A stretch of 64,000 nt of DNA from Impatiens glandulifera. Its lineage: Eukaryota > Streptophyta > Magnoliopsida > Ericales > Balsaminaceae. Shown piece after piece: positions 1 to 64,000 of the stretch (position 1 is its first letter; each line of letters starts with the position of its first letter). The stretch is taken from the NCBI RefSeq assembly GCF_907164915.1, contig NC_061862.1:119129877-119193876 (forward strand), written 5' to 3'. The translations under genes and the position numbers were made by a program. The notes under the pieces are model-generated. The model saw only the letters and a program-made list of their open reading frames with translations. It did no database searches and had not been told where the DNA came from.

Positions 1-3000
1 TGAATCGAAAGTTTATTTGTGAAGGACAAAGCACCTTATAGTTCGACTTCCTTGGAAATTTTATCAATTCAGACTCACGAAAATATTTCACAGGTCTTGA
101 AATCTTTTTAGATTGTTCATATAATCCTAACCATTCGATTTGCTTGATTAGGAAATGAATGGACGCCCTAGAAAAATTGTCTCTTCAATAGATATAACAA
201 TCGATATTAATCTAAATACGACCGAAAATCCTCAAATAATATTGATCGGCCATTATTTAAACTCGCAAGAGCATCAAGTTAGTTGAGCTGCTAAATGCCA
301 ACATAGACTTCTTCTCTTGATTATACAAGGACAAGATAGACATTCATCCAAAAATCCCACGACATAATATTCCCCTTTATCCAGATGCTAAGCGAATAAA
401 GTAAAATCTCAGATGAATTAAAGATAAAGTCGTAAACAAAATAAAAAAAGAAGTCCAAAAGCAACTCAGAGCTAGATTTCTCAAGGTAGTTGATTATCTT
501 ACCTAGATAGCCAACGTAGTTCATGTTATAAAGAGAGACGGGAAAATATGTGTGTGTGTGGACTATTGGGATATAAATAAAGTCAACCCTAAAGATCACA
601 TCATGTTACCACACATTAACATATTGGTCAACCAAGCTATTGGTCATGAAATGTTATCATTCATAGCCGGATTCTCAAGATACAACCAAATCCTAATGCC
701 CCACAAGATGAGGAAAATACCCCTTATATAACAGAAGTAAGTACCTTTTATTATCGTGTCATGCATATTGGTCTTAAGAATGCGGGAGCAACCTATCAAA
801 GGGCAACCACCATGATCCTTCATGAAATGTTCAAAAGGATGTGGAAATCTATGCCGATGACATGATCGTCATAATAAATGATCGACAATGACATGTTCAA
901 AACCTTAGAAATTCCTATAAAGAATCAAGAAATATCAGTTATGCCTCAATCCTTAGAAATGTACGTTTGGAGTCACATCTAATAAAATTCTAAGGTTCCT
1001 AATCACTCAAAGAGTAATCGAAGTCGATCCCTAAGATAGAAGCAATCATGCCTATGCCAGTACCTCGAAACGAAATACTTCTCCAAAGATTTCTTAAAAA
1101 AATCCAATACACTAGTCGATTCATTAGTCATCTTAGTAGGTCATAAGATCCGCCGTTTATGCTTCTGAATAAAGACAAAATATTCGTATGAGATGAAAAT
1201 TATTAATAGGTATTTGACAGTATAATGGATTATTTAAAATCTCATCCCATACTAATGCCGCCACACCTGACAATTCTCTCATTTTATATCGTATTGTAAA
1301 AAAACAACCATGAGAAGCTATTTGGCTGAAAAAATAAAGGTAAACTCAAAACGGGTGTTTACTATTTCATTAAAAGGATAAGAATGACTTCATGTAAACT
1401 CAGTTACACCATAGTCGAGAAAATTTGGTTGACATTAGCATAAGTCACCGAGATGTTGAGACACTACATGCAAGCCCATCCTATTAAATTGGTATTAAGA
1501 CTAGAACCGATCCATTTCTTATTCCAATGAACCCTTCTGTAACCTAGGCTAGCTAAATGGATGATGATGATATTCAAATATGACATAACTGACCAAAGGA
1601 AGCGTTATTGTAGGCTTCCTAGATAACCAACCCATCATTGTTGAGTAAAAAGACGAACACAAATTCCCTGATCATAGAATTATGAGTATTATCAGAAACA
1701 TGGAAACAAATGATTGATTGAGTTTATAGAAAGGAAGGTTACAAAATTGATATTCTATTAGTTGACCCGAAATGGACATACAACCCAATATCCATAAAAC
1801 TCGAATACCCCGTCACTGATAACAAGGCCTAATACGAGGCATGCCTCTCGGATTTCAAATTGGCATATGAAAAAGGGACAACCAACCTAGAAGTCATTGG
1901 ACTCTAACCTGGTTACATCCTAAGTCAATGGCATGTGGCAAGTAATAGGGAAAAAATGAAACCCTATCACGCCCACTTGACAATTCATATGAACAAATTT
2001 GATCAAGTATAACTTTTTCATGCTCTAAGAAGCCAAAAGTATTTCACGGATTCTTTAGCTAATTTGGCGGATATTGTTCAAATTCCCAGAGGAATTAAAG
2101 TCAAACCCCTCAAAATTCAACAAATAACTTCTTATGAGAACATTGTTAAACTCTAGTACGATACTCTCAAAAATACATAGAATGTGGAGAGTATTCATCA
2201 CCTTTCTGAGCGAAGGAATGACGGGTCTTGTGCCAATATTCCACCAACTATTCTTGGATTTCTAACAAACTTTACTGATGATCTTTCGACGGTCAAAACA
2301 TGCTTTGAATAGATAATCTTTGAATTCAAAAAGGATCATGGAAGACATGTGGCCCACAAATGAATGAAATAACTTTAGCCAAGAAAATACTTTGCTTAGG
2401 ATATTATTGGAAAAACCTCGAGAAAGAATGTATGAGTTATGTAAGGAGTTGTCATTAGTGCCTAATTTATGATAAACTAGGTCATATTTCGGCTTTGATC
2501 CTCTAAAACATGATATCCCCTTGGCCTGTTTCTACATGAGGGCATTTATGTCATTAGGAAATTATCCCCATTCTTCAAATGGACAAGAATTCATACTCTT
2601 ATTCATAGAATACTTCACCAAATGGGTTCAAGCAGCCTCTTACAAAGTTTTGAAATCATATCAAGTGGAAAAGTTCATATGCACTAACATCATTGCTAGA
2701 TATGGAGTTCCGTATGCCCTAATTTCGGACAATGGTCGACACTTCAAAGAAAAGTGTTGCAATTTCTCGACAAGTTCAAGATCGATCAACATAATTATTT
2801 TCCCTACAAACTTATGGTGTGGTCGAAACGGAATACAAAAGCGCAATTAGGATTATCAATAAGATGACCATCACATACAAGGACCAGTATGGGAAACTAC
2901 ATATGCCTTATAGGATCCCAAACCTCGATGAACGAAACTCTTATCTACTATAATTGCACCCTATCAAAACATAAGAGTTATGACCAACTTCTTCGAGAGT

Positions 3001-3250
3001 TATGATTCCGAATAATTTTTTATAAATAGGATCAAAATTATAGTCAATATCTCGAAATTGGAGAAAAGGAAATTTGATTCATTGATGAAAAAAACATTTA
3101 AATCCAAAGGAATATGAAGATGTGTTTAGAGCCCAGCCATGAAAATGTTTTGAATACAAAAATGTCATGATGCGTTAGAATGATCAAGGTTCATACCAAT
3201 CTCGAAAAAAAGGAAAGAGATAAGAATAGGAATTGGAGGAACATAAAATG
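1..3250 (+). pseudogene. Decayed Ty3/gypsy pol, Tat/Ogre-like
   Basis: This is a remnant of the polyprotein that copies and integrates a gypsy retrotransposon. Reading across frames, reverse transcriptase signatures run from about 300 to 880: a CVDYWDINK block near 550, a GLKNAGATYQRA block near 770-810, and the catalytic box as YADD at 849-860, where YVDD is usual. RNase H traces lie at about 1790-2150, including a YEACL motif near 1835. Integrase follows at about 2340-2970. The order RT, RNase H, integrase is the Ty3/gypsy order, and the wording of the blocks resembles the Tat/Ogre lineage. Many stops and frameshifts are present, so it is long dead. The 5' part (LTR, gag, protease) lies outside the window. 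Downstream is a hairpin array that may be its 3' untranslated region. Confidence 0.85.
2521..2850 (+). pseudogene. Integrase core fragment of the gypsy pol
   Basis: This is the longest open stretch of the decayed gypsy pol (109 codons). It shows the integrase core wording EYFTKWVQAASY at about residues 30-41 and YGVPYALISDNGRHF near residues 61-75, which carries the second catalytic Asp of the DDE triad. The segment that should hold the first catalytic Asp (around residues 4-12, MRAFMSLG) has lost it. After a frameshift near 2800 the third-acid region continues as a GVVE motif near 2818. No function is expected. The match to gypsy integrase is clear; the lineage call (Tat/Ogre) is inference. 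Confidence 0.85.
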
Positions 3251-3429
3251 TCCTTTTATCAAAAAACATGAGTCATTTGTTAAAATATAGCTTCAAACCA
3301 CCGACTAACAGATTTCAACTAGTCACGAAATTCATTTTATTATAAAAAAGTAAAAGAATGCCATTGAAATATTCCCTTAAAAGGTAAGAGTCGGAACAAA
3401 TACTACAAATTAAAATAAGCAAATCGAGT

Positions 3430-5830
3430 CTCCAAAAACCCTATTTGTCGATAGGTATCTAAATCTTGTATGCTGACAAGTAGCGCGATCATTTGTACAT
3501 GATACACTCAAACTATATGTCAATAGGTACGAGACAACGTTTTTACACGATTCTGTCTAAAACATATTTGTTGATATGTATCCAAACCTTATATGTTGAC
3601 AAGTACTAAACATTATTCGTACATGATCCACTCAAACACTATATATCGATTGGTACGAGACATCATTTTTACACGATTTCATTCAAAACCTATATGTTGA
3701 TAGGTATTTAAACCTTGTCATTTGACAAGTACCGCGATCATTTGAACATGATCCACTCAAACCCTATTTGTTGATAGGTACGGGACGTCCTTTTTACACG
3801 GTTTTGTCCAAACCATATTTGTTGATAGATATCCAAACATTGTTTGTTGATAAGTATCAATGATCATTCATATATAATTCACTCAAACCCTATATGTTGA
3901 TATGTTCGAGACATCATTTTTATACGTTTCGTCCAAAACCTATCAATTGATAGGTATCCAAACCTTTTTGTTGACAAGTACCGAAATCAGTCATACATGA
4001 TAAAAAAATCCTATATGTTGATTGCTATCTAGACCATGTTCGTTGACAGTTCCAAATATCATTCGTACATGATCCACTCAAAACTATCAGTCAATAGCTA
4101 CGAGATATTGTTTTTACACTATTTCTTCCAACCCCCTATCTATTGATATTTATCAAAAACCTTGTATGTTGACAAGTACATAGATCATTCGTACATGATC
4201 CACTAAAATCTATTTATTAATATTTATCCAAACTTTGTATGTTGATAAGTATTGATTTCATTCATACTTGATTCACTAAAACCATATATGTTGATAGGTA
4301 TTCAAACCTTGTCTGTTGACAAATATCGCTATTATACATACATGATCCACTCAAACCCTATTTATCGATGAGTATAAGACATCGTTTTTACACGATTCCA
4401 TCCAAACCCTATATGTTGATAAGTATCCAAAAAAATTTTAGACAAGTACTAGCGATCATTCGTACATTATCCAATCAAACTCTATTTGTTGATAAGTACG
4501 AGACATCGTTTTTATACGATTTCAAACAAACCCTATATATTGATAGGTATCCACACCTTATCTATTGACAAATACCGAGATCATTCATACATGATCCACG
4601 ATATCTTATATGTTAACAAGTATTAGAGATCATTCGTACATGATTCACTCAAAATCTATTTGTCAATAGGTATGAGACTTCGTTTTTAAACGATTCCATC
4701 AAAACTCTATTTATTTCTTGGTATCCAAACCTTATTTGTTGATAAGTACTAGAGATTTTTGTACATGATCCACTCAAACTCTATTTATCGATAGGTATGA
4801 GATATAATTTTTACACGATTCCGTCCAAACCCCTATATTGATAGTTATCAAAAACCTTATTTGTTAACAAGTACGTAGATCATTCGTACATGATCCACTA
4901 AACCCTATTTGTTGATAAGTATCCAAACTTTATTTGTTGACAAGTACCGAGATTATTGATACTTGATTCACCATAACCTTATATGTTTATATGTATCCAA
5001 ACCATGTTTGTTGACAAGTACCATAGATCATTCGTACATGATCCACTCAAACCCTATCCATATATTGGTACAAGATATTGTTTTACACGATTTTTCCAAG
5101 CCCTATTTGTTGATAGGTATCCAAATATTTTTTGTTGGCAAGTACCAGCGATCATTCATACATGATCCACTCAAACTTTATTTGTTGATAGGTACTATAC
5201 ATCGATTTTACTTAACACCGTACAAACCCTATATATTGATAGGTATCCAAACCTTGTATGTTGACAAGTATCGAGATCATTCATACATGACACAAAAACC
5301 ATATATATTGATAGGTATCCAATCCTTATTTTTTTACATGTACCATAAATCATTCGTACATGATCCACTCAAAACATATTTGACAATAAGTAGGAGACAT
5401 TGTTTTTACACGATTCCGTGTAAACCCTATTTATAGATAGGTATCAAAAACTTTCTATATTGACAAGTACAAAGATCATTCGTACATGATCTACTAAAAC
5501 TCTGTATGTTTATAGGTATCCAAACCTTATTTATTGACAAGTACTGAGATCATTCGTACATGATCCACTAAAACCCTATCCAATATTAGGTATCCAAATC
5601 TTGTATGTTAACAAGTACCGCAATCATTTGTACATGATCCACTCAAACTTTATATGTTGGTAGGTTTGAAAAATCGTTTTTACAATATTCCATCCAAGCC
5701 CTATTTGTCAATAGGTATCTAAACCTTGTCTATTGACATGTACACAGATCATTCATACATGATCCACATAACCCTTTCTACTAATAAGTGTAAAATCCAC
5801 ATGATCATTCACTCATACATGATCCAGATC
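3430..5830. repeat. 2.4 kb minisatellite built of four short hairpins
   Basis: A degenerate tandem array. The commonest spacing is about 125 bp, with some 72 bp units that lack one block; the conserved word GATCCACTCAAA recurs near 3501, 3625, 3750, 3876 and 4071. Each full unit carries four inverted repeats: CCTAT-TTGTTG-ATAGG, CTTGT-ATGTTG-ACAAG, GATCAT-TCGTAC-ATGATC and ATCGT-TTTTAC-ACGAT, all with 6-nt loops. Open frames inside (for example 4963-5436) are by-products of repeat periodicity and are not genes. It follows the gypsy integrase directly. Tat-lineage elements are known for hypervariable tandem repeats in the 3' UTR, so that is the best guess for its origin; the U3 of the adjacent minus-strand LTR is the alternative. 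Confidence 0.9.
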
Positions 5831-6089
5831 ATTTTATCACTTTGAGTAATTTCCTGTTGGCCTTAAGTTCTTCGATATATTGAGCCAGCCGGAAATGATA
5901 CTTCATACGGTTTACATCTCAGCCGATCCAGTGAGAAGAGTCAAATTGATTTACTTGATTTTGTCGGGATCCTTGAGACAAAATTCCTCAACCGGTTCGG
6001 TGCGGCTTGAGTTGTACCTGCACAAGAAAGTTTGAGACTAATTAAGTTCTTTGGCCGGTTTAAGATTAACTTACTTAATTTTTCTAACA
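5831..6089 (-). mobile_element. LTR start fragment (TGTTAG family), minus strand
   Basis: On the minus strand this begins TGTTAGAAAAATTAAG at 6089 and runs into the hairpin array. It shares with the complete LTRs elsewhere in the window the TGTTAG terminus, an early AACTTAA-type stretch, a GTGCAGG word and a polypurine tract just outside the end. The distal part of the LTR (R/U5, expected terminus CCTAACA) is not recognisable, so its left limit is arbitrary. Confidence 0.55.
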
Positions 6090-6313
6090 ATTTCTTCCTT
6101 TTTGATTATTTAGAATAAATATTCAAAACTTCTAATTATTGGCCGGTTTAAAAGAACTTAACTTTATTTGGTCATTTTAAAATTAACTTAATTTTTCTAA
6201 CAATTTCTCCCTTTTTGATTATTTAGAATAAATATTCAAAACTTGTAATTGTTGGCCGATTTGAAAGAACTTGACTTTATTTGCCCATTTTTCTGGAGAA
6301 TTGTTTTTGAAAA
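6090..6313 (-). repeat. Duplicated polypurine-tract/LTR-start module
   Basis: Two copies of a roughly 113 bp module. On the minus strand each reads a run such as AAAAAGGGAGAAAT followed by TGTTAGAAAAATTAAG, with putative LTR starts at 6089 and 6202. The polypurine tract primes plus-strand DNA synthesis in LTR elements. The duplication recurs in related elements at 21.9-22.1, 31.67-31.77 and 60.8-61.0 kb. At 6314 the sequence changes to plus-strand copia pol, so this is also a junction between two elements. Confidence 0.6.
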
Positions 6314-7703
6314 TGGGTCTTTAGGAACAAGCTTAGTGAAGACGGTTTAGTCATTAGAAACAAAGCTCGTTCAGTTGCTCAAGGATATAGACAAAAGGAA
6401 GGTATTGATTTTGATGAGTCTTTTGCACCGGTTGTAAGACTAGAGGAAATTAGAATCTTCCTAACATATGCATCTTTTAAGAAGTTTAAAGTCTTTCAAA
6501 TGGATGTGAAAAGTGCATTTTTAAATGGGAAATTAAGTGAATAAGTATATGTAGAGCAACCCCCTGGTTTTGTAGATCATGTTTTGTCAAATCATGTTTA
6601 TAGGCTTGACAAAGCGTTATATGGTCTGAAACAAGCTCCTAGAGCTTGGTATGACACTCTAACCAATTTCTTGTTTGATCATGACTTTGTTGTTGGAACA
6701 GTGGATAAAACCCTATTTAGATTTACTAAAGATTCTCACATCCTACTTGTTCAGATATATGTTAATGACATTATTTTTGGTTCAACTAACCCCAAATTGT
6801 GTGAGAAATTTGCTAAGCTGATGTAGGATAGGTTTGAAATGAGCATGACGGGAGAACTTACATTCTTCCTTGGACTTCAAGTCCGTCAGTTAGAAAACAG
6901 AACTCTTATCAACCAGGCCAAATACACCAAAGAACTGCTAAAGAAGTATGGTTTGAAGAATTGTTCTGCAGCAGCTACTCCAATGAGCTCTTCGATTAAA
7001 TTGGATAAAGATGAAGGTGGCCGAAGTGTCGATGTAACAACATATAGAGGACTCATCGGTTCTTTGTTGTATGTAACTGCTAGCAGACCAGACATTCAAT
7101 TTGCTTTTGGTGTGTGTGGCAGATTTCAGGCTGATCCTATACTCTCTCATTTTACTACTGCTAAACGTATTCTTAAATACTTATAGGGAACTCAAAATTT
7201 GGGACTGTGGTATCCGATGGATTTCAGTTTCAATTTAATTAGTTTCTCAGATGCAGATTATGTAGGATGCAAAATTGATAGAAAAAGCACAAGTGGAACT
7301 TGCCAGTTCCTTGGAGATCGTCTAATCACATGGTTCAATAAGAAGCAGACATCGGTCGCCACGTCCAAAGCTGAAATAGAGTATCTTGCAACTGGAAGTT
7401 GTTGTTCTCAAGTTTTGTGGATGCAACAACAACTTAGAGACTATGAGATTGAGGCTGATGAATCTCCAATTTTCTGCGACAACACAAGTGCTATTGCAAT
7501 CACTTACAATCCAGTTCTGCATTCTCGGACAAAGCATATTGAAATCAGGAAATCACTTCATCCGAGAACACGTATATCAAAAACAGATTCGTCTTGAACA
7601 TGTTCCTACAGATCAACAAACTATAGACATTTTCACGAAACCCCTACCGGAAGCAAAGTTTTCTCACTTTAGAAACATGTTAGGTCTTGTTGATCTTGAT
7701 TGA
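6314..7703 (+). pseudogene. Ty1/copia reverse transcriptase-RNase H, 3' part of pol
   Basis: C-terminal part of a copia polyprotein, about 460 codons. RT begins at 6314 (WVFRNK) and shows [16 protein letters not shown], the [12 protein letters not shown] block and LYGLKQAPRAWYDTL. The catalytic box reads YVNDI instead of YVDDI, removing one metal-binding Asp. GLQV, the RPDI region and the RNase H block with SDADYVGC, RKSTSGTC and ATSKAEIEY follow, ending HFRNMLGLVDLD. Breaks: TAA at 6542, TAG at 6824, TAG at 7184 and a frameshift near 7555. Capsid, protease and integrase are missing upstream, where the element abuts a minus-strand LTR fragment. The layout (pol, spacer, extra ORF, LTR) suggests a SIRE/Maximus-like element. 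Confidence 0.93.
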
Positions 7704-7718
7704 TGTGATTATGTGCAT

Positions 7719-7732
7719 AAATTAAGGGGGAA
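7719..7732 (+). promoter_or_regulatory. Internal polypurine-like tract after pol
   Basis: AAATTAAGGGGGAA sits 16 bp after the pol stop, in the context GCATAAATTAAGGGGG. Nearly the same phrase occurs at 49142-49160 in another element. In simpler copia elements such a tract directly precedes the 3' LTR; here an extra ORF and about 1.8 kb separate it from the LTR. Confidence 0.5.
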
Positions 7733-8360
7733 CATATTGTTCTAAACAAAACTGAACAGATATGAAAGACAGAGGTCTTAATTTGTCCTAAGGATTCAGA
7801 GTTTGAAAAACACAGCTACTTTGACGAACGTCTACCTTAGCAGTTTCATCTTCATATGAAATTATTGTCTTGGTTATTTTAACCTGCATGGTTAGACGGA
7901 TACGTCTAATAGACGTTAGACGTTTTTACGTCATGAGCAAGAGGACACTCACGTCTAACCAGACACGCGTGTTTCACGTGATGTTATTGCATAGTTAGAC
8001 GGATACGTCTAATAGACTGATTTCCAAAGAGAATGTGAAAATGTGAAAAGGAGAATAAACGTCTAACTACTTGTGTAATTAGACTCTTCATCTTCTGGCT
8101 ATTTCGACAGCTGTCATTTAATTATTTCTGCTCAAGTTCATTTTCCCGCCGAAAACTAAATCAGTCATTCCTCAAAAGAATTGAAGACACGTGTCTCTCA
8201 ATATGCAAGGAATGACTAATATGTCTGACAACTTTTTCTTGTACACTTAGTATTAAACGTTCGGTTTCATGCTAACATTAAATGTTGTGTTTATTGGGAA
8301 CTTACTTTTGAAGTTCTTGACGGTAGGAGTAATCATTAGTTATTTTCTGCATGATTAAAC
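7733..8360 (+). other. Non-coding spacer between pol and ORF3a with TTAGACG repeats
   Basis: No credible coding frame. Between about 7880 and 8100 it holds a loose cluster of TTAGACG/CGTCTAA words, including TTAGACGGATACGTCTAA twice (near 7893 and 7997), the same hairpin motif that forms long arrays in the LTR of this element. The end of the spacer carries the TATA-like box listed next. Confidence 0.6.
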
Positions 8361-8365
8361 CTTGA

Positions 8366-8373
8366 TATTTATA
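8366..8373 (+). promoter_or_regulatory. TATA-like box upstream of ORF3a
   Basis: TATTTATA, 93 bp before the ORF3a ATG at 8466, followed by a leader rich in C and T (CAATCTCTCTCTCTTTAG near 8410). Comparable boxes precede four other ORF3 starts in the window. The promoter role is inferred from position and recurrence. Confidence 0.45.
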
Positions 8374-8465
8374 GGGTTATTCACTCTAAAAGATAGAAGA
8401 TCTTAGAAATCAATCTCTCTCTCTTTAGAACTCGAATCGTTCAAACTCTTGTTCATCAAATCCAA

Positions 8466-9224
8466 ATGTCGTCTTTCTGTCCAAAGTCGATTCAAGTGGA
8501 TTTTCAATCCGTATCCACTTTCCAATCTCTTAGAATTCATAGGATGTTTGAGTCTCTTAAAGCCTCCGGGCTTAGGAAGTTTTTTTCTCCTCATAAACTC
8601 TATCACGAACAGCTAGTCAACGAATTTTTCAAAACTGTTGGCTTCTATCAGGATAAAGTTATTGCTGGGGCCGTAATAGGCCAGATGATCTGCATCACTG
8701 AAGAGTCCTTTGGTACGTTTTTCCAACTTCCAAAAGTAGGTATCGATGAGTTCTCAACCACTCCTCCTGGTATAATGTATACGATGATGAAAATCTTTTT
8801 CGATTCCCCTCAAGTAGACATTCATGGAAAGAAAAAACTTCTGAAGGTTGAATATGCTCTTTTAAGCGACATCGTATCGAAATCCCTTCTTTTTAAGGAG
8901 TCTTCCTACAAATATTGTACGAAGGTCTTTCAGATAATGGTGGTTATCACCAGGGGTGTTCTTGTCATCTGGACAAGCTTCCTCTTCGGAAATCCTGTTA
9001 GAATGGTTGTTGCTCGGAAGAAGATTTTTGGCTTTGATGGTCCTCTTAGCTCTCTTCTTTGTTTCCTTCTGAATGAACCCGGTAAGAGTTTTCCCCTTCC
9101 TTCTAAAATTTTGAATTTCTAGAAGGTTGTCGATTATGTTCAAAGGGTGGAGACGCTTAAGTCCAAGAAAAGGAAAAGAGAAGACGCCAACTCCCCTCTA
9201 ACTGCAGTCTTAGAGATATCTTAG
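8466..9224 (+). pseudogene. ORF3a: extra gene of a copia element, plant transposon-type domain
   Basis: About 253 codons starting MSSFCPKSIQVDFQSV and broken only by one TAG at 9120-9122. Readable features: an N-terminal VDFxSV motif, SLKASGLRKFF near residue 34-44, NEFFKT near 55, a long hydrophobic middle, and GFDGPLSSLL near 190 that aligns with GYAPxLS in the other ORF3a copies. The tail past the stop is basic (KSKKRKRE), a possible nuclear signal. It resembles the uncharacterised 'putative plant transposon protein' domain family. The function is unknown and no enzyme motif is visible. It lies between copia pol and the 3' LTR, where SIRE-type elements carry an env-like ORF, but I see no signal peptide or clear envelope features. 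Relatives: 12149-12883 (minus) and 18401-18748. Confidence 0.7.
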
Positions 9225-9501
9225 GTTGAAGTCTATCCTCTCCAGAAGTAAAGTCTAGGAAGAAGAAGAAGAATAGAATTTAAATGTCTTTTTGAAAGTT
9301 CTTTTGAATATTTTTATGATGTTTTTGGGGTAAACTTATTTTGGGTAAATTGAACAATGTTTTGTGTGTTTCTTCTGAAAACACTCATATGTGATTGATT
9401 TGGATATTTTTTAATGTTTTACTTGCATGCAAACAGCTTTGTTTATTTATATGATGAATGCATGGTTTAGTATATGTATGCAGGTTTCCATTTTCTTCAT
9501 C

Positions 9502-9515
9502 AAAAAGGGGGGAAT
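9502..9515 (+). promoter_or_regulatory. Polypurine tract of the 3' LTR
   Basis: AAAAAGGGGGGAAT directly precedes the LTR that starts at 9516. Its position and composition are those of the plus-strand primer of an LTR element. The 9225-9501 stretch before it is T-rich 3' flank with no gene. Confidence 0.75.
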
Positions 9516-11456
9516 TATTGGGTCAAATTATTTTGACTAAGTGTTGAAATAATTTAACCACTGAGATTTTGATGATGAAATGACTTATGAGTTTTTATGA
9601 AGGTGTATTGAAACAATATTTCATAAAACTTAGCTCTAATGAGGGTCATTATACCGATTTTGGCATTCAATGCATAGAATTAGACGTACAGTCTAACTCA
9701 TCGGAGTTAGACGTGTAGTCTAATGAATGCATAGAACTAGACATACAGTCTAACTCATCGTAATTAGACGTGTAGTCTAATAGACGTGTAATTAGACGGA
9801 TGGTCTAATAGACACACGGAATTAGACGTAAGTTTAATGCATAGAATTAGACGTACAGTCTAACTCATCGGAGTTAGACGTGTAGTCTAATGAATGCATA
9901 GAATTAGACGTACAGTCTAACTCATCGGAGTTAGACGTGTAGTCTAATGAATGTAAAGAATTAGACGTAAGTCTAATGAATACACGGAATTAGAGGTAAG
10001 TCTAATGTGTTCGAAATTAGACGTACCGTCTAACTCACCGGAGTTAGACGTGTAGTCTAATAGACTTGTAATTAGACGGATGGTCTAATAGATATTCGGA
10101 ATTAGACGTACAGTCTAACTCACTAGAGTTAGACGCGTAGTCTAATATATTTACAATTAGACGGATAGTATAATTTGTTCGGAATTAGACGTGTAGTCTA
10201 ATTAATGAAATTTAGACGTGCGTCTAACTTCTTCAGACAAGTATGAGGTAGAACCGGAATTAGACGTGTAGTCTAACTCTGTGGAGTTAGACATACCGTC
10301 TAATAGTTATTGGATAATTAGACATGTAGTCTAATTAGTGAAAGTTAGACGTGCGTCTAACTCCTTCAGACAAGTCTGAGGTAGAACCGGAATTAGACGT
10401 GTAGTCTAACTTAGTGGAGTTAGACGTACCGTCTAATGGTTATTTTAATTAGACGTAAGTCTAATTCTATTAGACCAGGCGGTCTAATAGACGTTATTAT
10501 TAAAAGGAAATGTGTGATTTCATTAGACTGATTTTACAATCTGTCTAACTGAAATACGTCTAATGCTCAGCTTAAGCAGTTGCTTGAAGCTAGCATTTCA
10601 CCTACCCACGTGCTATAGTTGTACCCTACTCCTGCTCCACTTTCAAATGAAGATTAGTACAATAACTATATGCAACCAACCAAGGAATGCCACTTAAGAG
10701 AATTTTACTCACATTACTTATTTTGCAGGTACATCCCTGATGGAATATTCGGCGCACTACCAGTGATGTACGGCCACGACCCTTGTGCTCAGAACCTGCT
10801 GTGTACAATGGAGGCTTTCCAATGGAAGAGTGCCACGTATCATTCTAAAAGATTCGACTGTTAACTCCTGCTCAGTATTTAACAAATCTATAGGATAACG
10901 GACAATCTGCCTCAACCAGAACAATCTGCCTTACGAATTTTCCTCAAGCAATCTGATTTTGTAGAGAGAGAAACTACTCAATCATCTTGCTTACTGAACT
11001 CATATTGTGAAGCTACTTTCTGATTGTATTTGTTGTGAATCAAGAGATGGCTAGAATCAAATTACCTTTAGCTAAGTGATATATATTCTTCATCTTGTAA
11101 TTGAACAGAAAGTGTTATGTTCAATAGTGAGCTAAGTGTGTTTAAACTATATTTGATTCGAATCATATTATAGTGAATCCTTCCGGTGGTTAGAAGAAGG
11201 GGTGACTTAGGAGAGTTTCTCCGAACATCCATAAATAAACTGTTGTGTTCTTTCATTTCTGTCATCTTTTCATATTTCATCTTATGCTTCAAACCCAAGT
11301 AAACAATTTCGCTTTGAATCTGTTTCAAGTGTTTACTAGTGTTTGCGTAGAATAGAAAGCGAATTAAATTCCTAACATGATTTCTTTCAAACCATTTTTC
11401 ATAAGCCTTCATCCTTAGTCAGACCCCCGTCTCTATCGATAAAGCCAATCCTATCA
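9516..11456 (+). mobile_element. 3' LTR (1.94 kb) of the copia element at 6.3-9.5 kb
   Basis: It begins TATTGGGTCAAAT (TGTTGGGTCAAAT in its sister at 44723) and ends CCTATCA at 11456. A second copy, 44723-46743, defines both ends. The U3 side is dominated by the TTAGAC hairpin array. A TATA-like TATTTAA at 10876-10882 and an end segment reading CCCGTCTCTATCGATAAAG follow. Short open frames inside (10626-11412) are accidental. The 5' LTR and gag are missing, so no target duplication can be read. On its right it abuts a minus-strand ORF3b start, as if inserted there. Confidence 0.85.
9655..10560. repeat. TTAGAC/GTCTAA hairpin array in U3
   Basis: Dozens of short inverted repeats of the form TTAGAC-N(2-6)-GTCTAA, for example 9680-9696 (loop GTACA) and 9707-9723 (loop GTGTA). 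Between them lies a second inverted repeat, TAACTC-ATCG-GAGTTA, which overlaps the first so that stems can be exchanged. A third type, CAGAC-AA-GTCTG, recurs near 10367. Spacer words vary while the stems are largely kept. Confidence 0.9.
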
Positions 11457-11686
11457 CAGTGAGCCGGTAGAAATCGCAGTCGATGTAGGTGGTGATGCTA
11501 CCATCACTTCTTACCTCTACTTTGTTGAAGAACTCAAGTTACCTCCGCCTCGAGGATGGAGTCCGAGCCTTCAAGAAACGTTTGCAAGCCGGATTCGACT
11601 AATGGTCGAATAAGAACATCTTTGAATCTTGAATTGAAAACAGATTCAAAATCGATGATGATTGAGTTTCGGAGTTGGACATTCAT
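11457..11686 (-). pseudogene. ORF3b N-terminal fragment, cut by an LTR
   Basis: On the minus strand an ATG at 11684-11686 opens a frame with IIIDFESVF, VESGLQTFLEGS and, after a one-base frameshift near 11540, EFFNKVEV. These are the same landmarks (VDFxSV, SGLxxFL, NEFF) as in the other ORF3 copies, so it is the first 75 or so codons of the same family. It stops where the 9516-11456 LTR begins. It lies downstream of an ORF3a copy on the same strand (12149-12883), as in the 18.4-21.8 kb locus. Calling it ORF3b rests on that gene order, since the diagnostic C-terminal half is missing. Confidence 0.6.
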
Positions 11687-11776
11687 CTTGAGGAGGTTCG
11701 TGGGACACAAAGGGTTTAGGCTTTTAGAGAGAAGGAAGCAAAGAGTTTGTGATTTTATTTTGTGAAGAGAAGGGTT

Positions 11777-11785
11777 CTTTATATA
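11777..11785 (-). promoter_or_regulatory. TATA-like box upstream of the minus-strand ORF3b
   Basis: TATATAAAG on the minus strand, 91 bp before the ATG at 11686, followed by a CT-rich leader (CTTCCTTCTCTCT). Its promoter role is inferred from recurrence at the other ORF3 genes. Confidence 0.5.
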
Positions 11786-12148
11786 GGGAAATGGTTACTT
11801 GTCATTTAATCAGATTCATTAAATGAAAATATTTTTGACCGTTATGTCATATCTTAGCATTGAATGCTTATTCTGAATATTTTGTACCTTTTCAAGAAAA
11901 TATCTTGATAATGTATGATGTAGAGTAGGCACGACCTTTAAGAGCGCCCCTTCCCATGGTTTTAATTTGACTTGGATTATTTCGGTTTGAGAGAAGCGGT
12001 AGCTTCTCCTTGAGATGATGTCGGTTTTTACAAAATTAATTTTAAGACATCTTTTGAACTACACCGGAAAGTAGACTGGTTTTATTAAGTAGGATCTCTA
12101 ACTGATATTACAGCAAAATTATCGGCTAAAAACAGAAAGAGCCTAAAT

Positions 12149-12883
12149 CTAATAGTGAGATGGACCAATTGTCGGAGCATTCTTGGCCTTGGCTTTGTTC
12201 CATCGGTCAATTTGCTTTTGGACTCTTTCCTTTGTCAGTAGTTGGTTTGGGTGAAGAGTGATACCAGAGCCGTGATAGTTTTAGAACTCATTGAATATGC
12301 CGCTTAGTTGTGGAGCATAGCCGGGTTTTTTGGAGGTGATCAACTCCTTCAAGTTGTCAAAGATGATTCGGGACAAGTTTACCCGAGTTCCTTCGGTGAT
12401 GGCAATCATCATCTCGAAGATACGTTTGGTGTATGATTGAAATTTTTCCCTGGCTAGGATGGACTAACTCAGAATTTCACTAAGAATCTGGTATTCATTA
12501 GCAAGAAGTCTCTTAGGTTCCCAAGTATTAATCGGGACCATAGAGCCAGAGAAATGTTAGCGCGTCTCATCGATGTACACCGGGGAGTAGGTAAGATAGG
12601 TAACACCTTGAGTAGGTAGTTCACAAAAAGTTGCGAAGTCCGTTATACTGAAAAGGAAAGATTTTCCATGAACTTGGGCGAAGATGATATCTCGGTGTTT
12701 CACCCTTGCAGTTTCGAAGAGCTCATTAACTTCGGTGAAGTCAATGGAATAGCGGTTTTCCAAGAATTTCCTAAGACCGGAGCTCTCGAGAGCTCGAAAG
12801 ATGCATTGGACTTCATTATCCTCGGAATGAGCAACCAATTCAAAATCGGCTAGAAGAACTTTCTTAGAGAGAGAGCATGACAT
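12149..12883 (-). pseudogene. ORF3a, minus strand, single frame with three stops
   Basis: 245 codons in one frame from ATG at 12881-12883 to TAG at 12149-12151, interrupted by three in-frame stops but no frameshift. Motifs: LLADFELV near residue 10, RALESSGLRKFLENRY near 30-45, NELFETARV, FCELPTQG near 86-93, then IIFDNLKELI, GYAPQLSGIF and a basic tail. These align with ORF3a at 8466 and 18401. Decay by stops alone suggests fairly recent inactivation. About 450 bp downstream on the same strand a second ORF of the family starts (11686), with its own TATA box between. Function is unknown; the plant transposon-type domain assignment is by resemblance only. Confidence 0.7.
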
Positions 12884-12954
12884 TTTTCTTAATAATTTTG
12901 CTTAGAGAAAGTTCTTGTGATGAATAGTGTTTTGAGATAGGATTAGATGTGCTG

Positions 12955-12962
12955 CTTAAATA
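12955..12962 (-). promoter_or_regulatory. TATA-like box upstream of the minus-strand ORF3a
   Basis: TATTTAAG on the minus strand, 72 bp before the ATG at 12883. It is identical to the box at 49846-49853 ahead of another ORF3. Confidence 0.5.
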
Positions 12963-15900
12963 GCCAGATGATGGTTAGCATATTTAGTGATGTCATCTTT
13001 GTAATTATGGTAGAGTTAACTTGTTTAAGTGTATAATGGTTATTTACAATGAGAAATTAAAGATGGAAAAAGATATCCATTATGGCTTAGAAAATATGGA
13101 AGGAATGTTAGTCTTTCTCTTTCATTGATAGACACGTGTATTCACTTTGATTGAGATTTAGATTGTTTTTATAGCATAGGGTAATTATCAAAGCGTGCAT
13201 GTAAACAACGGTCAGTTATCTCAAGTTTGCCGAAAATCCGCTTAACGAAATTATAGTGTGATTTATCGGTTGGTTTTCCATAACTGGTCTATTGAGATAG
13301 CCTATTCCATTTTGAATAAATATCGAGTTTAGGCGAATTTATTCAATTTTAAGGAGTAACCCATCTGTTTTATCCGAGTCATACATAGTTTTAGATGTCA
13401 TACTCGAATATGCATTTTGAAAACCAATTTGTTTTAATCAAACTTGATTCGAAAGGGAAACTCTATAAATACTAAAAATCTAAATACCCAATTTATAAAT
13501 ACTATTTAGTTTATTTTTGATAAATAAAATCAAAATAATTAAAATCAATACCAAAACCTAATTAAAATTAGATTAATTATTATTAGAATTAATAACTAAT
13601 TAGTTAAGGATACTAGCCAAAGAAATTAAATAAATTAATTTGGGATAAATGTTTTACTCATTTAATCTCGAATTATTTTAGAAAAATTAATGGGAATTAA
13701 AATAAATAATTAAGTTAAATGTTGTATCCATTTCATTCCAAATAAATTATTTATTACACCCAAAAATATATAAAAGAAAATAAATTTGCAAAATATATGT
13801 CATATTTATTTTAAATATTTTGTAAATTTTTAAGATTTAAAACAAGCCAAAAGGGTGAAAAAATCAATTTCAAACAAACCCTTAAGATTAAATAAAAATA
13901 TATATATGTGATCAAGTGAAGCCGAAATGCAAAAGAATCGCTGCAACCATCAAATAGGAGTTTGATATCATCCAACATCTAGGAATTGTCCGTATAGCTT
14001 CCAATCATCCTATACATCGAATTACCAGTTTGAATTGGTATAATTACATTTTAGTTTTGATAGTTTTGTATATTGTCTGGTTATTCAAGTTTTTGATTGA
14101 GAAATTATATTATGATCATTTGTGAGCCTTTTGTTGAGGCCAACCACAATCAATTGATATAATCAGAAAAATCCAAATTTCTATTTGAAAATTCCAATAT
14201 CGAGTTTTTTGTTCTTGAGTTATTTCTCAATAACAACAACCTAGAAAGCTTCCCAACATGTTTCTAATGATGTTAGGAACCTATTTGGATTATGTTTTAT
14301 CCATCCCGATCATGTTTGATAAAAACTAAAAATTTTAATAAAAATTCAGATCTTGAATTAGCCAAAACGAACAACTAGTGTCCATGTACTCTTATAAATC
14401 AATTATATTAAGTATAAGAAAGTTATTGACAAACTCCTTACACATCATTAAAGCCCTAAAACTAAAAACAATAATTTTGTTCTCAAAACTCTTTTGATTA
14501 AATTGAATATCATACATGTTGAATAACACATAGGGATGATGTTCATAATGATCTTAGGAGCTTTGTGAATCTTCTGAGGCCCCTGGATCAAAGGATTTAA
14601 ACCTTAATCAAAATTGCAAAACTTACAGTTTATGTGTTCTTTAGTACTAGGAAAACATAGCCCAAGTGTACCCAAGACCAAGGGATACTAGTCCTTACAA
14701 GAGAAGAATTTTAGCTGAAGCTTACCCAGTATCGAATTTTCTTCATACTTAGGACCGACAAAACCTAGAACAAGGCTAATCAAGATCTATGAATTTCACA
14801 CCCGTCTGTGAATTTCCAACCTAGGACCGAGGAATCTCACATATTTGATAGAGAATTCTCAAACCTTTGACCAAAGAACTTAGTCCCAAACTAAAAAAAG
14901 ACTGGTGATTTTCACAAACAACTTTGGGACATCAACACCATGACCAAGGATCTCCAAATCCCAACCGAGGGAATTCTGACTCAAGACTGAGGGCCTTAGA
15001 ACCCGACCAATAAAATCTAACCTAGGTTTGAGGACAATAGAACTAGTGTCTGTTTGGTTTCATTTTTATATTCCAAAATCATTTTTGTAATTTTGGGATT
15101 CTAAATCATTTTTTAAAAATCCAAAAAAAATAGAAAATAGTTTTAAAATATTTGTTTAATATTTCCATAAAAATAATTTTGATAAGGGTTTGTTTGAGAT
15201 TTATTTTCATATTTAAAGCCTTTAAAAACTGATATTCTTCAGGAATATTCCTCCCTAGTCATCATCGTCAATAATAGGAACCAACATTTAAATATTGTTG
15301 TTACAATTTTAAATATGCAAAAACATGTGCATGTCTAGGACCAGAAAAATAATTGTTAAAATAAAACGTTATACAATCAATTTTCAAAAACCAAAATTTT
15401 ATGAACTAGAGACCATTTTTAAAACGGGTACGGAGAATGAAGCGTCAAAGCCCTTTCTCGAGTATCACCAAATTACGAACTAAAATAAAACACTACTTAA
15501 AATTAAGTTTGTATACGTATGCCTTTTTATTTATTTTAAACTGAAAATCAATTGGCGATTCTTTATCAAATAAATAATATTTTAAATTAGTTATTTTTAA
15601 TTAATTTAAATAAAAGATTTATTTAATCAAGTTGTTATTTGATTATTTCAAATTTAAAAGATTATTTCAAATTTGATTAAAAACTATTTGTTTTTATTTT
15701 AATGTTATGTTTGTGTTTTATTTTTGCAAAATTTCTTTTATTGTTTTTGCTATTGGCATGTTTGTGTTTTGAATATATGCATTTTTTTTTATATTTATGT
15801 GTTTTTAATTTTCATTTTTAAGAATTGTCAAATGGGGAGAACTTACCATTTGTGATTTTAGAAAAGAACTATGAGAGTTGGAGAAAGGGGATTTCAGTTC

Positions 15901-16165
15901 GGTTAGGGTCAAGGCGAAGTTTAGGTGCAGATGAGGTTCTCGGTTGGTTGTTTGTTTGCATGACCATCTTGGAAGCTTGACGTGAACAAGACAAATTTCA
16001 CAGTCATGTAGTCCATGTATCCTTTAAGCTCAAGAAACTCAGTCTTAAAGACGGTATGAATCTAAACATTCTCTTCAACTATTCTTCCCGATACAAATCT
16101 ATTGGTTCTCGGATCTCGTAGTATATTAGCCGTACTAGGACCCTTCATACAAAAAAATATGAGAA
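12963..16165. other. AT-rich non-coding DNA, probable Tat-type LTR relic
   Basis: No gene is visible. 13440-13900 is very A/T-rich. At 14640-15010 phrases such as TAGGACCGAGGA recur loosely. At 15424-15480 a stretch starting ACGGGTACGGAGAATG, followed at 15552 by TTGGCGATTC, resembles the LTR and primer region of Tat/Ogre gypsy elements, which use an Arg-tRNA-like primer site. No matching second LTR or target duplication can be delimited, so the assignment is tentative. Confidence 0.35.
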
Positions 16166-18400
16166 TCATAACTGTAATAATAATATTATTTTTTACATTC
16201 GTATTTGTAAATTGAATAAACTCTCATTTTTTCACTGGTCATTTTTATTCATTTTTTATTATTAATTTTGTATTTTCTTATACGCATGTTGAAATGTAAA
16301 ATTAAGAATGATCAATCATTTTTATGTTCCTTTCTTATGGAACTTTCGGGTTTCCTACCATGATATTACTCGAGTATAGAAAACATCTCTTTTTTTAAAA
16401 AGAGTTCATGATCTTTCTATACACATTTGTCTTGTTTGGGTCTAGTTAAAATCTCGTGACTAAAATCGTCATCAAAGATTGAAATACTAGACCTCAGCGT
16501 TGACGATCAATGAATTTTGCATGTTATTTTATAAAATCATTTTTGATATTTACTCATACTCAAGTTGCTTTGAATATTATTGTCTATCATTGTTTTCATT
16601 TTCTCTTGGTTTTGGACTGAGTTAGAATTTTCTGTATGCTTGTTTATCTAAAATACATTTCTCCAATGTTGTATGATTAGCTATTCTAATAACCCCTATC
16701 GTTTGGTCAAAATCCAAGATTCTTCGAGAGAGAATTATGAAAAACACTTCAAGTCATGTGGGTTACATTGATGTATAAGACTTTGATGAATAAATTTGGT
16801 TATCATCTTTATGTTCCTCTTGGCCATGGTATGGGTGAAGGGTTTTATTTTCTTTGAGAACATGACTATTTTATCCTGATGTGAAAAGAAACTTAGCATA
16901 ATTGCATCCTTCGACGTGATGACACTTCGATGCCTAAATGTAAAGTGAAATAAATTATTAGTTAAGCGATAAAGTGAACTAAATCATAGGCTAAACGATG
17001 CACATGGATCCTCTCAAGATTGGAATCTCTCTTATATATTATCGCAAAGAACTTTGAGTATTAATAAGGGGGGAAATTGAAAGGACTTCACGAAGCGTTG
17101 TGAATCATATGACAAATGGTTCATATAGATCTTCTCAAGATTAAAATCTCACTATTAACTTGTCTTATGGGATTTCAAGAATCAATGAGAGTGAGAACAT
17201 AAAGGAGTTCACGAGACGTCTTGAATCTTATATGAAATGTTGCCCACCAACTCTCCTAAGATTGGAATCACATTTTTATCGTGTCGCGTAGGACTTCGAG
17301 AGTAAATAAAAAGGAGATAGAAGAAAAGATTTCGTGAAGTGTCGGGAATTTAATGTCAAGCAATGCCCATAAATCTTCTCAAGATTGGAATTTTTCTTCG
17401 GAACCGTCGTATGGGATTTTAAGAATCCATAAAGGTGAAAGACACTTGTGAAACGTTCAAACAAACATATATCACAACCCAAATTTGTGATCCTATTCAA
17501 GAAGGAAAATTTTCCTCATTGGTTTATTTTTTAATTATTTTTATTTATTAAATAACTCATGATGATGGCATAATAGTCAAATGAAAGTTCAAATTACAAG
17601 AACAAACACGCACCACTCATACCAGCCTTTACATGTTTTTCAAAGAAAAGAATTGAGAGTAACATCAAATGGAAAGTGCGTAGAAAATCAACAAATTTAT
17701 ATCTATGTATTATCGTCGTTTCCCCTCTAAATTCTATGTCATCGAGCTTCCAACTCTTTGAATGTTCAATACCATGATAAACATGGTCCTATCATTGTAA
17801 AGGGCTATACTCAGAGGGAAGGTATCTTTGAAATACAATGATAGAGTTATGATTGCCCCATTTGATTTTGTTTTGAAAAGTTTATTTTAAGTAAACATGT
17901 GAAATGGTTAACTCTTTTTTCTTTTCTTTTTCTTAAAGTCAAAATGAAATAAGGATGCCTTCTAATCTATAATGCGTACATGTATCTATATATATATATA
18001 CTTAACACATAAAAATCTTTTTACATGGTTCTACCGCTATATTGAAGAATCTTGGGATAGTATCGATGATGTTTTGTATATAACGTCCATGTGCAAGAGA
18101 GTGTTTTCTCACAAACATCTTAAGCAAAGCCTTTGATGTAGGTAAGCGGGCTTTAAATTGGGAATTTTGCCTTCACACCTTTTTTGTTACCTCCGAAAGA
18201 GAAACACACCAAAATGTGGAAAAAGGGGTTGATCTAGAGGTACCTAATTCAAACTCATGGAATATCACTCGTGTGATCTAGTCGAATAAATTCAACTAAA
18301 AATATACAAATAGATTCTTAGATGACATTGCACAAGATGGAACCATGCACATCATCAAACAGGCTTCAGTTTATGTACCATTTTATTTAGTTTTTGTGTA
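16166..18400. repeat. Non-coding repeat A (left copy)
   Basis: 2.2 kb without coding potential, repeated at 24877-26243 with the interval 16243-17108 missing in the second copy. Matching landmarks include AACTGTAATAATAAT (16170 and 24882), the ATGATGGCATAATAGTC segment (17560 and 25410) and the end TTTTATTTAG (18381 and 26224). The two copies look very similar by eye, with scattered substitutions. They bracket 18401-24876. Confidence 0.85.
17000..17470. repeat. Four-unit tandem repeat of about 120 bp
   Basis: Diverged tandem units marked by CTCTCAAGATTGGAATC-like words near 17011, 17132, 17251 and 17375, each followed by a GGGATTTCAAGAAT-like phrase and a TTCACGA-like phrase. Three of the units are also present in the right copy of repeat A (24960-25330). 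No coding frame persists across units. Confidence 0.75.
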
Positions 18401-18748
18401 GTGGAGAACTACGGGCTGAAAACTCGCCTTACCCACCACATCCAACTCCTCCACGAGATTGTCAACCGATCCATCATTTGCCAATCTCCGAACCAACGCT
18501 ACTCTAAGAGAATGTTTGACATGATGACCTACATTGTTAGCAATACGCCTATCAATTGGTCAGCGGTTATTTTCAAAAATCTGAGGACTATGGTGGAGAT
18601 CAAGAAAGGTCTTGGTTACGCTCCTCACCTCAGCCGGCTCTTTTTTAAGTATCGTCCAGATTTTGGACCGGGTACACCGGCATCCCCTTCGAACATTCTT
18701 CATGTGGATGGGGTGGAGGACAAACTCTCCAAAGTAGTCATTACATAA
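18401..18748 (+). pseudogene. ORF3a C-terminal fragment
   Basis: 115 codons with no ATG; the frame is open from the junction with repeat A. INWSAVIFKNLRTMVE at about residues 51-66, GYAPHLSRLFFKY at about 76-88 and a PSNI motif near 102 match ORF3a at 12149-12883 and 8466-9224. The N-terminal half has been lost at the repeat A boundary. The frame ends naturally at 18746-18748. A second gene of the family (ORF3b) starts 426 bp downstream with a TATA box between. This reproduces the order seen on the minus strand at 11.4-12.9 kb. Confidence 0.7.
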
Positions 18749-19054
18749 GTTGTATCTTTATCCCTTATGTATTTCTATTTCCAAACCGATCCATGTATCA
18801 GTTTCTATCTTGTCATTTTTCTTTAATGAATATCCAATGTTTAAGCTTAATAACCGGGTCAAAAACCGCAAAACTAAAATCTCCATCCATTAAATAACCG
18901 ATTAACATCGATAAATTACTTCGTTTGGATTCCCGCCTTCGGTTTGCCGCCCATGGCTTCCCGCCCATAGTTTCCCACTCAATGGTCTTGGAGGGAAAAT
19001 TCCCGCCTAAAAGTGATGGGACGGTTCGCGACGGTTGGAATTCCAAACCGCAAC

Positions 19055-19062
19055 TATAAATA
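19055..19062 (+). promoter_or_regulatory. TATA box upstream of ORF3b
   Basis: TATAAATA, 113 bp before the ORF3b ATG at 19175, followed by a leader with CTTTCTCTCTCTAACTC near 19101. It is the best-formed of the five boxes. The remainder of the 426 bp between the two ORFs is non-coding, with GC-rich CCCGCC words at 18930-19010. Confidence 0.55.
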
Positions 19063-19174
19063 GGGTCCTTAGTCATTTTATTTCATTGTTACGCGAATCG
19101 GCTTTCTCTCTCTAACTCTCAGCTTCCTCAAACTTTCTCAAATTCTTATTCTCTTTCGGTTCGTTCATCCAAAA

Positions 19175-21761
19175 ATGGGTCGCGATTCTGCACTATTCAA
19201 ACATATCTTCCAGGTCGACTTTGAGGAAATCCGGACAAACGGTTCGCTCCGGTAAAGCAAGTCTTATCACGGATCTCCGAGTCCGGTCTCGAATATTTCC
19301 TTGGCGGCCCATTTATTCTATACCAGGAAGCGGTTAACGAATTCTTCCAAACCGCATCTCTCACCGGAAGAACAATAATTGCAACCATCAACGATCAGCA
19401 GCTCGAACTGACAGAAGAGTCGGTTGCTGATATACTACGTCTACCATCAGAAGGAAGCAACCTATCGGCGAACTTAGATCAAGAGACCTTCGAGGCGGCT
19501 TGCCAGGTTATCTCGGAAACCGCGGTTCCTATCGAGGTATCCGGGAAGAAATCATCACTGCGACCGGAATACAGACCGTTATGTGATATTTTCACTAAAT
19601 CGGTCCAAGCAAGAGGGGGAAACTATGACAGTCTCACCCGTGCGAAGATTGAGATGCTTGCCGGTTTAATCAACGTCATCCAAATAAACTGGGCCAAGGT
19701 TGTTTTCAACAACCTATGTGAAATGGTGGATCTGGATTCCACCCGGTCATGGGGATACGCCATCCCACTTGGGAAAATTATGCGTCATCTCAACATCAAC
19801 ACCGGTTCTGGCGTTCACCTCTCGTCTAGCAAAATAATAAAATCTAAGCAATTCAAGGAAAGGAAGAGCAATAGGAAGGCCTCCGGTTCTACGGGTGGCC
19901 GAAGGAAGAAGGCAGCCGGGAAGAAAGCAGCTCTGGTAAAAGAAAAATCCTGAAGCAAGAAAGTTAGACAACCAACCGGATCGGCTGATCCGCGGTCTGA
20001 AACCCCCAATGATGACGATTCGGCTACCAGTTCTGACCGAACCGCTTCACAGAATACCGAAGAAGATGAGTCCGGTAAAGGGAAAAGACCGATGGTCGAA
20101 GAACAATCGGTCAGTCTTGACAATGCTAATACCGGTGCAGACGGCCTTGGGGAAGAAGATGTCCACGCTAACGACAACACCCAGGAGATGGCCGAGAATC
20201 TCGTGAGCAGAATCATGGACGAAATCCATCAGCAAGCTCGCGAGGCGTCCGAAGTGTTTTGTCAATGGATCCGGCACCGGCATCATTTATTCTACAAAGA
20301 AATGCTACTGGGTCTAACCGCTGAACAGAAATTCGAAAAGTTGATAGAGATGGAGGAGGAAGTCATCAACCTCACAAAGGCTCAAGATGCCAAAACCGCC
20401 TTAGACCGACACGCAATAATAGAACCGCGTGCTCGGTTACAAAAGCTAGCCGAACAGATTCAACGCCTTACAGAAAGGTATAATCCGGGGACATCGAACG
20501 CTCAACTTCAACTATTGGTGATCGAACTGCTTACGGTCAAGGAAAGGGAATTGACCGAGGAAGTGGCGCGGCTTGAAGCGGTGCCCGAACATCAAGATAG
20601 AACGAACTCATCGCCTAATGAGGATGTTGGCGGTCAGAATCCGGGCAATAAAGAGCTGTCATCTCCTTCACCGGATCAGACAATCAACATAACCGAAGTC
20701 AGGACAGAGACACCTCTCACCGACAAGCAAGCATCTGCTCAAGCCGGGAACTCACAACCGAGGTTCAAGCAGTCAAGATAGCCGAGACAACAAAAGATGA
20801 TCTTGGTGAGGCGGTTAAGCGGATCACGTCAGTTTAAACAAACTACGGTAATACGGATGAACTGTACGGGAGTCATCTTGATCGAACCAACGCCTTGGAG
20901 GATATGACTCCAAAGCTGGCGAACGACCTCGTTTCGGTTAGCCAGAAGGTAGCCGATTTGGAACGGTCTTAAGAAAAGACCGATCAACAGTTGACAAAGG
21001 TCGGGGAGGACCAAGCTCGGTCAAGTGCTCAAGCCGGCTCAACACATGACAGGGTAATCAACCTTGAGGAAAAGAATGCAACCCTTGAGGAAAAGAACGC
21101 AAAGCTTGAAGCCGATCTCAAGGCGGTCACCGAACATGTGGTAGAGTTGATAAAAGCTAAGCTGGCTGCCGATAGGGCACTTGAGGAGGCGAATGCTCAG
21201 GCGGCTAAGAAGCTCCAGGATGACCTGGACAAGCAGACTCAGACGCAGAAGGAGGCAGCATGGACTGATGCGAACATAGCCAATCATATGCGAAACTAAG
21301 CGGCCAACGCACCAGAAATTGCAAAGACCATAGCGGCCAAACAAGCCGAAGATGCTAACCGGTTAAAGGCTCAACAAGAAACATACTAAAATTTCGAAAA
21401 GGCTCACAAGAAGTCCTTGGCGGTTCCTTCCTCTTCCGTTCCGGCCACACGTAAAAGGAAAGCGGCTTCGAAAAAGGCGCAAATGACCGGACTATTGGCC
21501 AGTGTCACCGAAACAGTTGTTGATCCTCCACCCAACCCGGCTTTGCAAACCGAGGATGATTTCGATGAAGATGTCCAGCCGCAACTCAGAAGACAGCGGG
21601 TTTTAAATGTGGTTCCAATCAGAACGATCGGTCAACCGTTCTCTCCTCAAACCGGCACCTCAGGCGGTCAAGGTCCCTCTTCAAGGCCGGTTCAAGAGAA
21701 CAAGGAACAATCAGACGATGAACTGCTGGATCAATTCCTACCGTCCAGATCGAAGAAATAG
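19175..21761 (+). pseudogene. ORF3b: long extra gene with plant transposon-type domain and coiled coil
   Basis: About 860 codons from MGRDSALFKHIFQVDF to SKK at 21758. The N-terminal 200 residues are the shared domain: ESGLEYFLGG, NEFFQTA, LTEESVADILRLP, INWAKVVFNNLCEMVD, WGYAIPLGKIM. A Lys/Arg-rich linker follows (near 19850-19945), then acidic low-complexity sequence, a long Glu/Lys/Leu coiled-coil stretch (about 20160-20580 and 20990-21290), a basic KRKAASKKAQ patch near 21455 and an acidic end. Breaks: frameshift near 19250, TGA at 19951, a frameshift between 20781 and 20990, and later TAA codons near 20836, 20970, 21297 and 21387. It lies just before an LTR. The charge pattern suggests a nuclear or nucleic-acid-binding protein; no enzyme motif is visible. 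Confidence 0.75.
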
Positions 21762-21847
21762 GGGCTTTCTTTACTATCTTTACTTATGTTTACTTCGGTT
21801 TCTATATATATAGTATTTTGCCTTAGCATATCTCTTATATATATATA

Positions 21848-22111
21848 AAGTGATTTTTGGAAACCGGCCTACATTTCAATTATTGCATGATTTTGAATAT
21901 TTTAAATAAAATAATCAAAAAGGGAGAAATTGTTAAGATAAAAGATAAAATTGTTAAAAATTTTCTCAAAATTTTCCAAAATTTTTTGAAAAATCCCAAG
22001 TCAGTTTCAAAAAATCCGGCCAAATAAAATTCTCAAAAACAAAACCGGCCTACATTTGCAATCTTACATGATTTTGAATATTTTAAATAAAATAATCAAA
22101 AAAGGAGAAAT
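21848..22111 (+). repeat. Duplicated polypurine-tract/LTR-start module
   Basis: Two copies, about 181 bp apart, of a block reading ACCGGCCTACATTT ... AAATAATCAAAA, a purine tract (AGGGAGAAAT or AAAGGAGAAAT) and TGTTA. The upstream copy reaches a pseudo-start at 21931 (TGTTAAG); the downstream copy is followed by the true LTR start at 22112. The purine tract 22098-22111 is the likely plus-strand primer. Confidence 0.7.
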
Positions 22112-23297
22112 TGTTAGATAAAATTAGATCGGTTAAAGAAAACTTAACAGAAACAAATTCCTTGTGCAGGAACAGGCAAAGAATCGAACCGATCAAATTA
22201 CTCAAACGGTTAAGAAACTCAACCGGTCAAGCAATTAAACCAACCAGAAACATGACCGCACAAGAAAGTCAGGATCGGTCAAATCAGAAGGCCATAATCA
22301 ATTAAATAGTCGGTCATTTAGAAGCCATGAAAAAACCGGAAGTTATCCGGTTAACACAAACAACCGACCAGCATAAAAAGACACTTCGGGTATCTGTTGA
22401 GAATGATACCGAAGAAACAGAATGAACATTGCCATATTCATACAAGTTTGAGGAAAGTCTGCAGGCTGCAGAAGACCGTCCTACAAGATCTTTCCACTTC
22501 AGGATAAATCAGAAAGGCAATCTTCCAGGTACAGACAACTAACCAACCGACAGTTGACATATTGAGTAAAAGACAAACCTAGCCGATTTGACCTACATAC
22601 TGGAAGACTAGACCGCCAGGTCTGAATCACTTAACCTCTGCTCAACCAATCAGATTCAAGGAAATGAAATGTGACCGTTGGCACATTTGACCTATAAAAG
22701 AAGGAGTTGAAGAGGAATAAATGGGGTTGTTACAAGTTCTGAATTTTCAACATTGTGTTCTATCTCTAGAAAGTTTAAAACGCTTATTTGAAGTGTATTC
22801 AACAATTTCGGTTAAAATTGTACGAGTGTTATCGAGCAGGAAATAAGTCTCGATCGGATTGTGGTTGTATTCCTTAGTGAATATCCTTCTCGCGGTTTCG
22901 AGAGGAAGGGGTGACGTAGGAGTTTTATCTCCGAACATCCATAAAACCTGTCTTGTTATTTATTTTCCACCTACTTTACTTTATAACCGATCTGCACTAA
23001 CCTACTAATACCGCCCCAACCGATTCAACATCACCAAAACCGAATTACTAAGCTCCAAAACCGACCCAGCAATCTTCAAGCATGTCTTATTCAAATTCGG
23101 TCCTGCCTATCTCGTGTGTGTGTTGCTTCAACTAGAAACAAACCACTTCCGCGCTTGAACTTTGTTCAAGGGTTTGTGACAGTTTGTGTGGTATTGAAAC
23201 CCCGGTATTAATCTTTAACCGAATTAATCACCACCCTTTGAGTGAAAGACGATAACCGGCCAACCCCGGTCCGCCAGCCGTGACCTAAATCCTAACA
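22112..23297 (+). mobile_element. 3' LTR, TGTTAG family (1186 bp)
   Basis: It starts TGTTAGATAAAATTAGA and ends ATCCTAACA. Both ends are confirmed by the complete inverted copy at 37970-39225. A TATA box (TATAAAAG, 22693-22700) marks the promoter, and GGTGACGTAGGAG at 22910 is a phrase shared by the R/U5 regions of several LTR families here. It follows ORF3b and its polypurine tract, so it is the 3' LTR of that element; the 5' part of the element is missing. The right flank CTATC would be one half of a target duplication. Confidence 0.85.
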
Positions 23298-24884
23298 CTA
23301 TCACTCGTTTTGAGGACCTTCTAACGGGCAACCCGCTTCTAAGAGAATAAGCTGATCCAAACCTGAAAAGGGAAGGACCATAAATCTCTTTCTTCGCTTT
23401 TCATATTTTAAATCATATGTTGGAATATTTTCGTGAATCACTTTGATTTCTATCGCATTTGATGGGTGTTTACATTGCAATTAACTATCTAAAGAACTTA
23501 ACCAAACACACCGTTTGTGCAGGAAAAGCCATGATTAGTCATATTCTCAAATTGGTCGGTCAACCTATATCATAGAAGTGGCACAACTTGGAACTCCCTA
23601 ATTAATCTATCTTCTCAGGAACAGTCTTAGTAAAAGATTAGTTCGACTCAACTTTTGAAATCGGTGAAACCTCTCAGAGATCGGTTGTTACTATTCAGTA
23701 GTAAGACTTGTCAACCGATGTTCAAACAGCAAACCGATACGAAGTCCGGTCGGCTCAAATCATTGGCTCAATTCTAAGCGATCGTACAAAATTAATGGGA
23801 AGTGCAACAGATCAAATCAAAGATTTGAAACTGCTGAAAGTTTCCATTTTGATGGAATTGTTCACTTTGGGAATATACAGAAGGATATTTTCAAATATGC
23901 AGACTGTGTCATTTCCTCTTTGATACAAGTATGTTGATAAACTACATAAAGCAGAAGACTACAAAGTGGTCAGATACCTATTTTGGTATAAGTCCAAGAG
24001 TAGCCTCCAAGGAGCGGGAAACTGTCAAAACCGCACATCTGATAAACTCAATAGAAGACGAACTGGTCGGTTGTGTTACTCCTTGGGAAGTATCAACAGC
24101 ATTTCATGCCATGTAGCTCCTTTTGAACAACCAATCAGATTCAAGGATTACCATGCAGGTATCTGTTGAAAGAGAAATATGACCATTGTCATATATCCAC
24201 TATTTACGAAGAAACTAAAGAACAAAAGTAACAGTTACACAATTAAGAGATTACGAAGAGAAAAAAAGAATCAAAAAGAAGTTATCAAGTGAAACACTAT
24301 CTTTCATCTATTAACACAAACCTACTGTGCTTACATTACAATCTGTCCAAAAGTGTATTACAATTCTATTCATTCTTTGTAATAGTTGTATGTCAATAAC
24401 GAGCAGTAAATAAGCCTCGGTTATTTGAAGTATTGTAAGGTGTGATTGAATATTCTTAGTGAATATCCTTCTCAAGGTTTGAGAAGAAGGGTGACGTAAG
24501 AGCTTTATCTACAAAAATTCATAAATCTTGTGTTGTGTTGTTTCTATATTCCATTCATCCTTGTCATCCAATCTGTGTGTGTGTTACTTCATATTTAAAC
24601 AAACTACTTCCGCACTTGAACTTAGTTCAAGAGTTTGTGACAACCTGTGTAGTGTGGAGACCGATATTAATCTTTAACCGGATTAATATCAACCATTGTT
24701 TCTGTGTAAGCGTTCTCCTTTAGTCGGACCCCAGACCTCTATTGGCAATACCTATCCTATCATGGACCATATTCTCAAATGAGTGTGCTCCAAGTTTCCT
24801 CAATACAGCTAACCTGTATCACCTCAGATTCCTTAGAATCTTCTTATTCTCTTGCCATGAAGCAAGCAACCTCTTCATCATAAC
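23298..24884 (+). repeat. Chimeric segment duplicated at 53278-54868
   Basis: Homologous throughout to 53278-54868. It contains the last 25 or so codons and stop of an ORF3b, an LTR ending CCTATCA at 24762, and then about 120 bp of minus-strand copia gag. Because both copies share the same LTR-to-gag junction, they derive from one rearranged ancestor. Small open frames here (23708-24927) lie inside the LTR and are not genes. Confidence 0.8.
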
Positions 24885-26243
24885 TGTAATAATAATATCA
24901 TTTTTTACATTCGTATTTGTAAATTGAATAAACTCTCATTTTTTCACTGGTCATATGACAAATGGTTCATATAGATCTTCTCAAGATTAAAATCTCACTA
25001 TTCACTTGTCTTATGGGATTTCAAGAATCAATGAGTGTGAGAACAGAAAGGAGTTCACGAGACGTCGTGAATCTTATATGATATGTTGCCCACCAACTCT
25101 CCTAAGATTGGAATCACATTTTTATCGTGTCGCGTAGGACTTCCAGAGTAAATAAAAGGGAGATAGAAGAAAAGATTTCGTGAAGTGTCGGGAATTTAAT
25201 GTCAAGCAATGCCCATAAATCTTCTCAAGATTGGAATTTTTCTTCAGAATCGTCGTATGGGATTTTAAGAATCCTTAAAGGTGAAAGACACTTGTGAAAC
25301 GTTCAAACAAACCTATATCACAACGCAAATTTGTGATCCTATTCAAGAGGGAAAATTTTCCTCATTGGTTTATTTTTTAATTATTTTTATTTATTAAATA
25401 ACTCATGATGATGGCATAATAGTCAAATGAAAGTTCAAATTACAAGAACAAACACGCACCACTCATACCAGCCTTTACATGTTTTTCAAAGAAAAGAATT
25501 GAGAGTAACATCAAATGAAAAGTACGTAGAAAATCAACAAATTTATATCTATGTTTTATCGTTGTTTCCCCTCTAAATTCTATGTCATCGAGCTTCCAAC
25601 TCTTTGAATGTTCAATACCATGATAAACATGGTCCTATCATTGAAAAGGGCTATACTCAGAGGGAAGGTATCTTTGAAATACAATGATAGAATTATGATT
25701 GCCCCATTTGATTTTGTTTTGAAAAGTTTATTTTAAGTAAACATGTGAAATGATTAACTCTTTTTTCTTTTCTTTTTCTTAAAGTCAAAATGAAATAAGG
25801 ATGCCTTCTAATCTATAATGCGTACATGTATTTATATATATATACTTAACACATAAAAATCTTTTTACATGGTTCTACTGCTATATTGAAGAATCTTGGG
25901 ATAGTATCGATGATGTTTTGTATATAACGTCCATGTGTAAGAGAGTGTTTTCTCACAAACATCTTAAGCAAAGCCTTTCATGTAGGTAAGCAGGCTTTAA
26001 ATTGCGAATTTTGCCTTCCTACCTTTTTTGTTACCTCCGAAAGAGAAACACACCAAAATGTGAAGAAGGGGTTGATCTAGAGGTACCTAATTCAAACTAA
26101 TAGAATATCACTCGTGTGATCTAGTCGAACAAATTCAACTAAAAATATACAAATAGATTCTTAGATGACATTGCACAAGATGAAACCATGCACATCATCA
26201 AACAGGCTTCAGTTTATGTACCATTTTATTTAGTTTTGGTGTA
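24877..26243. repeat. Non-coding repeat A (right copy, internally deleted)
   Basis: Homologous to 16166-18400 but lacking the counterpart of 16243-17108 (about 866 bp). The deletion joins at a TCAT present at both breakpoints. The left edge fuses to the chimeric segment at a shared ATCAT. The right edge continues into sequence (AAAAAGTGTATTT) that is absent after the left copy, so the right copy probably retains the original flank. Confidence 0.8.
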
Positions 26244-26536
26244 AAAAGTGTATTTTTATATTGTCAAATATTTATTTAAAATTAATCATTTAGATACTCC
26301 CCCAACAAAGACAATAGTTTTAACGTCCAATTCCGGAACGTTGAAATAGACGAACGTCAACGAATTTGTCACTAGGTCTCATAACTCACTTACCTCTTGA
26401 ATCCTAAGTGGGTTGAGAAACAAAAATGGTAATATTAATCTCGAGTCTATTTATAAGAATATGGACTAGCTCTGTATTTTATATAGTCACCACCCAATTT
26501 TATTAAAATTAGGAAAATATAGTTCCACGTGTATGA
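26244..26536. other. Non-coding flank between repeat A and a gypsy element
   Basis: No coding frame. The end reads CACCCAATTTTATTAAAATT, a phrase typical of Tat-type LTR surroundings; nothing else is recognisable. Confidence 0.3.
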
Positions 26537-27093
26537 TGTCATGGGTTCAGTCTTTTCACTGACGATCCGTGCGGCACTAGTTACGATCTTCGCAAGAACG
26601 AGTAACTAGTCAACCTTACGCGACGCAACACTCGGCATTTAATAGAATTGACAAAAAAATTCTAGAGAGAGAGTGACTCTTACAAATAATAGTATTATAT
26701 TACTCGAATACTTGTGATTTATAATGTAATACCTCACAGGTATTTGTAGGACTAATTCTAGCTATTACATTAACGATACACTAATTTAGGGCATTCTTTA
26801 TAAGTGTCAATTAGTGATGCACTAATTTAGGGATTCCTTCTAATTTCCAATCAGTGATGGACTAATCAAGGACATTCCTTTTTAAGTATCAATTAGTGTT
26901 GCGCTAATCAAGGACATGCCTTTCAACTCGCAATTAGTGAGGCGTCAATCAAGCACTTGCCTTCCAGCTAGAATATTCCTTACGTTGGGCTTAAGTGGGC
27001 TTAAGCCTCATCCTCTTCTTTGGCCAGGAATATTGGGTCGTGACATTCTCTTTAAGACTCCTATTCCTGGGCCAGGAAGATTAGGCTGTGACA
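26537..27093 (-). mobile_element. 3' LTR of the deleted gypsy element (557 bp)
   Basis: Bounded by TGTCA/TGACA inverted termini. It is about 3 bp longer than its partner at 29402-29955, with scattered differences. The TATA position reads TATTTGTA on the plus strand (26741-26748), so the box is mutated relative to the partner LTR. Confidence 0.88.
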
Positions 27094-27106
27094 CTCTTTC
27101 CCACTC
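27094..27106 (-). promoter_or_regulatory. Polypurine tract of the gypsy element
   Basis: GAGTGGGAAAGAG on the minus strand, directly adjoining the 3' LTR. Position and purine content fit a plus-strand primer. Confidence 0.65.
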
Positions 27107-27250
27107 AATCTGTCGACGTCCTCGTCGCTTCCTCCTTGTAGGCCTGAATGATGTCTCCACATAAGATAAAAGTTTTGAGCGACATGCTGGCTTTCTAACC
27201 CGTTTCTTCTCTAAGAAAGGGCCTTCGTATTGCCTCACAAGCCCCTTATG
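27107..27250 (-). pseudogene. Integrase C-terminal stub of gypsy pol
   Basis: The minus-strand frame reads RQYEGPFLEKKRVRKPACRS and then a basic stretch. The YEGPF...KRV pattern is the conserved C-terminal module that follows the integrase core in many plant gypsy elements. It is the only surviving trace of the enzymatic half of pol in this element. 27250-27512 holds further frame-broken coding sequence that I cannot assign. Confidence 0.6.
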
Positions 27251-27512
27251 AACTTTGGAAAATTATCTCCCTTGATGGAGGAGAAGCTTTACTATCACTC
27301 GTTTTCCTCCGAACTCCAAGTGTCTTCTCTTCTTGTCCTCCCATTTCTTCATTCTTTTGGCGGTCTTGGCTATTTCGCACTACTCTTTCTTGAATGGAAA
27401 CTCCTCCGGTTGCCTCTTCAATTCCTCCAATTTGGGAGGTTTAATGCGATAAAGAACCACCGCCGATGGTTTAGTACATTTGACTAACTCTTCTTTGTGA
27501 TCCACCTCTCTC

Positions 27513-28205
27513 TTATGGTGGAGTTTCTTCTGATAATCCAGCGGGTATTACATCGTAACCGTTCTCTAGGATAGTTGTAACTTCTGGAGGTATTTTCTCT
27601 TTAGACGCAGTTTTCTCATCTTCTTTCACAGTGACAAAAGATGATGGGTAGGTCTTCTCCGCACCTTTTAAGAGTTGCATGGCAGATAGGTGACTAGTTT
27701 CTCTTTTGCCTTCTCTTGTTAAAGGTATTGTGCGAGTATTACCTTGCTCTAGAATGTACATCATATTGGAAGAAGGGAGTAGTATGGCATTTACCTTGTC
27801 TAGGAACTCTATGCCGAGAACCATTTTGTAGTCGTCCATGTCAATAATGGAGAAATCTAGAAGGCCAGTCCACTCCCCCAATTTGATGTTTACATTACGA
27901 GCAACTCCATAAGTTGCACCTGGTGCCGAGTTGACTGCTTTAAGCCACCCTTTCTCCTTAGTGTACCTGATCCCCAGTCTTCTTGTCTCCTTTATCTCTA
28001 GAAAATTATTGTTGGCTCCCGTATCCAACAAAGCTTTAACCATGTAGTTTCTTACTATAATTTCCACAAATAGTCGTCCTTTCTTCGTGGACTTTGGTTC
28101 ATCAAACTTTGTTGTAACGACACTAATTAGGTTTAACGACCCCAAGCGAGCTTTATCGTGAAGGAATTCTTGCTCCTCCATCAATGCTGATAGTTTATTC
28201 TTCAT
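27513..28205 (-). pseudogene. Gypsy retropepsin (aspartic protease) region
   Basis: 230 codons on the minus strand. The retropepsin signature ALLDTGANNNFL lies at about residues 58-69, including the catalytic DTG, and a VLGIEFL motif lies near 129. It is in the same frame as gag upstream, separated only by a TGA, as expected for a gag-protease fusion. The active-site triplet is intact and this frame is open throughout, so this is the best-preserved protein of the element. The frame ends at 27513 where the rest of pol has been removed or shifted. Confidence 0.85.
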
Positions 28206-29383
28206 AAGGCACTCTCTTGATTTGTGCGGCCCTTTGTAAAAGAATCACTTTATCCGGGGTTTCTCTCTATGTTTCTCGTCCCGATCTCCTTTACCATTGG
28301 ATTTGGTAAACTTAATTGGGTCTTCATTGTTATGGATATGGTATCCACCATTTTCCCCATTGTCATTCCTCTCATAGGTCGACTTTGGTTTCTCTTGCCT
28401 TCTCATTTCGACGAGAGATTCAGCCACGGCAATAGCAGAGCTTAGATCTTGGACACCACGCCGTTCCAACTCCAACTTCGCCCACATTTGTAGACCATCA
28501 GTGAAGGCGAACAAGGCTTCATTGTCTGAGTATTTAGGGATCTCAAGAAGAGTAGCGATGAACTCCTTGACATACTCCTTGATACTCCCTCTTTGTGAGA
28601 GCCGTCGCAACTTGGCCCTTGCTTCTCGAATAGCGTTTTCTGGATAAAATTGTCTCTTGAGTTCATCCTTGAATTCACCACAGATATTGATAGAACACGT
28701 ACCTCTTTCAATGTCGCTACTCCTTCGCCTCTACCACATCATTGCGGTGTCTTCCAGGTATGTCGTGGCAGTATTTATCTTCCTCGCCTCTTCTACTAGG
28801 CCGAGTGCTTTGAAATACTGGTCCAGACTCCATAAGAAGTTGTCGATCTCTTTCGCATTCCTCTCGCCTAAATACGCTTTAGGTCTTTGAATGTCTATTC
28901 TTATCGGATTGGGGACTCCTACAGGCGCGCGTCCGCACTCTTGCGCAACCGCCTTCTTGAGTAACACCACATCCTCTTCCGTAGTTTGAAACTTAGAAGT
29001 CATTACCTCGAGTTTCTCAGTCAAGGTCCTGATTTCACCAAGGAGGGTCTTCTCCACGATCTGAGCTTGCTCTTGACACTTGGATAAGCCTTCGTTCAGG
29101 GCACCTTGCATTCCTCCTCGGAGCTCGTCTCTCTCCTTCTCAAGCTGGCAATGCGTTCCTCTAGGTCCCCGTCATTATCTTGTCCGTACGCCACGCTGAG
29201 TTCTACCTTCTCCAACCTAGAGATAATGTCAACGATAGCGTCTCTTGATCTTTCTCTTTCTTTGGTAGCTTTGGTTCCTCCCGCCTGAACTTTGCGAGAG
29301 TTCTTACCATCTTCTCCGGTCCCGTGGGGAAGATTCTCTACTTCGTCCACAACCTTTGAATTTTCTTCTGATCTCTTCGTCAT
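28206..29383 (-). pseudogene. Gypsy gag (capsid)
   Basis: It starts at ATG 29381-29383 (MTKRSEEN), six bases inside the primer-site boundary. The N-terminal part is Glu/Lys-rich and shifts frame near 29100. A coiled-coil stretch follows, then the retrotransposon gag domain: IDNFLWSLDQYFKALG near 28860, a TAMMW motif ended by a stop at 28731, and RQFYPENAIREA. The zinc knuckle before the protease is ruined: its first Cys codon is TGA and its second is Tyr, leaving only the His and last Cys (HKSREC, near 28220). Confidence 0.85.
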
Positions 29384-29388
29384 TTCAA

Positions 29389-29400
29389 CTCTGATACCAA
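29389..29400 (-). promoter_or_regulatory. Primer binding site, initiator Met tRNA type
   Basis: TTGGTATCAGAG on the minus strand, one base after the 5' LTR terminus; it complements the 3' end of plant initiator tRNA-Met. Confidence 0.8.
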
Positions 29401-29401
29401 T

Positions 29402-29955
29402 TGTCACGGGTTCAGTCTTTTCACTAATGATCCGTGCGACACTAGTTACGACCTTCGCAAGAACGAGTAACTAGTCAGCCTTACTTGACGCAACACTTAG
29501 CGTTTAATAGAATTGACACAAGAATTCTGGAGAGAGTAACTCTTACAAAGAATAGTATTATATTACTCGAATACTTGGTGATTTACAATGTAATACCTCA
29601 CAGGTATTTATAGGACTAATTCTAGCTATTACATTAATGACACACTAATTTAAGGCATTCCTTATAAGTGTCAATTAGTGATGCACTAATTTAGGGATCC
29701 TTCTAATTGCCAATCAGTGATGGACTAATCAAGGACATTCCTTTTAAGTATCAATTAGTGATGCGCTAATCAAGGACATGCCTTTCAACTCGCAATTAGT
29801 GATGCGTCAATCAAGCACCTACCTTCCAGCTAGAATATTCCTTGCGTTGGGATTAAGCGGGCTTAAGCCTCATCCTCTTCTTGGGCCATGAATATTGGGT
29901 TGTGACATTCTCCTTAAGCCTCCTCTTCCTGGGCCAGGAAGATTGGGCTGTGACA
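29402..29955 (-). mobile_element. 5' LTR of the deleted gypsy element (554 bp)
   Basis: Partner of 26537-27093, with TGTCA/TGACA termini. An intact TATA box (TATAAATA on the minus strand, 29605-29612) lies in the middle, followed downstream by the promoter-distal half that ends GAACCCGTGACA. Confidence 0.88.
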
Positions 29956-30187
29956 AAGAGCACGGATTTTGAGATTTTATTTATGTTTTGGTTCTTGGTT
30001 AGACATAACAAATATCTTCGACGTTATGTCTCATGTTCCCACACTGTGGATGATTTTTACTACAGAATTTTCTACCTCTTCCATAACCTAAATCTATCAG
30101 ATTCATAGGGCATGTGTCTACATCATACTCTTGATGCGTTAAAAATCGAAGTATCGGATGGATTATAAATGTTTTGTATAGGGAAAA
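29956..30187. other. Short unassigned gap between two elements
   Basis: About 230 bp with no convincing frame or repeat. It probably belongs to the host locus of the gypsy element or to a broken older element. Confidence 0.3.
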
Positions 30188-31669
30188 TATTAGGATCGGG
30201 ATCGTCAAAGGAGACTGAGTCTCACAAAGGTGAACGCTTACACACACGCCGGTTGATAATAACCCTGTTAGAGGTTAATATCGATCTCTATTCTTCGTAA
30301 GTTGTCACAAACTCTTGAACAGAGTTCAAGTGCGGAAGTGTTCGTTTCAACTTGAAGAAGTAGATGGTCGATTTAGAAGATAGTAAAGGAAAGAACACAC
30401 AACACAAAATTTATGGATGTTCGGAGATAAACTCCTACGTCACCAATTCTTCTCAAACCTTTGATAAGAATATTCACTAGATCATTTGATCTGTTTACAA
30501 CATGTACACAGACTTAGTCGAAAAATTAAGGCTTAGTTACTACCTGTTTTCGAACTTTCAATAAACTCACTATATTGAACATAAACAAATTTAGTCAACT
30601 TATAATACTCACCACTCACATAGAATAAGTAATATTGTAATGCACTTGAATTTCTAGTACATTCTTTTAAAACTGTTAAGTTTCGAAAGCTTGAGCGATT
30701 TGATAGCAAAGATATAGGAAAAACTTGTTAAGAAGGTTCAGTCAAAAGATTTAGTTCAAAAGTACTTAAGCAGATCACTTTTGTCTTCTTAAGTAGAAAA
30801 ATATATCAACGGATATATTTGTGACTTTAACGGCTATGTCTACTTCAAGAAACAACTGTTCATGTCTTTCATTGGTTAAAGTCCAGAATAGTACAACATA
30901 GAAGATATTTTTGATCTTGCCTGTACTTTGATAATAATTAGCCAAGAAATCATTAATTGGTTTAATGATTTCCGAGGAGCAATCAGCATACATTTTTGTC
31001 TTATAATGATTTAGTAGTCTTAATTAGGCTGACAGACATCTACTCTCAAAAGTCTTCATCAAACTTGCACTAAATTGACAACAAAACCGTCTGGAGATAT
31101 AAAAGTCGCTTATGCAATTGTCGGATATGCTTATTGCAATGTTAGGATACATACTACGGGCTACGCATCATTAGAAAATTGATTAGGATACTACCGGTTG
31201 TGCTTGATATAAAACTGATTGAGATACTACCGTCTACGCATGAGATACTACCGACTTCTAGATATTACTAGTTTGGAGATACTACCGGTTACGCATTGAC
31301 ATAAAACCAATGTAGAGATATTACTGGTTTGAAGATACTAGCGGTTACGCATGAGATACTACCGACTTCGAGATATTACCGGTTTGGAGATATTACCGGT
31401 TTAAAGATACTACCGGTTACGTTTTGACATAAAACCGATGTAGAGATATTACCAGTTTTATGATATTACCGGTTACGCTTTGACATAAAACCGAGGTGGA
31501 GATATTACCAGTTACATCTCTAATATTAAATCGATTTTACAGCCGACTTGAGATAAAACCGATCAGCTTTATTTCTGGTTTTCTTTAACCTGCATGAGAT
31601 TTAACTTAGTTAAGTTCTTTTTTAAACAGTTAATTAATGCTAATAATTAATTATTTGTATTTTCTAACA
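30188..31669 (-). mobile_element. LTR, minus strand (1482 bp)
   Basis: On the plus strand it runs from TATTAGGATCGGGAT (TGTTAGG in the relative at 63083) to TTTTCTAACA. On the minus strand it therefore starts TGTTAG and ends in ATCC-TAATA. Shared phrases with the 63083 LTR include GAACAGAGTTCAAGTGCGGAA near 30317 and the CTCCTACGTCACC block near 30431. Its U3 side carries the 31.14-31.56 kb repeat. The small frames inside are accidental. No internal genes remain on either side. Confidence 0.75.
31140..31560. repeat. ACCGGT-rich minisatellite in U3
   Basis: Irregular tandem words such as GATACTACCGGTTACGCATG and GATATTACCGGTTT, with AAACCG and CGGTTT in alternating orientation. It occupies the same U3 position as the TTAGAC arrays in other LTR families. 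Confidence 0.7.
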
Positions 31670-31860
31670 ATTTCTATCTTTTTGATTATTTAATCTAAAT
31701 ATTCAAAACTTTATAATTTTGTAATCGTTGGCCGATAATGCTAAGTTAATTGTTTATTTTAATCTAACAATTTCTCCCTCTTTGATTGTTTAGAATAAAT
31801 TATTAAAGCAAGTTTGATCGCAAATAATGATCTAATTTCTTGCACAAAATATTTGAAAAA
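31670..31860 (-). repeat. Duplicated polypurine/LTR-start module
   Basis: Two LTR-start-like sites 100 bp apart (CTAACA ending at 31669 and 31769 on the plus strand), each followed by AATTTCT-CYYT-TTTGATT. This is the same arrangement as at 6.09-6.31 kb and 60.8-61.0 kb. Confidence 0.55.
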
Positions 31861-33080
31861 ACATGAAATAATTCCAAAAACACAGTTTAATTTACCATAA
31901 TGTTCGTTTTAATGTCCAAATCACATACAACTTTTATTTTTAAATTTTTAAGCGACAAAAAAAAAGATACACAATCTGCAAGTTGGACAAAACAACAAAT
32001 TTCAACCAAAAAAGGTCAAAAAAAGTTAATGTTTTTGCTCTAATATGTAGAAAAAAATATGGTGAGTTATTTTATATTTTTTCTGGAATTTTATAAAATA
32101 GTTTGATGCTTCAGACAATTAAAAGCAATTAAATAACAAATAAATCAAACAAAAAAAATGAAACTTAAGCCAAAATGAAATACCAAAATAATTAAATAAT
32201 TACCTTAGATATTATTAATAAAAAATGCCAATATATACAAAATATATATAGTAACATTTTTATAAAGTTTTTTTAAATTCTTTTATTATATTTTTGATTA
32301 TTTTGTTTTCTTTTTAATTTGTTTAGATTAGTTATTTTAAATAAATAGTTTTGTTGTTAGTTTTATTTAATTTGATTAATTAAAAAAATATATAAAATCA
32401 TTTTTTAATAAGTGGTTTGGTTCGATGAGTGGTTTGTTTTATTATTTTTTTAACCAACTTTTTTTTTTTGTAAGCTAAAGGAAACCGTGAATTCAAGAAG
32501 ACAGTAGAAGGATCTTAAAAGTCCCTCCCAACCGTGAGTTAGTAAGAAAATAAGAAGAATAGACTTGGTTATTTTAATTAAAAAAATCAATACAATGAGA
32601 CTAGGAACGATACCTTAAGACCATACATTTAATTAAATAAAAAAATCATTTTTGATAGGGTGATGAGGAACCTTTCCTCGTAACGTTGACCGGGTAAATG
32701 GGCCTTAGAAACTAGGGTTTCCCATGATTTCCTATAAATATCACCCATTAACACCTTACAATTGACAACTTTGTCATCTCCAAGTGCTCTTAGGCTACTC
32801 CTTCCCTTCCTCCACAAAATCACACTTAGGCTGCCCATTTCAGCCACATTCTATGATCTAAGGAGAACCACTTTGTATCTCCCTTGATCTTTTTTATTTT
32901 CATTTTTATTTTTCTATAGCATAAAGATATGTATATTTGTATGATTTCATATTTTTTTCTATATGGTTTTAATTCTGCATTTTTATATTGTACATAATGT
33001 AATATAAATTAAGAAAAATTCAAAAAAGAATATAAATTAAATGTAAATAAAAGTCCATTTGAATCACCAAAAATTTAGTT
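31861..33080. other. AT-rich non-coding DNA
   Basis: No gene is visible. At 32730-32745 CCTATAAATATCACCC followed by CT-rich sequence looks like an LTR-type promoter, but I cannot find the matching element ends. Confidence 0.3.
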
Positions 33081-34078
33081 AGTTAGGATCTAAGTTGAAA
33101 ATCTAGAAGCAGTGAACTTTGATGTTGTAGCGGTGCATACGACAAGAAGAGCGAGCCATAAAGTGCATTGGAGGAGCCTCCGACCGAGAAACAGACACCG
33201 CGCATCAATGGCAGTCGACCGAGAAATCTATTCAGGCTCCGCGTTTTGTTAGGTTTTTGACGCATAAGACGGGTAAAGCTAACCCTAGATCTTCTATAGA
33301 TTTTCCATCCGACTGAGAAAATCTACCTTCTCCTTTCCGACGCTTAGGACCAAGGAGAGGAAAGATCTCCTTTACTACAACATCAAAGTCCAGTAACTAC
33401 ACTAGACCGAGAGGAGAGATCTCCTTTACTACACCCGATCGATGAGATAGAGATGCGGAATTCTACACCTAACTGCACCTTCTACTGATCCAGGACCGAT
33501 GTTTCTTTTTGTTGCTAACCCATGACTGATGTTGTTATTGTTGTTGACCAAGGACAAATGTTGTTGCACGCTTTGGACCAATGACCGTAGTTACTGATTA
33601 TTGCTGACTGAGGATCGACTATGGCTTCACCTGCGGACCGAGGATCGCTACTGTTGGCTTTTGTTGACCGAAGATCGATGTTGGCTGTACCTGGGGATCG
33701 AGGACCACTGTTGTTTCACACTATTCGATCGAGGATGCACTCTAGGACTAACACAAGAGACTCGCTCCAGCATCCAACAGAGCTGAGTCCGACTTTTGAC
33801 TGAGGGATAGTTATTCGATTTTAGAGGGTCAGCCGTGGTCCAATTTCTTTTATTTTTATTTTTATATTTCTTCACTCTTGGTATAGATTTATTTTGTTGT
33901 TACTTTTTATTTTATTTTTTTTTATTTCCTGGATAGTTTTGTGTCTTGTTTGATCCTAGGTTAGAAACTTTAAAAAAAAAAAAATTAAATTCTCAACTAA
34001 AATTGAACCTAGTCCTAACATAGACTTGTGATTTTTTTTATGAGTTCTCTTGAATTCCAATTTTTTTATAAACCCAAA

Positions 34079-34180
<102 letters not shown>

Positions 34181-34812
34181 GATCCTTTATAATATTTTCA
34201 AATCCACTTTAAAAAAATTCTTAAAAAACAATCAAGATTTAAGTCAACTAAATATTGATCAATAATGTGGATTATTTATCTAGGAAGCCTTATTTGTGGA
34301 TTATTTATCTAGGATTTTAAGATTTGTCTTAGTCTATTTCTTTCCTTGTATTTTTCTTTCAAACCCTTGAATGTTAAATATTGAAAAATCTAAATTGTAA
34401 AGTGTAAGAAATTTAAAAAACGATCAGAATTAACTTGCAGATAACTTAGGGGCGTTGTAGGACATAGTGTCTAAATAATTCTTTCCCACAAGTGACCAAA
34501 CTTTGAACAAAATCTCTTAATTTCCTATAAAATTACATGGCGACTCTCTAGTCGTGAGGTTAATAATATTGAAAAATCTAAAGAAGGCCTATGACGACTT
34601 ATCATTAAAAAACTATTAATCTCTCCCAAATTCTTCGATAGAGTAAGTTATCGAGTCATAGTTAAAGCCTCGATTTTTAAGTTGAAATTTTCAATAACTT
34701 TAAAATTAATTCCCCTCACTTAATTTTTCAAAATCAACATTTTAAAGAGCGCCCAAGATTTTTTTCAAACTCGTCGATCAAAAACCTTTTTTAAAAATCG
34801 ATCATAGTTTTC

Positions 34813-34831
34813 TAGCGACTCTGCTGAGGAC
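34813..34831 (+). promoter_or_regulatory. Primer-binding-site-like sequence, Arg tRNA type
   Basis: TAGCGACTCTGCTGAGGAC differs at a few positions from TGGCGACTCYGCTGGGGA, the form complementary to the 3' end of a plant tRNA-Arg and used by Tat/Ogre elements. It supports an LTR ending just upstream. Confidence 0.4.
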
Positions 34832-36019
34832 ATTCAACGTTTAGCTCAAAAAATACTGGATGATAACATTATTTAACTATTTGAGTGAGAATAGGAGCTC
34901 CAATGTGGAGGTGTGTAAGTATACATAGTTGGATGAAGCTTGCACAATTATATTTTATGAGCTAGGGTAGTCACTATGGTTGACTCCCTCAACCCATGCC
35001 TTGATTTCTTTTTGTGTGATTTTTGAGTTGAGAAAAACTCTAGGAAATATCTCAGATTAACCATCTCTTCTTTTCAAATATCCCCTACTCTTGAAAATGA
35101 GAGTTTTTGAAATAGAACTGAGGTATACGTCCAATTGAGAGATCCTCTTACATCGAGAGAACTCTTTTGGGATAGTAATATTCTGGGGAGAAATCTCTCT
35201 TAAGTCACTCCTAACTTTACAACATAAAGCCATAAAGCCAACTTGGTCAAGTTGTTACCTCGTCTTATCTTGTCGAGCAATAATACCATGTCATGAAGTT
35301 TCAAACTCATAAATTTATATTTTATGTGTGTTTGCACGATCGACACAATCGGAACTATCTGCACCATCGACATAATTGGCACAATAAAGACAACAACGTT
35401 CGGCACGTTAGTCATGCGAAAGTCTATCCGTCGATTGTATAGTTGGTTATGGGAAACGTGGTTGGAGTCTCGATCGTCTACACGTCTAGCATGAACATCC
35501 AATTAAATATACATTATCTTCAAGATTGGGACCTACTAGGAAGAAAGAATAAGAAAATATAGTAAACTGGTCAGTGAAAATAATGAGGGAGCTAATGAAA
35601 TTCCATAATTAAAGAATAAAGAAAGCAATGAAATTGAAAAAATGAAGGAGGTTGAAGAAGTTCAATCTAAAGACAAGGAAGAGGAACAAGAAAATGAAGA
35701 AAGAAAAAAAATAACAGAGGAGATGATTGAGGACGAAACTTGGGTTGTTGATCTTCAAACCCACTAAATTGAAGTAGTAAAAAGAATTGATAAAAATCCT
35801 AAAATTCTGAAAAAGAATTCCTTTTATCAGATTAGTACAGATCATATATAGAGGTAGACTTAACAATGGAAGCATACATGCATATTCATCTTATATAATT
35901 CAAATCACCTTTTGTGATGTATGAGTGAGGAAGTGGACGTGGAAGAAAACAATATGGCCTATAAGGCGAATATGGGAATAACATAAAAGATTATGAATGT
36001 TAATTGTAATCTTTTACTT
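34832..36019. other. Mostly non-coding, with a Glu/Lys-rich coding remnant
   Basis: From about 35530 to 35765 on the plus strand a frame rich in Glu and Lys (for example KEVEEVQSKDKEEEQENEER) looks like an old coding stretch, possibly the start of the internal region of the Tat-type element. It has an early stop and no recognisable domain. The rest shows nothing I can name. Confidence 0.3.
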
Positions 36020-36189
36020 TTGGGAAAACATCTTAGTACCATTTCATTAAAAAAAATACAAAAGTTTAAGATCAAATCTAGACAATTTCTAGATTTTACA
36101 ATGAAACAATAATTAAATTATAGACAACAACAACAATCAATTAGCGCCTAAAGTGTTTTTACTTTTATTCTACTTATCACCTTCTCAAA

Positions 36190-36431
36190 CAAAATATTCC
36201 ATATCTGGCAGAGCTTTCTATTCTCTTCATTCCTTTCGATTCCTCTCTAGGATTGAATGAGTGCATTTCCATCTGAAGTGATATCTCTCCAAATATCTTC
36301 AGCGGTTCTACAAAATATTCCATATCTGGCAGAGCTTTCTATTCTCTTCATTCCTTTCGATTCCTCTCCAGGATTGAATGAGTGCATTTCCATCTGAAGT
36401 TATATCTCTCCAAATATCTTAAGCGGTTCTA
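36190..36431. repeat. 121-bp tandem duplication
   Basis: Two adjacent near-identical copies (units starting CAAAATATTCCATATCTGGC at 36190 and 36311), differing at only about three bases (for example CTCTAGG versus CTCCAGG). They lie in the LINE 3' region; the high identity indicates a recent event. Confidence 0.95.
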
Positions 36432-36463
36432 CTTCTTCCACAATGAGTTCTTGATTTTTTTTT

Positions 36464-36754
36464 CTAGATATTGTAGATTACTTCTCTAAAGTAGTATTTC
36501 AACAAACTTACATAAAAAGATCTTCCTTTTGCTTTATTCTTCATCCACTCTTGGATTTCTTCCCATATTCCTAAAAAGTTGATGATGTTCATATTCGCAG
36601 CATATATCTTCCAGATTTGTATTACAAAAGAACATTCCCCAAATAAATGGTTTATGTTTTCCTCAACTCCCGAACATAGGAAATGGTTGATATCAGGAAT
36701 ATTTATGTATTTTCGAATTCTGTCTTTTGTTGTCAACATTTTCCTATATACCAA
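36464..36754 (-). pseudogene. LINE C-terminal zinc-binding domain (zf-RVT)
   Basis: 96 codons on the minus strand ending the LINE ORF2. The pattern IPDINHFLCSGVEENINHLFGEC (split here as HFLCSGVEEN and NHLFGEC, about residues 23-41) keeps the Cys, His, Cys spacing of the domain that follows plant L1 reverse transcriptase; the first Cys of the usual Cx2-3C pair is replaced. A VIQIWKIY motif follows. It supports the L1 assignment and the minus orientation. Confidence 0.85.
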
Positions 36755-37354
36755 CTAGAGAATAAATTGGTGACGAGGAATAATCTTTGGAGACCATACC
36801 ACATTATGACAATTTACCTCTTATCCTCTTGTTCTAACTATTTTCTATGTCGTTCCTGTAATAAACTTCTCATTGCTTTCTGTTTTCCAGCATATTTCAT
36901 CATTACTTTCATTGACTTGCTTTTGCCTCATTAGTTTAAGATTCTATCACCTTCTAGAATACGCCTCAAAAGTGAATCACATTACCTTGATAGACGTCTC
37001 TAAATTAGTACTTGTTGTATTATCTTCTAACTCTATTTCCTTGTATTTCTTCTTTGAATATAATGGGAATATTATCCAGCTAAGGATCATGCTAGAATAG
37101 TACCCCTCTTCTATTTCCAATTGTGGTTTTCTCAATTTGAAAGGCATTTTTTCATGTTTTTAGGATTTTCTTCAATGACCATCACATTCTTTCATTAATT
37201 CTTTGTGTCCACATATTCTGTTCTTCTTTCATAAATCTTGTATGCACTCATTTGACCCATAGGGAGTCCGTTTTTTGCTCCAACTCCCATAAGCTCCTAA
37301 TGGTGAGGGCTTTGTTCCATTCAACACAGTTTTTTATTCCTAGTTCTCCTTCTT

Positions 37355-37964
37355 CTATGGGAGTGCAAACATCCTACCATTTGACTTTTTTTCCCTCATA
37401 TGCCCTGTGTTCCCCAGATGTAATCTAATGATTCTATCGTGTTCAACCATTACTTTCTTTGGGATGACTATCTGTTGTGCCCAGTAGCCAATAATTCCAA
37501 AGACGACTCTGTTAACGAGCTCGATTCTACCTGCATAAGATAGTTTTTTCGTAACCCAACCCAAGACATAATTTCTAACATTTTCTACTAGTTGTCTAAA
37601 GTGATTATATCCAATGTATTATACTAGTAGTTCACCCTCCTTGATTCCAATAATATTGAATATGTTTTTTTCTTCTTTTTTCATTAACCACTCCAAAGAA
37701 AGCCTGACTTTTGTCCTCATAGATGTATAAACCTTTAATACTCAAAAAGATTGTTAGAGATTCATTATTTATACTAACAGATTCAACATCCGCATAAGCC
37801 ACAAAAAATAGATCATCTGCAAAAGCATTTTTAAAATGCAGTCAAGAATTTCCATTATTAAGACGAATATGTAAGGACATATAGAGTCTCCTTGCCTTAC
37901 TCCTCTTTCACCCTTAAAAAAGCCTCCATGAATACCATTCACGCTCATAAGAAAGTGATGAGTG
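37355..37964 (-). pseudogene. LINE reverse transcriptase, palm to thumb part
   Basis: Read from right to left: HHFLMSVNGIHGGFFKGERG, RGVRQGDSICPYIFVLIMEI (37860-37920), the catalytic FADDL box near 37815, and KLSYAGRIELVNRV near 37520. These are the conserved blocks of the non-LTR RT palm and thumb. The reading frame is broken several times. It joins the upstream RT part (39231 onwards) once the solo LTR is ignored. Confidence 0.88.
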
Positions 37965-37969
37965 GAAAC

Positions 37970-39225
37970 TGTTAGGATCTAGGTCGCGGCTGGAGGACCG
38001 GGGTTGGGCCGGTTAGCGCGTTTCACTCAAAGGGTGGTGATTAATCCTGTTAGAGATTAACACCGGGGTTTTAATACTACACAAACTGTCACAAACCCTT
38101 GAACCAGGTTCAAGCGCGGAAGAGGTTTGTTTCAGGTTGAAGCAGCACACTCACAAGATAGGCAGAACCGGTTTTGAATAGGACAGGTTTGGGAATTGAT
38201 GGATCAGTTTTTGTAACTTGGTGATTCAGTTTGGGTAGTGTACAGGTCGGTTAGAATGTAGAACCAGCAGAAAGTAAGTAACAGGACAGATTTTTATGGA
38301 TGTATGGAGATAAAACTCCTACGTCACCCCTTCCTTTCGAAACCGCGAGAAGGATATTCACTAAGGAATACAAATACAATCCGATCGAGACTTATTTCCT
38401 GCTCGATAACACCCGTACAATTTACACCGAAATTGTAAATACACACTTCAACTTAGCACTTAAGCTCTTCTAGAGATAGAACACAATCTTATCACTTGTA
38501 AATTAAATGCTCACTGTGCTCCACTTGTCCCCGCATTTACTCTTCTTCAGCTGCTCCTTTTATAGGTGAAATATGCCAACGGTCATATTTCACTTCCTTG
38601 AATTTGATTGGCTGAGCAGAGGTTCAGTGATTCAGACCTGGCGGTCAACTTTACAGAGTTGGCAGTCTGTTCTTCCATTGTGTAAGACAAACCTGCTAGG
38701 TTTTTTTTTTTGAGAACGAACCTGCTAGGTTTGTCTTTTACTCAATGTGGTAACTGTCGGTTAGACAGTTGTCTGTACTTGGAAGATTGCCTCTGATTTA
38801 TCCTGAAGTGGAAAGATCTTGTAGGACTATCTTTTGCAGCCTGCAGACTTTCCTCAGACTTGTATGGATATGGAAGTGTTCAGTCTGTTCCTTTGATATC
38901 ATTCTCAACAGATACCCGAAGTATCTTCTTATACTGGTTGGTCATTTTACTTTTCACAGGATGGCTTCCGGTGTGATTGGTTTAACCGGACAGCTTCCGG
39001 TTATTCGTTTGCCTTCTAGCTGATCGGCTATCTAGTGTTTCCGGTTTTTAGTTTTGGCCGATCCTTTCTTTGTGCGGTCATGTTCCGAATGTTCCTGGTC
39101 GGTTTAATAACTTGACCGGTTAATCTTCTTAACTGGTTCATTTGCTTAACCGGTCCGGTTCCTTGTTCCTGCATGGAAGGTTTATTTATGTTAAGTTCTG
39201 TGAACCGGTCTAATTTTATCTAACA
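37970..39225 (-). mobile_element. Solo LTR (1256 bp), TGTTAG family, with target duplication
   Basis: On the plus strand it runs from TGTTAGGATCTAGG to TTTATCTAACA. It is the inverse of the LTR at 22112-23297 and complete at both ends. The 5-bp sequence GAAAC occurs at 37965-37969 and at 39226-39230, a perfect target-site duplication. No internal sequence remains, so it formed by recombination between the LTRs of an inserted element. Its TATA box is at 38567-38574 (TATAAAAG on the minus strand). The open frame at 38769-39023 is incidental. Confidence 0.95.
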
Positions 39226-39230
39226 GAAAC

Positions 39231-40342
39231 ACATTGCATAATCCAATCAATGAAAATAATTGGAAAACCTGCAGCAAGAAGGAATTGGTGGATTGATCCC
39301 CATCTGATCAAGTCAAAAGCTTTTTTAATGTCAATTTTGAAAGCCACACGTGGCGATTTTTCTATCCACCATTCAATAAGCTCTCTACATGAATAGGTTG
39401 TTATGGGAAATATAGCGTTTATGAATAAATCTTGATTTCCCTAATACTACAAGCTTATAAATAATTGTTTTCAAACGTTGTAAAATAATTTTAAAAATAA
39501 TTTTCTAAATAACATTGCAGCATGAAATAGTACGAAGTCCTGAATTTTTTTCGGAATTGAATTGTTAGTAATCAAATTCAAAACTATGACGTTCCATTGC
39601 TTCAACATTTTCCTGTTTTGGAAGAATTCCAAAACCCATTCGCTTACATCTTTACCCACTATTTCCTAGTTTTCTTTGAAAAAGTTTGCGTTGAAACCAT
39701 CTGGTCCTGGGCTATTATCCCCATTCATCGAAAACACAGCTTTTCTGACTTCTTCCATACTGACTCTTGTAATTAATTTTTTTACCACTTTCTTCACTGA
39801 TTTTCCGTTGTACAATCCGTTGAAGCAATCTTTGGTTATCCTCTATTATTGTGCTCGGTTATCGTTCCAATCGGTTCTTTGTATAAACTTATTATTTCCT
39901 CATGAACTGCCATTTGTCCCTGTAAAACATCTCCATTTGAGTTTGTGAATCTTAGGACCTGTTTTCTAAAATTCCTTGATGAACATTTTTTATAAAAGAA
40001 AGAAGTATTCTTGTCTCCTAATGAAAGCCAATTTTCTCTAGATTTTTGCTTAGCAAAACTTTCCTCTTTAGAACAGAGGTCTCTAAATCACGTAAGAGCC
40101 TCTTTTTCCTCCTCCCTATTATAAGGTAGATTTGGGAATCTTAGTGCCTTGATTTGTATTTCCTTCAGTTTCATTCTAGCTTCCTCTACTCTTTTAGAAA
40201 TCCCACTAAATTTTTTCCGTTCTAGCTTATTCAACTTCCCTTTTAATAATCTTAGTTTCTCACATACTCTGAACATCTTTGTTCCGTTAATTTTGATGTT
40301 CCAAGTTTCATTAAGGATTTTATTAAATTCTTCATATTTCAT
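39231..40342 (-). pseudogene. LINE linker and N-terminal reverse transcriptase part
   Basis: From right to left: a Lys/Glu-rich linker (40342-40088), NWLSLGDKNTSFFYKK near 40030, an IPKK motif near 39560, and FKIDIKKAFDLIRWGSI at about 39345-39290, the first catalytic Asp block of the palm. The following block lies beyond the solo LTR at 37964 and below. Frame-broken. Confidence 0.85.
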
Positions 40343-40509
40343 CTAGAAGTTGGAGAAGTTAAAGGGTCTTTTCTGTTTTTCTCCTTCTCCCAAATGAATT
40401 TCAAAGGGCAGTGTTCAGAGATACCTGATTGCAAAACCTGGATTTGTCTTCTTGGGTAAAACTCCATCCATTTTTCATTCTCTAGGCCTTACCAATTCTT
40501 CTCTTTCTC

Positions 40510-41094
40510 ATGTTGTCCGCCCCTCTTGTAGTTGATCATGAAAATAAATTAACTGAGGAAGACGGTTCAATGCAGCTTATGTCTCGAATGCATTCATTGA
40601 AATCCTTAATGTCTTTTGTTTTGTCTGTCTCAGACTCTCTTTCATTTCTGAATCTTGTAACATTAAAATCTCCCATAATAACCCACGGTTCGTTGTCCTT
40701 AATGCTTCTTCTCAAATCATTCCAAAGTGTCTTCCTCTTTGTCCCATAGTTGCTTGCATAGACTACCGCAAATAATATTTTTACCCTTGTCACCAGATTG
40801 ACAACCTTTGTCATAATAACTTGATTGCTTTCAAAAAGTTTATTGATTTCAACCCTTCTTTTATCCCATCCTATCCAGATTCTGCTTTTAACCCCATCAG
40901 AGTTATGAATAAACTCTCATTCTTCTTTGATGCAACCCTGGGCAATATTCTCTATTTGACTTTGTCTGACTTTTGTTTCAATAATTCCAAATACTGTTAT
41001 TTCATTCCTTTCTGTATTTCATTCCTTTATGCTATTCTTCTAACCTCTCTTCTTTTATAGGATCATGTAATCCTCTAATATTCCATGTCATTAA
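40510..41094 (-). pseudogene. LINE endonuclease domain
   Basis: It begins near 41094 with LMTWNIRGLHDPIKEERLE, the typical opening of the apurinic-type endonuclease of plant L1 elements. Near 40700 it shows VYASNYGTKRKTLWNDL and then PWVIMGDFNVTRF, which carries the catalytic GDFN. The frame is interrupted between. This domain nicks target DNA to prime LINE integration. 41095-41335 to its right is a Lys/Glu-rich stretch that may be the end of ORF1. Confidence 0.87.
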
Positions 41095-41335
41095 GTTCAT
41101 TAATAAAAATAAGATGTTCCAATTTTACTTCCCCTTCCTTTATCTTCTCTTCCTTTCTATTTTTCTCATATAGCAGGGCTATAAGGAATTGTATTTTCCT
41201 TAATTTTCTTACCTTGATGTTTTGGGATTTTTTTGTTTCTTTGGTCAACTTTCTTTTGAATTGGAGATTGTACAATTTCAACTGATTCAGATGCCTCTTC
41301 TTTATCTTTTCCATTTCCTTCACCCACTTCCCCTT

Positions 41336-41772
41336 TCTTACTATGTCCGTTAGACTGCACGTCTAACTACGTCCGTTAGACTGCACGTCTAACTACGTGT
41401 CCCTTCAGACTAATCTGAAGGAGTTAGAATCCCTACGTCTAACTTTTATATGTTATACTACATGTCTAACTACGTCTGTTAGACTACACGTCTAACTACG
41501 TCTTTTAGACTGCACGTCTAACTACGTATCCATTAGACTGCACGTCTAACTACGTATCCATTAGACTGCACGTCTAACTATGTACGACTAATAACCAATA
41601 CGTCTAATGAACCTTATTTAGTCTAAGTCTAACTTAGTACGTTTTGATGCACATGCACAAAATCAATTAGACATCTTAGTTTCCTTCTTATTTATGTTTT
41701 ACACAAGTTCATCATCAAAATAACGTTAGTCAAAATAACTTGAACCTTCATTAAAATAATTTGTGACCCAAC
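41336..41772 (-). mobile_element. LTR 5' fragment with TTAGAC hairpins
   Basis: On the minus strand it starts TGTTGGGTCACAAATTATTTT at 41772 and enters a TTAGAC/GTCTAA array (about 41640 to 41336), then stops at the LINE. It is the U3 start of an LTR related to 9516-11456 but not the same family member; the rest is missing. Confidence 0.75.
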
Positions 41773-41990
41773 ACAAGGAAAACAATATCATGGTGGACAC
41801 TCAAAATTTTGAAAATATCAAGATGCGCCCCAGATAAACAATAAAGGAATTTGGTGACCGTTTCACAAGTATTGTGAATAAGGTCTCACTTCTTGGAAAT
41901 AAATATGACAACAAAGAGACGATTGTTAAAGCTCTAAGATTTTCATTACCTGTTTTGGAAATAAATTATTTAACCGACACAGTATATCAC
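41773..41990 (+). pseudogene. Copia gag fragment
   Basis: About 60 codons in the plus frame near 41800-41965, with FENIKMRP, a stop, then FGDRFTSIVNKVSLLGNKYD and IVKALR. This is the core of the copia gag (UBN2-type) domain also seen at 47.66-47.9 kb. It is too short to place in an element. Confidence 0.6.
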
Positions 41991-42110
41991 ATATAAGGAA
42001 GACATGTCGGATTTTAGGATCAAATCTTATTTGCAAGACCCTAGAAAATCTCTAAAGTTCCATCTTCTCTCTAGAACTATACTTCTTCATCCTTTTCGTT
42101 CAACTGCAAA

Positions 42111-43877
42111 ATGGGAAGAGATAATGCCTTGTTTAATCACATTGTTCAGGTGAACTTCGAATGCATCAATCATGGAGGATCGATCATGAATTTGATATTC
42201 TATGCGAAATGGTTACCCCTAAGTCCACCAGAAGTCTTGGCTATGCAATGCAGATCGACTGGATTTTGAATAATCTGAACGTTCTCACCGGCCCAAGTAC
42301 TCCTCTTCCTCATAGCAGAATTTTAACCTCAGCTAGCATAAGGAGATATTTTGTTAAGCAAGCAATGCTAAAGGATCCATGTCTGGAGGACCTAGCAAAC
42401 AAATGGCTAGCGTAGAAACCGATAATGGGTCTAAGATCCCCAAACTAGTCGATCGAATAGAATCCTTTCAAAGACTTCAGACTTCCGCCAAGTCTACCGC
42501 TAGCGTTGGTAGCCTGGTTCAGACAAAACAGAAGAAAACCAATGAGATCTCCTTAGGTCAAGAGAAACTTCAACTTGAGGTAAATATTCTAACACCGCCT
42601 CGTTTTAATGCCACAATATTTGTTCAGAAGGAAGCTTTGGTACTTCCTAAAACTTCGATTGAGCTTGCGGTACTTCCTAATACTTCGATTGAGCTTGCGG
42701 TTTTAAAGACTCAACCAGTAGCTGAAACCGATCAGATGGCTGAAACCAATTGGATAATTTTTTTTGATGAGACCGGTCAGATAGCTGAAACCGACCGGAC
42801 ATATATTATTGATAATGCTAATTAGATGGTTGAACCTGATCACGAAAACAATGACAAAACCGGTCGGTCAGCTTTACCAAAGACAGATCGGTCCACCATG
42901 CTAGAAACCGGTCGGTCAGCTTTACCAAAAATAGATCGGTCCACCATGCTAGAAACCGGTCAGCCAGATAAGGCTTCTACCGATTACAAAAATGCAAGCG
43001 AAGAGAATCAGGAAAAGATCCCAACCGATAACGTGGACATTCCGATTCTAAATGAGAAGGCGGTCAAAAAAGTTGTTCTAAACATTGAAGATGATGAAAT
43101 TCCGGCTCCTCACCAAGATGATGAAAAGACTGAGGAAATTGTTAAACTTATCCTCAAGGAGGTTGATGAGAAAACAAGTGAAACTATCGATCTCTTTTAA
43201 GTGTGGGTAAACGCAAGTCTTTCCTGTGGTTCCATAAAAAAAGAAATGGTCTACACTTCTATCCTTAGAACAAGTAATCTTTTCCTTGATAAACACCTCA
43301 TCGATGCCTGAAGCCTTGCTAAGAAGCAAACTTGTTGACGCAGATGCTAGAAGGAGGGTTTGCTACCAATCATTAAAAAATGGAAAGAAGATTTTAACCT
43401 AAAAGGGGCTACGACAAGAGTGGATAATAACGTACTTGTATTACTAAAGGCTGTTATGGAGTATTTTCTGGTAACTATCTCCAAATTTCAGGAAGTATAC
43501 AAGCCGGTTGAGGAAGGGCCTCCACCTCCTCAAGGTTGAAATATAGACCTGCACAAAACGATCTATTCAAGTCAGTTCTCACGGTGTATTACCTATTCAA
43601 TCTCGTGCTCTTGGCTCAACTTGATCTACCTCTGAAGAAATTCCAAGGGTGGACACTGAGCAAATGCTCCGAAACTTCCTAGCTCCATGGCAAACATCTA
43701 TTAAAGCCCAAATAACTTAATCAAATAGAGAGCGAACTTCCTCATCAAGGTATCACAATCAAGAATTGGCAAAGGTAAGGCAGGAACTAGGACAGAAAAC
43801 TCTCGTCATCACCAAAACACTCTCGGTCGTCAAAGTCGTATCATCACAACTCTATTAACTAGTTAAGTCTCAAAGTG
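42111..43877 (+). pseudogene. ORF3b, decayed
   Basis: It begins MGRDNALFNHIVQVNFE, nearly the same start as ORF3b at 19175, shifts frame near 42160, lacks most of the first half of the domain, and resumes as FDILCEMVTPKSTRSLGYAM at 42195-42250. An open stretch follows at 42379-43200 with one TAG at 42823: low-complexity, rich in Thr, Glu, Asp and Lys, with in-frame repeats (48-bp units at about 42859-42954; VLPxTSIELA twice at 42640-42700). Beyond 43200 the sequence is coding-like in other frames to about 43860. An LTR of another element then starts at 43878 without a polypurine tract, so that LTR probably inserted here. Confidence 0.65.
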
Positions 43878-44089
43878 TGTTGGAAAAAATTAAGTGAGGA
43901 GTTAATTAACTTAGAAGAAATTGTTTGGAAAAACTAAGTAAAGAGTTAATTAATGGAAAACACAAAATATTAAACAACTTAATTTTGATGATGTTTAAAT
44001 ATGAATGAAGCTAAGTTGTCTAATTGTTTCTGTGCAGGTGCATCAGACTTTGTTAATGTACACGTGGTCTAAGCAGGCTAATTAGACGT

Positions 44090-44430
44090 GATACGTAGTT
44101 AGACGTTAAGGTTTAATAGATACGTAGTTAGACGTTGAAGTCTAACAGATACGTAGATAAACGTTCAGTCTAACAAATACATAGTTAGACATTGAGGTAT
44201 AACAGATATGTAGTTAGACGTTTAGTCTAATAGATACATAGTTAGACGTTCAGTCTAATAGATACGTAGTTAGGCATTGTAGTCTAACATATATGTAGTT
44301 AGACGTTCAGTCTAACAGATACGTAGTTAGACGTTGTAGTCTAACTCCACTAGACATGTGGTTTAATGGAACACACTATTACACATTGAGGTCTAACTCC
44401 CTTAGACTAGGTAGTCTAATGGAGCACGTC
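44090..44430. repeat. TTAGACGTT array in the U3 of the split LTR
   Basis: Repeats of the form ATACGTAGTTAGACGTT-N-AGTCTAACAG, period about 35 bp, with TTAGAC/GTCTAA inverted pairs. The spacer words differ from those in the 9.66 kb array. Confidence 0.85.
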
Positions 44431-44722
44431 AAATGCCTCGCTTCACCAACCGTTTGAATTTAGCATACGTCTACCCTAGATCAACTAGTTGTTTACTACT
44501 CTATTGCACTCACTCATATGCAGTCTGACAAGCCAGCTAATTGCATCCAATGAACGAACGCCACATATCCAAATGTCTTCTAACGGTTTTTCCAGTACAA
44601 GACAATATCAAAGAGGATATTCGGTGCACTACTAGTTCCGTACGACCATGATCCATTTGCTTAGAGTCTGCAGTACTCTTGTCCTTTGGACGGCCTTCAA
44701 TGAACACTTGCAACTTGTCCAT

Positions 44723-46743
44723 TGTTGGGTCAAATTATTTTGACTAAGTGTTGAAATAATTTAACCACTAAGATTTTGATGCAGGTGTATTAAAACAATA
44801 TTTCATAAGACTTGACTCTAATGAGGGTCAATAGACCGATTTTGGCATTAGATGCATATAATTAGACGTACAGTCTAACTCATCGGAGTTAGACGTGTAG
44901 TCTAATGAATGCATGGAATTAGACGTACAGTCTAACTCATCGGAGTTAGACGTATAGTCTAATGAATGCATAGAATTAGACGTACAGTCTAACTCATCGG
45001 AGTTAGACGTGTAGTCTAATGAATGCATAGAATTAGACGTAAGTCTAATATACACGGAATTAGACGTAAGTCTAATGTGTTCGAAATTATACGTACAGTC
45101 TAACTCAACAGAGTTAGACGTGTAGTCTAATAGACTTGTAATTAGACGGATGGTCTAATAGATATTCGGAATTAGATGTACAGTCTAACTCATCGGAGTT
45201 AGACGTGTAGTCTAATATATTTGCAATTAGACGGATAGTCTAATTTGTGCGGACTTAGACGTACAATCTAACTCATCGAGAGTTAAACGTGTAGTCTAAT
45301 AGACTGTGAAAGTTAGACGTGCGTCTAACTCCTTCAGAAAAGTCTGAGGTAGAACCGGAATTAGACGTGTAGTCTAACTCAGTGTAGTTAGACGTACTGT
45401 CTAATGGTTAGTGAATGATTAGACGGGTAGTGTAATGCATTGTGAAAGTTAGACGTAAGTCTAACTCCTTCACACAAGTCGGAGGTAGAACTGGAATTAG
45501 ACATGCAGTCTAACTCAGTAGAGTTAGACGTGTAGTCTAATGGTTGTTGGCTAATTAGACGTGAAGTCAAATTAGTGAAAGTTAGACGTGAGTCTAACTC
45601 CTTCAGACAAGTCTGAGGTAGAACCGGAATTAAACGTGCAGTCTAATGGTTGTTGGATAATTAGACGTGAAGTCTAATTAGTGAAAGTTAGATGTGAGTC
45701 TAACTCCTTCAAACAAGTCTGAGTTAGAACCGGAATTAGACGTGCAGTCTAATAGTTATTGTAATTAGACGTGAGTCTAATTCTATTAGATTAGGCGGTC
45801 TATTAGACGTTACTATTAGAAGGAGATGTTTGATTATATTAGACTGATTTTACAATCCTTCTAACTGAAATACGTCTAATGCTCAGCTTAAGCAGTTGCT
45901 TGAAGCTATCATTTCACCTACCCACGTGCTATAGTTGTACCCTACTCCTGCTCCACTTTCTAGTGAAGATTAATACAACAGCTATATGCAACCAACCAAA
46001 GAATGCCACGTAAGAGAATTTTCCTCACATTACTTGTTTGCAGGTACATCCCTGATGGAATATTCGGCGCACTACCAGTGATGTATGGCCACGATCCTTG
46101 TGCTCAGAACCTGTTGTGTACAATGGAGGCTTTCCAATAGAAGAGTGTCACGTATCATTCTAAAAGATTCGACCGTTAGCTCCTGCTCAGTATTTAACAA
46201 ATCTAAAAGACAACGGAAAATCTGCCTTAACAAGCACAACTACTAACCTTACGAACTTGACGATCTTGAGAGAATTCAAGCTTTTGAATATTCATACTGT
46301 GAAGATGCTTTTTGATTGTACTGTGTTTGAATCAAGAGAGAGCTAGAATCAAAACACCTTTAACTGAGTGATATTCTTCATCTCGTAATTGAACAAAACG
46401 TGTTATGTTCAATAGTGAGCTAAGTGTATGTAAACTGTATTTGATTCGAATCATATAATAGTGAATCCTTTCGGTAGTTGAATGAAGGGGTGACGTAGGA
46501 GAGTTTCTCCGAACATCCATAAACAAACTGCTGTGTTCTTTCTTTTATGTCATCTTTTCATATTTCATCTTTAGCTTCAAACCCAAGTAAACAATTCCGC
46601 CTTGAATCTGTTTCAAGTGTTTACAAGTGTTTGCGTAGAATAGAAAGCGAATTAAATCCCTAACAGGATTTTTTCAAACCGTTTTTCATAAGCCTTCATC
46701 CTTAGCCAGACCCCCGTCTCTATCGATAAAGCCGATCCTATCA
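44723..46743 (+). mobile_element. Solo LTR (2021 bp) with target duplication, nested in an LTR
   Basis: It starts TGTTGGGTCAAATTATTTTG and ends GATCCTATCA; it is the same family as the LTR at 9516-11456. TCCAT lies immediately on both sides (44718-44722 and 46744-46748), a perfect 5-bp target duplication. No internal region is present. It also contains the TATTTAAC TATA-like site near 46191. Minus-strand open frames at 44828-46526 are repeat by-products. Confidence 0.95.
44855..45880. repeat. TTAGAC/GTCTAA hairpin array in the solo LTR
   Basis: About 1 kb of TTAGAC-N(2-6)-GTCTAA units alternating with TAACTC-ATCG-GAGTTA, colinear with 9655-10560 but with different unit numbers and loop sequences, showing expansion and contraction between copies. 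Confidence 0.9.
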
Positions 46744-47243
46744 TCCATTAAGAAGATTCAACCGTTGGTGTCCTTCTACTACAAATAGATGCTAAAGGAC
46801 AACGACCGAATCACCGGCTACGTTGCTCACTTTTACAATCTTACAAGCTTACTCTTGTACTTACTTATTTCTATCATCTTCCAAGTTTAAGAGAGAAAGA
46901 ATCAATTACTGTCTAGTAGAGAGAATATTGTAAGTTGAACAGAGGTTGTTCTGTTTAACAAAGTGCTAACTAGATCAGTAAACTGTATTTTATTCAAAGA
47001 GTTTACTTTGAACATCCATAAACAACTTTATGTGTTCTTTACTTTCTGTCATTCATCTTTCATTGGTTCAAAGCTTTAAATCCGACGAACACTTCCTCCC
47101 TTGAAACCGTTTCAAGAGTTTGAAGGATTTGTGAATAATAGAAACAAATTTAAAATCTAATAGAGTTAAAATCTAATCGTTAATCTTTAGTTGTTATCAA
47201 TAACCAGACCCCAGTCTCTATTGGTATCAACGATCCTATCATT

Positions 47244-47255
47244 TGGTATCAGAGG
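47244..47255 (+). promoter_or_regulatory. Primer binding site, initiator Met tRNA type
   Basis: TGGTATCAGAGG two bases after the LTR terminus at 47241; it matches the copia consensus TGGTATCAGAGC except for the last base. Confidence 0.9.
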
Positions 47256-47293
47256 ATTTTTATCTATTCTCAAGCCTCTAAAGAACCTGGATC

Positions 47294-48932
47294 ATGTCGA
47301 AAGATGTTAACTCCTCCAAGATTCCCATGTTTTCAAAAGAAAACTACATGGTGTGGAATAAGAGAGTCTGTGCCCATCTTGCTTCCTTGCATGATGACAT
47401 GTGGAGTATTTTCACTGAAGGACCTATCAAGATTGAGAAAGACAAATCCGAATGGACAAATGAAGATAAAAGGAAGAACAATCTCGACAACTTGGCCATG
47501 GACATCTTGTACAGATCACTTGACTACATCATGTTCAACTACATCATATCTTGCGAGTCTACTAAAGAAATTTAGGACAGACTCACTTAACTCAATGAAG
47601 GAAATGCACAAACTAAAGAAAACAAGATTACAGTTGTCACCTAGCAGTTTGACAAATTTAAGATGCGTCATGGAGAGACGATGACTAAGTTTGATGCAAG
47701 ATTCAGTCAGATTGTTACCAGCCTATCTATTATGGGCAAGACCTATAACAAAAGAAAGATTGTTATAAAGGTCATGCGAGCTTTTCCAAGTGAGTGGGAC
47801 ATCAAGATTATGACGATTAGGGAGTCCAAAGACCTCAATAAGATGGAGCTCTTCGACTTGCATGCCGATCAGAAAGCTTATGAGTTTGAGTTGAACTCTA
47901 GAAATGAAGAGTAGAACCCCACATCTATCATCATAACTAAAGTTTTGTGTACTGCCGAGAAGTCACCAGTTTCCATCATAGAAAAGACGTCTACTCAGCA
48001 ACGACGCAATGGCTCTTCTCGTGAACAAATTCAGGAAATACATGAAGAAGACCAACCCTAAATCAAGCTCTTAAAATAATAGAAATGATAAGAAATCTTA
48101 ATCTAAGGCTAACGTTAAGTGTTATATCTATGGTATTTTAGGTCATTACAAGTCGGAGTGCAAGAAGCCGAAGCGTGATGAGAAGAAGAAAGACAATGAA
48201 AATGAGTTAAAGGCCCTCATGGCGGCTGACAGCAAGGCCAAGTGGATGTAAAACGACTCAGATTTTTCATCATCCAGCGATAGTGATGATGAAGAGTTTG
48301 CTTTCTTCATGGCAAGAGAAGAGGAAGATTCAGAGGAATCTGAGGTATTTGATTTCACTTCTGAAAACTTTTTACGAGATGAATTAGTGGTTGCACTAAA
48401 TGACATGGTCTCGAAGTATAAAAAACTATCAGAATCGCAAAACGAAACAAGTTCAAAATCTAAAAATGATGAACCAACTTTTTCTCAAAACTCCGAGCCA
48501 AAAGTTCTTGAAAAAATGAATGAGCTCTCATCTGAGAATGAGACGATCAAGGAAAAGATTCAAACTCTTTCTTTTGAAAACCAACGTTTAACCTATATTG
48601 TTAGTTCTTGGACAAAGTCTGGAGAAGCTGTCAAATATCAGATTAGTTTGTTGAGGCATGCTAGATGTAAATCTGGAATAGGATTTGATAACGATGACTC
48701 TAACAAGTCCTATATGAAATTAAACTCAGTAACTGACAAGATTAAGCCAATAAGATTTGTTAAAGGGAGTTTAACTAATCTTGGAACTAATCCAAGTTGT
48801 GATGATCTAACTTTAAAGGATGAGATAACTTATGTTCCGCCAACTGTTAGCTGGTTGAAACCTAGGTTTAAACCAATGAAGATAACTCAAATATGGATCC
48901 CTAAAGGACTGATTGATCGAGGAACCAAGTGA
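47294..48932 (+). pseudogene. Copia gag with pol missing downstream
   Basis: It starts MSKDVNSSKIPMFSKENY 38 bp after the primer site. The gag core (FKMRHGETMTKFDARFSQIV, about 47660-47720, and KVMRAFPSEWDIK) is clear. Stops fall at 47573, 47635 and 47912, and the frame shifts near 47995. The zinc knuckle near 48120-48160 reads CYIYGILGHYKSEC, so the second Cys is replaced by Tyr. An acidic Ser/Glu/Asp segment, a coiled-coil part (48420-48640) and a C-terminus ending RGTK at 48929 follow. Protease, integrase and RT are absent: an end-of-pol polypurine-like tract follows only 220 bp later, so pol is deleted. Confidence 0.88.
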
Positions 48933-49147
48933 ATGTGGGTACCAAAATATAAAAATACATTTTCATGTAGGTGATACAGGGTACCTGAATGAAGAAAAAG
49001 TGGAGCACACTCTTTTGAGATCATTCTCCAGAAGATTAACAAGTGGCACATTTCCCATCTCCACATACTAAGTGTTTCTTCCTTCAAAATATTTTTGGTC
49101 TTAAGGACCTCAAAACATTTATTTATTCATTCTGTAAATATGCATAA

Positions 49148-49160
49148 ATTGAGGGGGAAA
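49148..49160 (+). promoter_or_regulatory. Internal polypurine-like tract
   Basis: ATTGAGGGGGAAA in the context ATGCATAAATTGAGGGGG, matching 7715-7732. It marks where pol used to end; ORF3 lies a further 800 bp downstream. Confidence 0.5.
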
Positions 49161-49845
49161 TTTAATGTTTAATTTGTTTAAATAGATGAACGCAGACAAA
49201 AGTTTTAATCGGTCTATTAGACGAGGACGTCTAAAAGAAAAGAAAGTACTTAGACATTCATCTTCTTACATAGTCTATGCTTCTAAGGTGAAATGTCTTG
49301 GTTTAAAACCTACGCGGTTATATGTCGAAGTCTAATAAATGTTTAGACATTTATAAGACTAGCGCAGTTAGACGCTAACGTCTAACCAGACACACATCCA
49401 ATACGTGTTGTCCTTGCGTAATTAGACGTCTAAGTCTAATAGACATTTAGACTTCTATAAGACAAGCATGACTAGACGCATGCGTCTAATAGACTCATGC
49501 ATCTAATAGACGCCCATTCGACTTAGATGCCAGAATGTAGAAACAAAAGACACGTCTAACTACGTGTGTAGTTAGAGACTACATCTTCAGACAAATTGAG
49601 GACAACTGTCTTCACGCGCGGTCATTTAATTTTCCCGCTCAAACACTAAAGTAGTCATTTAATGACGACATGAAGACACATTTCTTTCAATGTCAAGGAA
49701 AATGACTAACATACTCTTAAATATTAAGTTATTATTGGGTTAAACCCAATTAATGATCACTACCTTTGGGAAAAAGGCATATAACATTAATTGGTGGGCC
49801 CTTTTCATGAAAAGTGACGGTTAAGACATGTGACTTTTCAGATTC
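49161..49845 (+). other. Spacer with TTAGAC words ahead of ORF3
   Basis: Non-coding. TTAGAC/GTCTAA motifs cluster at about 49215-49570. The rest matches nothing else; like the 7.7-8.4 kb spacer, it ends in a TATA-like box. Confidence 0.6.
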
Positions 49846-49853
49846 TATTTAAG
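49846..49853 (+). promoter_or_regulatory. TATA-like box upstream of ORF3b
   Basis: TATTTAAG, 111 bp before the ATG at 49964, with a CT-rich leader (CATCTTCTTCATCTTTTCTC just before the ATG). It is identical to the box at 12955-12962. Confidence 0.5.
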
Positions 49854-49963
49854 GACATTGTGCATGTGTATAAAGATTTTACGCTCATAGTTTCCTAAGA
49901 ACCCTAGTTTTTCTCTAACTTCTCTTTAAGAAATCGTATTCATCTTCTTCATCTTTTCTCAAA

Positions 49964-52900
49964 ATGACTAAAAAGAAACCCACTCTTGGTCACAACACCT
50001 TGCAGGTGGATTTTGCATCTGTATACACTATTGATCAACAGGATCTTGTTGATATGTTCCGATCTCTAGAGTATTTCTGGTCTTCGAAAGTACCTTGAAG
50101 GACCGTTCATATTCTACGAGAAGGAAGTTATGGTGTTTTTCAAGACGGCGAACATGGTCGGAGATTCCATTACGGAGACTATCAACGCAACTCCTATATC
50201 TTTTAATGAAGCGGCCTATGCTGAGTTTCTTAAACATCCATCGGAGGGTCATACATTCAATCTACCTCTTCCAGCAGAAACCATCTCGAAGATGAAGATT
50301 GTTTTCTCAAATGATGGTTCATCAATCAGGCTAAACGGGAAAAAGAATGTCCTAAAACCGCATTTTAGTCTTTTGAACGATATACTGGCGAAGGTTCTTC
50401 AAGGCAAAGTAGGTTCGTTCGACCTGTATAGCCAAGACCACTTCGACTATATGGCGGCCATCAGCAAAGATATGAAAATCAACTGGGAATCTACATTATA
50501 TTTAATCTATGCCAGTTAGTTTACTCAGGGAACAAGGAGAGTGTGGCTTTCTCAACCCAACTTGGATGGTTTAGTAACATTTGGTTTTGTCTATGGGCGA
50601 GGGTGAGGCTATTAACCTGAGTCGCATATTCACTAGTTTTTCTGTAAAGAGTACTCTTTCAAGGATGAAGTTCTCGAAGGATACGGTTTCTGACTCATCT
50701 AACCAACAAACAGGTGGCCAATCAGTTACTCGATCTAAGCGACAAGTTACTTCTGTTCAGTCTATGGGAGCAAAAAGAACTAAATCGGTGATGGAGTCTA
50801 CGACTAGCATGAATAGCCAAAAGAGCTCTCAAAAGAAGGATTATGGGGTTGTTGACTCAAGGACAAGACTAGGTCTTCCTCCTCTTGTGGCTATTCTCCT
50901 CTAGTCCCTTTCTCCATTCCCTAGCCTGTTGAAGAAACCGACTAAGTCTGATTGTGCTAATGCTGATCCATTTAAGGCATCTAAAGCATCTAAGGCGCCT
51001 AGGGTGTCTAAGCTGTCTAAGAAGTCTACTAAGGTAACTTCTTCTTCATCTCTAGCCTTAGTGCCTGTTATTGATGATCCTATGTTGGAACAAGCTGAAG
51101 GGCCAACTATTGAGCCAGTTGGTCTGAATATTGAAAATATTTATAGGGTTATGTCGTTTGCCCTCCCCAAAGAATCAATAGCGGTTAAGACTACTAATAA
51201 TGTCATGATTACTCCTAAAATAGAGCATGTTATTGCTCAAATTACTGCCGCTATTCTTCCATCTGAATAGGCTCCTCCTCCTTCAAATGTTGAGCCGACT
51301 GATGTCAAACCCAATGTAGCGGGAAATGGTGTTGTGTTTGAACTCCCAAAAGGGGTCTTTCCAAAGCCATTGTCCCCGTTTGAAATTATGAGATCAACAA
51401 GGGGAGCCATGTCATTACTATCTGCGAACCCCTGCGTAATTCTAAACCTAAACCAATTGTGGTTCCTGGAAAAGGAAAGGCAATAGCTATATAATCTTCG
51501 GAGAAGATTTCTGAAGCAAGATGTATTGTCAATCTTGTGATGGAGCAAGTGAAGATGAAGGCTGCTGAGAAGATGAATTTCTTCGACACTTGAGTGAACT
51601 ACAGGTTAGCCACTCAATTTGTGGAGATGATCTCGAAGAAGGAAATTGTGGAAGAGTGGAAGAACTTGTTAAAAATTGAGAAAAGAGTCATGAAATGGGC
51701 TAAAACCGATGAGGTCTCTAAAGCCCTCAAAAGAAAAGACATGGTGGTGGCTTACATCATGGGAAGTCTTATGTTTCATATGATTGAGAAGAGGAAGGCC
51801 AACTTCAATTCGCTCGACAGGGATGCTCCTGCAGAGCAGAATGCTTTGAAGAGGTTGGACATTATCATGAATGGTTATTGTTCTACAATCATTCAAAAGG
51901 TCCACGGAACTGACTCTTCCGGGTTAAGTCTATTTCATGACTTGTCTAGTGAAGACGATCCAATGAAAGTATTTGATGTTAATCAATCCGTTTCAGAAGA
52001 AGATGAGCAAGCTATTGTCCATCTTATTGAGATGACCAACATTTCATTTGAAAAGAAATGGTTATTTGTGTAGTAGATTATTTAACAAACCCAGTCTTTG
52101 GTAAACCTGAAGAAAATCTGGAAGAAGAGGAGGTTATTGCTAAAGCTTTTCATTCTCCCATTCAAAAAAAAAGATACATCATAGATGGATCCTCCTATTA
52201 ATGAAACCGAAGAAGAACCTTTAGTGGGTGAAGGACAATCAGCAAAGATTGCTAATTAGTCTCCAAAATCAACAAATAAGGGAGAACCCTTAGAAGAGGC
52301 AGATTCCGAAAAGATTCTCTCTACTAAGGGGGAACAAGCTGACAAGGAGGAGTCTTCCTCATCCTCATCTTTGGAGGAAAGTCAAATTCCATCGTCCCCT
52401 TCAACAACGATCATAACTCCAGCAGATATCATCGATAAAGTTGTTGATTTACCTCTTCATTCTAAAGGTATTTCAGAACAGATTTATCAAGTATGTACAA
52501 ATATTCTCAATGACAAAGAGCAGTCCAAGGATGCGTCTAATGATCCATATTCTCCTTCTAAAGATAAAGAACTATAGTGTTCTATACAAGTTAATACAAT
52601 GTGTCATTAGCTGCCCATTCCTTAGAAGAAGCTTATCCTGGAGGGCCAAAACTCTATAACTCTATGATGGAGATGATGCACTCCTTATAACAGAATATGT
52701 TGGATATACAGTCCAGAATGGCCAATCTTGAGAAGGGATCTATTTCAAGCAAAAAGAAATGTCTTATATTCTTGCCTCTCAGAAGGAATTGGAGAAGACA
52801 ATGAAGAGAAATACTTATGAATTCAACATTGTTAACACGATATACACAAAGTTTGCGAAGAATCTCCTAAATAGACAATCAGAGAAGATTGCTGAATCCA

Positions 52901-53361
52901 AATCTCTCACCCTAAAGCTTCATCAAAATGTTATGTAAGAAATAAATCTCATACAAGAATAAATGATGGAGATGTCCAACGCAATGAATAGAGTTGAAGT
53001 CGAGCGAATGGAGCAAGTTGATTCCTTTGCAAGGTCTATTCAAGTTACTAAAGAAGTCCAGGCTGCTACTACTAAAGAGAAAGCCATTATTGAAGATGAT
53101 AATTTTAAAAAGGGGGAAGGTAGCTCTAGAGGTGGTATCTCAAGAGGTGTTTCTATAGGAACCCAATCTAAATAAAAATGCAAAGCTTCTGAAGAGATCG
53201 AAGCTGGTTGCAGACCTCCAAAGAAAGGTTCATGTCGTGGAAGCGACAAAGGTGGTGGAAGTGGAGGCGACCGAGGTGCTATCACTCGTTTTGAGGACCT
53301 TTTAACGGGCAACCCCCTTCTAAGAGAAGAAGCTGATCTAAACGTGAAAAGTGAAGGACCA
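49964..53361 (+). pseudogene. ORF3b-like long extra gene
   Basis: About 1130 codons in broken frames. The start MTKKKPTLGHNTLQVDFASV matches the family; the first frameshift is near 50075. 50130-50519 carries the domain (FFKTANMV, LNDILAKVLQGK, INWES). Ser/Lys-rich low-complexity sequence follows (50640-51060, including SKASKAPRVSKLSKKS), then a helical domain at 51594-52073, an acidic Ser-rich part (52260-52580), a coiled coil (about 52740-53110) and a Gly/Arg-rich tail (GGGSGGDRG near 53260) ending at 53361. At least four frame changes and many stops are visible. The tail is shared with the duplicated segment at 23298. The composition suggests a nucleic-acid-binding, oligomeric protein; the function is unknown. 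Confidence 0.65.
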
Positions 53362-54868
53362 TAAATCTCTTTCTTGGCTTTTCATATTTTAAATCTTATG
53401 TTGGAATATTTTCGTGAATCACTTTGATTTCTATCACATTTGATGGGTGTTTACATTGCAATTAACTATCTAAAGAACTTAACCAAACTCACCGTTTTTG
53501 CAGGAAAAGCTAGTAGTAGTCATATTCTCAAATTGGTCGGTCAACCTATATCATAGAAGCGACACAAACTGGAACTCCCTAATTAATCTATCTTCTCAGG
53601 AACAGTCTTAGTAGAAGATTAGTTCGGCTCAACTTTTGAAATCGGTGAAACCTCTCAGAGATCGGTTGTTACTATTCAGTTGTAAGACTGGTCAACCGAT
53701 GTTGAAACATCAAACCGATACGAAGTCTGGTCGGCTCAAATCATTGGCTCAATTCTAAGCGATCGTACAAAATTAATGGGAAGTGCAACAGATCAAATCA
53801 AAGATTTGAAACTGCTGGAAGTTTCCATTTTGATGGAATTGTTCACTTTGGGAATATATAGAAGGATATTTTCAAATATGCAGACTGTGCCATTTCCTCT
53901 TTGATACAAGTCTGTTGATAAACTACATAAAGCAGAAGACTACAAAGTGGTCAGATACCTATTTTGGTATAAGTCCAAGAGTAGCCTCCAAGGAGCAGGT
54001 ACCTGTCAAAACCGCATATCTGATAAAGTCAATAGAAGACAAACTGGTCGGTTGTGTTACTCCTTGGGAAGTATCAACCGCATTTCATGCCATGTAGCTC
54101 CTTTTGACCAACCAATCAGATTCAAGGATTACCATGCAGGTATCCGTTGAAAGAGAAATATGACCATTGTCATATTTCCACTATTTAAGGAGAAACTGAA
54201 GAACAAAAGTAACAATTACACAATCAAGAGATTACGAAGAGAAAAAAAGAATCAAAAAGAAGTTATCAAGTGATACACTATCTTTCATTTATTAACACAA
54301 ACCTATTGTACTTACATTACAATCTGTCCAAAAGTGTATTACAATTCTATTCATTCTTTATAATAGTTGTATGTCTATAACGAGTAGTAAATAAGCCTCG
54401 TTTATTTGAAGTATTGTAAGGTGTGATTGAATATTCTTAGTGAATATCCTTCTCAAGGTTTGAGAAGAAGGGGTGACGTATGAGCTTTATCTACAAACAT
54501 TCATAAATCTTATGTTGTGTTCTTTCTATATTCCATTCATCCTTGTCATCCAATCCGTGTGTGTGTTACTTCATGTTGAAACAAACTACTTCCGCACTTG
54601 AACTTAGTTCAAGAGTTTGTGACAACCTGTGTAGTGTGGAGACCGATATTAATCTTTAACCGGATTAATATCAACCGTTGTGTCTGTGTAAGCGTTCTCC
54701 TCTATCCGGACCCCAGACCTCTATTGGCAATACCTATCCTATCATGGAGCATATTCTCAAATGAGTGTGCTCCAAGTTTCTTCAATACAGCTACCTTGTA
54801 TCACCTCAGATTCCTTAGAATCTTCTTATTCACTTTCCATGAAGCAAGCAACCTCTTCATCATCACTA
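53278..54868 (+). repeat. Chimeric segment (ORF3b end, LTR, gag edge), copy of 23298-24884
   Basis: The left end lies inside the last codons of ORF3b. An LTR-like region with the phrases AACTTAACCAAAC (53475) and GTGACGTATGAGC (54473) ends CCTATCA at 54744, and minus-strand gag follows. The LTR start is not certain; it lies between about 53395 and 53450. The primer site expected after an LTR end is absent at 54745, so this LTR end adjoins foreign sequence. Confidence 0.75.
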
Positions 54869-55855
54869 TCGTTGGATAATGAGTAGTCTGAGTCACTTTG
54901 CATCCACTTGGCCTTGTTGTCAGCTATCATGAGGGCCTTCAGCTCATTTTTGTTGTCCTTCTTCTTCTCATCACGTTTCGGCTTTCTACACTCCGATTTG
55001 TAATGACCTAAAATACCACAGTTAAAGAATTTAACGTTAGATTTAGATTTAAATTTATCATCATTGGTATTATTTGAAGATCTTCAGTTAGAATTGCTCT
55101 TCTTCATGCATTTTCCGAATTTCTTCACGAGAAGAGCTATTGCATCGATGTTGAGTTGTTGAGCAGTTGTCTTTACTTCAGGGGCAAATGGTGACTCCTC
55201 GGCAGTCACCAAAGCCTTGGTTATGATGGAGGATGTGGGGTGCTCTTCTTCATTCCTAGAGTTCAACTCAAACTCATAGGCCTTTAGATCGGCAAGCAAG
55301 TCGAAGAGCTCCATCTTATTGAGATCTTTCGACTTCCTCATCGCCGTTGTGTTGATGTCCCACTCCCTTGTCAAAGCACGCATGACCTTTATAGCAATCT
55401 CTCTGTTACTATAGGTCTTGCCAAAAATATTTAGGGTGGTAACAACCTGGCTGAATGTCGCATCAAACACAGTCATCGTCTCTCCAGGACGCATCTTCAA
55501 GATGTCAAACTATTGGGTGGCAACTGTAATCTTGTTTTCTTTGGTTTGCTTCTTGCCTTCACAGAGTTGAGTGATTCTGTCCCAAATTTCTTTGGCAGAC
55601 TCGCAAGATATGATGTAGTTGAACATGTTGTCCTTAAGGTATATGTACAAGATGTCAATGGCCAAGTTGTCGAGGTTGTTCTTCCTCTTGTCTTTATGTG
55701 TCCACTCAGATTTTTACTTCTCTTTCTTTTTAGGAACTTTTGTGACCACACTCCACATGCAATCGTGTAAGGAGATAAGATGGGCACAAACATGTTTCTT
55801 CCACATCATGTTTAGAAAACATGGGGATCTTGGAGGAGTTAGCATCTTTAGACAT
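54770..55855 (-). pseudogene. Copia gag, minus strand
   Basis: It starts at ATG 55853-55855 (MSKDANSSKIPMFSK), 39 bp from the primer site. It shifts frame near 55805, is open over 55500-55084 (MKMRPGETMTVFDATFSQVV, KVMRALTREWDI, LLADLKAYEFELNSRNEE), and continues into a zinc knuckle near 55040-55000 reading FFNCGILGHYKSEC: here the first Cys is lost, whereas the plus-strand copy at 48120 lost the second. An acidic stretch follows and the gene is cut off near 54770 by the LTR of the chimeric segment. Pol is absent. Confidence 0.85.
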
Positions 55856-55893
55856 GATTTAGGTTCTTTAAAGGCTTGAGAATAGAAAACGAA

Positions 55894-55905
55894 GCTCTAA
55901 TACCA
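55894..55905 (-). promoter_or_regulatory. Primer binding site, Met type
   Basis: TGGTATTAGAGC on the minus strand, two bases beyond the LTR end; one mismatch to TGGTATCAGAGC. Confidence 0.85.
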
Positions 55906-55907
55906 TT

Positions 55908-57494
55908 TGATAGGATCGGTGTTTCCAATAGAGACTAGGATCTGACTATTGATAACAACTTATGACAAACGATTCGATTTTAACTCTATTAGAAGTTAAA
56001 ATCTGTTTCTATTCTTCACAAATCCTTCGAACTCTTGAAACGGTTTCAAGGACGGAACAAGGACGGAAGTGTTCGTCGGATTTGAAGCTTTGAACCAATG
56101 AAAGACGAATGACTGAAAATGAAGAACACAACAGGTTGTTTATGGATATTCGAAGCAAACCCTCCTACATCACCCTTTCTTTCACAACCGGAAGGATTTC
56201 ACTAAACTCTTTGAATCAAATACAATTTACTAAACTAGCTAACACTCTATTTAACAAAACAACCTCTATTCAACCTACAATTTTATCAACAATACCTCTC
56301 AGCTAGACAGTGTTTTGATTCTTTCTCTTTTGAACTTGGAAGATGATGGAAATCACTAAGGCAAGAGTAATTCGTTTATTCGGTAAGATAGTAAGGTGAG
56401 CAAGGTAACCAATAATCTGTCTGTTGTCCTTGAACATCTATTTGTAGTAGAAGGACACCAACAGTCAAATATTCTTCATGGACACGTGGAAAGTATCCAT
56501 TGGAAGGCCGTCCATATTACAAGAGTACATCAGACTCTAAGCAAATGGATCATGGTCGTACGAAACTGGAGGTGCACTGAATATCCTATTTGATATTGTC
56601 TTGTACTGGATAAACCATTGGAAGGACATTTGCGTACGTGGCTTCAGACTACACATGAGTGAGTGGAGTAGAGTAGCAGATAGCATCGTGAGTAGACGTA
56701 TGCTAACTTCAAACGACTGTTGAAGCGAGGCATTAGATGTGCTCCATTAGATTGCCTAGTCTAAGGGAGTTAGACGTCAATGTCTATATACCTGTTCCAT
56801 TAGGCCAACAAGTCTAATGGAGTTAGACTGCAACGTCTAACTACACATCACATTACACTACCACGTCTAATGGCGTTAGACAACAACGTCTAACTACGAA
56901 TCACTTCAAACTTGTCTGAAGGAGTTAGATGCCAACGTCTAACTAAGTATATGTTAGACTTCAACGTATAACCACGTATCTGTTAGACTTCAACGTCTAA
57001 CTACGTATCTATTAGACTTCAACGTCTAACTAAGTATCTTTTAAACTTTAACGTCTAACTACGTATCTGTTAGACTTCAACATCTAACTACGTTTCTGTT
57101 AGACTTCAAATTCTAACTACATATCTATTATACTTCAATGTCTAACTAAGTATCTAATATACTTCAACTTCTAACTATGTATCTATTAGACTTCAACATC
57201 TAACTACGTAATTGTTAGACTTCAACGTCTAACTACGTATTTGTTAGACTTTGATGTCTAACTACGTATCACGTCTAATTAGCCTTCTTAGACCACGTCT
57301 AAGTTAGAAAAGTTGGATGCACCTGCATAGAAACAATTAGACAACTTAGCTTCCTTTATATTTATACATCATCAAAATTCAGTTGTTTAATATTTCATAA
57401 TTTCTGTTTATTTCTAAGTTAATTAAATCTTTAATTCACTTTTCCTAACAATTTCTTATATATTAATTAACTCTTTACTTAATTTTTCCCAACA
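55908..57494 (-). mobile_element. 5' LTR of the minus-strand copia element (1587 bp)
   Basis: On the plus strand it runs from TGATAGGATCGG to TTTTTCCCAACA. It is the same family as 43878-47241 (minus its insertion). The U3 side carries a TTAGAC array at 56.7-57.3 kb, and the U5 side adjoins a primer site and gag. A second LTR-start-like site (TTTTCCTAACAATTTC near 57443) lies inside, another duplicated boundary module. Confidence 0.85.
56700..57310. repeat. TTAGAC/CGTCTAAC hairpin array
   Basis: A regular array with a period of about 35 bp: GTTAGACTTCAACGTCTAACTACGTATCT and close variants. TTAGAC and GTCTAA form stems around TTCAAC-type loops. Confidence 0.9.
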
Positions 57495-57718
57495 GATACA
57501 TCTCACATTGGATGACGTCGTTGTTCATCCAAGTTCTCATCTCACTTTTTCTTGATTACGACAACTCAATTATCATAAACAAACCAATGTACTTTTTTAA
57601 TCTACGTGTTTTTATGTTAGAAGGAGTTGACTCTTGTAGGGTTAAACTAAAATTAAAAAAATAATTGATTTCTAAGAAAATAAAAACAAACTAGAGATTT
57701 TTTGGTTTTTCTAAGAAA

Positions 57719-58450
57719 ATGGCTTTATTGCTAGATGAATGTTTGGAAATGTACATTAATACATTTCATGCATATGCTAGTACATTCACACGTTTAGGTG
57801 CGAATAAAATCTTGATGCTTGCTCATGTCAAGATCAATGAGGAGTTAATGTCCCGTATACAAGAAAGGTGGGTTTCGGAAGAGTGTGTCTACATTGTTGA
57901 TGACAAACTTATTTATCCCACAATTGAGGATTTCTAGGATATCATCCAATCTCAGTTTAAGGAGATCATGTTGTTGGAACCATACAATTCGAGGGATCCA
58001 CGAGAGTTGTTGCATGACATCTTCGGGTAAAGTAGATACTTTGCATCTCAGATCGCCATTGATGAACGTATCTACATGTAGAATTTGAAAAATACCATCT
58101 TATGCGTCCGAGTGAATGTTAGGGACTTTAAATATGACAGACGTATCATGCTAGTGTTGTTGGTCTACTTCTTGGTTTGTCCCGTTGATGGGTAACAAAC
58201 TTCCATTCTCCTTGTTGCTCGCTTAGACACTTCTTGGTATCTAAGACTTCTCATTGGCTTTACACCCTATTCCTATAAAGGATCACCTTTGGTTCTCTAC
58301 TTTTGCATATTGGACAAGTTGATTTTTTTTCCACGTACTTCATTCCCTTATCCATCCTTTGCACTTCTTCAGTTGCAAAGGCTAGAGAATAACAATCCAC
58401 ATTATTCTATTCGACGATTGTCCTCTTTGTATCATTGTTCCATGGTATAA
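57719..58450 (+). pseudogene. Decayed ORF of unknown family, single frame
   Basis: From ATG 57719 one frame stays coding-like for about 240 codons, interrupted only by stops (TAG 57935, TAA 58028, TAG 58079, TAA 58193). The wording (WVSEECVYIVDD, PTIEDF, RDPRELLHDIFG, CVRVNVRDFKYDRRIMLVLL, LLVARLDTSWY) suggests a folded globular protein. It loosely resembles uncharacterised plant proteins encoded upstream of gag in Tat/Ogre elements, but I cannot name a domain with confidence. 57495-57718 before it is non-coding with an A/T-rich leader. Neighbours are a minus-strand LTR on each side. It could be element ORF1 or a captured gene. Confidence 0.5.
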
Positions 58451-59408
58451 TTTTGATACCATTAAATACAATATGGGAAATATCCCTATCATCACTGTGT
58501 TGGGGTTAAAGGAGGTTACTTTTTACGAAACTACCTCTCTATTCAAGTAATTCGGCATGTATAGTGTCATTCCATGGGATGATGTTGTCCCTCGATGCAC
58601 TAATCTCATTTTTGTGTATCTTTATCACACTTATCCATCCTTGTGGGATAGAGCGGTGGAAGTCTAGTTTCTAAGGTATTGAATCAATGCATTTGCTGAA
58701 GCTAGTGTACTTTACCAATCGATCGTCATTGAAGAAGTTTTCGACCTTGTTTCAAAAGATGAAGATGAAGAAGAAAATGATGGGAGGTCCATAGTGATTA
58801 AAGAAGCTCTTCGTTTTATTTTATTTTATGTCATCTTAATATGTATTAGGTTACTACGTGTACAAATCTATTGTGTACATAAGTAATAAGTTACTTTCTG
58901 ATTGTACGAACTACCTTGTTTTAATGTTATAATGCATTTAGAAATGAAGTTTATATTTCTATTATATCACAGGATGTGCATGGTGGACAACATGGGTTGC
59001 CACACCATGAAGAAGGCCACCTCACAATATGACGTGAATGGTTCTTATGAAGGCATGTGTCATGGTGTCATGGTGCTCACAAGATCATCTTTCCTACACC
59101 TCGATGTATTTATAAAAAAAGTCTTCGTGTTGTCCCAGATTTAATACTTATGTTTCTTCTCCAGATCACGAGACGCACGATGTGGATAAATAAATAATGC
59201 TTGTTGAGTTGATGATGCTCGTGATCAAATAGATTTCTCCCTCGGAGTGCACAACATCGATGATGATAGCAGGCTCACCAAGATTACCTATAACCTAAAA
59301 TTTTAGTGTTAGCTTTAACTTCTAGGATCATGTACTGTAATGTACAATCCTCATGTGCATTATTAGGAAAGGAGTCAACAATAGAAGGGGGTGGCCAAGT
59401 ATTGTTAA
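58451..59408. other. No clear gene; coding-like fragments in broken frames
   Basis: Possibly the decayed continuation of the ORF at 57719 up to about 58800 (an acidic KDEDEEENDG-like stretch near 58760), then non-coding DNA. The short frame at 58902-59144 shows no recognisable features. Confidence 0.3.
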
Positions 59409-60822
59409 CTGCAAAAACCTTTGTTTGATATTGACTCTATTAGAAGTTCATATTCGTTTCTATTCTTAACAAGTCGTCATAAACTCTTGAATGGAGTTAA
59501 AGTGCGGAACTGTTTGTTTGGACTTAAAATGACAGATAAAGATTAGGATAATGTTGAATGTAAAGAACAGAAGACACATGAGTTTTAATAGATGGTTGGA
59601 GTAAAACTCTCATACGTCGCCCCTTCTTCTCAACCTTGAGAAGGATATTCACTAGAAGATTTAGTTTGGTTACAACGCATACACAAACTCAGTCGGACAA
59701 CCAGGACTTCGACATTGTTTGTTTCCGAACTCCTAGCACACAACACTCTGTTGACAGAAACAGATTCTATCAATTTACAATACTTAAAACTCACACAGAA
59801 TTAACAGTATGTAATACAACTTTAACAATCTAGGAAACTTGAAACTCTTAGAACTTGAGAGCTTGAGCGCTTAAGAGATTGATTCAGAAAATCTTAAGAC
59901 TTGCAAGAAATCGTAGTGAAAACCGGTGTTCAAAAGGTAGTGAAATTGTCCTCCAGCTTCTCCTTAAATAGGCAAAAGACAACAGATACATTCTCTTTAA
60001 AGGACACCTGTCCTATTTCGGTTAAGTGAGCGCCAGAATAGTATATCAGAGAATATGCACTTTTGATTGTGGATGTACTTGATGGAGATAGTGCGCTGAA
60101 TATCTTTAATAGGACCGTGGTGTACTCGAAACGTACATCACATGAAATTTGAATTACTTTGGCACGTGGTAGTCTCTTATAGGATTCGCTCATCTACGGT
60201 GTCAGACTGCCAATAAGGTATGATTGATCAAATACCGAATTTGATCAAGTACCGGAAATGCTTCATAAAGCTGAATTTCTTTAAAAATCGGAAGTGTTAT
60301 GATATAATACCGAACAGGTAACATACTAGAAGGCTGATATAATATCGAACTAGTAAAATACCAAAAGCATCCTAATATAATACCGAATTGGTAAAATACC
60401 GGAAGGTTAATATAATACAAAACTGGTAATATACCGGAAGCGTTCTGATATAAGATTGAACTAGTAAAATACCGGAAGGCTTGAATAAAACCGAAGTGAA
60501 AATAAATACCTAAAGCATATAAAACTGGAATTTCTCCATCTAAAATACCGAAAAGCTGATATAAAACTGATCTCGATATAATATTGAACGCGCATCTTCA
60601 TAATACCGAAGCTGATATAAAACCGATCTCGATATAAAATCGATCTCAATATAATACCGGACGCACATCTTCATAAAACTGAAGCTAATCGAATACCGAA
60701 TTTGATCAACTACCGAATAACTTTCTGTTTTGGTTTTTTTTCACTTTGATCCTACATATGATTAATAACACAACTCAGTTTTACTGATACACTTAAAATT
60801 AATCAAAGATTTTAACTTAACA
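59409..60822 (-). mobile_element. LTR, minus strand (about 1.41 kb)
   Basis: The right end (minus-strand start) is TGTTAAG at 60822, next to a polypurine tract. The R/U5 phrases (GAATGGAGTTAAAGTGCGGAA near 59492, CTCATACGTCGCC near 59609) match the 30188 and 63083 LTRs. The left end is approximate (TGTTAACTGC at 59409). A TATA-like TATTTAAG lies on the minus strand near 59964. It is the 3' LTR of the element whose ORF3b C-terminus is at 61285-62692. Confidence 0.75.
60200..60720. repeat. TACCG-rich minisatellite in U3, period about 36 bp
   Basis: Units such as ATAATACCGAATTGGTAAAA (60377 onward) recur about every 36 bp. Some contain TACC-N5-GGTA inverted repeats (60308-60320, 60381-60393). 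It is related in wording to the 31.14-31.56 kb array. Confidence 0.75.
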
Positions 60823-61010
60823 ATTTCTCCTTTTTTGATTATTTAAACTAAATTATCAAAACTCGGTAATTTTATAACGTTGATTAATTATCCTAAGTTA
60901 ATTAACAACTTTAATCTAATAATTTCTCCCTCTTTGATTATTTAGAATAAATTATCAAAGCCTTTGATATATATTTAGCAATTTCTCCCTTTATGATTGT
61001 TTTATCTAAA
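60823..61010 (-). repeat. Triplicated polypurine/LTR-start module
   Basis: Three LTR-start-like sites at 60822, 60921 and 60980 (plus strand TTAACA, CTAATA, TTAGCA), each followed by AATTTCTCC and a TTTGATT- or TATGATT-like word. Confidence 0.6.
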
Positions 61011-61284
61011 AATGATCAAAACCAGCAATTGATTATATCTTAATCATGCATCAGTTAATTTTCTCTGTTTGAAAACCAAGTCAATAAATGCAATTAATCA
61101 AGAGCGGAAAATCAACATCGGAAGAATTTCCAATAGACGAGACAGTAAATAGAGTAGTTTAGTGTCCCTGCCATGTAGGTCTTTCTTCGATGTCCTCCAT
61201 TATTTTGGTGATAAGGTTGCCATTAGTACGACGAAAAGAACTCCTTTCACAACCTCTTCCTCTTTGAGCTTGAGAACTGCCTCC

Positions 61285-62692
61285 TTAGGGAGTAGGAGGA
61301 TCAGGTGAAGGATACCTAAAAGAAATTTGAGTTGACTTGTGTCTGGAACGAGAACTACGAGTGATTAAACTATCCTGGTTTTCCATTTCTTGTAATGTCA
61401 TATAATTAGAGTCATCAGCATCGGAAGATTGTTTAGAAACCTCAGCAGATGCATTTTCTTCGTCTTGAAATCTTCGTTCAATTGCGTCAGCTTCTTTCAT
61501 TCTTTCCGCATCGGCAGGATTGAAGGATTTAGCTATCTCCATCATTTTTGATGCAAGATGATCAATTGAAGAACTAGTCTCGCCATGAAGATTGAAAGTC
61601 TTGTTGAAGAAGGGTTCCATCTTGTTTAGTTGTTGTCTAATCCTATACAACTCTTAAGTATTTTGCATGACATTACCATCTGTTGACTTAAGAGCCTCAA
61701 CAAGCTCATTATGTGTATATGAGAAAGATACATGCAAGTTCTCTATTCGATCCAATCTTGAACTGAAGGATTGGAAGGCTTCTCGCCATGGAGCCATAGA
61801 CTCCATGACAATTTATCGGATGTCCACTGTTTTAGGAAGCTCCTCTTCAGAATGAGAGTGAGTTGATAGGTGGAATCCAACAAAGACAGACCGAATATGA
61901 CAAGGATGAGAACTAACCTGAATGGATAGCTCCAGTTCTTCATTCTGAGTTTGAGCATGAGGTGCAAATATTATAGCCTTATGACCGACTACTTCTTCAT
62001 GAATCTCATTCCTGAGGTTACGAATACACTCTGAAACTTCTTTACATTTAGTAGACTTACCTGAAAGAGAGTGAGCAGGAGTCCGCTACTTAGATTTCTG
62101 AGCTTCAGCCTCTTTCTTGTAAGCCGCATGCTCTGGAGGAAATGATTCAATACCGCTCGGTGGAGTGTTTTCAACTTGACGAGAAGAGGAGGGAACCTTG
62201 TCAACTAAAGACGATGGTTTTGAACAAGCTTAATCATCCTCATCTTCTTTCTCACTTTCTTCAGATTCCGCGATGTTAATACTTGTTGAGACTTTTTCAG
62301 ATAAGAATACATCTTCCTGCACCATGTCCCAATGACGCTCTATCTCTTCCTTAGAATAGGGAAACTTCTCTATAACGCATGGCCCCGTCTAATCATAAAT
62401 GTGGAACATTTGGTGACGTCGTTCTCTACAGAAGATCTCTTCTGCTCGGCTAGATATTTTTAGATGTTTCTTCTTCTCCTTCAAATATCTGCTCATATCT
62501 GTAGATAAAGCGGAATTTGCTTTGAGGAGTAAGAATATCTTCAACGAAGTCCATGGGTTCGTCCTCATTATAATAATTTAGATCAGTTCGAGGAGAGGGG
62601 ATTCCAGATTTATCTGAGCTGGAAGATTCAGTACCATCCACATATTGAAGAGAAATATAACAGCACTGTAGAATTATCTTGGAAGGAAACAA
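61285..62692 (-). pseudogene. ORF3b C-terminal half, minus strand
   Basis: Across frames, from right to left: an acidic Ser/Asp-rich part (TESSSSDKSGIPSPRTDL), EEIERHWDMVQEDVFL near 62330, a coiled-coil stretch with NELVEALKSTDGN near 61690, and an open end at 61650-61285 (SIDHLASKMMEIAKSFNPAD, then an acidic run and a basic SRSRHKST). The architecture matches the acidic, coiled-coil and basic tail of ORF3b at 19175. The shared N-terminal domain is missing, because the gene is cut at about 62692 by AT-rich direct repeats and then an LTR. It lies upstream of the polypurine modules and LTR on the same strand, the order seen at 19.2-23.3 kb. Confidence 0.6.
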
Positions 62693-63067
62693 TTACAAGA
62701 TTGAAATATTATCAGTAGCAAATTAATGAGAATAATTGATTTGCTACTTGATTGAAGATTTGTTGTTGATTGTCAAATCAATTATAATTGATTTGATTTT
62801 TATTTTATTGATAAATTATATTTTTATTTTAATGATATTTTATTTTATTTTATTGATATATAATTTTCACTATTTAAACACTAACTTTCTTATGTAATAC
62901 TTTAGAAATATCTTGAAAGGAAACAATTACAAGAATGGAAATTTCAAGAATGGAATGTTATCAGTATCAAATTAATGAGAATAATTGATTTGTTACTTGA
63001 TTGAAGATTTGCTGCTAATTATCAAATCAATTATAATTGTTTTGATTTTTATTTAATTGATAAATTT
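62663..63067. repeat. AT-rich direct repeat pair
   Basis: About 145 bp beginning GGAAACAATTACAAGA occurs at about 62682-62818 and 62915-63067, with shared GAGAATAATTGATTTG and AAATCAATTATAATTG words; the spacing is about 234 bp. Within each copy AATCAATTATAATTGATTT is itself near-palindromic. No coding. Confidence 0.85.
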
Positions 63068-63082
63068 GAGTTTTATTTTATT

Positions 63083-64000
63083 TGTTAGGATCGGGATTGC
63101 CGAAGGAGACCGAGGGTCTGACTAGAATGACCGCTTACACAACACACTAGTTGATATTAACTCGGTTGGAAGTTAATATCGATCTCTATACTATGCAAGT
63201 TGTCACAAACTTTTGAACCGAGTTCAAGTGCGGAATAGTTAGTTTCAACTTGAAGCAACACACACATAGTTTAGACAACTATAAGAAGGTATGGAAAAGA
63301 TAAGAAATGCAATACAAGATTTATGGATGTTTAGAGATAAAACTCCTACGTCACCCCTTCTTCTCAAACTTTGAGAACGATATTCACTAAAAATATTCAA
63401 CACATTTTACAACACGTCAAATAACTGAGACTTATTTACTGCTCGTTATTGCTTTACAATTTTCACTTCTTACACATAATGAATGGAATACACTTTAACA
63501 CATTAGACAGAATGTAAATAAGAACAGTTTCAAGCTTTTTGGTTCTATAACTTGATATGTTGCTTCTTGTGTTCGTTGTTCATATTGTGTCTGTTATTGT
63601 TGTTGTTCTTCAACCTTCTCTTAAGTAGTGAAAATATGAGATTTCGTGATCTTTTGAACTTCAACGGAACCAGCATTATTGATTTCGACGAAATCAACCT
63701 GGATAATATGATTAAACAGCGCATTATCCCTTCCCATGATTTAAATTTGAAGATGAATATTATTTGTAGAGAGAGAATATAATGATAGAGCAATTTATGA
63801 AAGTTGAGAAGTTGTGATTAAAAATATTTGCAAGTTCCCTTTATATAGGATAAATGTGATGGTTGAATCACTGAACCGTCACACGTAACCGTGTGGCCCG
63901 CCTCTAAAATGCATGAATTTTCCCTCCAAAATGCACGTGACGGTAAAAAGTAACTATTGACGGTAAAACTTGGCGGTAATAAGGCTTGTTAATTATTATG
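63083..64000 (-). mobile_element. LTR, minus strand, running off the window
   Basis: Starts on the plus strand with TGTTAGGATCGGGATTGCC (the LTR's 3' terminus on the minus strand). It shares with 30188-31669 the GAACCGAGTTCAAGTGCGGAA phrase (63217) and the CTCCTACGTCACC block. A TATA box lies at 63839-63847 (TATATAAAG, minus strand). The U3 lies outside the window. The open frames at 63545-63793 are LTR sequence, not a gene. Confidence 0.8.

Follow-up and report, generated by a model that had tools for sequence, protein, structure and literature searches.

Two pairs of related open reading frames (ORFs), one pair on each strand, lie in a 64,000-nucleotide stretch of Impatiens glandulifera DNA (the window), and raise the question of whether such tandem pairs form an evolved cassette of retroelements or were assembled by chance insertion. 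An earlier note on the window had argued for a cassette, with a short gene (ORF3a) followed, in the same order at both loci, by a second gene of its domain family (ORF3b on the plus strand). Window copies of the family were located by tblastn self-comparison and labelled A, B, B′, C, D, E and F (Table 1). Adjacent copies were indeed present on the minus strand (12883-12152 and 11686-11458, gap ~460 bp) and on the plus strand (18401-18745 and 19175 on, gap ~430 bp), but they did not repeat one another: the minus-strand pair was genes 1 and 2, and the plus-strand pair genes 2 and 3, of what, judged from the sequence, is a three-gene cassette of SIRE-type Ty1/copia elements, the window pairs being its remnants. 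A triplicated three-gene cassette between pol and the 3′ LTR, its genes separately promoted, would best explain the data as a whole, and we consider it probable.

Table 1. Features of the window (positions count from its first nucleotide).
Feature	Position	Strand	Remarks
Copia reverse transcriptase, then RNase H, of A element	6311..7700	+	
TATA-like box TATTTATA	8366..8373	+	100 bp before ORF A
ORF A, single accessory ORF	8466..9122	+	separate, abundant family
Polypurine tract of A element	9502..9514	+	
3′ LTR of A element	9516..11456	+	inserted into gene 2 (B′)
Gene 2 N-terminal part, copy B′	11458..11686	-	frameshifted; self-comparison match 11695-11507
TATA box CTATATAAA (candidate promoter)	11778..11786	-	100 bp before gene 2
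Gene 1, copy B	12152..12883	-	244 codons, three in-frame stops
TATA box CTATTTAAG (candidate promoter)	12955..12963	-	80 bp before gene 1
1.3-kb repeat	17105..18400	+	97% identical to 24951-26243
Gene 2 C-terminal half, copy C	18401..18745	+	second lineage
TATA box CTATAAATAG (candidate promoter)	19054..19063	+	121 bp before gene 3
Gene 3, copy D	19175..21758	+	domain 19175-19950, then long tail with coiled-coil-like parts
Two polypurine tracts (82-bp duplication)	21917..22111	+	ahead of D-element 3′ LTR
3′ LTR of D element	22112..24946	+	start TGTTAG; end inferred
Gene 3 copy F, C-terminal fragment	42191..42346	+	ahead of ORFs 42379-43200
gag, C-terminal part	48309..48932	+	apparently pol-less element
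ORF E	49964..50516	+	after gag, no pol between; self-comparison match from 50076

On the minus strand, copy B showed 75% identity over 1-244 to gene 1 of a locus elsewhere in the genome (L015). The fragment beyond it (11457-11686), which the earlier note had conceded might prove to be another ORF3a, did not turn out to be one: its two pieces matched gene 2 of locus L014 with identities of 86% and 92%. The gap ahead of it contained stops, and each gene had its own ATG. Copy B′ runs for ~76 codons before it is interrupted by the 3′ LTR of the A element, which bears the ORF at 8466, and since B′ ends where this LTR ends (11456), A belongs to a one-ORF element that disrupted gene 2 of the minus-strand element; the remainder of gene 2 was not seen within the 64-kb window, and no second TSD copy of the insertion was found. 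The 8466 ORF is a lone copy, as had been proposed, but not an ORF3a left on its own: it represents a separate family (at least 150 genome matches, open frames often 275 aa), with a polypurine tract (PPT) and 3′ LTR within ~400 bp after the ORF. The Ty1/copia nature of the A element was shown by its reverse transcriptase (RT), three pieces of which matched PF07727 (RVT_2; 4.5e-22, 2.8e-22 and 5.6e-7, the third slightly below the family cut-off), and relatives of this RT were found upstream of the three-gene cassette. The piece at 7187-7594, without Pfam match, we take to be RNase H from its place and sequence pattern. A solo LTR of the A-element LTR family, with the 5-bp TSD TCCAT, was present inside another element at 44723-46743.

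On the plus strand, copy C had 91-94% identity to the 233-aa gene 2 of loci L041 and L042. The ORFs at 12883 and 18401, taken in the earlier note for one and the same ORF3a, are thus gene 1 (B) and the C-terminal half of gene 2 (C); the reading of C as the same gene as B was dropped, as trees and lineage-2 loci put C in gene 2. The DNA of the B-B′ and C-D gaps did not align (z -0.2), which is to be expected of different gaps of the cassette. Copy C begins where the 17105-18400 repeat ends, and in the window copy this repeat occupies the place where gene 1, pol and the start of gene 2 would otherwise be. An LTR pair made up of 17105-18400 and 24951-26243 was considered and dropped, the ends not being TG..CA and coding sequence beginning at once; these direct repeats flank the broken C-D element and are perhaps filler DNA from break repair. 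Copy D was disrupted by a frameshift and stops, its self-comparison match starting at 19225.

Related loci in the 653.9-Mb host assembly showed the cassette again. With 11457-12962 as query, a DNA search returned 58 matches, 13 of which, besides the window, covered at least 1440 of the 1506 bases (counted by eye). Twenty loci of 9.9 kb were taken from the 58: 13 with a near-whole query, three covering 204-1506, one covering 1-564 and three covering ~523-1506. Gene 1 was followed by gene 2 on one strand in 20/20 loci, partly by choice of query; because DNA similarity to genes 1 and 2 guided their selection, only gene 3 is independent of locus choice. Gene 3 lay ~0.5-0.6 kb beyond gene 2 in 17/20 loci (with insertions in L023), and was absent from the stretch read in L025, L026 and L028. 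RT and RNase H were found ~0.9 kb upstream on the same strand in 7/7 loci (L002-L008), and none upstream of the window copy (L001), making 7/8 among copies with enough flank; the RNase H end was also visible in L018, L026 and L028. A PPT and LTR start (TGTTA) lay 3′ of gene 3 in 14/20 loci. Gene 1 comprised 244 codons and gene 2 ~223-250, and gene 3 was long, with a coiled-coil-like tail. Most copies were broken by stops or frameshifts, the still-open single genes being gene 1 in L015, gene 2 in L019 and 381 codons of gene 3 in L011. In L019, next to the first element and inverted relative to it, lay another pair of genes 2 and 3 (7833-9837, minus strand) that was more divergent.

A second lineage, to which copies C and D belong, was represented by at least 150 genome matches for each. 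When the best 50 of the 150 C matches were compared with the 150 listed D matches, 29 (window included; 29/50 being a lower bound) had a D match 480-722 bp downstream on the same strand. No D match lay upstream or on the opposite strand within 3 kb of the best 50 C matches; with 29/50 ordered pairs against ~0.02 expected, and no wrong arrangement, chance adjacency is implausible. Both second-lineage stretches analysed, L041 and L042, carried RT, RNase H, a gene 1 relative and an intact 233-codon gene 2. Between the lineages, the RT-RNase H segments were 76-83% identical, D was ~42% identical to gene 3, and genes 1 and 2 were ~32-40% identical where the matching gene was found.

Gene trees resolved the three genes as separate clades. 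The first tree, of 62/71 pieces (nine shorter than 115 aa were omitted), grouped gene 1 with B (100/99), gene 2 with C (95/89; gene 2 support 94/70) and gene 3 with D (99/94), and placed E as sister to gene 3 plus D (99/95); A was long-branched. Two later trees omitted four second fragments, and one of them also A and E. With lineage 2 and more A rows included, C again fell with gene 2 (100/97) and D with gene 3 (98/91); lineage-2 gene 1 paired with A (62/30; marked as a long-branch join), and these two together with lineage-1 gene 1 made up one side (62/64). With A and E left out, genes 1, 2 and 3 each united both lineages, at 99/93, 97/91 and 100/99, copy D being in the last of these clades. 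Given the 62/30 and 62/64 groupings, the orthology of gene 1 can be taken as firm only when A is omitted, and A may be distantly akin to gene 1. That three gene clades each unite both lineages argues that the triplication is most likely older than their split. Pairwise searches of the 20 loci with lineage-2 gene 1 had their best listed piece on gene 1 in 14 and on gene 2 or 3 in six; with lineage-2 gene 2 it fell on gene 2 in 15 and on gene 1 in five. The off-gene matches may be due to breakage of the true partner. The central claim of the earlier note, an evolved cassette of pol-bearing SIRE-type retroelements with duplicated and diverged genes, is borne out by these separate clades and by the succession of RT and paralogous ORFs in order in all seven of L002-L008 and in L041 and L042; what has to be given up is its two-gene form, three genes being present in 17/20 loci.

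Genes 1 and 2 had different nearest tree relatives in L009, L010, L022, L023, L024, L025 and L027, and one locus (G000:C3:45491183-45492703) was 92% identical to the window in gene 2 and 69% in gene 1. From these discordances, cassette genes seem to recombine between elements.

Each gene was preceded by a TATA-type sequence. A TATA-type 7-mer was present at -135..-45 in 19/22 copies of gene 1, 18/19 of gene 2 and 17/18 of gene 3, compared with 2, 1 and 4 copies, respectively, at -225..-135, 12, 0 and 1 at -300..-210, and base-shuffle means of 3.7, 3.3 and 2.3; the copies are related, so these counts are not independent, and the 22 gene 1 copies take in window A, which lies outside the TATA set and has TATTTATA. 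In 220-base upstream alignments, the 8-column TATA window topped the conservation list for genes 1-3 (0.93, 0.92 and 0.96; column means 0.63, 0.49 and 0.54), tying at 0.93 with AACCATTA in gene 1. The second lineage showed CTATATAAGGAACC at -86 of gene 2 (2/2) and TATATAA at -67 of gene 1 in L042, the gene 1 start of L041 not having been located. Among A relatives, in which the start motif was located in 9/12 loci, TATTTATA was present at 10/11 sites found. A TATA box whose spacing from the start codon is nearly constant for each gene has the form of a positioned, conserved core promoter element, and the boxes ahead of genes 1-3 are probably internal promoters, for which they are the candidates; they fit the box cTATA(A/T)A(T/A)Ag given for Sirevirus LTRs in the accessible text of PMC2829016. 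According to the same text, an internal promoter of the env-like gene, hypothesised in 2002, had not been conclusively identified by 2010. Nor is the proposal original: in a 2012 paper (PMC3414828, accessible part), which cites work with titles on SIRE1, envelope-class elements and Athila4/Calypso, internal promoters are already named as one way in which plant env-like genes are expressed.

Each gene is most likely a small transcription unit of its own, which RNA polymerase II would transcribe from its own internal promoter, giving rise to separate short mRNAs besides the LTR-driven genomic RNA. The strongest competitor, which we nonetheless think unlikely, has the same cassette expressed from genomic RNA by splicing or stop-codon readthrough, with the TATA boxes serving some other end; these are the modes published for the env-like genes of Bagy2/Athila and SIRE1, as far as the accessible text of PMC2829016 goes. 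Against it stand the separate ATG of each gene, the gap of several hundred bp, with stops as read in the window, and the position of the TATA box at the top of gap conservation, and readthrough from pol alone would leave genes 2 and 3 unexplained.

The proteins themselves gave few leads. Pfam assigned the family, weakly, to PF20167 (D 4.7e-4; 5/14 alignment members at E≤0.1), the best score, for gene 3 of L011, being 37.1 bits (E 3.8e-9), below the gathering cut-off of 45 bits; Pfam scans returned no matches for the proteins of gene 1 from L015 and gene 2 from L019. Homologous protein searches yielded none for D, two for A and one for a 14-row alignment, Impatiens glandulifera gene models only, and a search of solved structures found no relatives. 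Two AlphaFold models built from window-only alignments were poor (pLDDT 39 and 41). To our eye the N-terminal pattern of the family resembles the plant mobile domain (PF10536), which we presume to be a lead only; Pfam scans of cassette and window proteins gave no PF10536 match. This domain is given for 57% of Ogre elements in the accessible part of PMC6317226.

Were the ORFs to encode envelope-like membrane proteins for leaving the cell, their position after pol and the coiled-coil-like tail of gene 3 would be in keeping, Sirevirus env-like genes having been described, in the accessible part of PMC3414828, with transmembrane and coiled-coil domains; hydropathy peaks (over 19 residues) of 1.95 in window A and 1.81 in lineage-2 gene 1 could also pass for a membrane segment. 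However, peaks were only 0.84-1.39 in six proteins of genes 1-3, 0.45-0.63 in three D tail pieces (gene 3 tails being read piecewise) and 1.12-1.23 in three A relatives, and basic clusters occurred in gene 3, D and 2/3 A relatives, leaving an envelope role very improbable. On hydropathy, membrane proteins are unlikely; the basic clusters would fit nucleic acid or nuclear roles, and the products are perhaps better pictured as soluble and not as envelope proteins.

Genes 1-3 are each under purifying selection. Median pairwise dN/dS was 0.175 for gene 1 (207/210 pairs usable), 0.216 for gene 2 (190/208) and 0.202 for gene 3 (87/153), ratios being for usable pairs only and pairs with fewer than 100 shared codons being left out. 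No usable pair reached 1, and divergence at codon position 3 was 1.5- to 2.8-fold that at positions 1 and 2; the closest pairs, at 0.36-0.88, were as expected for dead copies of selected parents. For the ORF A family dN/dS was 0.341, and one pair in 65 reached or exceeded 1. That most single copies have stops or frameshifts might suggest functionless passengers, captured sequence in decay, a notion that the ratios of ~0.2 in every gene, the excess at position 3 and the values for the closest pairs render scarcely credible. Nor is there more than the slightest chance that nested insertion brought unrelated one-ORF3 elements together, for all that the window is heavily nested and the A element did enter gene 2: the three genes kept order and strand in 17/20 loci, 29/50 coordinate pairs were ordered with no wrong arrangement, and no A or D LTR match lay between genes in the 20 loci.

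What the cassette may do is hinted at by elements that appear to have lost pol. The window gag segment, without Pfam match, was named from CCHC-bearing relatives in L043 and L044, two loci selected for long open frames, in which gag was followed after ~1 kb by an E-family ORF with no RT or RNase H match between the two. The ORF E family, sister to gene 3, had at least 150 genome matches and open frames of up to 1006 aa. The best 50 of 150 gag matches were compared with the 150 listed E matches, and 15 (window included; 15/50 being a lower bound) had an E match downstream on the same strand within 20 kb, against one E match on the wrong side or strand; as all 15 spacings were 970-1367 bp, there is no room for pol. 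For ORF E, dN/dS was 0.186 (82/136 pairs usable) in a set in which 14/16 copies were chosen for lack of stops, and part of this purifying selection may predate pol loss. From their sequences, E-type elements seem to keep gag and one ORF3 without pol, and gag-plus-ORF3 elements are in effect a natural deletion experiment on the accessory protein's purpose.

The mechanism that we envisage for the three-gene cassette is as follows. One domain family, with PF20167 as its nearest Pfam entry, would have been triplicated in tandem before at least two element lineages parted from their common ancestor, and the three copies would have diverged into genes 1, 2 and 3, held in fixed order and separately promoted. 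That apparently pol-less elements retain gag and one such ORF under purifying selection points to a Gag-linked role, in which the products might cooperate with Gag on the RNA or particle of their own element, in nuclear routing, packaging or as a silencing shield. Work with Gag on RNA or particles is our best guess, a tentative one falling short of an even chance; that the products counter silencing comes next and is more doubtful. The fullest statement, a complex Ty1/copia lineage with a separately promoted three-gene regulatory or accessory module whose third-gene type acts in cis with Gag, is a possibility to which we would give about one part belief to two of doubt. If true, accessory proteins would be made before or without genomic RNA, and cis action with Gag would be so strong that elements that have lost pol keep gag and a third-type gene under selection, such elements having multiplied to many copies (at least 150 matches).

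The cassette elements resemble SIRE/Sirevirus elements with an env-like (eORF-3′F) gene in having a Copia RT and a sense ORF between pol and the 3′ LTR. PPT-like tracts were repeated (7724 and 9502; 21917 and 22098), with an octamer that is a variant of the Sirevirus AGGGGGAG; repeated PPT-like tracts, together with motifs recurring ahead of the ORF and within the first half of the LTR, may be further points in common with Sireviruses as described in the accessible text of PMC2829016. TAGACG/CGTCTA repeats, dense at 7890-8080 and 9669-10478, resemble the repeated motifs of Sireviruses, with densities in the A element of 29.9 per kb in the first LTR half, 11.8 in the pol-ORF linker and 2.1 in the second half; this palindromic-motif comparison was made on TAGACG/CGTCTA, the CGG-CCG core not being shown. 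Unlike Sireviruses, the cassette has three paralogous ORFs in tandem, each with a TATA box. In a survey of SIRE elements (Neumann 2019, PMC6317226), 74% of elements carried eORFs with a length of 250 codons or more, falling into 19 groups that bear little resemblance to one another; no tandem ORF set is described in its accessible part. With a threshold of 250 codons, gene 1 (at 244) and some copies of gene 2 would go unnoticed, suggesting that similar ORF sets could have been overlooked. Sunflower Athila carries PF20167 (Transposase_32) in an extra ORF after pol, the 3′ aORF (PMC11728184, accessible part), and is alike in having the same Pfam domain there, although matches here fell below the Pfam cut-off; unlike the cassette elements, it is a Ty3/gypsy element with one such ORF. 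In the literature covered, largely without subscription papers, we found neither tandem paralogous ORFs nor TATA boxes of this kind described.

Precedents for internal promotion differ in layout. Spumaviruses transcribe an accessory gene after pol from one internal promoter, compared with one candidate per gene in the cassette, and in maize the accessory gene of Grande, also after pol, is reportedly transcribed from its own internal promoter. The Grande gene is described, in the accessible text of PMC7264820, as one gene and antisense, so that Grande shares with the cassette an accessory gene after pol with an internal promoter (here a candidate) and differs in orientation and number. The expression and role of the Sirevirus env-like gene are long-standing questions, and a TATA box for each selected gene makes both directly testable; the cassette is also a case of gene triplication and divergence within a retrotransposon.

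Tandem duplication was also seen in the A family, with a 1076-bp period: at least two A genes per locus in L036 and L040, and three matches in a row at G000:C5 ~39775030-39777901, a possible snapshot of how tandem ORF sets originate. An Impatiens glandulifera gene model annotated 'aminoaldehyde dehydrogenase 2-like' (P0001) starts with an A-type ORF, and is either a chimeric annotation or a real fusion. To the left of the A-element reverse transcriptase, 3513-5762 was taken up by a degenerate array of tandem repeats, in which long open frames arise by chance.
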